IMG/VR virus record: IMGVR_UViG_3300031753_000018
Location: 1-41,948 of that record
DNA: 41,948 nucleotides
From: a virus
Reading direction: 5' to 3' (one strand)
Part shown: positions 1 through 41,948 of the stretch, one piece after another
How the letters are laid out: each line of letters begins with the position of its first letter
Position numbering within the stretch: the first letter of the stretch is position 1
Program-made: the position numbers and the translations under genes
The notes under the pieces: model-generated
The model's database searches: none
What the model was told of the DNA's origin: nothing
Seen by the model: the letters and a program-made list of their open reading frames with translations, nothing else

Positions 1-153
1 CTGAAAAGCCGGATCGCCGCCAAGGGGATCGACCTGGGCCGCTTCCTCAGCCTGGCGAACGTCCCCACCCTCGACGAGATCACCCAGGCCCGCTACCCGC
101 GCGCCCTGGAGTGGATCGACCAGTTCAAGCCGCAGAAGGAGAAGGCGTCATGA
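1..153 (+). CDS. ERF-family single-strand annealing protein, C-terminal part (partial)
   Basis: This is the last 50 codons of a protein whose N-terminal 202 codons lie at 41342-41948. The frame opens at base 1 and stops with TGA at 151-153, overlapping the ATG of the next gene (ATGA). The sequence runs LKSRIAAKGIDLGRF and then a segment ending ALEWIDQF. This is the short helical C-terminal domain often seen after the annealing domain of phage recombination proteins. The last seven bases of the window repeat bases 1-7, and overlapping them continues the frame exactly. ERF proteins anneal complementary single strands and work with a 5'-3' exonuclease, which is the next gene. Confidence 0.85.
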   Translation: MKSRIAAKGIDLGRFLSLANVPTLDEITQARYPRALEWIDQFKPQKEKAS

Positions 154-788
154 AAATCATCGACTGCGAACAGTATTCGGTCGAGTGGTGGCAGGCCAAG
201 AAGGGTGTGCCCTCGGCCTCCAACTTCGACCGCATCCTGACGGCCAAAACGGGCAAGGCCTCGGCGCAGGCCGAGGACTACATCGCCGAGCTGATCGCCG
301 ACCTGCACACCGACCTGCTGCCCGAGCGGGCGGAGCTGGCCGGCACCCGGGCCATGCGCAACGGCCTGGAGCTGGAGCCGGAGGCCCGGCGCTGGTATGC
401 CCTGGTGCGCGACGTGGACGTGCAGCGGGTCGGCTTTTGCGTGACCGACGACGGCCGCTTCGGTTGCTCCCCGGACGGCCTGGTCGGCGACGAGGGCGGC
501 CTGGAGCTGAAGTGCCCCCTGGGGAAGACGCAGGTGAAGTACCTGCGCGCCGGCACGCTGCCCGACGAGTACCGGCCCCAGGTCCACGGCGCCTTGATCG
601 TCAGCGGCCGGCCGTGGTGGGACTTCCTCAGCTACTGCCCCGGCCTGCCGCCCCTGCTGATCCGCGTCCGTCCCGACGACTACACCGAGCGGCTACGGCA
701 GGCGCTCGAAAGCTTCTGGGCCGACTATAAGACTGCCCTGGCGAACATCCGCACCTATTCGACCCGTGAACCCCTCCTGGCCCTGTGA
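150..788 (+). CDS. YqaJ/lambda-type exonuclease
   Basis: A 212-residue exonuclease of the YqaJ viral recombinase family (PD-(D/E)XK fold), which resects duplex ends so that the annealing protein can load. Visible motifs are an RxG...E helix (RAMRNGLELEPEA), the SPDG aspartate (D109) and the E119-L-K121 strand, followed by QVHGALIVSG and WWDF, which are typical of phage members. The ATG at 150 is chosen over an upstream in-frame ATG at 111 because AAGGAG lies 9-14 bases ahead and because it overlaps the ERF stop. Together with ERF it forms a Red-like recombination pair at the head of the early operon. Confidence 0.9.
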   Translation: MKIIDCEQYSVEWWQAKKGVPSASNFDRILTAKTGKASAQAEDYIAELIADLHTDLLPERAELAGTRAMRNGLELEPEARRWYALVRDVDVQRVGFCVTDDGRFGCSPDGLVGDEGGLELKCPLGKTQVKYLRAGTLPDEYRPQVHGALIVSGRPWWDFLSYCPGLPPLLIRVRPDDYTERLRQALESFWADYKTALANIRTYSTREPLLAL

Positions 789-799
789 AAGGACACCCT

Positions 800-1324
800 A
801 TGAACCGCCGATCCTGTGACCCCGTCCACCCCGCCCCAACCCTGAACGGCGACCAGGCCCTCGGACTGAACGTCCGGGAGTGGTTCGCCGGCCAGGCCCT
901 CACCGGCATCATCGCGGCTTACGCGGGCCCCTGCGTCAGCCTTCCTTTTGCCAAATCGACAGCAGAAAAAGCATTTGCCTACGCCGATTCGATGATCGCC
1001 GAGCCTCGAAAGGGGGCAACCATGCCGCGGCACAGTGAGGACCTGGAGGCCCGCGTCGGCCCGGCCGGCGGCCCTGGCGACCGCAAGGTCTACATCTGGT
1101 GCGGGGACCTGCTGGTCGGCACCGCGTTTCACACGCACCTGGCCGTGCCGCCCGAGGTCCAGGAGGCGAACGCCCGGCTGTGGGCGGCGGCGCCGGAGCT
1201 GCTGGCGGCGTGCCGGCGCTGCCTGGCCGTCACCGGCGGCAGCGCCAACTGGAAGGGCGAGACGGAGGAGTTCCTGCGGCTGATGGAAGCCGCCGTCGTC
1301 GAAGCGACGGGGGAATTGCCGTGA
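800..1324 (+). CDS. Phage hypothetical protein with two small-protein segments
   Basis: 174 residues from the ATG at 800, preceded by GAAAGGA; an in-frame GTG at 785 has no spaced ribosome site. Residues 20-70 (LNVREWFAGQALTGIIAAYA, ending in ADSMIAE) match the look of a common small phage protein that normally ends there. Residues 75-174 look like a second common type, with ARLWAAAPELLAACR. An internal ATG at 1021 sits behind GAAAGGGGG and could start the second part independently. The molecular function of both is unknown. It lies between the exonuclease and the next early gene, overlapping the latter (GTGA). Confidence 0.7.
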   Translation: MNRRSCDPVHPAPTLNGDQALGLNVREWFAGQALTGIIAAYAGPCVSLPFAKSTAEKAFAYADSMIAEPRKGATMPRHSEDLEARVGPAGGPGDRKVYIWCGDLLVGTAFHTHLAVPPEVQEANARLWAAAPELLAACRRCLAVTGGSANWKGETEEFLRLMEAAVVEATGELP

Positions 1325-2094
1325 AGCCCGACCCGCCCGCCCTGACCCGCTCCGCCCTGACCGAGCTAATCGCCCTGGGCCGGCAGATCGCCGCGCGCAT
1401 GAACCTGCGCGAACGGCAGAACCTGGAAGACGCCCTGCAGCTCGGCCAGGTCCTCCTGAAGCTGAAGGAGGACGCCAGCCATGGCAGCTTCGAGCAGGCC
1501 CTTGAGAAGATCCATGTTTCGAGCCAGCGGGCGAGCGAATACATGCGGCTGGCCAAATCCCCGGTACCGGGGATTTGCGAGACCACGAGCATCAACGCGG
1601 CCCTGGAGAAGGTCCGGGAGTATGAGGCCAGGCAGAAGGAGGAGGCCCAACCCGCCCCGACGCCGGCCCAGCTGCGCGACCAGCTCAAGGCGAAGCAAAA
1701 GGCCGCCGCGGAGAAGGCCCGGGCCGACTCCGGGGAAAAAGACGACTTCGGCACCCCAATCCCGAAGCGCTGCCTGGACGCCTGGAAGGACCCGGGGCTG
1801 CGGGAGGTCCGGGAGAAGCTGGCCATTTACGACGACATGCTCCGCCGCGACCGGCTGGCCGACGTCGTGATCAAGCGCGAGGCCGCCTACCCGTTCATCG
1901 ACCCCAAGAAATTCACCGACGGCATCGGCCAGGCGATGAACACCCTCGAAGAGTGCCTGGCCTACCTCCGCGACAACATGCCGGCCGGGGTGTGCCCGTC
2001 CTGCGCTGGCAAAGGGTGTAGTCACTGCCTCATGAGCGGGCTGGTGCCGCGGAACGTGTACGAGGGGCTGAAGAACGGGAAGGGATCGGCATGA
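1321..2094 (+). CDS. Early protein with DUF3102-like region and C-terminal zinc knuckle
   Basis: 257 residues, starting at GTG 1321 that overlaps the previous stop. The N-terminal 75 residues, with LGQVLLKLKED, SFEQALEKI and SSQRASEYMRLAK, resemble the DUF3102 or ParB-related helical segments of phage and plasmid proteins. The middle is charged and rich in Lys, Ala and Glu. The C-terminus holds CPSCAGKGCSHC, a DnaJ-like CxxCxGxGCxxC zinc knuckle. A role in DNA metabolism or as an adaptor is plausible from position next to recombination genes, but the sequence does not settle a function. Confidence 0.75.
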   Translation: MKPDPPALTRSALTELIALGRQIAARMNLRERQNLEDALQLGQVLLKLKEDASHGSFEQALEKIHVSSQRASEYMRLAKSPVPGICETTSINAALEKVREYEARQKEEAQPAPTPAQLRDQLKAKQKAAAEKARADSGEKDDFGTPIPKRCLDAWKDPGLREVREKLAIYDDMLRRDRLADVVIKREAAYPFIDPKKFTDGIGQAMNTLEECLAYLRDNMPAGVCPSCAGKGCSHCLMSGLVPRNVYEGLKNGKGSA

Positions 2095-2285
2095 AACAGA
2101 CAGCTAAGCAGCGTGGGCCGGCCCGTATACGTCGCCGCCTGGCGACCCTGACGCTCCAGGAGATCGCCGACCGGCTGGGCATCTCCCAGGTGCGCTGTCA
2201 GCAGCTGGAGGCGCGGGCCCTGGCGAAGCTGAGGCAGCACCCGCTGATCCGGCAGCTAGCCGAAGAAATGGGTATCACCGGATGA
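2091..2285 (+). CDS. Small HTH protein resembling sigma-70 region 4
   Basis: A 64-residue basic protein overlapping its neighbours on both sides. Residues 20-50 read TLQEIADRLGISQVRCQQLE followed by ARALAKLRQHP, closely following sigma-70 region 4 (LTLEEIG..LG.SRERVRQIE..AL.KLR). Free region 4-like proteins can bind -35 DNA or act as small regulators. It lacks sigma region 2, so it cannot be a complete sigma factor. Co-transcription with the helicase suggests an early regulator; a link to the repeated late promoters in this genome is inference only. Confidence 0.8.
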   Translation: MKQTAKQRGPARIRRRLATLTLQEIADRLGISQVRCQQLEARALAKLRQHPLIRQLAEEMGITG

Positions 2286-3757
2286 TTCTCTACCCCTTCC
2301 AGCTCGATGCGGTGGACCAGGTGGCGGCGGCCGCCCAGTCGGGGGCGCGCGTCATCGTGCTCCAGAGCCCGACCGGCAGCGGCAAGACCACCATCGGCTG
2401 CGAGATCATCCGCCGGGCCGTGGCCAAGGGAACGCGCGTCCTGGAGATCGTCCACCGCCGCCACCTGGTCAATCAGTTCTCCGACCGCCTCGGCGAGTTC
2501 GGCATCGACCACGGCGTCCTCATGGCCGGCTTCCCGCGGCGGTCGGCCCCGGTGCAGGTGGCTTCCCGCGACACCCTCCTGGCGTCGGAGGCAGTCGAGC
2601 TGCCGCCGGCCGGGCTGGTGATCGTGGACGAAGGCCGGCACGCGGCGGCCCCGGAGTTCCGCCGGCTGCTGGCGCCCTACGAGGCGGCCGGAGCGTTCGT
2701 GATCCTCCTGGACGCCACGCCCGTTCTCGCGGACGGCAAGGGGCTGGGGCCTTGGGCGCAGGCCATGGTCTGCGCGGCCCCGGTGACGGAGCTGGTCCGC
2801 GACGGCTACCTCTGCCCGGTGAAGTGTTTCTGGCCCGACCGCAAGCGGCAGCGCAAGATCATCCGCGGGCTGTGCGGGGACCTGGTCGAGAGTTGGCGGC
2901 TCTACGCCGAGGGGTTGCCGACCGTGCTGTTTTGCTCGCGCGTACAGCATAGCCGGGATGCCGTCACGGCGTTCTGCACGGCCGGCGTCCCCGCCGCGCA
3001 CGTGGACGCCGACACGCTGGACTGGGACCGCGACCGGATTTTCGACCAGCTGGCCACCGGCGAAATCAAGGTCGTCTCCAATGTCGGGATCATCAAGGAA
3101 GGCGTGGACATCCCCTGCCTCGGCTGCGTGCAGTGGTGGACCGACCCGGCCGGGCGCGTGGCCTGGGTGCAGGGCTGCGGCCGGATCATGCGGCCCTTCT
3201 CCGGCAACGCCCATTTGCCCCCAAAGAGGGTGGGAGTCATCATCGACCACGCCGGCGCCCTGGCCCGGCATGGCTTCCCCGACGAGGACATGGAGTGGCC
3301 CTTGATGGGGAACGCCGACGCTGCCTTCAAAAAGCGGCACGACGACGGCGAGACGGAGAAAACCCTGTACTGCAAGACGTGCGAGCTGGTCTACCACGGG
3401 CAGGCCCACTGCCCGCAGTGCGGCCGGCTGCCCCCCAAGCCGCCGCGGTCCGTGTTCGCCCCCGAGCCCGTGGAGCACACGCACGAGCTGCTGACCGAGG
3501 CCGACCGCGCCGGCCTGGGCACGTTCCCCGACACGCGCGAGGAGCGGGTGCGGCACTGGTTCCGCTGCCTCCGCGCCGCCCATAGCCGGGACAAGAGCTT
3601 CGGCATGGCGGCGATGATCTTCAAGCGGAAGTACGGCGGTTTCCCCGGCGACGATTTCCCCATGATGCCCCGCGGCCGCGCCTGGAAGACGCGCGTCCGC
3701 TCCGTGTACCCCGAATGGCCCAGCCGGCACCCGCAACCGACGGAAAGTGAGGTCTGA
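2282..3757 (+). CDS. Superfamily II DEAD/DEAH-type helicase with C-terminal zinc finger
   Basis: 491 residues. Walker A is SPTGSGKTT (residues 29-37). Motif II reads D116-E-G-R-H, a variant of DExH. Motif III is LLDATPV, domain 2 begins near TVLFCSRVQHS, and motifs V and VI are GIIKEGVDIPCL and QGCGRIMRPF. A four-cysteine ribbon (CKTC...CPQC) follows, and the last 90 residues look like a separate DNA-binding extension. It is the only replicative-type ATPase in the window and probably serves replication or recombination of the phage DNA; no polymerase or primase is seen. The ATG overlaps the previous stop (ATGA). Confidence 0.9.
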   Translation: MILYPFQLDAVDQVAAAAQSGARVIVLQSPTGSGKTTIGCEIIRRAVAKGTRVLEIVHRRHLVNQFSDRLGEFGIDHGVLMAGFPRRSAPVQVASRDTLLASEAVELPPAGLVIVDEGRHAAAPEFRRLLAPYEAAGAFVILLDATPVLADGKGLGPWAQAMVCAAPVTELVRDGYLCPVKCFWPDRKRQRKIIRGLCGDLVESWRLYAEGLPTVLFCSRVQHSRDAVTAFCTAGVPAAHVDADTLDWDRDRIFDQLATGEIKVVSNVGIIKEGVDIPCLGCVQWWTDPAGRVAWVQGCGRIMRPFSGNAHLPPKRVGVIIDHAGALARHGFPDEDMEWPLMGNADAAFKKRHDDGETEKTLYCKTCELVYHGQAHCPQCGRLPPKPPRSVFAPEPVEHTHELLTEADRAGLGTFPDTREERVRHWFRCLRAAHSRDKSFGMAAMIFKRKYGGFPGDDFPMMPRGRAWKTRVRSVYPEWPSRHPQPTESEV

Positions 3758-3759
3758 CG

Positions 3760-4056
3760 ATGCCCCGGAAGAAGACCGACAACGGCGCCGGCACGGCCGA
3801 GCCGCCGCCGCGCGGCAAGCAGCAGTACCTGGCCGGCTGCGAGCCGCCCTCCGTGCCGGAGATCGATGACATCGCGGCCAACTTCTACGAGGCGGGCCAG
3901 ATGGCCAAGCGTGCCCGGGAGAGGGAACAAGAGCTGGGCGACCGGCTCATCGCGCTCATGGTCCATCACAAGCTCTGGGCCTACCGCTTCGAGAACCACA
4001 TCGTCACCCTGGAGCTGAAAAACAAGATCAAGGTGGCCCGGGACCAGGGGGAATGA
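3760..4056 (+). CDS. Hypothetical early phage protein
   Basis: 98 residues, begun by ATG three bases after the helicase stop. The N-terminal 25 residues are disordered and Lys/Pro-rich; the rest is helical (AKRAREREQELGDRLIALM), ending with a small strand region HKLWAYRFENHIVTLEL. Similar arrangements occur in small phage proteins of unknown role near recombination genes. No catalytic motif is visible. Confidence 0.7.
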   Translation: MPRKKTDNGAGTAEPPPRGKQQYLAGCEPPSVPEIDDIAANFYEAGQMAKRAREREQELGDRLIALMVHHKLWAYRFENHIVTLELKNKIKVARDQGE

Positions 4057-4057
4057 C

Positions 4058-4273
4058 ATGCCTGAGCGCGTCTGCCCCTTCACGGGCTGCGGCGTCGGGA
4101 TCGACGCGGAGATGTTCGCGTGCAAGCGGCACTGGTTCTCCCTGCCCAACCTCCAGCAGCGGCGCATCCTGGTCGCCTACAAGCTCTGGCGGGTAGGCGA
4201 GATCGACGGCGCCGAGCTGCGCCGCCGGCAGCAGGAGGTCCTGGACCAGACGAGGGAGGGCGGCCATGCCTGA
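4058..4273 (+). CDS. Small zinc-binding phage protein
   Basis: 71 residues. CPFTGCGVGIDAEMFACKRHW places three cysteines and a histidine in a compact N-terminal zinc site, followed by LPNLQQRRILVAYKLW and a charged helix. This layout (CP..C.......C..HW then LP) recurs in phage proteins without assigned function. It overlaps the next gene by eight bases and sits in a run of tightly packed small early genes. Confidence 0.75.
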   Translation: MPERVCPFTGCGVGIDAEMFACKRHWFSLPNLQQRRILVAYKLWRVGEIDGAELRRRQQEVLDQTREGGHA

Positions 4274-4460
4274 GACACCCGATCCCCTGACCGACCTGGC
4301 CCGGCTGGTCCGGCGCTTGCGTGAGCGGCAGCAGGCGTATTTCCGGTCGCGGCACCCGACCGTGCTGGCCGAGTGCAGGGACCTGGAGCGGCGGGTTGAC
4401 GCGGCCGTGGCGGCGATCCTCAGCCCGCCCGCGCTGTCCCTGTTCGGAGGCGAGCCATGA
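4266..4460 (+). CDS. Hypothetical early protein, helical
   Basis: 64 residues, predicted mostly helical: LTDLARLVRRLRERQQAY and LERRVDAAVAAIL. GAGGGCGGCC precedes the ATG, and the gene overlaps both neighbours. There is no recognisable domain. Confidence 0.65.
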   Translation: MPETPDPLTDLARLVRRLRERQQAYFRSRHPTVLAECRDLERRVDAAVAAILSPPALSLFGGEP

Positions 4461-4684
4461 GCCGGCAAGAGTTCACGGACAAGTGGCGCCACGAGCTGTG
4501 CGGCCTGCTGGCCGACGCCTTTGTCAGCGGGGAGCGCGGCGCCCCCCTGGCCGCCAAGATGCGCCAGGACTTCCGCCGCATCGACGAGATCCTGTACCAG
4601 ATATACCACGAATTGACCACGCAGCAGGCCCCGGCGCCCAACGGCCGGGGCGGCAACCCCACGAACCTGAAGGTGGCACCGTAA
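4457..4684 (+). CDS. Hypothetical early protein
   Basis: 75 residues, starting four bases inside the preceding gene (ATGA). The helical core contains WRHELCGLLADAFV and FRRIDEILYQIYHEL, and the tail from residue 55 is Gly/Asn/Pro-rich. Its stop TAA shares a base with the next ATG. Function unknown. Confidence 0.65.
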   Translation: MSRQEFTDKWRHELCGLLADAFVSGERGAPLAAKMRQDFRRIDEILYQIYHELTTQQAPAPNGRGGNPTNLKVAP

Positions 4685-4896
4685 TGAGCGCGACGAAGAC
4701 GCCGGCTACGACTGAGCAACCGAAGGCCCGGCCGCGGGGCCTGGACCCGGAGCTGCAGACCATGGCCCGGATCGACCGGCTCCTGGCGGGCCTGAAGCCC
4801 GCAGAGGCGCGCCGGGTCCTGCAGTGGATCGTGGATCGCTGGGCCGTGGAGGGCATCGAGCCGGAGCGGTTTAGCCCGATGGAGATCACCGGATGA
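4684..4896 (+). CDS. Hypothetical early protein
   Basis: 70 residues. I chose the ATG at 4684 because it overlaps the preceding TAA (TAATG) and suits the small-gene packing; the frame stays open further upstream but only as a shadow. The C-terminal half, RIDRLLAGLKPAEARRVLQW, is a typical helix pair found in small phage proteins. Function unknown. Confidence 0.65.
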   Translation: MSATKTPATTEQPKARPRGLDPELQTMARIDRLLAGLKPAEARRVLQWIVDRWAVEGIEPERFSPMEITG

Positions 4897-5192
4897 TCGT
4901 CCGCAGCGACAAGACGTTGTCACTGTTCCGCGGCCCCGGCCCCTGCGCCTGGTGCGGGCGCTGGCACCCGCGGCGGCACGCCGCCCACGTCCTGGCCCGG
5001 GGCGCCGGCGGCGGCTCCCGGCTGGACGTGCCGCTCAACCTGGTATCCCTGTGCCCCGACTGCCACCAGGGCCACCACGCCGGCCGGCGGCCGCTGCGCT
5101 GTGACCTGCTCGCCCTGGTGGCGGCACGCGAGGGGCTGCTCCAGGGCGACGTCGAGGCGGAGCTGTTCCGACTGAGGAGGGCGCCCAAATGA
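4893..5192 (+). CDS. HNH-type zinc endonuclease-like protein
   Basis: 99 residues. CAWCG near the start, then RHAAHVLARGAGGG, LDVPLNLVSLCPDCHQGHH: two CxxC pairs and the H...N...H signature of small HNH or Rap/YbcO-like phage nucleases. In those proteins the residues bind zinc and a catalytic metal. The neighbourhood of recombination and junction-processing genes fits a structure-specific nuclease. The ATG overlaps the preceding stop (ATGA). Confidence 0.8.
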   Translation: MIVRSDKTLSLFRGPGPCAWCGRWHPRRHAAHVLARGAGGGSRLDVPLNLVSLCPDCHQGHHAGRRPLRCDLLALVAAREGLLQGDVEAELFRLRRAPK

Positions 5193-5422
5193 TTCCAGGG
5201 TGCAAAATCCGGCAGATGCGTGCGGCGGCCCTCCGGGAGGTCCCTCGGTGCTGCGGCCTGCCCATGACGCTGACGGGCCGGGTGACGGCCGAGCCGCCCC
5301 TGCCCCCGGTCCCGCGCGGACCCGCCTACCGCGTGTACTCGGCGGTGTATGTCTGCGGCTGTTGCGCGGGCAACCGGGCGGTGCCGCACGAGTGGCAGAG
5401 GCTCGAGGAGGCAGGACCTTGA
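5189..5422 (+). CDS. Small cysteine-containing hypothetical protein
   Basis: 77 residues. CC appears at residues 21-22 and CGCC near residue 57, suggesting one zinc site built from two cysteine pairs. No known family is recognised. It begins inside the HNH gene and ends at TGA 5420-5422, which overlaps the TTG start of the next gene. Confidence 0.65.
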   Translation: MIPGCKIRQMRAAALREVPRCCGLPMTLTGRVTAEPPLPPVPRGPAYRVYSAVYVCGCCAGNRAVPHEWQRLEEAGP

Positions 5423-6600
5423 TTGCCTGGAGCTACGGCGGCGGCGTGCAGAGCGTGACCATCGGCGTGCTGATCCGAGAAGGGGCCTTGCCCCGGCCCG
5501 ACCTGGCCGGCATTGCGGACACGTCCCGGGAGGTCGCCTCGACCTGGGAGTATCTGTACCGGCACATGCAACCGTACCTGGACGCCATTGGGCTCAAGAT
5601 CGATGTGGTTCCTCACACGCTGGCCCGGGTGGACCTGTACGACAAGAGCGGCCTTACCCTGATGCCGGCCTACACGCGCACGGTCACGGAGTTTGACGGA
5701 CTTTTCGGCAGGCAGGAGGAAGTAGCAGAGGGCCGCCTTGCGGCCCTCTGCTCTGGCGAGTGGAAGCGAGACACCATGGAGCGATGGCTGCGGCTCAAGG
5801 GTGTCAAGGAGTGTGAGCAGTGGATCGGGTACAGCACGGACGAAAGCTGGCGGGTGAAGAAGGCCCATCGGAATTGGTGCCAGCCAGTCTATCCGCTCAT
5901 CGACAAAGGCATCAGCCGGGCACTGTGTGTCCGGATCATCGAAGGGGCCGGCCTGCCCGTGCCTCACAAGAGCCGCTGCTGGTGCTGCCCTCACCAGACG
6001 CCGGAAGAGTGGCTGGAGGTCCGGTCCAAGCCGGAGGAATGGGCGGCGGCCATCGCCCTTGAGCGGGAGATCAACGAACGCGACCCGAAGCAAGCCGGCC
6101 TGTTCCTCTACTCCGGCCGGGTGCCGCTGGAGATGGCGGATTTTCAGACGGATGCCGGACTGGCGCCGCCTGCTCGGCCGTGCGAAACGGGCCACTGCTG
6201 GACGCGAGAGGGGGTGAAACATGGCCCTGAAGATCGACCGCGACACCGCCCGGCAGCTGGGCATCCCCGACGTGCCGCCACGGCCGGCCCCGGCCCCGCC
6301 CGGCAACGACAAGGCCCGCCAGGCGCTCTTCCTGGCGGCGTGCAAGGCCCACGGCTTGCCCTTGCCGGAGGTCGAATACCCGTTCGCAAGGCATTGCCAC
6401 GAGCCCGCCTACCGGGGCCGGCTCTGGCGCTTCGATTACTGCTGGCCCCAGGCGGATGTTTTCCTCGAGGTCCAGGGCGGGCTGTGGACGGGCGGCCGGC
6501 ACGTCCGGGGACAGGCGCTCCTGCGCGAATACGAGAAGCTGAACGCCGCGACGGCGCTGGGCTGGTCCCCGGTCTTCTGCACGCCGGAGCAGCTCGATAG
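5419..6600 (+). CDS. PAPS-reductase-like PP-loop ATPase, open frame running past its expected end
   Basis: The start is TTG 5419, behind GAGGAGG and overlapping the previous stop. Residues 5-12 are SYGGGVQS, the PP-loop (SxGxxS) of the phosphoadenosine phosphosulfate reductase/ATP pyrophosphatase group, and CWCCPHQ and a C-terminal C...GHC provide metal-type cysteines. Phage members are known but their substrate is unclear; sulfur-linked DNA or tRNA modification and defence evasion are both possible. About 265 residues look genuine. After GHCWT at about 6200 the frame becomes Gly/Pro/Arg-rich and lies over the nuclease gene beginning at 6221. A TGA in the next frame at 6215-6217 would end the protein naturally if one base of the G run at 6210-6214 were lost. 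Confidence 0.75.
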   Translation: MIAWSYGGGVQSVTIGVLIREGALPRPDLAGIADTSREVASTWEYLYRHMQPYLDAIGLKIDVVPHTLARVDLYDKSGLTLMPAYTRTVTEFDGLFGRQEEVAEGRLAALCSGEWKRDTMERWLRLKGVKECEQWIGYSTDESWRVKKAHRNWCQPVYPLIDKGISRALCVRIIEGAGLPVPHKSRCWCCPHQTPEEWLEVRSKPEEWAAAIALEREINERDPKQAGLFLYSGRVPLEMADFQTDAGLAPPARPCETGHCWTREGVKHGPEDRPRHRPAAGHPRRAATAGPGPARQRQGPPGALPGGVQGPRLALAGGRIPVRKALPRARLPGPALALRLLLAPGGCFPRGPGRAVDGRPARPGTGAPARIREAERRDGAGLVPGLLHAGAAR

Positions 6601-6643
6601 CCTGGCGATCATGCCGACCCTCAAGGGGGTGTTACTGCCATGA
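6221..6643 (+). CDS. PD-(D/E)XK endonuclease (Vsr/DUF559-like)
   Basis: 140 residues. The core reads WRFDYCWPQADVFLEVQGG, then WTGGRHVRGQALLREYEKLN and ALGWSPVFC, following the D...ExxGG...H...K pattern of small Vsr-like or DUF559-like nucleases that phages carry beside recombination genes. Likely activity is cleavage of DNA junctions or nicks; the exact substrate cannot be read. The N-terminal 40 residues are Pro-rich. The ATG follows GAGGGGGTG. It is overlapped for 380 bases by the open frame of the upstream gene, which is probably not translated there. Confidence 0.8.
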   Translation: MALKIDRDTARQLGIPDVPPRPAPAPPGNDKARQALFLAACKAHGLPLPEVEYPFARHCHEPAYRGRLWRFDYCWPQADVFLEVQGGLWTGGRHVRGQALLREYEKLNAATALGWSPVFCTPEQLDSLAIMPTLKGVLLP

Positions 6644-6870
6644 CCGATGAAGCCCTCGGGGACATTGGCCCGGCGGTCCCGATTGCCCCGCTGGCCGTCC
6701 AGGTTGACCGCGTGGTCAAGCAGCGGGACGCCTTAGCCCGCCTGTGCGCGGAAATGGTGACGACGTTCCGGCTGCCGGCCAACGCGGAGAAGGTGGCGCT
6801 GCTCGGGCCGACGTTTGCCGAAATCGTGGCCGGGTGGGCAAAGCGGTTTGAGCAGGCGAGCGGCAATTGA
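6640..6870 (+). CDS. Hypothetical early protein, helical
   Basis: 76 residues, ATG overlapping the nuclease stop (ATGA). A helix DRVVKQRDALARLCAEMV resembles short phage coiled-coil proteins, and the second half is FAEIVAGWAKRFEQA. No domain or catalytic motif is recognised. Confidence 0.65.
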   Translation: MTDEALGDIGPAVPIAPLAVQVDRVVKQRDALARLCAEMVTTFRLPANAEKVALLGPTFAEIVAGWAKRFEQASGN

Positions 6871-6876
6871 AGCACG

Positions 6877-7095
6877 ATGCCAGCCAAGCACCGGCGGAAA
6901 CCTGGCTGGCCTCCACGTAAAGCACGACGAAGCCATGCGGCGGACGCCGACGCGGTGGCCGAGGTCGTGCAGAGGGGAGACGGACGGTGCTCCCCGCGGC
7001 CGGTGGAAGCCCGGCACCTAGCCGCTGTTCCGCCCCGGGGTAACGGGTTCTGCGGCGCTCATTCCCCGGGGCACTTTGATGCTATGGGACGCTAA
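6877..7095 (+). CDS. Doubtful small basic ORF
   Basis: A 72-codon frame starting ATG 6877 with no clear ribosome site. The product is Arg/Pro/His-rich without a helix or motif that would argue for a protein. The 285-base interval 6871-7155 also contains the inverted repeat at 7032-7072, so it could instead be an untranslated leader of the methylase gene. Confidence 0.2.
   Translation: MPAKHRRKPGWPPRKARRSHAADADAVAEVVQRGDGRCSPRPVEARHLAAVPPRGNGFCGAHSPGHFDAMGR
7032..7072. repeat. Perfect 9-bp inverted repeat upstream of the methylase
   Basis: GCCCCGGGG (7032-7040) and CCCCGGGGC (7064-7072) pair perfectly around 23 bases. It lies 84 bases before the methylase ATG. It may be an RNA hairpin in the leader, since no protein-binding function is evident and the arms are themselves G+C palindromes. 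Confidence 0.5.
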
Positions 7096-7155
7096 GCGGA
7101 GGATGTTCAGCCGCAAGGCGCTGCATGGCAGCTACCGGCTCGATGCGAGGCACAA

Positions 7156-8037
7156 ATGAAGATCGGCGCCCTGGCCCCCTGGTATGGCAGCAAGAGGACG
7201 CTGGCGCCGAGGATCGTGGAGCAGCTGGGCCCGCACCGCATCTACTGGGAACCCTTCTGCGGCAGCTGCTCGGTCCTGTTCTTCAAGGACCGCTGCACCT
7301 ATGAAACGGTCAACGACCTGCACCAGGACCTGATCAACCTGGCCCTGGTGGTGCAGGACGGCGACGCTGCGGCCGACCTGTACGGCATGGTCGCGCGGAC
7401 CCTGTTCCACGAGGACCTGCTGCCCACCGCGAAGCGCTATCTCACGGATGCGCCCGGGCCGGAGCCGGGAGAGTTCGACGTCGAGCGAGCCTACTGGTAC
7501 CTGGTCTTTTCCTGGATGGGGCTGAACGGCATCAGCGGCACCCCTCTGCACCACACCGGCACGTTCGCCGTCCGCTACTCGGGGAGTGGAGGCAACGGGG
7601 CAACGCGCTGGGCCTCGGTGTGCGACAGTATCCCCGACTGGCACCAGCGCCTGATCGGCGTGCAGGTCCTCAGCCGGGACGCCTTCGAGGTCCTGGAGCG
7701 GATCGACGACGCGCCGGGGACCGCGATCTACGTGGACCCGCCCTACATCACCAAGGGCGCGAAGTACGTCCACGACTTCGCCCTCGAGGATCACGACCGC
7801 CTGGCCGCGCTGCTGCGCCGGTTCCTCGACGCGCGGGTTGTGGTGAGCTATTACGATCATCCAGCCCTGGAAGGCCTGTACCTGGCCCGCGACTGGACGA
7901 AGATCGACAGCAGCAAGCTCAAGGTCGCCAAGAGCATGGTCAACAGCGGCAAGCGCGACCAGTCGGGCCGGACCGAGGCGCCCGAGGTGCTGCTGGCCAA
8001 CGGCCCGGCCCTGGGTGATCAGGCCACGCTGTTCTAG
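7156..8037 (+). CDS. D12-class N6-adenine DNA methyltransferase (Dam-like)
   Basis: 293 residues. PWYGSKR (8-14) is the N-terminal SAM-binding motif of the Dam/D12 class, FCGSCSV is the second SAM loop, and D194-P-P-Y197 is the catalytic motif. SYYDHPALEGLY and the C-terminal EVLLAN are typical of phage members. It should methylate adenine in phage DNA, probably to escape host restriction; target specificity cannot be inferred. The gene follows a 285-base spacer and ends ten bases before the next ATG. Confidence 0.92.
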   Translation: MKIGALAPWYGSKRTLAPRIVEQLGPHRIYWEPFCGSCSVLFFKDRCTYETVNDLHQDLINLALVVQDGDAAADLYGMVARTLFHEDLLPTAKRYLTDAPGPEPGEFDVERAYWYLVFSWMGLNGISGTPLHHTGTFAVRYSGSGGNGATRWASVCDSIPDWHQRLIGVQVLSRDAFEVLERIDDAPGTAIYVDPPYITKGAKYVHDFALEDHDRLAALLRRFLDARVVVSYYDHPALEGLYLARDWTKIDSSKLKVAKSMVNSGKRDQSGRTEAPEVLLANGPALGDQATLF

Positions 8038-8047
8038 GGAGGCCCCC

Positions 8048-8251
8048 ATGTCCGCGAGCCGCTACGTCCACCTCGACGTCCAGAAGATCCTGAAGGAAAC
8101 CGAGGCCGCCTTCCTCGTGCGTCTGGAGTGCTGGGACGAGCTGTGGCTGCCAAAATCCCAGGTGGCCAACCCGGAAGACTATCAGGAGGGGGACGAGGAC
8201 TGCTGCATCAGCATCACCTTATGGCTGGCCCGGGAAAAGGGGATCGACTGA
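8048..8251 (+). CDS. Small phage protein ending WLAREKGI
   Basis: 67 residues from ATG 8048 behind AGGGAGG. It contains LVRLECWDELWLPKSQV and ISITLWLAREKGI, the arrangement of a widespread small phage protein of unknown function in which a VPKSQ-type strand is followed by a C-terminal helix. An upstream in-frame start at 8015 lacks a ribosome site. Confidence 0.75.
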   Translation: MSASRYVHLDVQKILKETEAAFLVRLECWDELWLPKSQVANPEDYQEGDEDCCISITLWLAREKGID

Positions 8252-8320
8252 CGGGAGGGGGCCGCCAGGTACAACACCAGCGCCGGTAAAATCCAGCGAT
8301 GATCTTCTAGGGAGGTTTTT

Positions 8321-8815
8321 ATGTCGAAGTACATTGAGGTGTTGCAAGAGGACATCGACCGTGCCATCGCTAATTGCTCCAACAGGTGTGCTGTTGCCGA
8401 GGCGATCCGCAGATATTACCCGACCGCCGTGCGCATGCGGGTTGATCTGGCAACGATTCGGTTCACCCTTCCGGAGAAGCAAAAGCGCTACATCTACCTG
8501 ACGCCGGCTAAAGCCCAGGAGTACATCATCGCCTTTGATGCCGGGGAGAAGCTTGAACCCTTCTCGTTCCGGCTGGATGTGCAAGGTCGTCAAACCATCC
8601 CCAGCCAATCGATGCCTGCGGAGGTTCAACTGAAATTGCACGAACGGGCACACAACGGGCGCCGAGTGAATACCAAGGTCGAAAAGATTGGCGGCAAGGC
8701 GCCGCCAAGGCTTGGACCGTCCACGAGCCGCGGATTTGGAATCTGCGGGCTGCGGATCAACAAGGATAAGGTTACCGTTAACCGCGACGTGGATGCGGAG
8801 ACAACCGACGATTGA
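8321..8815 (+). CDS. Hypothetical protein, lower G+C than its neighbours
   Basis: 164 residues, behind AGGGAGG seven bases before the ATG. The N-terminal half begins MSKYIEVLQEDIDRAIANC and continues with a basic RYYPTAVRMR segment; the C-terminal third is Arg/Gly-rich. Codon third positions are visibly less G+C-biased than in adjacent genes, which suggests later acquisition. No known domain is recognised. It is the last rightward gene before the hairpin at 8826. Confidence 0.7.
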   Translation: MSKYIEVLQEDIDRAIANCSNRCAVAEAIRRYYPTAVRMRVDLATIRFTLPEKQKRYIYLTPAKAQEYIIAFDAGEKLEPFSFRLDVQGRQTIPSQSMPAEVQLKLHERAHNGRRVNTKVEKIGGKAPPRLGPSTSRGFGICGLRINKDKVTVNRDVDAETTDD

Positions 8816-8825
8816 CAGACATTGG

Positions 8826-8853
8826 GCAGGGGCGGCAGGGCCGCCGCCCCTGC
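8826..8853 (+). terminator. Strong hairpin ending the early operon
   Basis: GCAGGGGCGGC and GCCGCCCCTGC form a perfect 11-bp stem around six bases, eleven bases after the stop of the last early gene. No T tract follows (AGAAATT), so it is terminator-like rather than canonical. Confidence 0.6.
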
Positions 8854-8889
8854 AGAAATTGAGTGCGAAACCGCATCGTGAAAGCCGAT

Positions 8890-8905
8890 TGACATCGCCC
8901 TGTCA
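8890..8905. promoter_or_regulatory. TGACA-N6-TGTCA palindrome, copy 1
   Basis: TGACA TCGCCC TGTCA. It is identical in its ten arm bases to the copies at 10619, 16430 and 17343. Unlike 10619 and 17343 there is no TARGAT 18 bases downstream on either strand, so this copy may be an operator without its own promoter. Confidence 0.55.
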
Positions 8906-9214
8906 GCACAGAGCCCCCGGTTGGGCACACCGCGTCCGCCGCCGAGCGGTAGACCCTCCGGGGTTCGGCGGCCGGGGCTTGGCAGCTATCCCCCGCAGAG
9001 CAAGTTAGCGACTGAGGTATCGCCCCGGTGCGTGTGGGAGCGCTTGGCCCGGCCCACCCATCGTCAGGTCGTGCGGGTGCAACCGGCGGAACGACCCTAA
9101 CTAACCACCGCCGGCCGTCGCGGCTCCCTTCAGGGTTCGGCAGACGGCAGCACTGATCCCGTGGCACGGGGTCAGTGCGCCCTCCGCTTAGGGATTGGCA
9201 GTGCAGGGGCCGGG
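8906..9214. other. Stretch without a convincing gene, possible structured RNA
   Basis: No frame here has a plausible start and protein-like composition. The sequence has several pairing segments: CCGGGGC near 8972 with GCCCCGG near 9022, and the hairpin 9150-9178. The phrase GGGTTCGGC occurs twice (near 8960 and 9132). It may hold an untranslated RNA or the leftward operon's 3' region; nothing identifies an RNA family. Confidence 0.35.
9150..9178 (-). terminator. Hairpin 3' of the leftward operon
   Basis: GCACTGATCCCGT and ACGGGGTCAGTGC pair over 13 positions with one G-T wobble and a three-base loop. It stands 37 bases beyond the stop of the last leftward gene, a fitting place for termination, though no T run follows on either strand. 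Confidence 0.5.
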
Positions 9215-9412
9215 TCAATCGCCGGCTTTGGGGTCCGGCGGATGGCAAATGTCCTCTACGGCTTCTTCGGGAAGATCGGTCAGGTCTTCGGAGACGCTGA
9301 CGCCGCGCCCTGCGGCGTGGAATCGCATCGTCTCGACCGCCTCCGCCCAGCTCTCAAAGGCGGCTGCTGTCTGCCAGCGGTCGCCAGGAAGCACATAGGT
9401 GCCGTACCACAT
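9215..9412 (-). CDS. Small hypothetical protein of the leftward operon
   Basis: 65 residues, starting two bases after the preceding gene with GGAGG seven bases ahead of its ATG. The sequence MWYGTYVLPGDRWQTAAAFE and SWAEAVETMRFHAA is typical of short HicB-like or phage strand-helix proteins, but no family is firm. Translation is probably coupled to the 181-residue protein upstream. Confidence 0.65.
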   Translation of the reverse strand: MWYGTYVLPGDRWQTAAAFESWAEAVETMRFHAAGRGVSVSEDLTDLPEEAVEDICHPPDPKAGD

Positions 9413-9414
9413 AG

Positions 9415-9960
9415 CTAGTCCTCCAGAACAGCAGCCGCCAGCCCCGCCAGTCGCTCCGCCACGGCCCGGCGGTCGTCGTCGTTCAGGGACGCCAGCACTT
9501 CCTCCCTCGCCAGCACTGGCACGGTCCCCAGGTGCGCCTCGGCGGCCTTCACTCGACTAAATACGGCCGAGAGTCCGTGCCCCCAGGAGGCGCCGAACTC
9601 GCTCCCACCAGTCTCCAGGATCGAGTCGTCTTTCAGATCGCGGCACCACTCCGCGGCCATCTCCAGGGCCGCCTGATGGCGGTCCAGGATGCCGCGCTGC
9701 GTCCGGTAGGTGGAGCGCCCTGTCTCCGCCGTTAACACGCTCAGCACACCCTGCCCGAGATCCAGACGTGCCAGGGCCTGGCGGATTACGGCTACCAGCA
9801 CCCGGACGGGCACTCTGAGATTGGAAAACTCATATTCTCCGGCGTCAGTGACACCTGGGACAGCCAGGCCAGGGCGGTCGTTGCCGGGACGCGGCACCAC
9901 GACGTAAGCCAATCCGCGCTCACTCGCCAGACCAGCCGCCCTCTGAGCAGTCTTCGCCAT
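9415..9960 (-). CDS. Hypothetical protein of the leftward operon
   Basis: 181 residues from ATG 9960, chosen because GAGGG is spaced properly before it; an ATG two codons earlier abuts the ribosome site. The N-terminal half has strands (GLAYVVVPRPGN, YEFSNLRVPVRVLVAVI) and the C-terminal half is helical with an acidic end (LNDDDRRAVAERLAGL). There is no HTH or catalytic signature. Position opposite the ribbon-helix-helix gene suggests a lysogeny or immunity role, by context only. Its leader contains one copy of the 27-bp repeat. Confidence 0.65.
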   Translation of the reverse strand: MAKTAQRAAGLASERGLAYVVVPRPGNDRPGLAVPGVTDAGEYEFSNLRVPVRVLVAVIRQALARLDLGQGVLSVLTAETGRSTYRTQRGILDRHQAALEMAAEWCRDLKDDSILETGGSEFGASWGHGLSAVFSRVKAAEAHLGTVPVLAREEVLASLNDDDRRAVAERLAGLAAAVLED

Positions 9961-9981
9961 CGTCATCCCTCCCTCTTTCGT

Positions 9982-10008
9982 CCCCGGCCCGCGTCCGCCG
10001 CGGGCCCC
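9982..10008 (-). repeat. 27-bp leader element, copy 1
   Basis: Identical over 27 bases to 10280-10306. On the minus strand it contains a hairpin GGCCCGCG-GCGGA-CGCGGGCC. It lies just upstream of the Shine-Dalgarno of the 181-residue protein gene. The purine-rich sequence between hairpin and start is also similar at both sites. Confidence 0.75.
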
Positions 10009-10015
10009 TAGTGTG

Positions 10016-10038
10016 GCCCGGGGCGACGTGCCCCGGGC
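10016..10038 (-). terminator. Hairpin between the two leftward genes
   Basis: GCCCGGGGC and GCCCCGGGC form a perfect 9-bp stem with a five-base loop, eight bases beyond the stop of the 71-residue gene. With no T run it could be an attenuator or an mRNA-processing structure separating the two leftward genes. Confidence 0.5.
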
Positions 10039-10045
10039 GGTGGTG

Positions 10046-10261
10046 TTAGTAGCCGTCTTTCGCGGCGGACGCCTTCAGCGCTTCCAGCCGCTCATCGTAC
10101 AATCGTCGCCGCGCGAGCTCTTCAGCCTCGGTTCGAGTAGCTGCCCGAACCCGTTCGCATCTCTGCCGAACCTGCAGATCAACCGGCGGCCGGTCGAGTA
10201 CCAGGATCTCGTTCGGCGGGAAGCTTGGGCACCCCATCTCGATGCAGTAGTACGTTCGCAT
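10046..10261 (-). CDS. Small hypothetical protein, first gene of the leftward operon
   Basis: 71 residues from the ATG at 10261, behind GGGAGAAA. MRTYYCIEMGCPSFPPNEI is followed by LVLDRPPVD and a long charged helix (RTEAEELARRRLYDERLEAL). No family recognised. It is transcribed from the promoter at 10331-10358 and carries the second copy of the 27-bp leader element. Confidence 0.7.
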   Translation of the reverse strand: MRTYYCIEMGCPSFPPNEILVLDRPPVDLQVRQRCERVRAATRTEAEELARRRLYDERLEALKASAAKDGY

Positions 10262-10279
10262 GACTTTTCTCCCTTTCGC

Positions 10280-10306
10280 CCCCGGCCCGCGTCCGCCGCG
10301 GGCCCC
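10280..10306 (-). repeat. 27-bp leader element, copy 2
   Basis: Exact copy of 9982-10008, again immediately 5' of a leftward gene's ribosome site. Two identical hairpin leaders within 300 bases suggest duplication of a regulatory leader, or a shared RNA-level control of the two genes. Confidence 0.75.
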
Positions 10307-10330
10307 GTGTCTCTTGCGTCCCACACCCAT

Positions 10331-10358
10331 ATTGTACCGGGACAATTCCCAGGGTCAA
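10331..10358 (-). promoter_or_regulatory. Leftward sigma70-like promoter with overlapping operator
   Basis: On the minus strand TTGACC, 16 bases, TACAAT. The -10 lies inside the near-perfect palindrome ATTGTACCGGGACAAT (10331-10346, one mismatched pair), a fitting operator. A second inverted pair, GGAAAA and TTTTCC (10369-10392), lies between it and the divergent regulator gene. The promoter should drive the 71-residue gene and those beyond it. Confidence 0.7.
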
Positions 10359-10414
10359 GGCCGGTTGCGGAAAATTCCCTGGATATTTTTCCGGGGGCCG
10401 GGTAGCATGGGTGC

Positions 10415-10621
10415 ATGAGACGCAAGCCAGGCTATCGCGTGGTGCAGGCCGAGGTCCCGGCAGAGTTGTGGCAAGCGCTCGTGGCCGACGCCTGCGTCCA
10501 CGGCCGCAGCGCCAACGCGCAGCTGGTCCACGTCCTCAAGCGTGCTTACCCCCGGGCCGGCGGCGAGCTGCCGCGCCGCCCCGGCCGGCCCCGCAAGGGC
10601 GCCGCCGCCCCCACCCGCTGA
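10415..10621 (+). CDS. Ribbon-helix-helix (Arc-type) DNA-binding protein
   Basis: 68 residues. RVVQAEVPAELWQALVADA then HGRSANAQLVHVLKRA matches the strand-helix-helix of Arc/MetJ-type repressors. The C-terminal 18 residues form a basic Pro/Arg/Gly tail that may contact DNA. It is divergent from the leftward operon, with palindromes in the 153-base gap, so autoregulation and control of that operon are likely. There is no good Shine-Dalgarno before the ATG. Its TGA is the left end of the palindrome at 10619. Confidence 0.75.
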   Translation: MRRKPGYRVVQAEVPAELWQALVADACVHGRSANAQLVHVLKRAYPRAGGELPRRPGRPRKGAAAPTR

Positions 10622-10658
10622 CATACCCCTGTCAATCCCCCGGCCGCCGTGGTAGGAT
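10619..10658 (+). promoter_or_regulatory. Late-type promoter A with TGACA-N6-TGTCA operator
   Basis: Palindrome TGACA-TACCCC-TGTCA at 10619-10634. Its right arm forms the -35 CTGTCA (10629-10634), followed by 18 bases and TAGGAT (10653-10658). The region to GATGGGGCCA is nearly identical to the promoter at 17343-17382. It leads into the small membrane protein and metalloprotease cassette. Confidence 0.65.
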
Positions 10659-10688
10659 GGGGCCACCAGCACACAGCGGGGGCCCCCC

Positions 10689-10859
10689 ATGAGCGCCGGC
10701 ATCTGGTTCTGGATCATCTTCGTCCTGGTCGTCCTGTTCGGCTGTTTCGCCTACTATCCTTTCGGCGGCGACACGCGGCGCTACGCCGGCGTGTCCCTGG
10801 CGATCCTGGTGCTGATCGGCCTGCTGGGCTGGGGCGTGTTCGGGCCGCCGATCAAGTGA
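10689..10859 (+). CDS. Small two-helix membrane protein, holin candidate
   Basis: 56 residues from ATG 10689. Helix 1 is IWFWIIFVLVVLFGCFAYY, then a short charged turn (GGDTRRY), then helix 2 GVSLAILVLIGLLGWGVFG. Size and topology suit a class II-like holin, and it is the first gene after the late-type promoter. Other small membrane roles are equally compatible with sequence alone. Confidence 0.6.
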   Translation: MSAGIWFWIIFVLVVLFGCFAYYPFGGDTRRYAGVSLAILVLIGLLGWGVFGPPIK

Positions 10860-10865
10860 GGCGCC

Positions 10866-11066
10866 ATGGACCTTCCCGAAATGGAGCTGCGCGAGGCGGC
10901 GGCCGTGGCCTGGCTTCGGGCCCGGCGGGAGCTGCCGAACCTCAACCTCGACAACCGGCCCCGGCTCGAAGCCAGGCTCCGCTGTGCCTTTTTGGCGGGC
11001 TGGGCAAAGGGCTTCACCGCGGCGCTCGACTGGGATGACGCGGCGCCGGAGTGCCGCGGCAAGTGA
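10866..11066 (+). CDS. Small hypothetical protein of the lysis-like cassette
   Basis: 66 residues, with GTGAGG before the ATG. It is helical: LREAAAVAWLRARRELPNL and LRCAFLAGWAKGFTAALDW. There is no signal peptide or transmembrane helix and no domain is recognised. It is translationally close to both flanking membrane protein genes. Confidence 0.65.
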   Translation: MDLPEMELREAAAVAWLRARRELPNLNLDNRPRLEARLRCAFLAGWAKGFTAALDWDDAAPECRGK

Positions 11067-11073
11067 GGGACGC

Positions 11074-11502
11074 ATGCTGTCTGACGCCGAACCGGCCACG
11101 TCCTGGGGCGCGATCACGGCGGTCGCCGTGACCGTGGGCTTCATCGCGCAGATCGTGCTCCAGGTCCTGGCGCGGTGGGACGCGGCCCGGACGGCGGCCA
11201 AGGCCCAGGCCGCTGCCTCGAACGCGGCGACGCAGGTGAGCGCGGTTAAGCGCACGCTGGAGACGGCGACTGCCACCAGCGACGCCAAGCTGGACTCCCT
11301 GGGCAAGGTGGCGACGGCGACGCACGCGCTCGTCAACAACAACATGGCCGTGCAGCTGCGGCTCAACGCCGCCCTGGCCCGGCGCCTGGCCGAGCTGACC
11401 CGGGATCTGTCCGATATCCGCGCGGCCGACCTGGCCGACCAGCTCCTGGCGGAACACGAGGCGAAGCAAGCCGTGGTCGATGCCGCGGCTGGACCGAAGT
11501 AG
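11074..11502 (+). CDS. Membrane-anchored coiled-coil protein, holin or spanin-like candidate
   Basis: 142 residues from ATG 11074, eight bases after the previous stop. A single hydrophobic segment AITAVAVTVGFIAQIVLQVL (residues 11-30) is followed by a long Ala/Thr-rich coiled coil to the C-terminus with Ala/Leu spacing (LRLNAALARRLAELTRDL). Such an N-anchored rod would suit an inner-membrane spanin or a phage membrane adaptor. This is inference from topology and position before the metalloprotease. Confidence 0.6.
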   Translation: MLSDAEPATSWGAITAVAVTVGFIAQIVLQVLARWDAARTAAKAQAAASNAATQVSAVKRTLETATATSDAKLDSLGKVATATHALVNNNMAVQLRLNAALARRLAELTRDLSDIRAADLADQLLAEHEAKQAVVDAAAGPK

Positions 11503-11513
11503 ACCAGCGGAGC

Positions 11514-11546
11514 GGGCCCGCCGACCGGCGCCGGGCCCCCCTTTTT
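11514..11546 (+). terminator. Rho-independent terminator-like hairpin
   Basis: GGGCCCG and CGGGCCC pair around an 11-base G+C-rich loop and are followed by CC and five Ts (11542-11546). It sits in the 65-base gap after the coiled-coil gene, so it may attenuate expression of the next two genes. Confidence 0.6.
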
Positions 11547-11567
11547 CACCCGAGAGGAACCCGACCG

Positions 11568-11936
11568 ATGGCAGCACCGACGATTCCGCAGTCCGTGATT
11601 GATGCCCTGAACCAGGCCGAGGCCGACCAGGCCGTGGCCACGTCCGCGGCCGCGACGGTGACGACCGACCAGACCACCCTCGCCACCGACCAGGCGGCCC
11701 TGGCGACGGCCAACGCCACGGCGGCGGCGAGCACGAAGGCGGCGATTGCCGCCGTGTACACGGCCCTGGGCCTGACGCCGCCGGCCGGCATCATGGCCGC
11801 GCTGCCGGAGTCCGGCCTGTTCACGGGCGGCGTCCCGTGGGCGCTGATCCTCAAATTGCTTAAGGCGCTGCTCGATACGGCCGGAACGGTGGCGGCGCCG
11901 GCGCCAGCCGGGCAGAAGGCGGCGCCGAAGAAGTGA
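11568..11936 (+). CDS. Ala/Thr-rich coiled-coil protein
   Basis: 122 residues, behind GAGAGGAA. The first 60 residues are almost wholly Ala, Thr, Asp and Gln with repeats such as TTDQTTLATDQAALATANAT, a coiled coil. Residues 85-110 are hydrophobic or amphipathic (VPWALILKLLKALLDTA), and the tail is Lys/Ala/Pro-rich. It might be a membrane-active or structural accessory; no family is recognised. Hairpins lie on both sides of it. Confidence 0.6.
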   Translation: MAAPTIPQSVIDALNQAEADQAVATSAAATVTTDQTTLATDQAALATANATAAASTKAAIAAVYTALGLTPPAGIMAALPESGLFTGGVPWALILKLLKALLDTAGTVAAPAPAGQKAAPKK

Positions 11937-11946
11937 CCCCTCCAGA

Positions 11947-11985
11947 GGCCGGGCGGGGCTGGCGCTACACAGCCCCGCCCCGGCC
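11947..11985 (+). terminator. Long hairpin before the metalloprotease gene
   Basis: GGCCGGGCGGGGCTG pairs with CAGCCCCGCCCCGGCC with one bulged G and an eight-base loop. It lies 17 bases before the metalloprotease ATG. Without a T run it may limit read-through or control translation of the protease. Confidence 0.55.
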
Positions 11986-12002
11986 CTTCCCATGAGGTGA
12001 CG

Positions 12003-12962
12003 ATGCCCGAGATGATCTGCACCCCAAAATCCCTGCCTGACGATTTGCTGCTGCCCTCGGCGGCAACGGCAGCGCGGATCAACCCCGCCAACGCGCCGGC
12101 GCCGGCGCTGTCCCTGGCGGCGGTGCTGCCCCCGGAACACTTAGCCCTCCTGACTTCGCGCTACTGGGGCGGCGGCGGCGTGAGCCTGGCGGTGGGCTTC
12201 CTCGAGCCGGTGGCTGCGGATTTGAGCGCCCGCATCCTGTCCCACATGAACGCCTGGGGGCAGTATTGCAACTGCAAATTCTCGCTGACCCAGCAAATCG
12301 GCAGCGCTCAGGTGCGGATCACCCTGGCGGGTGACGGCTACTGGTCGTACCTCGGGACCGACATCCTGCACATCCCTGCGGGCCAGCCGACGATGAGTCT
12401 GCAAGGCTTCACGATGGGGACGGCCGAGGGCGAGTACCGCCGCGTCGTCCGGCACGAGACGGGCCATACCCTCGGGTTCATCCACGAGCACCTCCGCAAG
12501 GAGCTGGTGGCGCGCCTCGACCCGGCCAAAACCATTGCCTGGGGTGCGTCGCAGCTGGGCTGGTCGGCGGCGATGGTCCAGCAGCAGATCCTGACGCCGG
12601 CCGACGACTCGAGCCTGACGGAGACGCCGGCGGCGGACCAGCTGTCGATCATGTGCTACCAGCTGCCGGGGTCGATCACGGTGGACGGCCAGCCGATCCT
12701 CGGCGGCACGGACATCGACCCGACCGACCAGCAGTTCGCGGCGAAGTTGTACCGGCTGCCGAACGTGCCGCCGCCACCCGTGGGGCCCGTGCCGGCAGGG
12801 GCGCTGTTCCCGATGACGTTCAATAAGTCCGTGCCTTTAGGCGCGACCTTCGTCGCGCGGGCCAAGAAGCCGATTCCGGCGGGCACTTATGGGCTGGTGC
12901 CGCAGGCCGCTGGGGCGGAAGAGGCGGCCCTGGCGGTAGGGATATTCGACCCGGACGACTGA
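12003..12962 (+). CDS. Astacin-like (M12A, metzincin) zinc metalloprotease
   Basis: 319 residues from ATG 12003, preceded by GAGGT. H151-E-T-G-H155-T-L-G-F-I-H161-E is the extended metzincin zinc motif, with three histidine ligands and catalytic E152; GFIHEH is astacin-like (GFxHE). S-I-M217-C-Y219 is the Met-turn with its tyrosine. Upstream, GDGYWSYLGTDILHI and QPTMSLQGFT match bacterial M12A proteins. No signal peptide is visible, so export would need a holin or release with the virion. The C-terminal 80 residues are Pro-rich and beta-like. It stands in the lysis-like cassette, and digestion of a protein-rich envelope during lysis or entry is my inference. Confidence 0.9.
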   Translation: MPEMICTPKSLPDDLLLPSAATAARINPANAPAPALSLAAVLPPEHLALLTSRYWGGGGVSLAVGFLEPVAADLSARILSHMNAWGQYCNCKFSLTQQIGSAQVRITLAGDGYWSYLGTDILHIPAGQPTMSLQGFTMGTAEGEYRRVVRHETGHTLGFIHEHLRKELVARLDPAKTIAWGASQLGWSAAMVQQQILTPADDSSLTETPAADQLSIMCYQLPGSITVDGQPILGGTDIDPTDQQFAAKLYRLPNVPPPPVGPVPAGALFPMTFNKSVPLGATFVARAKKPIPAGTYGLVPQAAGAEEAALAVGIFDPDD

Positions 12963-12974
12963 CGAAATGAAAGC

Positions 12975-13007
12975 GGCGCCGGCCGGTTTGCGGGCCCGGC
13001 CGGCGCC
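12975..13007. terminator. Bidirectional hairpin between convergent genes
   Basis: GGCGCCGGCCGG and CCGGCCGGCGCC form a perfect 12-bp stem with a nine-base loop. It separates the convergent metalloprotease and lipoprotein genes and can fold on either transcript; neither side has a T run. Confidence 0.65.
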
Positions 13008-13022
13008 GGCGCGGACACGGAC

Positions 13023-13427
13023 TCAGGGCGCGCCCTTGGGCATGGGCGCGGCGGCGGCCGCTGCTGGCAACCGGGACTCGATGCGCCGCAGCGTATCGCA
13101 AATCTCCTGGAGCGTGCAGGGCTGGCCCTGGGAGGCCAGGGCGGCGGGCACCGGGGCGTAATCGGCGCAGGGGTTGACGGGCGGAGGCGCCGCGGCGATC
13201 ACGGGCCGGGCCACGGGGCCCGTCATGGTCGCGCCCACGGGCTCAGCTGCCACGCCACCGATGGCCAGGGGGCCGGTCATCTGCTGCACAGTTACCGGCG
13301 TGGACAGCGTGGCCGGCCGGCCGACCTGGAAAACCCAGCCGGTGGTACTGGTCGGGCCGGAGCAGCAGCCGGCCGGCAGAGCGGCCAGCAAGGCCGCCAG
13401 CAGGAAAAGGAATCGTCCTGTCCGCAT
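13023..13427 (-). CDS. Small lipoprotein
   Basis: 134 residues. The N-terminus MRTGRFLFLLAALLAALPAGC is a lipoprotein signal peptide with lipobox LPAGC, giving cysteine 21 as the lipidation site. The mature protein is Pro/Ala/Thr-rich and has two further cysteines (CADYAPV, QPCTLQEICDTLRRIESRL) and one short helix. Its position next to the lysis-like cassette would suit an outer-membrane spanin, but the opposite orientation and low complexity leave this open. A lysogenic-conversion lipoprotein is the alternative. Confidence 0.75.
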   Translation of the reverse strand: MRTGRFLFLLAALLAALPAGCCSGPTSTTGWVFQVGRPATLSTPVTVQQMTGPLAIGGVAAEPVGATMTGPVARPVIAAAPPPVNPCADYAPVPAALASQGQPCTLQEICDTLRRIESRLPAAAAAAPMPKGAP

Positions 13428-13463
13428 TGTCTGGACCTCCGTGTCTTGGGGTTGGGCGAGCGT

Positions 13464-13493
13464 TTGACACGGACAGGGATCGGCTGCTACAAG
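13464..13493 (+). promoter_or_regulatory. Rightward sigma70-like promoter
   Basis: TTGACA (13464-13469), 18 bases, TACAAG (13488-13493), about 120 bases before the gene at 13615. It is the only good promoter in the 187-base divergent gap and would drive the small protein and TIGR02996 genes. Confidence 0.55.
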
Positions 13494-13614
13494 TACAGGT
13501 CGTGAGGGATTTTCCGGCCCGGAGTAAGCGCCCCGTCGTGGGGCGATTACCCCGGAAAGTGGACAGGAGGCGGCGACTCGTGAAGGCAGCTACGGGTGAA
13601 CAAAGGAGATGATC

Positions 13615-13809
13615 ATGACCTTGCGCGAGTTTACCAAGGGGCTGTCGCGGCAGCCCGCTGACGTCCTGGATGCGGAACTGGTCGCCGCCGCTGGGCCCGC
13701 TGGCGAGTTCAGGCCAGTGCTAAGCTTTGCCGTGCTTATCGCCTCCGCGGAACATACGGTGGAGCGCGTCCGGATCGAGCTGAACACTGACGCTGGCGGG
13801 GCCGGGTGA
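13615..13809 (+). CDS. Small hypothetical protein
   Basis: 64 residues from ATG 13615, six bases after AAAGGAG; an ATG at 13609 touches the ribosome site. The sequence has a helix (LREFTKGLSRQPADVLDAEL) and a strand pair (FRPVLSFAVLIAS, VERVRIELNT). No family is recognised. Confidence 0.65.
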   Translation: MTLREFTKGLSRQPADVLDAELVAAAGPAGEFRPVLSFAVLIASAEHTVERVRIELNTDAGGAG

Positions 13810-13866
13810 TGGGAGCCGGGCCGGCCCCGATGGCTGCGGCGCCTATTCTTGGTGGAGGAATCGAAG

Positions 13867-14856
13867 ATGAGCCATGCCGGCTTCCTGCAAGCGATCCTGG
13901 CCGCCCCCGACGACGACACGCCGCGCCTGGCGTACGCGGACTGGCTGGAGGAACGGGGCGACCCGCGGGGAGAGTTCATCCGGGTGCAATGCGAGCTGGC
14001 CCAGATCGGTAACCCCATGTCGGAGGCGGAGGATTCGAGAGATGACATCCTCCGCGAGCGCGAGCGGGAGTTGCTGGCGACGCACTGGCCGGAATGGCGG
14101 CCCCACCGTTGGTGTTACTGCGCCAACATGGATGGACCAGACTTGGCACACGACGACGATTGGTGGGTCGCCACCTTCCGCCGCGGCTTCGTCCACTCCC
14201 TCACCTTGCCCGCCGCCGCCTGGCTGGAGTACGCCGACGCGATCCTGGCCACGAACCCAGTCCGGGAAGTGACGCTGACGACGCTGCCGCAAGTGGAGCA
14301 GCAGACGATCGGGCGCGTTCATGATCCCAGCTGGCGCGCGCCGTACCGACTGCTCGGCAGGCAGCGCTGGTACGACTGGGAAGCGCTGGGCAGGCTAGAG
14401 AACATCGAAGCTCTCGGGCTCAAGCTGCTCTCCCTGGAATGGCCCGGTATCCGCTTCGCGCTGCCCCAACTTGAGCGCTACGGACGCCTGGTCCAGCTAC
14501 CGGACGACATCTTGACGCGCGACTACACCAAAGAGGACATGGCCAGCATGCGGGAGGCGGGCGCGCGCAGGGCCGCCGAGCTCGAGCAGAGCATCATCGA
14601 AGCGATCGGCATTCCAAGCGCGCTCATCGGCACGCTTCGCGGTGCCAACTACTCCAGCACGCTCGCACAGCAGGGCAGGCACGGGGGCGAGCGCAGCGAC
14701 CAGGCAGACGTCGGGACGCCGTCGGTCGATGATCCTCCCGACGATCCCACTGCCTATGCTGCCCCCGATCGCGGGCGGACCGACCGACGCCCACGGCAGG
14801 ATCGGCCGCCAGGGAACCCGTTCCGGCGACGGCGCGGGACACCACGCGATGCATGA
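13867..14856 (+). CDS. TIGR02996-domain protein (planctomycete type)
   Basis: 329 residues from ATG 13867 behind GGAGG. The N-terminus, with FLQAILAAPDDDTPRLAYAD, WLEERGDPRGEFIRVQCEL and a RERELLATH helix, is the TIGR02996 domain, a repeat-companion domain expanded in Gemmata-like planctomycetes and rare elsewhere. Residues 85-190 resemble the leucine-rich-like extension that usually follows (GFVHSLTLP, VREVTLT). Near residue 250 the sequence (SIIEAIGIPSALIG) recalls portal-protein text and may be a fusion. The last 55 residues are disordered and Arg/Pro-rich. It is likely a host gene captured by the phage, with unknown role. Confidence 0.8.
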   Translation: MSHAGFLQAILAAPDDDTPRLAYADWLEERGDPRGEFIRVQCELAQIGNPMSEAEDSRDDILRERERELLATHWPEWRPHRWCYCANMDGPDLAHDDDWWVATFRRGFVHSLTLPAAAWLEYADAILATNPVREVTLTTLPQVEQQTIGRVHDPSWRAPYRLLGRQRWYDWEALGRLENIEALGLKLLSLEWPGIRFALPQLERYGRLVQLPDDILTRDYTKEDMASMREAGARRAAELEQSIIEAIGIPSALIGTLRGANYSSTLAQQGRHGGERSDQADVGTPSVDDPPDDPTAYAAPDRGRTDRRPRQDRPPGNPFRRRRGTPRDA

Positions 14857-14946
14857 TGGCAGGGTGATAGGTTCTTCCGGTGCGCGAGCGCGGGCGCGAC
14901 CAGCACGGGAACAGTCGATTTTGCCAACCCACAAAGCAAGCACACG

Positions 14947-17046
14947 ATGACGCAGACGCTGGAGCAGCGGCGGGAGGGGGTGAGGCGGCGGCTGGCGGAG
15001 GTCAGCCGGTCGGGCCGGGACTGTGCCCCGATCCCGCCGATCGCCGACGTGCGGCGGCGGACACGGTGCCGCAAGAGCCTGCGCCTGTTCATGGAAACCT
15101 ACAACCCGGCCCCCCTCTATTTCGGGTGGGCACCCTACCAGCTTGACGGCGTCCGCAAGGTGGAGGAGGCTATCACGCGGGGCGGACTCCAGGCCGTGGC
15201 CTGGCCGCGGGGCGGCGGCAAGACGGTGCTGTGCCGCATGGCGGCGCTGTGGGGGGTGAGCTACGCCCTGGTGCGCTACGGCTTCCTCCTCGGGGCGAAC
15301 GAGGGCATGGCGAAGGCCACCCTGGAGGCGGTCAAGACGTTCATGCGCTTCCTGCCCCTGTACCGGGCCGACTTCCCGGAAATCTGCCACCCGGTCGAGA
15401 AGATCGAGGGGATCGCCCAGCGAGCTGGCGGGCAGCTGTGCGACGGCAAGCCGACCATGATCGAGTGGGGGCAGACGTGCATTGTCCTGCCGACGGTGCC
15501 GTGCCCGCCCAACTGGCCGCGCTCCTGGGCCAAGCGATCCGACGGCATGGCGCCGACCTCGGGCGCGGTGCTCAGTGCCTCGGGGCTGACCGGCAACGGG
15601 ATTCGCGGCTCGGTCCACACCCTGACCACGGGCGAGCAGGTCAGGCCCGATTTCGTGCTGCTCGACGACCCGCAGACCCCCGAGAGCGCGGCCAGCCCCG
15701 ACCAGAACGACAAGCGCGAGCGGCTGGTGTCAGCGGACGTGCTGGGCATGGCTGGACCGGGGCGGACGATCGCGGCCCTCATGCCATGCACGGTGATCTA
15801 CCCCGACGACATGTGCGACCGCCTCCTGGACCGGCGCAAGCACCCTGAATGGCGCGGCGAGCGCGTCAAGATGGTGCTCCGGCCGCCGGACAACCTTGAT
15901 GCCTGGGATCGGTACAACGAGGTGTACCGGCGCTGCCTGGGCAGGGAGCCGCCCGACCTGTCTAAGGCCAACGCCTACTACGAGGCGCACCGCGCCGAGC
16001 TGGACGCGGGCTGCGAGCTGAGCTGGCCGGAGCGCAAGCACCCGGGCGACGTCTCGCCGGTCCAGCACGCCATGCACATTTACCTCCGCGACCGGCGGAC
16101 CTTCCAGTCGGAGTACCAAAACGACCCGGACCCCCTGGTGCCTCCCTCCCCCGGCGAGCTGCACGCCGCGGAGATCATCTGCCGGCTCAATCACCAGGTC
16201 TGGGGCGTGGTGCCGGCCTGGGCCGAGCGGCTGACGTGCTTCGTGGACGTGCAGCAGGACCTGCTCTATGGGGCGGTCTGCGCCTGGGGCGAGGGTTTCA
16301 CCGGGGCGGTCCTGGACTACGGCGCCTACCCCGACCAGCGCCGCGCGTACTACGCCCTGGCCGACGCCCGCCCCACGCTGGCGCAGGCCACCGGCATCGG
16401 CAGCCTGGAGGGCAGCTTGTGGGCCGGACTGACAGCCCTGTGTCAGCAGCTGCTGGGCCGGGACTGGCGGACCCCGGCCGGGACCGTCTTCCGCGTCGAG
16501 CGCTGCCTCATTGATTCGGGCTGGGGCCAGAGCACGGCGCTGGTGAAGAAGTTCTGTCTGGAGAGCGATCATGCGGCGGTGCTCTTGCCCTCGAAGGGCG
16601 TGGGGCTGGGCGCGTCGCACAACGCCATGTCGGACTGGCCGAAGAAACCCGGCGAGCGGCGCGGGTCGGACTGGGTCGTGCGCGTCGAGCCCGGACACGG
16701 CCGCTTGCTCCTGTACGACGCGCACGCCTGGAAAAGCTTCCTGGCCGCGCGGCTGCGGCAACCGCTGGGCGAGCCCGGGGCCCTGACCCTGTACGGCGCC
16801 GACCCGGAGGCCCATCGGCTGCTGGCGGACCACTGCTGCGCCGAATACCCGGTGCGCACGAGCGGGCGGGGGCGGGAGCTGGACGAGTGGAAGGTGCGGC
16901 CCGGCAACGACAATCACTTCTGGGACTGCCTCGTGGGCTGCTGCGTGGCGGCCTCCGAGCGCGGCGCGGTCCTGCGCGGGATGGAGCCGGTGCAGCGTGT
17001 GCGGCGCAAGGTTGACTACTCCAAGTTGCGCGGGAGGGGGACATGA
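14947..17046 (+). CDS. Terminase large subunit, GpA-like
   Basis: 699 residues, the DNA-packaging motor and headful or cos nuclease. The ATPase has P87-R-G-G-G-K-T93 in place of a canonical Walker A, and FVLLDDP (236-242) as Walker B. The nuclease domain starts at CFVDVQQDLLYGAV (the first acidic residue), with CLIDSGWGQST and GNDNHFWDCLVG as later motifs typical of GpA-like enzymes. An ATG at 14947 lacks a strong ribosome site. No small terminase gene is recognisable upstream. The gene overlaps the following zinc protein (ATGA-like spacing). Confidence 0.9.
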   Translation: MTQTLEQRREGVRRRLAEVSRSGRDCAPIPPIADVRRRTRCRKSLRLFMETYNPAPLYFGWAPYQLDGVRKVEEAITRGGLQAVAWPRGGGKTVLCRMAALWGVSYALVRYGFLLGANEGMAKATLEAVKTFMRFLPLYRADFPEICHPVEKIEGIAQRAGGQLCDGKPTMIEWGQTCIVLPTVPCPPNWPRSWAKRSDGMAPTSGAVLSASGLTGNGIRGSVHTLTTGEQVRPDFVLLDDPQTPESAASPDQNDKRERLVSADVLGMAGPGRTIAALMPCTVIYPDDMCDRLLDRRKHPEWRGERVKMVLRPPDNLDAWDRYNEVYRRCLGREPPDLSKANAYYEAHRAELDAGCELSWPERKHPGDVSPVQHAMHIYLRDRRTFQSEYQNDPDPLVPPSPGELHAAEIICRLNHQVWGVVPAWAERLTCFVDVQQDLLYGAVCAWGEGFTGAVLDYGAYPDQRRAYYALADARPTLAQATGIGSLEGSLWAGLTALCQQLLGRDWRTPAGTVFRVERCLIDSGWGQSTALVKKFCLESDHAAVLLPSKGVGLGASHNAMSDWPKKPGERRGSDWVVRVEPGHGRLLLYDAHAWKSFLAARLRQPLGEPGALTLYGADPEAHRLLADHCCAEYPVRTSGRGRELDEWKVRPGNDNHFWDCLVGCCVAASERGAVLRGMEPVQRVRRKVDYSKLRGRGT
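16430..16445. promoter_or_regulatory. TGACA-N6-TGTCA palindrome, copy inside the terminase gene
   Basis: TGACA GCCCTG TGTCA, within the terminase coding sequence. It has the same arms and spacing as the three intergenic copies. There is no TARGAT 18 bases downstream, so it may be an extra operator site or simple coincidence. Confidence 0.4.
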
Positions 17047-17345
17047 TCCTCATTACCCGGGAGGCGCTGGCCGCGACGGCGGCCGAGCGCTGGGACCTGC
17101 AGTACCCGCGCGCCGACCTGCAGGAGCCATCCCGGCGCATCCGCGCCCTGGGGCCGGCCCCGGACCCCGACGCGGTGGACCGGATCATCGGCAACGACTA
17201 CTGGACCACTCCGGGCCCCTGCAGCGAGTGCGGGGCCCAGGGCGTTGCCGTCGCGCAGGTTGGGCAGGAGCCCGACTACGAGTCCGCGACCGCCTGGCTG
17301 TGTGAAGGCTGCGCGCGCAAGGCCCTGTCCCTGTTCGGCCACTGA
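17043..17345 (+). CDS. Small zinc-ribbon protein next to terminase
   Basis: 100 residues, starting inside the terminase stop region. The N-terminal half is helical (ITREALAATAAERWDLQY), and the C-terminal half carries CSECG and CEGCARKALSLFG, a four-cysteine zinc ribbon. Function is unknown; position suggests a packaging or late regulatory accessory. Its TGA begins the palindrome at 17343. Confidence 0.7.
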   Translation: MILITREALAATAAERWDLQYPRADLQEPSRRIRALGPAPDPDAVDRIIGNDYWTTPGPCSECGAQGVAVAQVGQEPDYESATAWLCEGCARKALSLFGH

Positions 17346-17382
17346 CATAGCGCTGTCACTGGTCCGCCGGCCGTGGTAAGAT
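17343..17382 (+). promoter_or_regulatory. Late-type promoter B with TGACA-N6-TGTCA operator
   Basis: Palindrome TGACA-TAGCGC-TGTCA at 17343-17358. The -35 CTGTCA (17353-17358) is followed by 18 bases and TAAGAT (17377-17382). The stretch GGCCGTGGTAAGATGGGGCCA matches the promoter at 10619-10658 almost base for base. The next start codon is only seven bases beyond the -10 element, implying a leaderless or near-leaderless mRNA. Confidence 0.65.
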
Positions 17383-17388
17383 GGGGCC

Positions 17389-17580
17389 ATGGCCGTCCTC
17401 CACCCAAGCCTGATCGTCCAGCGCGGCATCCGCTGCCCGCGATGCGGGGGCACGCGCTACCGGGTGACGCACACGCGGCCGGCCCGCGACCGCATCCGCC
17501 GCTACAAGGTCTGCCTGGGGTGCGGCCGCCAGAGCATGACGGTGGAAGTGACCCCCCTGGACCAGCTGGCCCGCGCATGA
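17389..17580 (+). CDS. Small zinc-ribbon protein, possible late regulator
   Basis: 63 residues. CPRCGG (residues 16-21) and CLGCGR near residue 43 build a treble-clef or zinc ribbon with a basic loop between (YRVTHTRPARDRIRRYKV), reminiscent of Ogr/Delta or NrdR-like phage regulators. It is the first gene after the late-type promoter. DNA binding is an inference from the basic ribbon. Confidence 0.7.
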   Translation: MAVLHPSLIVQRGIRCPRCGGTRYRVTHTRPARDRIRRYKVCLGCGRQSMTVEVTPLDQLARA

Positions 17581-17590
17581 GGAGTCTCCC

Positions 17591-18562
17591 ATGAGTGCCG
17601 ATAACGCCACGGTCCAGGGCATGCGCAAGCGCCTGCTCGTGGACGCCCAAAGCGTCAACTGGCCGGCGGTGGTCGTCTGCTACGCGACCACGGTCGCCGA
17701 CGGCGCCAACGTCCTGGTACCCGTGACGGCGGGCAACCCGCTGCCGACCACCGGGGGCGGGGGCGGCGGCGGGGGCAACGCCGCGGCCGGAGCGACCGGC
17801 TCGGCCGTGCCGGCCGACGCGGATTACGTCGGCGTCAACATCGGCGGCAACCTGACCGGGGTCAGCGGCAAGATGGTGGGCGGTGCGACCGGCCAGTGCG
17901 TGGACGTCAACTCCGTCGGCGGCGCCGCCCTGGCCCTCGGCCAGCAGCTCGCCGCGGCATCCGTCCCCGTGGTGCTGACCGCGGCCCAGCTGACCACCCT
18001 GACGTCGCTGAGCACGGTCACAGCGAACCAGGGCGGGGCGCCCTGGGCCGAGAACATCACCCAGTTCGGCGGCACCAACTTGTCCACCGGCACGGGTGCC
18101 GGTGGCAACGGCATCCCGCGGGTAACGGTCAGCAACGATAGCGCCGTTAAGCTTTGGGACGGCACTACGGCGGCCGCCGTGGACACGGTCGGCGGGGTCA
18201 AGATCACCCCGACGCCCACGAGTAACCAGACCGGCCCTTCGCAGTCCAAGATCAAGGCGGCGGCCTCGGATAATGCCACCAACGTCAAGAACGCGGCTGG
18301 GCAGCTTTATGGATACGATTTGTCCAATAACACCGCGTCGAACAAGTGGCTGAAGCTGTACAACAAGGCAAGCGCCCCGACCAGCGGCGACACGCCAGCG
18401 GCCACCATCTTGATCCCGGCCAACGGCGGCCGCAACGTCGAGTGGAAGATGGGGCTGCCCTACGGCACCGGCATCGGCTACCGGATCACGGGCGGCGTGG
18501 CGGAGAACGACGCCACGAACACGGCCGTGGACGACGTGACCGGGTTCCTCCTTTACAAGTGA
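17591..18562 (+). CDS. Virion structural protein (tail or decoration type)
   Basis: 323 residues, behind GAGGAGTC. The N-terminal 60 residues are followed by a Gly-rich linker (GGGGGGGGNAAAG), a Thr/Ser/Ala-rich middle, and a C-terminal beta domain (YGYDLSNNTASNKWLKLYNK ... PYGTGIGYRITGG ... DVTGFLLYK). That terminal domain is common in phage virion proteins. It is probably a tail-fibre or head-decoration protein and lies directly before the fibre gene. Confidence 0.75.
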   Translation: MSADNATVQGMRKRLLVDAQSVNWPAVVVCYATTVADGANVLVPVTAGNPLPTTGGGGGGGGNAAAGATGSAVPADADYVGVNIGGNLTGVSGKMVGGATGQCVDVNSVGGAALALGQQLAAASVPVVLTAAQLTTLTSLSTVTANQGGAPWAENITQFGGTNLSTGTGAGGNGIPRVTVSNDSAVKLWDGTTAAAVDTVGGVKITPTPTSNQTGPSQSKIKAAASDNATNVKNAAGQLYGYDLSNNTASNKWLKLYNKASAPTSGDTPAATILIPANGGRNVEWKMGLPYGTGIGYRITGGVAENDATNTAVDDVTGFLLYK

Positions 18563-18569
18563 GCCGGCA

Positions 18570-21002
18570 GTGCCCACCAACCCAGGCGGCTACGGTTACT
18601 ACCTGCCGGTCTACCCCAACAACCGGGCCAACGCCTCGGCTGCGTGCGCCTGGTATCAGTGGCTCATCACCATCACCGACAACGCGGTGTCAGCGGCCGC
18701 CGTCCACGTCGGCGGCACGGGCGGGGGGTCTGGGTACACGGTGGGAGATGTGCTCACCGTCTCGGGAGGAACCTACGTCGCCCAGCCGTGCCTGCTCCAG
18801 GTGACGAGCGTGGGGGCGAGCAACACGGTCACCGGCGTCATGGTCCTGGTGCCCGGCGACTACACGACCTCCCCGGGTACGTCGAACGTCAGCGTCACCG
18901 GCGGCACCGGCACGTCCGCGGCATTCGACCTGACCATCACGCATCCGTACACGTCGATCACGACGCACGCTGCTTTTGCCGACCTGCGTGACCTGCGCTT
19001 GCAGGATTCGGATGGCGTCACGCTGCTGAACTTCTGGCTCAAGGACAACGACAGCACCAATAAGATCATTCGCCTGACGGGGACGATCCCCAACGTGCCG
19101 GCCGGCGTCGTGGACTCACCGCGCTACCTCTGGTACGGCAACGCCGGCGCCTCGTCGGTCAGCAGCGCGGCTAATACTTACGTTAGCCAGAATTTGCCGA
19201 CCGTCACGGACGTTTTCACCCAGACCGACCACGCCGGCTACAATAGCAACCCATCCGCAACCATCCTTCAATACCAGACCGGTGGCAACGTTGCACGTAA
19301 CGGCCTGATCTATGCGATTTTCGGTGGGGTCGGCTCCAACGGCAATGGCACGGTCGGCTACATCTACAAGATGGAGTGTCCGCAGACCTCGGACCCGACC
19401 AACCCGAGCAACTGGACCGGCAAAGCGAGCATCGGTGGCAGGTCCGTCACGGTCAACTCCACAGGCTACTTGCACGACTTCTGCTTGCTGGAGATGGCGA
19501 ACGGGACACTCATTCGCGGCTACCGCTACGGCACGAATGCGAACGTCGCTGCGGCGGCCATCGGCACGGCTTACTGTTCCAAGAGTACGGATGGCGGCGT
19601 CACCTGGAACGACGCCTCGGCCTCCTCCGTGTCGCTGGGCTATACGGGGTTCTTCCTCTTCACTGGCAAGCCGATTCAACAACCCAACGGAGACATCTGG
19701 GCTCCGTATTACGCACAGAACTCGGGGGATGCCGCCGCCACCTGGCGAGCCGGCATTGCAATCTGCGCCAACGGCAACGACCCGTCGGCGGGTGATTCTT
19801 CCTGGTCCAAGCTGGTTGAGGTGTTCTTCACCGTCGGCGTCAGCTTCGGTGAGCCGGCGCTGTTCAAGGTCAGCTCCACGAATTACTTCATGGTGTGTCG
19901 CAACGACACTGCGTCTACCGGCGGCGACCTCTGGATCAGTCGATCCACGGACAGCGGCGTCACCTGGTCCGCCCCGGCGGCGCTGAACCTGCCCGGCAAG
20001 GGCATGACCAGCACTAACGCTTACTACGTTTCGCCCCACCCCCTGACGACGACGCTTGGCAATCAACTCCTCTTCTGCGGGCTGCGGGCGACCAGCGGCC
20101 ACTGGGGCGTCGGTTGCCTGGCCTCTTCGGACGGCGGTGCTACGTTTGGGCCGGTTGCTCCCTTCGGTGCCGGCAGCACCGGAGTTTTCACTAGCTACGG
20201 TTACCCGGCTGCCGTGCAGCGGTCGGACGGAAAGATTCTGGTTCTTCAGTATCGTGACGACGGCCTCGGCGACAACTTGACGAACATCGCCGTTTCGCTC
20301 ACCGACGAGTTCTACTGCTTCAATCCGTTGGGCTTTTACGATGGGTACGAATCCGGCCTGGGCAACTGGTCCGTCACGACGGGCAGCACGCAGGACTCCG
20401 GGCAGAAACACTCGGGCACGTACAGCTGCAAAATCGACGGCAACACGGCCGGCGCCAAGATCACCAGGGCCATCGCCGCAGCACCGCAACTCTACGCCAA
20501 GCGCCTCGCCGTGGGCTTCTACCTCTACTCTGACACGTTCACGAACATTGCGGGCGGTCCCGAACTAATTCTGCAAGACGGCAACGGTAGCACGAACATC
20601 GAGATCGCCGCCGTCAACGCAAGCAACACCACGTCCCCCTATCCGTATCAAGGCGACAGCGCCGGTACGTTCACCGACTGGACCACGCACGCCACGCTTG
20701 CAGCGACGACGTGGACTGAGTTCATCCACTACATGGATGCCAGCTCGTCCTCGACTCCCTTTATCCTGACCAAAAATCACCAGAACCTGGGGAGCAACAT
20801 CCGCCGGGCCGGCACGCCAGTTCAGTGGATAAAGAACCTGACCATTTCCGAAGGTGATCCCTCCGCCGTCAACAATGTCATGCACGTTGACGAGGCGACG
20901 ATCGGCCAGTACCCGCCCGGCGGCAACGTGCCGACCGGGACCGTGGGGGCGGAGGTCGTGGTCGCCGGCCACCTGCTGGCCAGCCTGGGCTGCGGGGCCT
21001 GA
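18570..21002 (+). CDS. Large fibre protein with DUF2341-like and sialidase-like propeller domains
   Basis: 810 residues. Residues 20-110 hold a Gly/Thr-rich beta segment. Residues 130-210, with FADLRDLRLQDSDGVTLLNF and LWYGNA, look like a DUF2341 carbohydrate-binding unit. From about 215 to 590 a beta-propeller is indicated by three Asp-box repeats: SKSTDGGVTW (337-346), SRSTDSGVTW (457-466) and SSDGGATF (about 520), as in sialidases. The last 200 residues, after DGYESGLGNWSVTTGS, resemble a LamG/jelly-roll binding domain. The likely role is receptor binding, with or without glycan cleavage; catalytic sialidase arginines could not be assigned. It starts with ATG, or with a nearby GTG. Confidence 0.8.
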   Translation: MPTNPGGYGYYLPVYPNNRANASAACAWYQWLITITDNAVSAAAVHVGGTGGGSGYTVGDVLTVSGGTYVAQPCLLQVTSVGASNTVTGVMVLVPGDYTTSPGTSNVSVTGGTGTSAAFDLTITHPYTSITTHAAFADLRDLRLQDSDGVTLLNFWLKDNDSTNKIIRLTGTIPNVPAGVVDSPRYLWYGNAGASSVSSAANTYVSQNLPTVTDVFTQTDHAGYNSNPSATILQYQTGGNVARNGLIYAIFGGVGSNGNGTVGYIYKMECPQTSDPTNPSNWTGKASIGGRSVTVNSTGYLHDFCLLEMANGTLIRGYRYGTNANVAAAAIGTAYCSKSTDGGVTWNDASASSVSLGYTGFFLFTGKPIQQPNGDIWAPYYAQNSGDAAATWRAGIAICANGNDPSAGDSSWSKLVEVFFTVGVSFGEPALFKVSSTNYFMVCRNDTASTGGDLWISRSTDSGVTWSAPAALNLPGKGMTSTNAYYVSPHPLTTTLGNQLLFCGLRATSGHWGVGCLASSDGGATFGPVAPFGAGSTGVFTSYGYPAAVQRSDGKILVLQYRDDGLGDNLTNIAVSLTDEFYCFNPLGFYDGYESGLGNWSVTTGSTQDSGQKHSGTYSCKIDGNTAGAKITRAIAAAPQLYAKRLAVGFYLYSDTFTNIAGGPELILQDGNGSTNIEIAAVNASNTTSPYPYQGDSAGTFTDWTTHATLAATTWTEFIHYMDASSSSTPFILTKNHQNLGSNIRRAGTPVQWIKNLTISEGDPSAVNNVMHVDEATIGQYPPGGNVPTGTVGAEVVVAGHLLASLGCGA

Positions 21003-21104
21003 CCCGCCGATGCCATATGTGGCATTACTTCGCCCAATGCGCGCCCGGCCCCTTGTGCGCGCCCCGCCGCTGCCGTCAGAGTGAGTGATAGGAGGGTGTC
21101 ACTC

Positions 21105-21656
21105 ATGGGACTGAAGGCCGGCTCCTACTGGACCGCGACTTTTTTCACGAAGAACCCGACCACCGGGGCGGCTCAGAACGCCGACACCACGCCAACCCTC
21201 ACCTGGCAGCGCAACGGCGTCCCCGACCCCAACGTTCCGCCCACCCTCACCATCACCAACCCGGCCACCGGCCAGTACGACGTCTCCGGGATCGTGCCGA
21301 CGACCTACGCCGGCGGAGACATGGTCCAGGTGTCGGCGGCGGCCACGGTGGCGACCGTCACATCCAGTCAGACCGTCAGCCAGTTCATTCTCGATGACGA
21401 CCTGGGCGGCAACCTGGCGGCCGTGGCCGGCGGGCCGCGCTCGGCGTCCTCCGACGGCCACGAGGTCACGCAGCAGCCCCTGCCCGACTTGATCGCCGCC
21501 GACCAGTACCTGGCGGCCAAGCAGGCCGGCAACGTCGGCGGCGCCGGGCCGCCGCGGCGGGGCATGGGCCTGCGCTGGACGAAGTTGACCGGGCCGGCCC
21601 AGGTGCCGGCGACCGTGCCGGCGCCGGCGGATCAGTCCTTCGGCTCCTTCGGGTAA
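21105..21656 (+). CDS. Virion protein with Ig-like N-terminus and gpW-like C-terminus
   Basis: 183 residues from ATG 21105, after AGGAGGG. Residues 1-90 form a beta domain (YWTATFFTKNPTTGAAQNAD; TLTITNPATGQYDVSG). Residues 130-165 (PDLIAADQYLAAKQA then RRGMGLRWTKLTGP) resemble head-tail joining gpW-like proteins encoded just before lambda-type portal genes. It could therefore be a connector or a portal-associated protein. It abuts the portal gene. Confidence 0.7.
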   Translation: MGLKAGSYWTATFFTKNPTTGAAQNADTTPTLTWQRNGVPDPNVPPTLTITNPATGQYDVSGIVPTTYAGGDMVQVSAAATVATVTSSQTVSQFILDDDLGGNLAAVAGGPRSASSDGHEVTQQPLPDLIAADQYLAAKQAGNVGGAGPPRRGMGLRWTKLTGPAQVPATVPAPADQSFGSFG

Positions 21657-21659
21657 ACC

Positions 21660-24188
21660 ATGGCCTTCTCCTGGCGCTCCCTGTTCGGCCGCAAGCCGCC
21701 TCCGCGGAAGGCGGAGCCGCCGTCGCGCCAGGCGATCCGGGCCCGCTACGATTCGTCCGTCACGACCAACGAGAACGCGCCGCTCTGGTTCATGACGGAC
21801 TACCTGAGCGCCAAGGCAGCCAATTCCTTCCAGGTGCGGCGGACCCTGAAAATCCGGTCCCGCTACGAGGTCGCCAACAACAGCTACGCCCGCGGCATCG
21901 TCAACACGATCGCCAACGACCTGGTAGGGACGGGGCCCCGGCTCCAGGTGCGCACGCCGGACCCGCAGCTCAACCGCGCCGTCGAGGCGCGCTGGAAGGC
22001 GTGGGCGAAGGCCGTGGGGCTGGCCGACAAGCTGCGGCTCATGTGCAAGGCCAAGGTCCAGGACGGCGAGGGCTTCGGCGTCCTGGTGACAAACCCGCAG
22101 TTGGTCCAGGTCGATGATGCCGTGCAGCTCGACGTGTCGGTGATCGAAAGCGACCAGGTGACGACGCCCGACCCCGGCTTCATTGATTACTTCTGGGTCG
22201 ATGGCGTCGTGTTGGACAAGCTGGGCAACCCAACCGAGTACCACATCCTGCGGCACCATCCCGGCGACCTGTTCGTGCCGCAATTGAACCCGCTCGTGTA
22301 CGACAAGCGGCCGGTGCGGAACGTGCTGCACTGGTTCCGGAAGGATCGGCCGGGCCAGGTGCGCGGCATCCCCGAGCTGACGCCGGCGCTCGAGCTGTTC
22401 GCCCAACTTCGCAGATACACGAAGGCAGTGATCGCGGCGGCCGAGGCGGCGGCCGACGTGGCGCTGTTCCTCAAGAGCGAGGCGCCGGCCGACCGCGACA
22501 CGCCGGAGCCCGACTCGGAAAACGACTTCGCCACGTTCCCCATCTCGCGCGGGCTGATGGTCCAGTTACCCGAGGGGATGGATATCAACCAGGTGCGGGC
22601 GGAGCAGCCGACCAGCACCTACGAGATGTTCGTGCGGCTGATCCTCCGGGAAATCTGCCGCTGCCTCAACGTGCCGCTCAACGTCGGGCTGGGCGACAGC
22701 TCGGGTTACAACTACTCGTCGGGCCGGCTGGACCATCTGGGCTATCACCGTCAGCAGCGCGTGGACCGCTCCGAGTGCGAGGACGGCTGCCTCGACAAGC
22801 TGATGGCGGCCTGGCTCGACGAGGCGGTCATGGTCCCCGGCTACCTGCCGGAGGGCAGCTATGCCGAGCTGCCGCACCGCTGGTTCTGGGACAGCGCGGA
22901 ATCTATCGACCCGGTGAAGGATGCGCAGGCCGACCAAATGGAGCTGGCCAACCAGACGACCACCCTGGCGGCGATCTACGCCGAGAAGGGGGAGGACTGG
23001 GAGGAAGCGCTCCAGCAGCGGGCGAAGGAAGTGAAGCTGATGGCTCAGCTCGGCCTGCCGGCCCCGGCGGCACCGGCCACGAAGCCGGGGGTGGCGGCGA
23101 GTTTTTTTCCGCTGGCCGGGGCCGCCGAGCAACCCCGGAACCCGGCCGGTAGTCCCGAGGGCGGGCAGTTCGCCCCGAAGGGCGGGGGCGGCGGCGGCAA
23201 GCTGTCCGAACGGCAGGCCGGGGAGAAGAAGGAGTTGACGGAGAAGCACGAGAAGGAGAAGGCCGCTGTGCAGGAGCGCCGGGATAGGGAAGACGCGACG
23301 GTCGAGGAATCCCGGGAGAAGGAGGACGACGCTCTGCGGGAGAAGCACGACCGGGAGGATCAGGAGCTGCTGGACCGGCACAACGAGGCGGACACCACGG
23401 AGGAGGAGTACAAGAAGGATTTTAACCGGCAGACGTCCCGGCAGCAGAAAGAGATCGACAAGGTAGACAAGGCCCGGGACCGGGAGGACAGGGCCCGGGA
23501 AAAGGCCCGGGACAAGGAAGATGAGGCCCTGGACGAAAAACACGACGCCGAGCACGACGCCCTGGACCAGCAGCACGCGGCGGAATCGAAATCGGTGGCG
23601 CGGCACGAACGGCGGCACGCCCAGGCAGGTTGGGAGCCGGACCTCTGGGTCTACGCGGCCGACCAGGAGCGCGACGAGCGCGGCCGCTTCGCCCCCAAGG
23701 CTGGCGGCGCGGCCACCAAGACGGCAGGGCAGGGGGCGAAGACGGCGGACAAGGCCCTGGACCGCGCCCAGAAGAAGATCGCCGATGCCCAGAAGAAGGT
23801 GGGGGCCGCGCAGGCAAAGCTCAAGGAAGCGAAAAACGGACTGGTGCAGGCGAAAAAGGAACTGGCCGACCTGAAGGCCAGCCGGCGCGCTCCCTCAGCC
23901 GGGGCCAAGGCTGCCACGGCGAAGGCCGGCGCGAAAACCCCCGTGGACGCATCCCAGGCCATCAAGGACACCCAAGCGCTCCACGACCGCTTCAAGGACC
24001 CCAAGATCGGGCGCGCCGACTATCAGGCGCATGTGGACAAGCTGGGCAAGGAACTGAATAAGGCGCAAGTGCTGGAGGTGGCCAAGAGCGTGGGGGTTTC
24101 CAACGCGAAAACCAAGGCCGACGCGCTGAACAAGATTCGGCAGGCCATGGCGGGGCGCAAGGGCGCTTGGGAGCGACCCAATGCCTGA
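21660..24188 (+). CDS. Portal protein, lambda gpB family, with long charged C-terminal extension
   Basis: 842 residues against roughly 500 for the family. Residues 1-480 are portal (RYEVANNSYARGIVNTIAND; DVSVIESDQVTTP; LGDSSGYNYSSGRLDHLGYH; HRWFWDSAESIDPVKDAQAD). Residues about 517-660 and 690-745 are highly charged coiled coil, very rich in Glu, Lys, Arg and Asp. Two copies of a phage linker-like motif, NPAGSPEGGQFAPKGG (about 494) and RDERGRFAPKAGG (about 671), frame the first coil. The final 80 residues look SAP/Rho-N-like (AQVLEVAKSVGVSNAKTKAD). The extension may act as a scaffold or for DNA ejection; no separate scaffold gene is seen. Confidence 0.88.
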   Translation: MAFSWRSLFGRKPPPRKAEPPSRQAIRARYDSSVTTNENAPLWFMTDYLSAKAANSFQVRRTLKIRSRYEVANNSYARGIVNTIANDLVGTGPRLQVRTPDPQLNRAVEARWKAWAKAVGLADKLRLMCKAKVQDGEGFGVLVTNPQLVQVDDAVQLDVSVIESDQVTTPDPGFIDYFWVDGVVLDKLGNPTEYHILRHHPGDLFVPQLNPLVYDKRPVRNVLHWFRKDRPGQVRGIPELTPALELFAQLRRYTKAVIAAAEAAADVALFLKSEAPADRDTPEPDSENDFATFPISRGLMVQLPEGMDINQVRAEQPTSTYEMFVRLILREICRCLNVPLNVGLGDSSGYNYSSGRLDHLGYHRQQRVDRSECEDGCLDKLMAAWLDEAVMVPGYLPEGSYAELPHRWFWDSAESIDPVKDAQADQMELANQTTTLAAIYAEKGEDWEEALQQRAKEVKLMAQLGLPAPAAPATKPGVAASFFPLAGAAEQPRNPAGSPEGGQFAPKGGGGGGKLSERQAGEKKELTEKHEKEKAAVQERRDREDATVEESREKEDDALREKHDREDQELLDRHNEADTTEEEYKKDFNRQTSRQQKEIDKVDKARDREDRAREKARDKEDEALDEKHDAEHDALDQQHAAESKSVARHERRHAQAGWEPDLWVYAADQERDERGRFAPKAGGAATKTAGQGAKTADKALDRAQKKIADAQKKVGAAQAKLKEAKNGLVQAKKELADLKASRRAPSAGAKAATAKAGAKTPVDASQAIKDTQALHDRFKDPKIGRADYQAHVDKLGKELNKAQVLEVAKSVGVSNAKTKADALNKIRQAMAGRKGAWERPNA

Positions 24189-24477
24189 CGTGCAGGGTTT
24201 TTTCGACGACACCGGCAACTCGGGCCCTGTCGCTACGGCCGAGGGGTGGGCCATGTTCGGCGCCTGGCTCGACGACCAGGACGCCGAGGATTACCCGGCT
24301 GCTTTGCACCTGTGGGAGCAGGGCTGGGAAGACGACCTCGACGCCCTGGCGGCGGAGCTGGAGGCGGCCGACCCGGATGAGGCGACGGCCCGGGACGCGG
24401 CAGCGGAGTTGTTGGATCTGGTCGAATCACGGGGCGCGGGCGACACCGCCCTGGCCCTGGCGCTGAGCGAGGAATGA
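24181..24477 (+). CDS. Acidic hypothetical protein
   Basis: 98 residues, overlapping the portal end by eight bases. It is very acidic, with only a few basic residues: WLDDQDAEDYPAALHLW, DLDALAAELEAADPDEATAR. Helical. It lies between portal and protease-capsid genes and could be a small capsid assembly factor or a DNA mimic; neither is demonstrated. Confidence 0.7.
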   Translation: MPDVQGFFDDTGNSGPVATAEGWAMFGAWLDDQDAEDYPAALHLWEQGWEDDLDALAAELEAADPDEATARDAAAELLDLVESRGAGDTALALALSEE

Positions 24478-24480
24478 ACG

Positions 24481-26838
24481 GTGGCGAAAGCCGACGACAA
24501 GCGAATGCAGGATGGCGAGTTGGCGCTCTGCGGCGCGGCGACCCTGGACCTGCAGGCGGCCGGCACCGAGGGCAAGAAGCCGCGCTTCACCATCGTCGCC
24601 TACACCGGCGGGCCCCTGGAGCAGGCCTGGTGGGACGCGCCGGTGATTGTGGACATGGAAGGGATCGAATGCGCCCAGGACACGGTGATCCTCGACAACC
24701 ACGGCCCCCCGCCGATGAGCGCCGCGCCCATGCGCTGGACCGTGGTGGGGCAGTCGGACTCGGCTGGCGTCGAGGGGGGCAAGCTGGTCCTGCGCGGCGC
24801 GATCTTCGACCAGGAGCAGGCCGCGCAGGACATCCTGCGGCTGGCCCGGCAGGGGATGAAGTGGCAGGCGTCGATCGGCGCGAAGTGCATGGTGAAGGAC
24901 TTCGTGGCCGAGGGCAGCAAGGTCACGGTCAACGGCCAGGAGTTTGCCGGACCGTGCTACGTCTCCCGGAAAACCAAGGTCCGGGAAGTTTCCATCGTGG
25001 CGATCGGCGCGGACGATCAAACCTCCGTGCTGGTGGCATCCGGGAGAGGAGGGCCTATCGTGGCCGAGAAGAAAGACGACGAGAAAACGACGTTCGCCGA
25101 CTACTGCAAGGAAAAGTACGACATGTCGCCGGACATGATGAGCGACCGGATGCGGGCGCGCGTCATGGCCGAGTACGACGAGGAGAACGAGGAAGAGGAC
25201 GACGACGAGGACAAGAAGGACAAGGCGAAGGCGGCTGCCAAGGACGACGGCGAGAAGGAAGACGACGAGTCCGACACAGGCGACCGGGGCGAGCACGAAG
25301 GCCGGCCCAAGTTCAAGAAGGCGAAGGCCTCAGCCGGCCTCGACATTCGGGCGGCCCGGGAGAACTACCGCCGGGAGATGGCCGCGGAGATGAAGCGGCA
25401 GCGCGGCATCCGCGACCTGTGCGCGGCGCACCCGGACCTGTCCTGCGAGATCACCGAGGACGGCAAGAAGCGGAAGGTCGTCATCATGGAAGAGGCGATC
25501 ATGGCCGGCTGGACGAAGGAGCGGACGGAGCTGGCCGTGCTGCGGGCGAGCCGGCAGGACCCGCCCCTGATCCCGGGCGGTCTCGGCTACTCCGCCAGCG
25601 CGCCGCAGCTCACGCCGGAGGTCGTGGAGGCCGCGGTGCTCCAGGCGGGAAAGTGCGAGCTGTTCCACGAGGACTTCTACAAGCAGCACGAGGTCGCGCC
25701 GGACATCCGTGAGCGGACGCTCCGCGAGCTGAAGGCCCGTTACACCGACCAGGCTCAGCAGCACGCGCACGACCTGTACCGCGGGGGCATCGGCTTGCAG
25801 CAGGTCCTCGTGGCCGGGGCGGCGCTCAACGGCAAGCGGATCAAGGACAGGTTCTCCGGGGACGGCGACATCGAGGCCGCGCTGCGGGCGTGCAACTGGG
25901 ACATCCGGGCCGAGGGCGCCTCGACGGTCAGCGTGGCGAATCTGCTCGCCAACGTGCTCAACAAGTTCCTCCTGATGGGGTATTTGTTCGTTGAAAGCTC
26001 CTGGCGGAAGGTGACGGCGGTGCGGCCGGTCAAGGACTTCAAGCCGACCAAATCCATCAACCTGTTCGGGGACTTCCAGTACATCCAGGTGGGCCAGGAC
26101 GGGCAGATCAAGCACGCCACCTTGCAGGACCAGGCCTTCCCGAACCAGGCGGCGACGTATGCCCGCATCCTGACGATCAACCGGCAGATGATCATCAACG
26201 ATGACCTGTCCGGCCTGACCACGACGCCGCAGCTCATGGGCCGCGGTGCCGCGCTCAAGCTCAATGACGTCTTCTGGGCGTTATTCTTGAACCCGGGCAA
26301 CGCTGACGACGCCATTGCGTTCTGGAGCGCGAGCCACACCAACCCGAACTACTTCACGGGCGCGGCCACCAACCTCCAGTCGTCCAGCCTGACGACGGCC
26401 GTACTGACTTACGACCAGCAGGTGGACCCGGCCGGCAAGCCTTTGGGCCTGGACCCGGAAATCCTGCTGGTGCCGCCGGAGCTGGACACCACGGCCCGCG
26501 AGCTGATGAACGCGGAATACCTGGTCGGCACCGGGCAAACCTCGCAGGCAAGGCAGCCGAATACCAACATCTGGCGGGGCCGCTTCGAGGTCGTCAAGAG
26601 CCGCTACCTGTCCAACAGCGCCTATACCGGCTACTCGGCGACGGGCTGGTATTTGCTGGGCCCGCCGGGGGTGATCCCGGTCATCGAGTGCGCGTTCCTC
26701 AACGGCCAGGAGCAGCCGACGGTGCAGACGGCGCAGGCCGAGTTCCAGACCCTGGGCATCAGCATCCGCGGTTTCTTCGACTTCGGCGTGGCCATGCAGA
26801 ACTTCCGCGGTGGTGTCAAGAGCAAGGGCGCCGCCTGA
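24481..26838 (+). CDS. Prohead protease fused to major capsid protein
   Basis: 785 residues starting at GTG 24481. Residues 1-200 resemble an S78-type prohead protease: LDNHG with H74, QASIGAK with S131, and a final REVSIVAIGADDQT. Residues 225-285 are a Glu/Asp/Lys-rich stretch like a scaffold (EENEEEDDDEDKK). From about 330 the sequence is a Mu gpT-like major capsid protein: VKDFKPTKSINLFGDF, QAATYARILTINRQMIINDD, FWALFLNPGNADDAIAF. The protease should release the capsid subunit by self-cleavage during head maturation. Such fusions are known, and no separate capsid gene is present. Confidence 0.88.
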   Translation: MAKADDKRMQDGELALCGAATLDLQAAGTEGKKPRFTIVAYTGGPLEQAWWDAPVIVDMEGIECAQDTVILDNHGPPPMSAAPMRWTVVGQSDSAGVEGGKLVLRGAIFDQEQAAQDILRLARQGMKWQASIGAKCMVKDFVAEGSKVTVNGQEFAGPCYVSRKTKVREVSIVAIGADDQTSVLVASGRGGPIVAEKKDDEKTTFADYCKEKYDMSPDMMSDRMRARVMAEYDEENEEEDDDEDKKDKAKAAAKDDGEKEDDESDTGDRGEHEGRPKFKKAKASAGLDIRAARENYRREMAAEMKRQRGIRDLCAAHPDLSCEITEDGKKRKVVIMEEAIMAGWTKERTELAVLRASRQDPPLIPGGLGYSASAPQLTPEVVEAAVLQAGKCELFHEDFYKQHEVAPDIRERTLRELKARYTDQAQQHAHDLYRGGIGLQQVLVAGAALNGKRIKDRFSGDGDIEAALRACNWDIRAEGASTVSVANLLANVLNKFLLMGYLFVESSWRKVTAVRPVKDFKPTKSINLFGDFQYIQVGQDGQIKHATLQDQAFPNQAATYARILTINRQMIINDDLSGLTTTPQLMGRGAALKLNDVFWALFLNPGNADDAIAFWSASHTNPNYFTGAATNLQSSSLTTAVLTYDQQVDPAGKPLGLDPEILLVPPELDTTARELMNAEYLVGTGQTSQARQPNTNIWRGRFEVVKSRYLSNSAYTGYSATGWYLLGPPGVIPVIECAFLNGQEQPTVQTAQAEFQTLGISIRGFFDFGVAMQNFRGGVKSKGAA

Positions 26839-26876
26839 TAGCGGACGGCCGCCGTCCTTTTTCGGAGGGTTGACTC

Positions 26877-27140
26877 ATGGGCAAGAAGACCGACGACAAG
26901 GCGGACGCGGCGGACCTGGCGCCGGGCGACCGCGTCAAGAACACCGACACGGGCCACAAGCACCACGGCAAGGCTGGCGTGGTGAAGCGGGTCACCCCGG
27001 GGGTGCCGCCGGCGGCCGTGGCGCCGACGGCGACGCTGTACGCGGTCGAGTTCGACGACGGCCACACGGCCGACCTGACCCTGGAGCAGCTGGCCCCGGC
27101 GCCGGAGCCCGAGAAGGAAGAGAAGACCAAGAAGAAGTAA
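26877..27140 (+). CDS. Small virion or head protein, KOW/SH3-like
   Basis: 87 residues after GGAGGG. The core, DRVKNTDTGHKHHGKAGVVK ... TLYAVEFDDGHTADLTLEQL, is a small beta barrel similar to KOW or SH3-like folds. Both ends are Lys-rich and disordered. Located directly downstream of the capsid gene, it may stabilise or decorate the head. Confidence 0.65.
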   Translation: MGKKTDDKADAADLAPGDRVKNTDTGHKHHGKAGVVKRVTPGVPPAAVAPTATLYAVEFDDGHTADLTLEQLAPAPEPEKEEKTKKK

Positions 27141-27177
27141 CGCCGGGCCGCCCGCCCGCCGTTGGAGGGTACCTTCC

Positions 27178-27531
27178 GTGTCCATCACGTACATGCAATT
27201 TGTGTCGGGCTACCCCATCAAGGAGGACTACACGCCGGCCTCGGTGGCGGTCAACGCCGGCGACGTCGTCCCCAACGGCCAGGAGATGGGGATTGCCCAC
27301 GTCGATATCGCCGTGGGCGTCCTGGGGGCCCTGTCGATGGGCGGCGGCGTCTACCGCGGGCCCAAGGCCTCGGGCGCCATCGGCAAGGGCGTCAAGGTCT
27401 ACTGGGACCAGACCAACAACGTCGTCACCACGACGTCCACCAACAACGCCCAGCTCGGCATCTGCAGCAAGGCGGCGGCGTCGGGCGACACGACGGTCGA
27501 GTTCCTGCACTGGCCGGGGTACAGCTCGTGA
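27178..27531 (+). CDS. DUF2190-type capsid-associated protein
   Basis: 117 residues, GTG start behind GGAGGG. YTPASVAVNAGDVVPNGQEM and GIAHVDIAVGVLGALSMGGG follow the DUF2190 family, small beta proteins beside phage capsid genes that are thought to be cement or stabilising proteins. VKVYWDQTNNVVTT fits the family. Its TGA overlaps the GTG of the next gene. Confidence 0.8.
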   Translation: MSITYMQFVSGYPIKEDYTPASVAVNAGDVVPNGQEMGIAHVDIAVGVLGALSMGGGVYRGPKASGAIGKGVKVYWDQTNNVVTTTSTNNAQLGICSKAAASGDTTVEFLHWPGYSS

Positions 27532-28391
27532 TTTCCGACCATTCCGATCTCCTGGTCGCACCGCTCGCCGGCCGCAAAGGTCCGGCGGGAGTGGTGCCGC
27601 GCAAACCGCGCGACCACCGCATCATGGCGGTAGTCCCGCACCTGGACCGGGCCACGGCCGAGCCGCTGGGGCCGTGCCTGGATCTGCTGCGGCTGCAGAC
27701 GGAGCGGCCGTACCTGGTGGTGATCGACACGGGCTCGCCCTGGCGGGTCCGGGCGGCGGTGGAGCAGTCCCGGGCCCCGGACTGCGAGATCCACTACATC
27801 CGGGGCCACGCCTGGGACGACAGCAGCGAACCCATCGTGGCGGCCCTGGACCTCGGCTTTGCCCTGTCGCGTGGCTGTGAGTACGTCTTCCTGACGCACT
27901 CCGATTGCTTCCTACGGCGGCGGACCGTCCTGGAATGGCTGTTGGCCCAGTGCAACCGGGATTGCCCCGTGGTGGCCTACCGGATGAGCCCGCGGGGCTG
28001 GGCCGGCGATTTCTGGGCGCACTGCCCGGGGCACGTCTGCTCCCTCTGGCACGCCCCGACCTACCATCGGCTGGGCCTGTCCTGGTCGATGCAGCGCATG
28101 AAGGTGGCCGGGGAGTGGGAGGAACGGGTAGCGGGTTGGCCCGACACGGAAACCGGGATGGGGCACCGGCTCATGGACGCGGGGATCGTCCCTCACTGGG
28201 TCGGGAACGAGCGGAACTGGGCGCGGCAGACCGACGAGAACATCGACCACGCCCGCAGCTTCAGCGGCGCCCGCATCTACGGCACCGTGGAGCAGGCCCT
28301 GAAGGTATCCGAGTGGATGGAAGCCGCGCTGGCCGAGGCGCGGGAGCGCGTCCTGGCCTGGCGGAAGGAGGCACCCCTTGCAAGCGATTGA
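27528..28391 (+). CDS. GT-A fold glycosyltransferase-like protein
   Basis: 287 residues from GTG 27528, which overlaps the preceding stop. YLVVIDTGSPWRVRA, then EIHYIRGHAWDDSSEPIVAA, LDLGFALSRGCEYVFLTHSD resemble family 2-like transferases: an acidic residue in a strand end (HSDC) replaces the usual DxD. C-terminal parts contain WPDTETGMGHRLMD. It probably adds a sugar to a virion protein or DNA, as it is embedded between head and connector genes. Overlap with the next gene shows co-translation. Confidence 0.75.
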   Translation: MISDHSDLLVAPLAGRKGPAGVVPRKPRDHRIMAVVPHLDRATAEPLGPCLDLLRLQTERPYLVVIDTGSPWRVRAAVEQSRAPDCEIHYIRGHAWDDSSEPIVAALDLGFALSRGCEYVFLTHSDCFLRRRTVLEWLLAQCNRDCPVVAYRMSPRGWAGDFWAHCPGHVCSLWHAPTYHRLGLSWSMQRMKVAGEWEERVAGWPDTETGMGHRLMDAGIVPHWVGNERNWARQTDENIDHARSFSGARIYGTVEQALKVSEWMEAALAEARERVLAWRKEAPLASD

Positions 28392-28638
28392 CAGACTCAA
28401 GAAGGCCGTCGAGGGCAAGCCGCGCGGCTGGCGCGGCCCGAACCGGGAGCAACACCTCGTCGAGGTGTTCGCCGGCGACGTGGTCGAGTGCTGCGCCAAA
28501 GTGGCGCAGTCCACCCAGGTCACGGCTGACCTGAAGAAGGGCAGCGCGGGGCTCCGGCCCGAGCAGCTGGTGGCGATCCAGGCGGATGACTGCTACCACC
28601 TGATCGACCAGGCCGGGCCGGCCTCGGCGGAGGGCTGA
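28378..28638 (+). CDS. Hypothetical virion-operon protein
   Basis: 86 residues from TTG 28378, behind AAGGAGG. It contains HLVEVFAGDVVECCAKVAQS and LRPEQLVAIQADDCYHLI, alternating strands and helices without a recognised domain. It overlaps the glycosyltransferase end by 14 bases and is followed by the head-tail protein. Confidence 0.65.
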   Translation: MQAIDRLKKAVEGKPRGWRGPNREQHLVEVFAGDVVECCAKVAQSTQVTADLKKGSAGLRPEQLVAIQADDCYHLIDQAGPASAEG

Positions 28639-28641
28639 ACC

Positions 28642-29037
28642 GTGCCGGACCTGCTGCGCCGGGGGATGGCCTGGTTGGCGGACCAGAGCCGGCAGCAGCT
28701 GGCGCAGCAGGTCCAGTACGCGCGCGGCGCTCAGTCCGTGCCGCTGCAGGCGACCTTCGGCCAGTCCCTCCTCAAGCTCGAGGACGGCCAGGGCCACCTG
28801 GTCATGGAGTGGACGGACGCGGACATCGTGATCGCCGCGGCCGACCTGATCCTGGGGGGCGTCCTGACGCAGCCGCAGCGCGGCGACACGGTGACGACGG
28901 TGTACCGGGGCAACACCCTCGCCTACGAGGTACTGCCGATCAAGGGCGAGCCGCCCTGGCGGTGGTCGGACCCGTTCAACACGCAGATGCGCGTGCATCT
29001 GAAGCTGGTGTCGGTGACGGCGGGGGTGGGGAGGTAG
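28642..29037 (+). CDS. Head-tail joining protein (gpFII-like candidate)
   Basis: 131 residues, GTG start. QQLAQQVQYARGAQSVPLQA, then DIVIAAADLILGGVLTQPQRG and NTLAYEVLPIKGEPPWRW describe a small beta-rich phage protein of the kind found between head and tail genes. The assignment is from position and pattern, not a firm family match. Confidence 0.65.
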   Translation: MPDLLRRGMAWLADQSRQQLAQQVQYARGAQSVPLQATFGQSLLKLEDGQGHLVMEWTDADIVIAAADLILGGVLTQPQRGDTVTTVYRGNTLAYEVLPIKGEPPWRWSDPFNTQMRVHLKLVSVTAGVGR

Positions 29038-29039
29038 GG

Positions 29040-29507
29040 ATGGCGGCCCCGGAGATCACGGCGATCGCCGACGGCGTGGTGGCGGTGCTCAACGGGCACA
29101 CGTTCGACGCGCCTTACAATTCGCCGGCGAATATCGGGGCGGTGCGGAAATACGTCCCGGTCTACACGCTCAAGGAGCAGGGCCAGCTGGTGGTGACGGT
29201 GGTGCCCAACGGCGAGACGGCGTACGTGATCACGCGCGGCCGGCAACGGGCCGTGGACTACCGGATCGACGTGGGCGTGCAGAAGCGCGTGCCCGGCCTC
29301 GTTACCCAGGACATCGACGACCTGACGCGCTTCACGGAGCAGGTGATGGACCTGTTAATCACCAACGACCTGACCGGCCTGGCCATCCCGCGCGGCCAGG
29401 CGATCCCGACGGCGGTGGCGCTCGACCCGGTATGGGACCCGCACCACCTGGACGAGATGCAGCAGTTCACGGCGGTCGTCACGGTCACGTACAGGAGCTA
29501 TCGGTGA
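29040..29507 (+). CDS. Tail terminator-like protein
   Basis: 155 residues, starting next to the previous stop. ITAIADGVVAVLNGH, VYTLKEQGQLVVTVVPNGET and VDYRIDVGVQKR, then a helix ITNDLTGL, fit small tail-terminator or neck proteins in position and fold. Its stop overlaps the next GTG. Confidence 0.65.
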   Translation: MAAPEITAIADGVVAVLNGHTFDAPYNSPANIGAVRKYVPVYTLKEQGQLVVTVVPNGETAYVITRGRQRAVDYRIDVGVQKRVPGLVTQDIDDLTRFTEQVMDLLITNDLTGLAIPRGQAIPTAVALDPVWDPHHLDEMQQFTAVVTVTYRSYR

Positions 29508-30103
29508 TCGGCACCATGGGGATAGAACTGGCCACGGCGATCCCGGGCTGGATGACCGCCGACGAGCTGCGCTGGCTGGCGGAGCAGGCCAGTACCAGGC
29601 ACATCATCGTGGAAGTGGGCAGCGACCTGGGGCGCTCGACGACGGCCCTGGCCACGCACACGCCGGGCGTGGTATACGCGGTGGACACCTGGGACGGCGG
29701 CGAATCGCGGACGCTGACCTGGGGACTGGCACCGGGCCGCCATTACCCGGAGTTCCGGCGGAACTGCAGGGCCCTGCTGGACGCCAGGAAGCTCGTGGCG
29801 GTGGTGGCAACCTCCCTGGAAGCCGCGGCCCGGTTCGCCGCGGACGGGTTCCGCGCGGACATGGTTTTCCTCGACGGCCTGCACGACCGGGCGGCGATTC
29901 GGGCGGACATCCTGTCGTGGCGGTCCCTGCTGAAACCCGGGGGGCTCCTGTGCGGCCACGACTTCCGGACCCTGCGCACGTTTGATCCGAAGCTGGCCAC
30001 GCAGTTCGGTCCCGAGTGCGAATTGGCGGGCGTGGTCAGGGAATTGCTCCCTGATTTCCGGCTGGCGGACGGCGACAGTTCCATCTGGTGGGCGCACGTA
30101 TGA
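29504..30103 (+). CDS. Class I SAM-dependent methyltransferase
   Basis: 199 residues from GTG 29504, seven bases after AGGAG and overlapping the previous stop; an ATG at 29516 is the alternative. IVEVGSDLGRSTTALA is the SAM-binding motif I, VYAVDTWDGG motif II and ADMVFLDGLHDRAAIRADIL motif IV/V, followed by LLKPGGLLCGHDF. This is the Methyltransf_24 type. It is embedded between two tail genes, so virion glycan or protein methylation is likely by context. Confidence 0.85.
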   Translation: MIGTMGIELATAIPGWMTADELRWLAEQASTRHIIVEVGSDLGRSTTALATHTPGVVYAVDTWDGGESRTLTWGLAPGRHYPEFRRNCRALLDARKLVAVVATSLEAAARFAADGFRADMVFLDGLHDRAAIRADILSWRSLLKPGGLLCGHDFRTLRTFDPKLATQFGPECELAGVVRELLPDFRLADGDSSIWWAHV

Positions 30104-30528
30104 TCGGCATGAACTTCAAGGAGGCGACGGGGGGCTTTTTCGACCGGGCGAAGGTCGTGCGCGCCATGGACAGCGCCACGCGCCGCAACCTGTCGAAGAT
30201 CGGCGCCTTCGTCCGGACCCGGGCGCGGTCGATCATCCGGACCCGCAAGCGGGTGAGCGACCCGGGCGAGCCGCCCAGCTCCCACACCGGCATCCTCAAG
30301 GCGCTGATCTTCTTCGCCTACGAGCCGGCGCGGAAAAACGTCGTGATCGGTCCGACCGTGGCCAGGGCGGGCGAGGCGCCGGCGCTCCTGGAGTACGGCG
30401 GCGGCACGACGCGGCGGGTGGGGCATCTCGTCAAGCCCGCCCATTACCGGCCGCGCCCCTTCATGGGGCCGGCCCTCGAAGAGGCCAAGGGCAAGCTCGC
30501 CGACATCTGGCGGGACAGCGTGAGGTGA
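30100..30528 (+). CDS. HK97 gp10-like virion morphogenesis protein
   Basis: 142 residues, ATG overlapping the methyltransferase stop. RNLSKIGAFVRTRARSII, then GEPPSSHTGILKALIFFAYE and VVIGPTVARAGEAPALLEYGG, RPRPFMGPALEEA match the HK97-gp10 type of tail completion or neck proteins. Position just before the tail tube fits. Confidence 0.8.
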   Translation: MIGMNFKEATGGFFDRAKVVRAMDSATRRNLSKIGAFVRTRARSIIRTRKRVSDPGEPPSSHTGILKALIFFAYEPARKNVVIGPTVARAGEAPALLEYGGGTTRRVGHLVKPAHYRPRPFMGPALEEAKGKLADIWRDSVR

Positions 30529-30532
30529 CACC

Positions 30533-30970
30533 ATGGGCGCATATGCGGGTTTGACGGGCAAGCTGTACTACAACAACGGCACCCACGGTAGCCCAACCTG
30601 GGTCGAAATCAAACTGACGCGGGACGTCACCCTCGGCATCGAAGCGACGAAGGCGGACGCCAGCTCCCGCACCCAGGGCTGGAAGGTGAACCTCCAGGGG
30701 TTGAAAGCGGGGCCCCTGGAGTGGGAGATCGTCAAGGACGTCGTGGACGCCACCTACCAGTTCCTCCGCCTCGCCTTCCTGAACGCGACGGTCGTGGACC
30801 TGGCCGTCAGCTCCGGGCCGATCACGGGGCCGGCGATCGAATACTTCCGCGGCGACTACCTCATCTTCGGCTTCTCCCAGAAGGAGCCGCTGGACAACAC
30901 GGCCATGATCGACGTCAAGGCGGACCTGGCGTACTCGGCCAACCTGCCCAACTGGACCTACGTGAGCTAA
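30533..30970 (+). CDS. Tail tube protein
   Basis: 145 residues. GKLYYNNGTHGSPTWVEIKL, then DVTLGIEATKADASSRTQGW and PLEWEIVKDVVDATYQFLR are characteristic of a siphophage major tail tube family with the TRDVTL...AD.S motif. It follows gp10-like and precedes the tail chaperone, the usual order. It should form the tail lumen. Confidence 0.82.
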   Translation: MGAYAGLTGKLYYNNGTHGSPTWVEIKLTRDVTLGIEATKADASSRTQGWKVNLQGLKAGPLEWEIVKDVVDATYQFLRLAFLNATVVDLAVSSGPITGPAIEYFRGDYLIFGFSQKEPLDNTAMIDVKADLAYSANLPNWTYVS

Positions 30971-30974
30971 CGCC

Positions 30975-31346
30975 ATGGCGAACGAATTGAAGTTTCAGGT
31001 CGGCATCGTTTACGCCAACGGCCCGCTTGCGGACACGGTGCAAAACCATCAGTTGCAGGTGAATCAGTTGGCGCCAGGAATGGACGCCCTGGCCGTCACG
31101 GTCGGAACGTCGGAGCAGGACGTGGTGCCGCCGGACATCGCAACACTCGGCTGGGTCTACATCAAGAACCTGGACGCAAATAACTTCATCAGCTACGGGC
31201 CCAAGAGCGGCGGCGCCATGGTCGGTTTCGGCAAGCTTCTGCCCGGTGAGGAAACTCCTGCTATCCGACTGCTGCCTGGCATCACCCTGCGCTGCAAGGC
31301 GGATACGGCTCCGTGCAGCGTGCTGTTCAGGTTCTACAACGCTTGA
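30975..31346 (+). CDS. Beta-rich virion protein
   Basis: 123 residues. ALAVTVGTSEQDVVPPDIAT, LGWVYIKNLDANNFISYGPK and LLPGEETPAIRLLPG suggest a beta-sandwich typical of phage structural proteins whose repeats occur in tail or fibre accessories. Its role next to the tail tube is unknown. Confidence 0.7.
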   Translation: MANELKFQVGIVYANGPLADTVQNHQLQVNQLAPGMDALAVTVGTSEQDVVPPDIATLGWVYIKNLDANNFISYGPKSGGAMVGFGKLLPGEETPAIRLLPGITLRCKADTAPCSVLFRFYNA

Positions 31347-31352
31347 GGCCCC

Positions 31353-31490
31353 ATGGAGAATTTCATCGCCTGGTGTTTTGTTCCTATCATCCTGGGCACT
31401 AGTGTCGCCTGGACCGTGGCCATGTTAATTCGCATGGAGATTCGCCGGCGCCGTTTCTACCGTTGGCTCGAAGAATATCGCAGCAAGTGA
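31353..31490 (+). CDS. Very small membrane protein
   Basis: 45 residues, behind TGAGG. One hydrophobic helix, FIAWCFVPIILGTSVAWTVAM (residues 4-24), then a strongly basic amphipathic tail (RMEIRRRRFYRWLEEYRSK). The stop is six bases before the tail chaperone ATG. A role in tail assembly or superinfection control is possible; a chance frame cannot be excluded. Confidence 0.5.
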   Translation: MENFIAWCFVPIILGTSVAWTVAMLIRMEIRRRRFYRWLEEYRSK

Positions 31491-31496
31491 GGCCCC

Positions 31497-31961
31497 ATGC
31501 ACCCGTTCAAAGACACGAAGGGCCGGGATTGGCAGCTGGAGATCACGGTCGCCGCCGTCAAGCGCGTCCGCTCCCTGACCGGCGTGGACTGCTACAAGCT
31601 GATCGACGACAAGCTCCAGCCGCTGGTCGACCTGATGGGCGACCCGGTCAGGCTGTGCGACGTCCTCTTCGCGCTGGTCCAGCGGCAGGCGCAGCAGCAG
31701 GGCCTCACCGACGAGGACTTCGGCGCCGCCCTGGGCGGGGACGTGCTGGGGGCGGCGGCCGAGGCGTTCGTGCAGGAGCTGGTCGATTTTTTCCCCGACC
31801 CCCGGGTGAGGAAGGCCCTGGCGGGGGCGCTGGCCAAGGGCAGGACGGTGCAGGGCCTGCTCCTGGACCGGGCGGGGGCGGAGCTGGAGGCCGTGGTGCC
31901 GGAGAAGGTGGCGGCGCGGCTCCGCGAAGAGGCCGAGAAGGCAAGCAACACCCGGGTCTAG
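31497..31961 (+). CDS. Tail assembly chaperone, first frame (gpG-like)
   Basis: 154 residues. The N-terminus, WQLEITVAAVKRVRSLTGVD, then LCDVLFALVQRQAQQQGLTD and FVQELVDFFPDPRVRKALAG, matches the gpG-like chaperone encoded just before the tape measure gene. The sequence ends ARLREEAEKASNTRV. In the -1 frame, beyond its stop, there is a helical domain typical of the GT extension. A slippery heptamer T TTT TTC lies at 31787-31793 in the correct frame. Confidence 0.8.
   Translation: MHPFKDTKGRDWQLEITVAAVKRVRSLTGVDCYKLIDDKLQPLVDLMGDPVRLCDVLFALVQRQAQQQGLTDEDFGAALGGDVLGAAAEAFVQELVDFFPDPRVRKALAGALAKGRTVQGLLLDRAGAELEAVVPEKVAARLREEAEKASNTRV
31787..31793 (+). promoter_or_regulatory. Candidate -1 frameshift slippery site
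   Basis: T TTT TTC is in register with the chaperone codons (GAT TTT TTC), the X XXY YYZ form. A -1 slip would lead into the downstream frame. However the intervening new-frame codons (31794-31957) encode a Gly/Pro/Arg-rich shadow, so a less canonical slip nearer the end of the first frame is also possible. Confidence 0.4.
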
Positions 31962-32230
31962 AGACGCTGGCCTACCGGCTGGCCGGCGTGGCGGGCGTGG
32001 ACCCGGGGCCCCTGACGCTCCGCGAGCTGGCACTCATGGCCGAGGGCCGGGCCCGGCTGGAGTGGGGGCAGACGGCGCAGCTCCTGGCGCTCCTCTACAA
32101 CGCCCACCGGACCGAGGGGGCCCGGGCGCTGTCCGCGGACGACTTCGACCCGTACCGCGAGCCGCGCGGCCAGCCAGAGCTGTCGATCACGGTCGGGGAA
32201 TATGCCCGCATCGTTCTCGGGAGGAATTGA
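31958..32230 (+). CDS. Tail assembly chaperone second domain in the -1 frame (GT-type extension)
   Basis: The 90-codon frame from LETLAYRLAGVAGVDPGPLT to TVGEYARIVLGRN has no convincing start; the only candidates are a GTG near 31988 and an ATG near 32036, without ribosome sites. Its content (LTLRELALMAEGRARLEW; ALLYNAHR) matches the T domain of phage tail chaperones. It is therefore most likely made as a fusion by frameshift from the 154-residue protein. The stop lies four bases before the tape measure gene. Confidence 0.65.
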   Translation, partial: LETLAYRLAGVAGVDPGPLTLRELALMAEGRARLEWGQTAQLLALLYNAHRTEGARALSADDFDPYREPRGQPELSITVGEYARIVLGRN

Positions 32231-32233
32231 CCG

Positions 32234-34237
32234 ATGGCCGGTGCCGGGGACATCAGGGCCGGGCGGGCGTTCGTGGAATTGTTCGTCAGGGACAACCTGT
32301 CCAAGGACCTGGCGGCGATCTCGGCGAAGCTGCAGGCGTTCGGCGCGGCCGTGGCGGGGATCGGCCGGCAAGCGCTCCTGGCCGGCGGCGGCATCCTGGC
32401 CGGTCTCGGGGGCGCGGTCAAGGTGTTCAGCGACACCGGCTCCCACTTGCAGGACCTGTCCCTGCGCACGGGCGTCGGCGTTGAGTCTCTGTCCTCCCTC
32501 GGCTTTGCAGCGGAGCACGCCGGGCTGTCGGCCGAATCCCTGGAGCACTCCTTCCGGCACCTGGCCCGGGGCATCCAGGAGGCGGCCGAGGGCTCGGGGT
32601 CGGCCGGGAAGGCACTGGTCATGCTGGGGCTCAACCTGCAGGAGCTGCAGGGCCTCGCCCCGGATGAGCAGTTCCGCCGGATCGGCGCGGCCCTGGGCGG
32701 GCTGGCCGACCCCTCCCAGCGGGCGGCGCTGGCCATGGAAATCTTCGGCCGGGCCGGGACCGAGCTGCTGCCGCTGTTCGCCGAGGGCGCCGACGGCCTG
32801 GCCCGGCTGGAGGCTCGAGCCCGGGAGCTGGGCGTCGTCTTCAGCGGGCCGGAGGCCAAGGCGGCGAAGGAGTTCTCGAATGCGCTCGTGGACCTGTGGG
32901 CCGTCGTGAAGATGGGCGTGGCGCAGGTCGGGGCGGCGCTGGTGCCGGAGCTGAAACAGGTCGTCGCCTGGGTGACGACGGGGGCGCAGGTTGTGGTGCG
33001 GTTCGTCCGCGAGAACCGGGCCCTGATCCTGGCCGTCGCCGGGGTGGCGGCGGGGATCGCCGGCGTGGGGGCGGTCCTGATTGCGGTGGGCGGGGCGGTG
33101 TCCCTGGCGGACGCCGCCTTCGCCGCCCTGGCCACGGTGGTCGGGGTCGTGGTGTCCGTGGCCGAGGCGATCGGCGGCGCCATGGCCTTCCTGGTCAGCC
33201 CGCTCGGCCTGGTGGTCGTCGCCGTGGTGGCGGCCGGCGCGGCGATCCTTTACTTCTCCGGGGCCGCCGGCAGGGCCCTGGCCGACCTGGGCCAGTCGTT
33301 CCGCTGGGTCAAGGAAGTAGGTGTCGAGGCGTGGGGCGGTATCCGGGACGCCCTTGCCGCGGGCGACCTCGGCCTGGCGGCGCGGGTCGCTTGGGCGGCG
33401 GTCAAGGTAGCGGTCCTCGAAAATACCCAGGGCATTCAGGTCGCGTGGGTCAACGTGTCGTCGTTCTTCCAGGGCGTATGGGCGCGGATCGTCGCGTACG
33501 GGAAGATGGCCTGGGTGACGCTCAAGGCGTTCGCCCTCGAATGGTTCTTCAGCCAGATGGAGCAGTGGCAGCAGCTCACGGCTGCCGCCGGGGCAGCGTG
33601 GGCCAAGATCGTCGCGTTCGCCAAGCCGACCGTCAACGTCCTGGGGGCTTTGTGGGAGCGCCTTTTCAACGACATCATCAAGGGCTGGCGGCTCGTGGCC
33701 AAGTTTGCCGCCGACGCCTGGCGGCCGGTGCTCAAGGGCGCGGCTGCCATCGGCAACGTGGCGGCAGGCCAGGCGCTGAAGGATTACGACCGGGCCTACG
33801 GCGGGGCCGAGAAAACGCCGGTGGCGCATGTGGCGCGGGCGAACGAGGCGGCCGCCGGCGAGCGGGGCCAGATCGCCGACCAGCTGCAAAAGGACCTGGC
33901 CCAGATTGAGGCCGACCGGCAGCGCCGGCTGGGCGAGATCGACCCGGGCCTGGCCGCGGCCCGGAAGGAGCTGGCCGACGCGCTGGCCGAGGCCCGCAAC
34001 GCGGCGGAGGCGGCACGCGGCAAGGGGCCCGCGCGGGCGGCGGGGCTGCCCCGGGCGGCCGAGGCAGCCTTTGCCACGGGCAAGGTGGACGTGCAAGGGA
34101 CCTTCTCCGCCCTGGCCGTGGGCGGGCTGGGCTCGAAGCGCGTGATCGACCAGATCGCCGAGACGGAGAGGGACCAGCTCAAGGAGCTGCGGCAGATCAA
34201 CAAGAAGCTCGACGGCCAGGGGCTCAAGGTGACGTGA
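32234..34237 (+). CDS. Tail tape measure protein
   Basis: 667 residues, ATG following the chaperone. Residues 1-260 are Ala/Leu/Gly-rich helices (LQDLSLRTGVGVESLSSLGF is the typical conserved start of TMP repeats). Residues 260-355 contain several hydrophobic segments (ALILAVAGVAAGIAGVGAVL; LVVVAVVAAGAAILYFSGAA), as usual in tape measures. Aromatic-rich region 400-490 and a charged coiled coil 545-605 follow. Length sets tail length; from 667 residues at 0.15 nm per residue a tail of about 100 nm is expected, which is my estimate. Confidence 0.9.
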   Translation: MAGAGDIRAGRAFVELFVRDNLSKDLAAISAKLQAFGAAVAGIGRQALLAGGGILAGLGGAVKVFSDTGSHLQDLSLRTGVGVESLSSLGFAAEHAGLSAESLEHSFRHLARGIQEAAEGSGSAGKALVMLGLNLQELQGLAPDEQFRRIGAALGGLADPSQRAALAMEIFGRAGTELLPLFAEGADGLARLEARARELGVVFSGPEAKAAKEFSNALVDLWAVVKMGVAQVGAALVPELKQVVAWVTTGAQVVVRFVRENRALILAVAGVAAGIAGVGAVLIAVGGAVSLADAAFAALATVVGVVVSVAEAIGGAMAFLVSPLGLVVVAVVAAGAAILYFSGAAGRALADLGQSFRWVKEVGVEAWGGIRDALAAGDLGLAARVAWAAVKVAVLENTQGIQVAWVNVSSFFQGVWARIVAYGKMAWVTLKAFALEWFFSQMEQWQQLTAAAGAAWAKIVAFAKPTVNVLGALWERLFNDIIKGWRLVAKFAADAWRPVLKGAAAIGNVAAGQALKDYDRAYGGAEKTPVAHVARANEAAAGERGQIADQLQKDLAQIEADRQRRLGEIDPGLAAARKELADALAEARNAAEAARGKGPARAAGLPRAAEAAFATGKVDVQGTFSALAVGGLGSKRVIDQIAETERDQLKELRQINKKLDGQGLKVT

Positions 34238-34238
34238 C

Positions 34239-35081
34239 GTGCCGATCCTCGTGTGGGAAAAAGCCCTGTCGCCCCACCTGACGGAGTCCGTCGAGGCCGC
34301 CGCCTACGAGCAGCGCTTCGGCGTGGCCGGCACCATCGACGAGGTGGCGGTGCGCGTGGCCGTCGAGGCCTTCCTCAACCCGACGGCCCAGTTCACCAAC
34401 CAGGTACTCGGCTTCCAGTCCTACGTGGCCACGCACGAAGGGGCGGGCATCTGGGACGTCGTGATCAACTGGGGCAAAGCGCTGCAGCGCGGCTCGACGG
34501 CCGAGCCGTTCCCCCCGGACAACCCCGTCTACAATTTCGAGATCGGCACCCAGACAACACACGTCACCCAGGCCAAGGAAACCATCGGCACCTACGTCCC
34601 GGCCGGCCAGACGGCGCCGGACTTCCAGGGCGCCATCGGCGTCAACGGGGAGTCCGTCGAGGGCACCGACGTCAACGTGCCTACCCTCACCTGGTCGGAA
34701 ACCTGGGCCGTGCCGCAAGGCACGGTCAATGATCAGTACCTCAAGACGATCTTCGATGTGGCCTCAGCGCCCGTGAACAATGCCCCGTGGCGGACCTTCG
34801 ATGAGGGCGAGGTGCTGTTCCTGGGAGCGAGCGGTACGGAGAAGGACAAGATCGACTTCGAGATCACCTTTCGCTTCTCGGCCAGCCCCAACGCGCAAAA
34901 CCTAACCATCGGCACGGGCGCCAACAAGATCACCATTCCCGCCAAGAAAGGGTGGGAATACCTCTGGATGCGTTACCAGGACGTGGTCAGTGCGAAAAGC
35001 CTGGTCAAGCAGCCCGTGGCGGCCACGGTCGTGCGCGTTTACGACACCTCGGATTTCAGCCAACTCGGCATAGGGCCCTGA
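34239..35081 (+). CDS. Tail tip or distal tail-like protein
   Basis: 280 residues, GTG start overlapping the TMP stop region. N-terminal helices (HLTESVEAAAYEQRFG) and a beta-rich remainder (FEIGTQTTHVTQAKETIGTY, TLTWSETWAVPQGTVNDQYL, WEYLWMRYQDVVSAKSLV). It follows the tape measure as distal tail proteins do, but no family match is certain. Confidence 0.65.
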   Translation: MPILVWEKALSPHLTESVEAAAYEQRFGVAGTIDEVAVRVAVEAFLNPTAQFTNQVLGFQSYVATHEGAGIWDVVINWGKALQRGSTAEPFPPDNPVYNFEIGTQTTHVTQAKETIGTYVPAGQTAPDFQGAIGVNGESVEGTDVNVPTLTWSETWAVPQGTVNDQYLKTIFDVASAPVNNAPWRTFDEGEVLFLGASGTEKDKIDFEITFRFSASPNAQNLTIGTGANKITIPAKKGWEYLWMRYQDVVSAKSLVKQPVAATVVRVYDTSDFSQLGIGP

Positions 35082-35082
35082 C

Positions 35083-35781
35083 ATGCCCGGCGATGGCTTC
35101 CGCAAACTGGCGACCGGGCAGGCCTTCGACATCCGCGCGGCGGTGTGGAACCGGCTGACCGACCTGGCCCGGGACAACGACCTGGGCAAGGTCGGGGCCG
35201 GCGCTGTGGAGCTGACGCGCGAGACCGACATCATCAAGGTCCGGAACGACACCGGGGCCGACGTTGGCCGGTTCGCGGCCCTGGGGCTCGGCGACCCGCT
35301 CATCCTGCCGGCCGACAACCTGCCGGAGTTTCAGCGGCTGGTGGCCTTCTCCGGACACACCCCGCGCGTCCCCGGGGACACGGGGAGGTTTTGCATCACC
35401 GTGGAGCCGCTGGCCAAGGGGACCATCGGCCGGGCCATGGTCGCGGGCGTGGTGTGCGTGCAGCTGCACGTCCAGGATGTGCTTTGGGATTTCGCGGACG
35501 TCCTGGACGGCGACGCGACGCAGCTGCAGGCGCTGAACCAGGGATCGGCGCAGGTGCTGTGGGTGGAGTCGTCGGGCTCGCCGCGCTGGGCCGTGGTCCG
35601 GCTGTGCTGCCTGGACGTGCCGGGCGTCCTGGGTTCCGGCTCCGGCCCGACACCGCTCTGTATCACGGTGGTCACGGACTGGAAGTGCGACCCGGTGACG
35701 GGGATCGCAACGGTTGTGAAAGCGTGCATCTGTCTGCCGGCCGGGTCCACGATCACCTACGGCGCCTGCGACGGGGGGTAG
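35083..35781 (+). CDS. Phage structural protein with conserved NDTGADVGRF region
   Basis: 232 residues. It includes VELTRETDIIKVRNDTGADV, GRFAALGLGDPLILPADNLP and GRFCITVEPLAKGTIGRAMV, a pattern of a structural family seen in phages of planctomycetes and others. The last 50 residues contain paired cysteines (CCLDVPG, CKCD-like, CICLPAG), foreshadowing the Cys-rich next protein. A tail tip or fibre-base role is presumed from position. Confidence 0.7.
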   Translation: MPGDGFRKLATGQAFDIRAAVWNRLTDLARDNDLGKVGAGAVELTRETDIIKVRNDTGADVGRFAALGLGDPLILPADNLPEFQRLVAFSGHTPRVPGDTGRFCITVEPLAKGTIGRAMVAGVVCVQLHVQDVLWDFADVLDGDATQLQALNQGSAQVLWVESSGSPRWAVVRLCCLDVPGVLGSGSGPTPLCITVVTDWKCDPVTGIATVVKACICLPAGSTITYGACDGG

Positions 35782-35784
35782 CTC

Positions 35785-36468
35785 ATGCCGTGTCCCCCCT
35801 GTCCGCCGGGCTGCGAGGACCTGCCGGTCCCGATCTGCTGCGGCTGCGAAAAGCACCCCATCCCGCCGACGTCGGTGTGCTGCTGCGGGGTGATGATCGG
35901 GTCGGGGTCGGGCGTGGTGATTGGGTCGGGGCCACCAACGACCGTACCCTGCCAGGCCGCGCCTTACTTCCTGCCGACCCGACTTTGGGTAGTCGTGACG
36001 CAAAACCTGGGTGCGCCCTACCATTGCGATGGCAGTCCGGGTTCTCCACCGCCATTCACATTTCCCATCGACTACGACCCGGCGACCGGAATGTGGTCCG
36101 GGTCCGCCCCGGCGGCCCTGTGCGGCTACGATTTCTTTGCCGCGGCCCAACTGGACCTGTCGTCCGGCCCCTGTTACAACATCGTGCCTATGAACGGCGC
36201 TCCGTTGGCAGTCGCGTTCTGGACCAACTGCACGACCATTACACCCGGGACCTTTAGCATCAACGGGACCTTTGGCACTGACTTCAACAGCAACCCGTTG
36301 CCCTCTCAATGTACATCTTGCTACTCTTGCATCCTCTCGCCGGGGACGCAGAACCTGACTCAGGCAGGCGGCGGTCAGACCAACATCCTTGCCATAGGCG
36401 GCGTGTGCAACACGTTCCCAATCGTCCCCGGTGGCAGCTGCAACGCCAACATCGTCATTAGCACATGA
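35785..36468 (+). CDS. Cysteine/proline-rich virion protein
   Basis: 227 residues. The first 50 residues are almost all Cys, Pro and Gly (MPCPPCPPGCEDLPVPICCG; SVCCCG), with about 18 cysteines in total. The rest is beta-like with Asn/Thr/Gly (FSINGTFGTDFNSNPLPSQC). The distribution suggests disulfide or metal cross-linking of a tail-tip appendage. No family recognised; base usage is less G+C-biased in the second half, consistent with a recently acquired tip module. Confidence 0.65.
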   Translation: MPCPPCPPGCEDLPVPICCGCEKHPIPPTSVCCCGVMIGSGSGVVIGSGPPTTVPCQAAPYFLPTRLWVVVTQNLGAPYHCDGSPGSPPPFTFPIDYDPATGMWSGSAPAALCGYDFFAAAQLDLSSGPCYNIVPMNGAPLAVAFWTNCTTITPGTFSINGTFGTDFNSNPLPSQCTSCYSCILSPGTQNLTQAGGGQTNILAIGGVCNTFPIVPGGSCNANIVIST

Positions 36469-36941
36469 CCAAATACCAATACATCGAGGTCCCGTGTCCG
36501 TGTGTTGGCCCTGGCTGGTGCCCCCATTACGGCATTACCCTGACCGGATACCATTGGGACGTTTCGCGCCGGCTCGACGAGGTGGGCAGGAGAAACCGGC
36601 TGCTCTGGACACAGATACAGAACCCGGACGCTAAACCGGCTCCTGCTGTTTCCGGCCCCGGCACGGAGTTGACCGCCCTCCTGGCGTCCCTGGGGATCGC
36701 GCCCCTCTCCAACTGCCCCTGTAAGGCCAGGGCCTGCCAGATGGACGCCTGGGGCCCGGCCGGCTGCCGGGAGCACCGGGCCGTCATTATCGGGTGGCTC
36801 AACGAGTCGTGGAACTGGAAGGCGGCGGCCGGGGCCGCACGGCAGGCCGTGGTGAGTGGCCTGGCGACCCGGCTCAACCCGCTAGACCCCGTGGGCAGCC
36901 TGGTTGACGAGGCCATCCGCCGCGCGGAGGCGAAGACGTGA
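36465..36941 (+). CDS. Cys-containing hypothetical protein in the tail region
   Basis: 158 residues, ATG overlapping the previous stop. The N-terminal CPCVGPGWCPHYG and the central CPCKARACQMDAWGPAGCRE are tight cysteine clusters, with the GTELTALLASLGI helix between them. C-terminal helix MNE-like (WLNESWNWKAAAGAARQAV). Similar clusters occur in phages of planctomycetes; the function is unknown and could be zinc binding. Confidence 0.65.
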   Translation: MTKYQYIEVPCPCVGPGWCPHYGITLTGYHWDVSRRLDEVGRRNRLLWTQIQNPDAKPAPAVSGPGTELTALLASLGIAPLSNCPCKARACQMDAWGPAGCREHRAVIIGWLNESWNWKAAAGAARQAVVSGLATRLNPLDPVGSLVDEAIRRAEAKT

Positions 36942-38641
36942 GCGACTGCCGGCACGACCTGCTGACCCCGGATCAACCCGTGGAGTGGTGCCGCCAGCTG
37001 CTGCGCCAGCCGCCGGGGCCCTGGCCGCCGCACTTCGCCGGCTACGAAAACCTGCTCGAAGCGCTGCGCCAGAACTTCGCCGAGGCCGCGGTCCACCCGC
37101 CGGCACCGCCGGACTTCCCCGTCGGCCGGGGCGTGGTCATCTGCGCCGGCGGTTGGCGGTATTTCCCCTCCCTGTACGTCACGGTCCGGATGCTGCGGCA
37201 CGTCGGCTGCGCGCTGCCGGTGCAGGTGTGGTATCTCGGCGACCGGGGCGAGTTCGACCCGCGGATGGCGCAGGCCCTGGAAGGCTGGGGCGTGGCGTGG
37301 ATCGACGCGAACGCCATGTGGCGCGACCGGCCGGGCCTGGCCATCCGCCGGGAGAATGTGGATCACGGCTGGATGCTGAAGCCGTTCGCCGCCTCCTTCT
37401 GCCCCTTTCGCGAGGTGCTGAGCCTGGACGCCGATTCCTACCCGGTGCAAAACCCGGCCGCGGTGTGGGATCACCCGGAGTTTCGACGGGTCGGGGCCTG
37501 TTTCTGGCCGGACTTTGGGCCGCTCCAGCCCGGGCAGTGGGAGCGGTTCGGCGTCCGGCCGCACGACGTTCCCGGACTGGAGAGCGGTCAGTTCTTGATT
37601 GACAAGGGCCGGCCGGAGCAGTGGGGGTCCCTATGGCTGACGTGCTGGCTGAACGCGCACCACGAGATCCTGTACACGCACATTTACGGAGACAAGGACT
37701 CCTTTAACCTCTGTTGGCGGAAGCGGGGGACCGAAATGTGCGTGCCGCGGAGCCGGCCGGGCTGGCACGTCAATAGTTTCCTTCAGCCGGACTTTGACGG
37801 GCGGACGCTGTTCGTTCACCGGACGCGCGACAAGTTTCGCTTCTTCGGGCAGCTGGACGGGCTGGAGCTGCCCCAGGGCTACAACACGGACCAGCAGGGC
37901 CAGGGCGGCAACGCTTTCGTGCGGGGGCTGCCCGGCGAGGAAGCGGCCTGGTCGTACTACACCGAGTGCGGCGAGCTGATCCGTCCCGGGCTCCACTACC
38001 ACTTCCGGGCCGGGACCTGGGACGAGGCGATCTGGCAGAGCGTGAACCTGGCGAACGAGTACGGCCTGCCGCGGCAGTTCGCCGCGGACGACGTCGTGAT
38101 CGACCTCGGGGCGCACATCGGATCGTTCACGAACGCCGCCCTGCGCCGCGGAGCCAAGCACGTCGTGGCCGTCGAGCCGGTGGCGGAGCACGCGGCTTTG
38201 TTCCGCGAGAACCTGAAGCCGTGGATCGACCTGGGCCGGGTGACGCTCTACGGCGCGGCCTGCTGGCCGGGCCCCGAGGCGCCCCCTTTGAGCAAGCTGG
38301 CCGATCCCGAGAACACGGGAAGCTATTCGCTGATGCGTGGCCTGCCGGGGGAGCGCGTGCCGACGGTCCGGCTGGACCAGCTGGCGACGGGGCCGGTCCG
38401 GCTCCTCAAGCTGGACGTCGAGGGGGCGGAGTTCCCGATTCTGTACGGGGCCGGGTGTCTGGACCGGGTGCAGGAGATCGTGGGCGAGTACCACGAGGTC
38501 ACCGAGGTCCCGGCGGCGGCCGACTGCGGCCGGCCCTGTACCGTGGAGGCCCTGCTGGCGTTCCTGGGGGAGCGCGGCTTCCGCGCGGAGGCGCAGGCCA
38601 CCGGGCCGGGGCTCGGCCTGTTCCGCGCGGCCCGCGTTTAG
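36938..38641 (+). CDS. Fused glycosyltransferase and FkbM methyltransferase
   Basis: 567 residues, GTG 36938 overlapping the stop before it. Residues 60-320 are a mannosyltransferase-like GT domain: GVVICAGGWRYFPSLYVTVR, then SLDADSYPVQN with D164-A-D166 as metal-binding DxD. Residues 380-560 are an FkbM-family methyltransferase: VVIDLGAHIGSFTNAALRRG, VVAVEPVAEHAALFRENL, LLKLDVEGAEFPILYG (D493, E495), ending in a short GPGLGLFRA strand. It could add and methylate a sugar on virion proteins. It converges with the membrane zinc-ribbon gene, overlapping it by four bases. Confidence 0.88.
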   Translation: MSDCRHDLLTPDQPVEWCRQLLRQPPGPWPPHFAGYENLLEALRQNFAEAAVHPPAPPDFPVGRGVVICAGGWRYFPSLYVTVRMLRHVGCALPVQVWYLGDRGEFDPRMAQALEGWGVAWIDANAMWRDRPGLAIRRENVDHGWMLKPFAASFCPFREVLSLDADSYPVQNPAAVWDHPEFRRVGACFWPDFGPLQPGQWERFGVRPHDVPGLESGQFLIDKGRPEQWGSLWLTCWLNAHHEILYTHIYGDKDSFNLCWRKRGTEMCVPRSRPGWHVNSFLQPDFDGRTLFVHRTRDKFRFFGQLDGLELPQGYNTDQQGQGGNAFVRGLPGEEAAWSYYTECGELIRPGLHYHFRAGTWDEAIWQSVNLANEYGLPRQFAADDVVIDLGAHIGSFTNAALRRGAKHVVAVEPVAEHAALFRENLKPWIDLGRVTLYGAACWPGPEAPPLSKLADPENTGSYSLMRGLPGERVPTVRLDQLATGPVRLLKLDVEGAEFPILYGAGCLDRVQEIVGEYHEVTEVPAAADCGRPCTVEALLAFLGERGFRAEAQATGPGLGLFRAARV

Positions 38642-38832
38642 CAGCGCGCGCCGCAGTCGGGGCAGAGGTAGCGGCGCTGCCGGACGACGGCCCAGGGCAC
38701 GGCCACTACAAGCCAGAGGCCACAGGTAACGAGGATCAGGAGGCCATGGCCCAGGTACTCGGCCATGGTGAAGGGACAGCTCTGGCCCAGGACGTTGCGG
38801 TTGCAGGAGGGGCAGAAGCGGCGAGCGATCAC
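38638..38832 (-). CDS. LITAF-like membrane zinc-ribbon protein
   Basis: 64 residues from GTG 38832, behind GAAAGGG. CPSCNRN at residues 7-13 and CPDCGARC at the C-terminus flank a hydrophobic segment (GHGLLILVTCGLWLVVAVPW). The CxxC - membrane dip - CxxCG design is that of LITAF/zinc-ribbon proteins associated with membranes. The role in a phage is unknown; superinfection exclusion or envelope modification in the lysogen is possible. It is downstream of the ribbon-helix-helix gene, in the same direction. Confidence 0.7.
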   Translation of the reverse strand: MIARRFCPSCNRNVLGQSCPFTMAEYLGHGLLILVTCGLWLVVAVPWAVVRQRRYLCPDCGARC

Positions 38833-38861
38833 GGGAACCCTTTCAGCTACCCGTGCGGGTG

Positions 38862-38884
38862 GAAATGGGCGGACTGCCCATTTC
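38862..38884 (-). terminator. Hairpin 3' of the ribbon-helix-helix gene
   Basis: GAAATGGGC and GCCCATTTC form a perfect 9-bp stem with a five-base loop, 31 bases beyond the stop of the 38915-39163 gene. No T tract. It may partly separate that gene from the LITAF-like one. Confidence 0.55.
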
Positions 38885-38914
38885 GGACCGGGGCGGGAGG
38901 AGATACGGCCGGAG

Positions 38915-39163
38915 TCAGGAGGCGTTGGCGAGGCGCTTGCGGCGCGGGCCCTGTTTCGGCCCGTCGGCCGCATCCGGCACCAGCGGCTTGCGCCGGCGGC
39001 CGACGGGCCGGCGTGGGATGCGTCCCAGCTCGGACCGATCCAGCCTCCGGGCTGCCGTCTGGGCCAGCCATTCGTTCATGGGCAGCCCCTCCGCCTCGGC
39101 CGCCTGGCGGATGGCCTCCAGCAGATCGCCGCTTGCCCGAAAGGTGTAGGTGTCGATCTCCAC
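38915..39163 (-). CDS. Ribbon-helix-helix DNA-binding protein
   Basis: 82 residues from GTG 39163, six bases after AGGAGGGGG. VEIDTYTFRASGDLLEAIRQ then AAEAEGLPMNEWLAQTAARR is a ribbon-helix-helix of the Arc/MetJ type. The C-terminal 35 residues are strongly basic (IPRRPVGRRRKPLVPDAADG). The gene lies 43 bases beyond a near-consensus promoter overlapped by an inverted repeat arm, so an autoregulated repressor is likely. Longer frames upstream start before the promoter and were rejected. Confidence 0.78.
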   Translation of the reverse strand: MEIDTYTFRASGDLLEAIRQAAEAEGLPMNEWLAQTAARRLDRSELGRIPRRPVGRRRKPLVPDAADGPKQGPRRKRLANAS

Positions 39164-39205
39164 GGGAATCCCCCTCCTACTGCTGCCGCCGGGTTTTACG
39201 TCAGC

Positions 39206-39234
39206 ATTGTAAGCGCCTTTGGTGCATTCGTCAA
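39206..39234 (-). promoter_or_regulatory. Leftward near-consensus promoter
   Basis: On the minus strand TTGACG (39234-39229), 17 bases, TACAAT (39211-39206). The -10 overlaps the arm ACGTCAGCATTG (39198-39209), whose inverted partner CAATGCTGACGT is at 39321-39332. It directs the ribbon-helix-helix gene. Confidence 0.75.
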
Positions 39235-39300
39235 CATCGGTATAGGCAGCAACCATGGGCCCGCCATGGCCATAAGATTGTAGCCTTCAATGGCGTTCGG

Positions 39301-39336
39301 GTCAACGTCACGAAAAACGGCAATGCTGACGTTGAC
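39301..39336. promoter_or_regulatory. 10-bp inverted repeat, candidate operator
   Basis: GTCAACGTCA (39301-39310) and TGACGTTGAC (39327-39336) are perfect inverses around 16 bases. The right arm also overlaps the 12-bp inverted arm at 39321-39332 and the -35 of the rightward promoter. CGTCA words recur at 39199, 39229 and 39306. Confidence 0.65.
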
Positions 39337-39359
39337 AATTCCGGGGCGTGGGTTAGGAT
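39332..39359 (+). promoter_or_regulatory. Rightward promoter in the same control region
   Basis: TTGACA (39332-39337), 16 bases, TAGGAT (39354-39359). Its -35 is inside the inverted repeat. What it transcribes is unclear, because no convincing rightward gene follows before the integrase on the opposite strand. Confidence 0.5.
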
Positions 39360-39860
39360 GGTCGGGCGGGCGAGTGTGGCAAGAGAACCCGGTCGTATCG
39401 ATTGGAGGATTGCATCGTGGGCATGGACAGGCTACAATTGGCTCCCCAGGCGCGATTCAACCCATCCTGCGCAGCCACCGCAGACTCACAGGAAGCGGAA
39501 CGACCTAACTACCGCAGTGCAAGCATGTTACCCATTTTCCGAAACGACGCAGCTTGCCCAGATACCCAAAATCGAGGCGCTTCTTTCAAGAAGGCGCCGC
39601 CAGCCGCGGCGCTTGTTGGGTCTGGCCTCGGCAAAGCTCCCCGAGTTGTTGCGGTTGCGCGAGCCGGAAAGCGCCTCATACGGCGCGCCTTTGACGGCCC
39701 GGCCGGCGCTGACGGTGGCGCGACGCCGGCCGGGTGTGCGGGGTGTGCGGGGTGTGCGGGGCCGCGGTGGACACCACCGCCCGGGTTGACGCGAGACATT
39801 CCTGTCTCTGGCCTGGCGGTCCTGCTGCCCTCGCCAGCCCGGGCGCGTGGTGCCGCTTGC
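39360..39860. other. Stretch without a convincing gene, next to integrase
   Basis: Several frames are open here but none has both a ribosome site and protein-like composition. GGAGG at 39404-39408 precedes GTG 39417, whose frame continues implausibly through the integrase region. One frame ending at 39789 (IPKIEALLSRRRRQPRRLLG) has a weak protein-like look. Because it adjoins the integrase gene the phage attachment site may be here, but with no host junction in view it cannot be located. Confidence 0.35.
39732..39758. repeat. Tandem repeat of GGGTGTGCG, three copies
   Basis: Three adjacent perfect copies of a nine-base unit, followed by GG. It could be an accessory integrase arm-site array, or simply slippage in G+C-rich DNA. 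Confidence 0.6.
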
Positions 39861-40802
39861 TCAAGCGCCGATCGCGCCGCGCCGCCGGCCCTTCGCGGGC
39901 ATGCCCTTCTGGGCGGCGGCGCGGACGTCCTCCAGCTTGTCGTCGAGGTGAATGTACCGCTCCGTCGTGGTGACCGACCGATGGCCGACCGCTTCGGCGA
40001 CCAGCTTAATCGAAGCGCCGTTGGCGATGGCGTCGGAGATGCCGCGGCCGCGGATGCCGTGGAGACTAGCGCCGCCGGTGTCGATGCCCCGCGCGCGCAG
40101 CCGGCACAGGCCGTTGCGCAGCGCCGCGGGCGTCCACGGCGTGCCCCGGTTGTTGAGGAAGACGTGTCGGTCGCCTGCCGGCACGGTTTCCACGCCCTCT
40201 ACGACGGCTGCTCCTGTCCCTGCCACCGCGACTGTCCCGACTGCGAGGGTTTCGCGGAGCAGTTCCAGCGCCTCTTCCGTCAGGGGAATGATCTTGGCCC
40301 TGCCCGTGAATTTGCGCGACTTGTGGCGGTCTACCACCCACACGCCTCGCGCGAAATCCAGGTCGGCGACGCGCGCCTCACACAGCTCCGCCTGGCGGCA
40401 CATGGTCAGGCGCAGGAAGCGAAGGGCCCGCTCCAGCGCCTTGTTTGCGGCCCCGTACAGGCCCTCCAGTGCCTGATCCGCCATCGCCGGCCGCCGCTCG
40501 CTTTTGCCGCAGGTCACCGACTGAAACGGGTGGCGGCCGATCAGTTCCAGCCGGGCGGCCCAGCCGAGCGCTGCCTTGACCCGCGCCATGTGGACGCCGC
40601 GCGTCCCCCTGCTTTTCCAGCCCGTTTGTGCCTGGGCCCAAACGACCAGGTGGGCGGGCTTCATCTCGGAGACGTCCAGCTCGCCGTGGGCCTGCGCGAA
40701 CAGGCTCAACGTGATCTCGACCTGGCGGGTGGTTTTCGGGCAGTGGGCGCCTTCGGTGGCGCAGTGCTGCCGGTAGGCAGCAAGGACGTCCTTGACCTTC
40801 AA
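39861..40802 (-). CDS. int: Tyrosine recombinase (integrase)
   Basis: 313 residues, TTG start at 40802 behind GGGAG, chosen because the protein then begins at the typical N-terminal helix KVKDVLAAYRQHC; the open frame continues upstream without protein-like content. Catalytic residues include R in CRQAEL, H-x-x-R in LHGIRGRGISDAI, the H in VAEAVGHRS and Y in ERYIHLDDKL. A core-binding helix region precedes. It should integrate and excise the phage genome. It is transcribed divergently from the ERF operon and its end points toward the empty stretch at 39360-39860. Confidence 0.9.
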   Translation of the reverse strand: MKVKDVLAAYRQHCATEGAHCPKTTRQVEITLSLFAQAHGELDVSEMKPAHLVVWAQAQTGWKSRGTRGVHMARVKAALGWAARLELIGRHPFQSVTCGKSERRPAMADQALEGLYGAANKALERALRFLRLTMCRQAELCEARVADLDFARGVWVVDRHKSRKFTGRAKIIPLTEEALELLRETLAVGTVAVAGTGAAVVEGVETVPAGDRHVFLNNRGTPWTPAALRNGLCRLRARGIDTGGASLHGIRGRGISDAIANGASIKLVAEAVGHRSVTTTERYIHLDDKLEDVRAAAQKGMPAKGRRRGAIGA

Positions 40803-40897
40803 GACCGGGACTCCCGCGCCGACCCGCGTGAACGAGCCCGCTTGGCCCGTCCAAACTGGCCGGCAGCGCGTCGCAGGCGCTACCGGTTGGGGAGGCG

Positions 40898-40926
40898 CCC
40901 TGCCCGGGGTCGTTCCCCGGGCAGGG
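40898..40926. terminator. Perfect 12-bp hairpin upstream of integrase
   Basis: CCCTGCCCGGGG and CCCCGGGCAGGG pair perfectly around TCGTT. It lies 96 bases before the integrase start on the leftward side, where it could act as an attenuator of integrase expression, or as a terminator. Confidence 0.6.
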
Positions 40927-40960
40927 TTGAAGAGGTTGTGTTTTGCGCCTGCGAATCTAC

Positions 40961-40991
40961 CAGAAAGCGTCTCCAATGCAAGCGCTTTCTG
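40961..40991. promoter_or_regulatory. 9-bp inverted repeat in the int/ERF divergent region
   Basis: CAGAAAGCG (40961-40969) and CGCTTTCTG (40983-40991) are perfect inverses with 13 bases between. Located in the 267-base gap between divergent int and the ERF operon, it is a candidate repressor operator. I could not identify a clean sigma70 promoter around it. Confidence 0.5.
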
Positions 40992-41025
40992 TGGGCCGCG
41001 GCAGAGTTTTTCACAGAATGCAGAA

Positions 41026-41044
41026 GCGCCTCTCGGAGAGGCGC
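41026..41044 (+). other. 8-bp hairpin in the leader of the early operon
   Basis: GCGCCTCT and AGAGGCGC form a perfect stem with loop CGG, 26 bases before the ATG at 41070. It probably folds in the 5' untranslated region of the early mRNA. Confidence 0.5.
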
Positions 41045-41069
41045 ATACCTGGCACCCCTGGAGGCAGGA

Positions 41070-41345
41070 ATGAGCGAATTGACAGACGTAATCCCGACCC
41101 CGAATGTCCCCGAAGCGCCGCTCCTGCTGGAGCGGTTCACGATCACCCTGCCCTCCGGGGAGCGCCTGGCGGCCTCCCTGCACCGGTCGCCGCACCGCCG
41201 GAGCGGCCGGCGGATCCAGGTGCGGGAGCAGGGCGGCTCCGTCATCTTCGACAGCGACGACTGCTACGACTTCGGCAACGCGAAGGCCAGCCTCGACGAC
41301 TGGCTGGGCGGGCTGATTGGGCCCCACGAAAGGAGCACGCCATGA
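41070..41345 (+). CDS. Small hypothetical protein, first gene of the early operon
   Basis: 91 residues from ATG 41070, six bases after GGAGG. The middle is beta-like (LLERFTITLPSGERLAASLH; RIQVREQGGSVIFDSDDCYD) followed by a helix (NAKASLDDWLGGLI). No family recognised. Its stop overlaps the ERF ATG (ATGA) and it stands first behind the divergent control region. Confidence 0.7.
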   Translation: MSELTDVIPTPNVPEAPLLLERFTITLPSGERLAASLHRSPHRRSGRRIQVREQGGSVIFDSDDCYDFGNAKASLDDWLGGLIGPHERSTP

Positions 41346-41948
41346 GCACCGAGACGGCCGAAATGGCCGTGATGGAGCGGGGGCCGCTGACGCCCCTGGC
41401 CCTGATCCAGTCCGCGCTCGACAAGGGCCTGAACCCCGAGCGCCTAGGAAAGCTGCTGGACCTGCAAGAGCGCTGGGAGTCGCTGCGGGCCCGGGAGGAA
41501 TACGGCCGCGCCCTGGCCGCCTTCCAGCGCGAGTGTCCCCAGGTGCCCAAGACGCGGCCGGTCCTCCAGAAGAACGGCGACCTGCGCTACAAGTACGCGG
41601 CCCTGGAGGACGTCGTCAAAGCTGCCGGGCCCGTCATGGCCGCGCATGGCATCGCGGCCACGTTCTCCCAGGACATGACCGACCGCGACGTGATCACGAC
41701 GGTAAGGGTGCAGGTCGGCAGCCATGCCGAGGACAAGCGCTTCGTCTCGCCCCGGCCGAATTTCGAGGCCGCAGGCGCCATCGGCCAGACGGTGCCCCAG
41801 GCTTACGGCGCCACCCTCACCTACTATCGCCGCTACGCCCTGTGTGCGGCGCTCGGGATCGTGGTGTGCGGCGAGGACTCCGACGCCGCCGCCGACGGGG
41901 TGGGCCTGCAGGCCGGCCTCTCCGAGGACCAGGTGCGCGAGCTGAAAA
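41342..41948 (+). CDS. ERF-family single-strand annealing protein, N-terminal part (partial)
   Basis: The first 202 codons of a protein that ends at 153 after the join. LLDLQERWESLRAREEYGRA, FQRECPQVPKTRPVL, YKYAALEDVVKAAGPVMAAH and GQTVPQAYGATLTYYRRYAL, ALGI are characteristic of the ERF family, the annealing partner of a phage exonuclease. The frame is open at the last base and continues at base 7 if the seven terminal bases are overlapped, giving 250 residues. The start overlaps the previous stop (ATGA). Confidence 0.9.
   Translation, partial: MSTETAEMAVMERGPLTPLALIQSALDKGLNPERLGKLLDLQERWESLRAREEYGRALAAFQRECPQVPKTRPVLQKNGDLRYKYAALEDVVKAAGPVMAAHGIAATFSQDMTDRDVITTVRVQVGSHAEDKRFVSPRPNFEAAGAIGQTVPQAYGATLTYYRRYALCAALGIVVCGEDSDAAADGVGLQAGLSEDQVRELK

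Follow-up and report, generated by a model that had tools for sequence, protein, structure and literature searches.

To our knowledge, lysis by double-stranded DNA phages depends on a peptidoglycan hydrolase in almost every case studied. What gives the planctomycete envelope its coherence has been debated since the proposal of a 'proteinaceous wall'. In the holin-endolysin cassette of tailed phages, genes for small membrane proteins and for a soluble hydrolase that lacks a signal peptide adjoin the packaging genes. We found the same arrangement in an uncultivated virus contig of 41,948 nucleotides (IMG/VR record IMGVR_UViG_3300031753_000018, positions 1 to 41,948; hereafter the window), with the difference that its hydrolase is a protease and not a peptidoglycan hydrolase. 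Moreover, neither a spanin pair nor a holin was recognised: a PHROG search gave no spanin match in the window and no significant E-value to a holin family for any of its small membrane proteins.

The closest solved relative of the protease is myroilysin of Myroides, a secreted bacterial M12A enzyme with a cysteine switch, which it resembles in fold, zinc motif, Met-turn and the presence of a cysteine N-terminal to the catalytic domain. The phage protein differs in having no signal peptide, in the larger distance of the cysteine (a candidate ligand) from the domain and in an added, disordered C-terminal tail of 60 residues. The HExxHxxGxxHE and SxMxY motifs are common to the phage protein and the animal astacins (e.g. 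crayfish astacin, meprin and BMP1), whereas the FxGD aspartate-switch prodomain and the signal peptide of the latter are absent from its sequence. Since myroilysin has no aspartate switch either, this absence excludes the animal subgroup and not M12A. In a 2023 survey, viral astacins were found in an insect reovirus only (PMC9848320). A related zinc-site domain occurs in SCO6992/AbsR1 of Streptomyces (NCBIfam NF050131), which has the same zinc motif, no detected protease activity and a reported beta-glucuronidase activity (PMC9705864). The NF050131 profile matched residues 97-270 of the window protease (E 2e-9) and another viral copy (E 5e-12), both far under the cut-off (36.9 of 650 bits for the former).

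Table 1. Coordinates of the protease cassette and the adjoining genes in the window.
Feature	Position	Strand	Basis
Two-TM membrane protein, 56 aa, holin candidate	10689..10859	+	TM count; DUF3309-like layout by eye
66-aa protein	10866..11066	+	ORF in gene cluster; no family match
TM-coil protein, holin-like or lysis-accessory candidate	11074..11502	+	N-terminal TM helix, then coil
Ala-rich protein, 122 aa	11568..11936	+	no family match
M12A (astacin/myroilysin-like) metzincin, 319 aa	12003..12962	+	Pfam Astacin, PDB, fold, 97 relatives
Codon of Cys6, conserved C-x-x-K-x-LP motif, candidate cysteine switch	12018..12020	+	relatives' alignment
Zinc site HETGHTLGFIHE (H151, E152, H155, H161, E162)	12453..12488	+	sequence
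Met-turn S-I-M217-C-Y219 (S215-Y219)	12645..12659	+	sequence
Lipoprotein, 134 aa, LPAGC lipobox	13023..13427	-	sequence; antisense to protease
TIGR02996-domain protein	13867..14856	+	NCBIfam TIGR02996 E 5.3e-24; Gemmata-associated domain, host clue
Terminase large subunit	14947..17046	+	PF20454 E 3.5e-22, phrog_38 E 5e-28

An earlier note on this DNA had read a complete metzincin signature in the protease gene, and this reading held. The open reading frame, the zinc motif (H151-E-T-G-H155-T-L-G-F-I-H161-E162) and the Met-turn are all present. The protein passed the cut-off of Pfam Astacin (PF01400; 24.7 bits against 22.5, E 2.1e-5), and a PDB search returned myroilysin with E 3.6e-24 at about 30% identity. 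Its AlphaFold model, with a mean pLDDT of 69 and core parts exceeding 90, matched mature myroilysin 5zjk in Foldseek (E 1e-15; TM-score 0.80 when normalised by target length). The zinc ligands are invariant across 11 viral copies, and among 97 relatives the zinc motif is retained in 96 and the SxMxY pattern of the Met-turn in all. Judged from sequence and predicted fold, membership of M12A is firm; a chance motif is ruled out by the fold and family matches. The N-terminal cysteine motif was present in 90 of the 97 relatives, the remainder being mostly truncated gene calls or variants. As Cys6 is spaced otherwise than in myroilysin and the modelled N-terminus has a pLDDT near 53, this residue is only a candidate zinc ligand.

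The two small membrane proteins that the earlier note had placed in the cassette are present as well. The two-TM protein, for which Pfam, PHROG and NCBIfam gave no family match above threshold, is 59% identical (E 5.5e-11) to the product of L121:4976-5167, a gene located between the protease and CYT-A (a cytochrome discussed below) in that contig, and a similar two-TM gene (L118:4191-4373) lies upstream of the TM-coil gene of L118. The TM-coil protein, with a conserved H-A-L-V-N-N-N-M-A-V-Q-L stretch in its coil, belongs to a family found at 21 IMG/VR loci. Its relatives L190:14380-14880 (E 1.8e-29) and L118:4477-4809 (E 7.9e-22) are both part of protease/cytochrome cassettes; the protease is a metzincin in L118 and papain-like in L190 and L252, and in L261 a DUF2778-type protein is encoded nearby. 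The earlier note had asked whether homologous proteases sit beside holin candidates in other planctomycete phages. In 15 of 21 contigs a small TM gene was found at most two genes from the protease, against 6.1 expected.

Among the compared viral loci no relatives were found of the 66-aa protein or of the lipoprotein, the latter also being without a family match; the Ala-rich protein had no viral relative and a search with it yielded no new phage. The lipoprotein that had been noted next to the protease is real as a lipobox protein, but it is encoded on the opposite strand and thus not expressed together with the protease, which makes its membership of the cassette doubtful. A late-type promoter had also been proposed; no sigma-70-like promoter was found on the + strand of 9900-15000. 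The cassette is followed by the packaging and structural block, which begins with the terminase large subunit gene and in which capsid protein and maturation protease form one fusion (24481-26838). The TIGR02996 domain points to a planctomycete as the likely host, short of proof.

Consistent with the earlier note, no recognisable peptidoglycan endolysin was found among the window proteins in the libraries searched (including Pfam and PHROG). Because the contig lacks end repeats and may be incomplete, this holds for the window and cannot be claimed for the genome. Amidase_2, Amidase_3, Phage_lysozyme, SLT, M15_4 and M23 were found in none of the 20 viral contigs scanned that carry the protease (1.07 Mb in total), a count over six Pfam families that cover part of the endolysin types. 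Likewise, no endolysin was found in a 57-kb relative (G003) among the Pfam families listed, 25 of 29. What looked by eye like an M15 endolysin next to the TM-coil gene in L253 was left out of the count, since a PDB search, PF08291 and annotated phages all failed to confirm it. The gene c428, recurrent in the vicinity of the capsid gene in more distant relatives, resembles by eye a DUF115/MptE-like protein and was rejected as a lysis gene.

Annotated relatives gave no help, as a search of 50,697 annotated phage genomes returned none for either the protease or the TM-coil protein. The terminase identified one short relative (L093), and the distal tail gene used as query no new phage. In related viruses the position of the protease is occupied by different enzymes. 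Among phages that share one capsid type, an M12A protease occupies the slot in four contig groups, and in sister phages without a metzincin there the slot often holds a protease of another clan, e.g. a papain-like protease (PDB profile E 4.5e-6), a sedolisin (kumamolisin, E 1e-80), a subtilase (Pfam S8) or a trypsin-like protease (Trypsin_2 in 4 proteins); a matrixin was found as well (MMP-1, E 4.6e-6). This exchange was scored at the cassette slot only. Several of the sister-phage proteases have an N-terminal TM or signal-like stretch and therefore probably act outside the cytoplasm.

The best reading, to which we give about an even chance, is that of an envelope-directed protease of a late or lysis cassette. 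A myroilysin-type M12A zinc protease would be expressed along with late genes in a temperate planctomycete phage and, having no export signal, would build up in the cytoplasm, where the conserved N-terminal cysteine on zinc probably keeps it latent. The two-TM and TM-coil proteins would open the inner membrane, and the protease would enter the periplasm, become activated and cleave envelope proteins, as the sole enzyme or as one among the enzymes of host lysis. This reading is supported by the active site and fold, the absence of the six endolysin families from the 20 contigs, the enrichment of small TM genes, the recurrence of the TM-coil gene, the exchange of proteases in one slot and the clustering of the viral copies in the protease tree. 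The protein-rich envelope given as a reason in the earlier note is an outdated view: planctomycetes have peptidoglycan sacculi open to attack by lysozyme, and those of Gemmata obscuriglobus contain DAP and are lysozyme-sensitive (PMC4432640). A protease would therefore hardly be enough by itself. Of the proposed roles in lysis or entry, lysis gained indirect support on other grounds. Against it count the lack of a significant holin match, the antisense strand of the lipoprotein, the failure to find a promoter, the pairing with cytochromes in most related phages and the wide distribution of the family. The earlier note had taken homologues unrelated to lysis as evidence against its proposal, and such homologues were in part found: its members are common across many bacterial phyla without visible phage context, and the neighbourhoods of these bacterial genes showed neither a partner common across phyla nor a lysis context.

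The pairing with cytochromes makes a non-lytic moron a serious rival, if a somewhat unlikely one, in which the protease, with or without the cytochromes, acts in the lysogen or the infected cell to alter its periplasm or surface (e.g. for superinfection exclusion, respiration or nutrient gain). In 16 of 21 viral contigs CYT-A and the protease are at most a few kb apart, and a second CxxCH protein usually follows CYT-A. Such a pair of secreted c-type cytochromes would suit a module for metabolism or host modification no less than one for lysis. Of 294 Planctomycetota genomes, 7 contain relatives of CYT-A; as CYT-A itself lacks a structural relative in the PDB, its fold gives no clue to function. 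The content of the slot is highly variable and in sister phages extends to lipases, CAP and PAS proteins, so that the slot may serve accessory genes in general. Yet the protease, unlike the cytochromes, has no export signal, the window lacks both cytochromes and still has the protease beside holin-like genes, and no other lysis enzyme was seen.

A virion-associated protease that is packaged with the capsid and serves entry or head maturation is improbable. Its gene lies between capsid/decoration and head-tail connector genes in L007, L008/L009, L118 and L122, and the missing export signal would fit, but it lies behind the tail genes in L004, L011 and L012, and the signal-like stretches of the sister-phage proteases argue against packaging. 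We rejected a head-maturation identity because the window already has such a protease, fused to the capsid protein. It is very improbable that the protein is a zinc hydrolase with non-protein substrates, like SCO6992/AbsR1, in which case it may cut an envelope glycan: the NF050131 matches and the reported activity speak for this, while myroilysin, a peptidase, is a much closer solved relative and undoubted proteases occupy the sister-phage slots. Very improbable, too, is a recently acquired bacterial gene that has no role in the phage cycle or is retained for the benefit of the lysogen only. Although the family is common in soil bacteria and present on a few plasmids, the viral copies cluster in the protease tree (4 label changes against 10.5 when shuffled), the catalytic residues are retained and only 1 of the 294 Planctomycetota genomes carries the close family.

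With these results the viral occurrence of astacin-type peptidases widens from the insect reovirus of the 2023 survey (PMC9848320) to diverse environmental phages. As related viruses place quite different proteases in such slots, cleavage of envelope proteins may be part of how viruses like that of the window burst their host. A wider generalisation, which we consider unlikely, is that planctomycete phages generally lyse by an interchangeable protease behind holin-like proteins in place of an endolysin, in many cases accompanied by two phage-encoded c-type cytochromes with a possible role in collapsing the membrane potential or in its timing. If true, a lineage that uses a protease would represent a new mode of lysis that is informative on what holds the planctomycete envelope together, and would provide enzymes for opening planctomycete cells.

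The gene at 12003-12962 (see the table) encodes a member of family M12A on four tested features, namely the zinc motif, the Met-turn, a Pfam Astacin match above the curated cut-off (24.7 against 22.5 bits) and the fold of myroilysin, a bacterial M12A enzyme, which upholds the metzincin signature reported in the earlier note. Among solved structures myroilysin came closest both in sequence (E 3.6e-24) and in fold (Foldseek E 1e-15; TM-score 0.80 by target length), the predicted model having a mean pLDDT of 69 and a disordered tail after residue 257. No signal peptide was found in the protein. The protein shares with 90 of 97 relatives a cysteine close to the N-terminus within a C-x-x-K-x-LP motif, most exceptions being truncated calls or variants, and by analogy cysteine-switch latency is plausible, graded no higher because the spacing of this cysteine differs from that in myroilysin and the model is poor at its N-terminal end. 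SCO6992, a related zinc protein, is reported to be a beta-glucuronidase devoid of protease activity (PMC9705864), a caution that makes the protease activity of the window's protein putative.

Coordinates of features in the window and in loci on other IMG/VR viral contigs
Contig	Position	Strand	Feature	Remarks
Window	left part		YqaJ-type exonuclease, phage helicase, DNA methyltransferase	
Window	10689-10859	+	2-TM protein	
Window	11074-11502	+	TM-coil protein	N-terminal TM helix, then coil
Window	12003-12962	+	Metzincin	319 residues; HETGHTLGFIHE at 151-162, SIMCY at 215-219
Window	13867-14856		TIGR02996-domain protein	E 5.3e-24
Window	14947-17046		Terminase	metzincin gene just upstream
Window	18570-21002		Protein with BNR repeats and DUF2341	810 aa; N-terminal part matches head-decoration family
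Window	21660-24188		Lambda-type portal	
Window	24481-26838		Capsid fused to maturation protease	
Window	27162-28391		Weak glycosyltransferase-like gene	structural block
Window	29432-30103		Methyltransferase gene	structural block
Window	32234-34237		Tape-measure protein	
Window	36938-38641		Putative mannosyltransferase fused to FkbM methyltransferase	near tail genes; relative in L120
Window	39861-41327	-	Integrase	
L005	8387-9262, 9944-10882		Tandem metzincin genes	decoration-like gene between
L011	10922-12403, 12412-13155		Example cytochrome pair	
L186	13766-14620		Phage matrixin	PG_binding_1-like domain N-terminal, layout of animal pro-MMPs
L187	5260-11353		Cassette with sedolisin	
L190	15981-17957		Papain-like protease	371-residue intein at presumed catalytic cysteine

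The metzincin family is widely spread across bacterial phyla (119 loci), with close copies in only one of 294 Planctomycetota genomes; it had no match among 50,697 annotated phage records and is carried by about 20 further IMG/VR contigs. Viral copies group together in the tree, which needs 4 label changes where shuffled labels need 10.5, the window's copy grouping with that of locus L004 (support 86, SH-aLRT only). This clustering, the presence in IMG/VR contigs and the breadth in bacteria lead us to regard the metzincin gene as settled in a group of phages, having arisen in bacteria or been exchanged with them. L002/L005 carry two copies in tandem. The IMG/VR record of the window (41,948 bases) lacks end repeats and carries no estimate of completeness, and its TIGR02996 domain, which is associated with Gemmata, makes a planctomycete host likely.

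In L004, L011 and L012 the metzincin gene comes after the tail genes; in L007, L008/L009, L118 and L122 it is placed between those for capsid and connector. In 15 of the 21 contigs a small membrane protein (at most 200 aa, same strand) was found no more than two genes away from the metzincin; genes drawn at random from these loci gave an expectation of 6.1, and no draw out of 10,000 got to 15. Exported proteins with signal peptides were scored as transmembrane, which weakens the test. The 2-TM protein shares 59% identity with a protein in the L121 cassette, and the TM-coil protein is related to proteins of L190 (E 1.8e-29) and L118 (E 7.9e-22), each of them inside such a cassette. A scan for the TM-coil family, which had no match in annotated phages, gave 21 loci, for instance L252 (a papain-like protease two genes downstream) and L261 (a protein resembling the DUF2778 proteins that annotated phages encode, a family with some peptidoglycan-active enzymes). 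Follow-up searches did not bear out an apparent M15 enzyme by the TM-coil gene of L253. The family (L243-L263) has a conserved H-T-L-V-N-S-N-M-G-V-Q-L stretch and is widespread in IMG/VR contigs.

Within a few kb of the metzincin, 16 of the 21 contigs encode CYT-A, which is secreted, is about 500 residues long and has a single invariant CxxCH; in most of these it is followed by CYT-B, a smaller secreted CxxCH protein weakly resembling a cbb3-type cytochrome domain. The fairly confident model of CYT-A (pLDDT 78, pTM 0.80) had no match in the PDB, and 7 of 294 Planctomycetota genomes carry relatives of this protein. These secreted monoheme c-type cytochromes were seen in L003-L007, L009, L011, L012, L114-L118, L120-L122, L171, L187, L190 and L245, the last a TM-coil locus with both. 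No exported CxxCH protein was found in the window, so the cytochromes are dispensable for the role of its cassette.

We compared the genes after the capsid gene in 80 loci of phages with the capsid family of L007, L009, L118 and L122. Where the metzincin is missing, this slot often has a different protease. Papain-like enzymes occur in L165, L177, L185 and L205 (profile match to PDB cysteine proteases, E 4.5e-6) and, judged by motif, in L190 and L252; L187 has a sedolisin (kumamolisin, E 1e-80), L207 a subtilase and L186 a matrixin carrying a PG_binding_1 domain (MMP-1, E 4.6e-6), and Trypsin_2 matches in four slot proteins point to trypsin-like enzymes. Some assignments were read from the sequences because the Pfam counts per family do not name members. 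Intein and LAGLIDADG profile matches were also present in the set. Telling is L187, whose cassette has a membrane-coil gene and both cytochromes, beside a CAP-domain protein, with the sedolisin at the metzincin's place. Since the slot proteases of L165, L170, L180, L184 and L195 carry an N-terminal TM or signal-like stretch, several of the non-metzincin enzymes probably act outside the cytoplasm. We read the occurrence of different proteases in one slot as unrelated enzymes replacing one another in a single function, envelope proteolysis; the slot also contains lipases, CAP and PAS proteins, which makes a general accessory site a possible alternative.

The absence of a usual-type endolysin from the window was borne out by Pfam and PHROG scans of its proteins. 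The search across contigs covered six endolysin families, Amidase_2, Amidase_3, Phage_lysozyme, SLT, M15_4 and M23; all were matched in control genomes, and none was found in 20 protease-bearing, possibly incomplete contigs (1.07 Mb). The 57-kb contig of L004, whose terminase, portal, capsid and integrase resemble the window's in kind, matched Astacin and 'putative phage metallopeptidase' and showed no endolysin among the matches listed (25 of 29 families). As a peptidoglycan hydrolase was searched for and not found in these scans, the window's cassette is not a classical holin-endolysin cassette. The argument that a protein-rich wall calls for a protease fails, since the peptidoglycan of Gemmata and other planctomycetes is ordinary and sensitive to lysozyme (PMC4432640); this is the main difficulty for lysis by the protease, as the proposed mechanism then lacks a step that opens peptidoglycan. 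The chief rival is that the metzincin is a moron remodelling the host surface.

What the data establish is the enzyme, its neighbours and the pattern among relatives. Built on these, the most likely mechanism would have a latent zinc protease, presumably expressed late, build up in the cytoplasm; the adjoining membrane proteins, as candidate holins, would let it through, and once exported it would attack envelope proteins at lysis. That the metzincin works like an endolysin is plausible, and we give it about an even chance.
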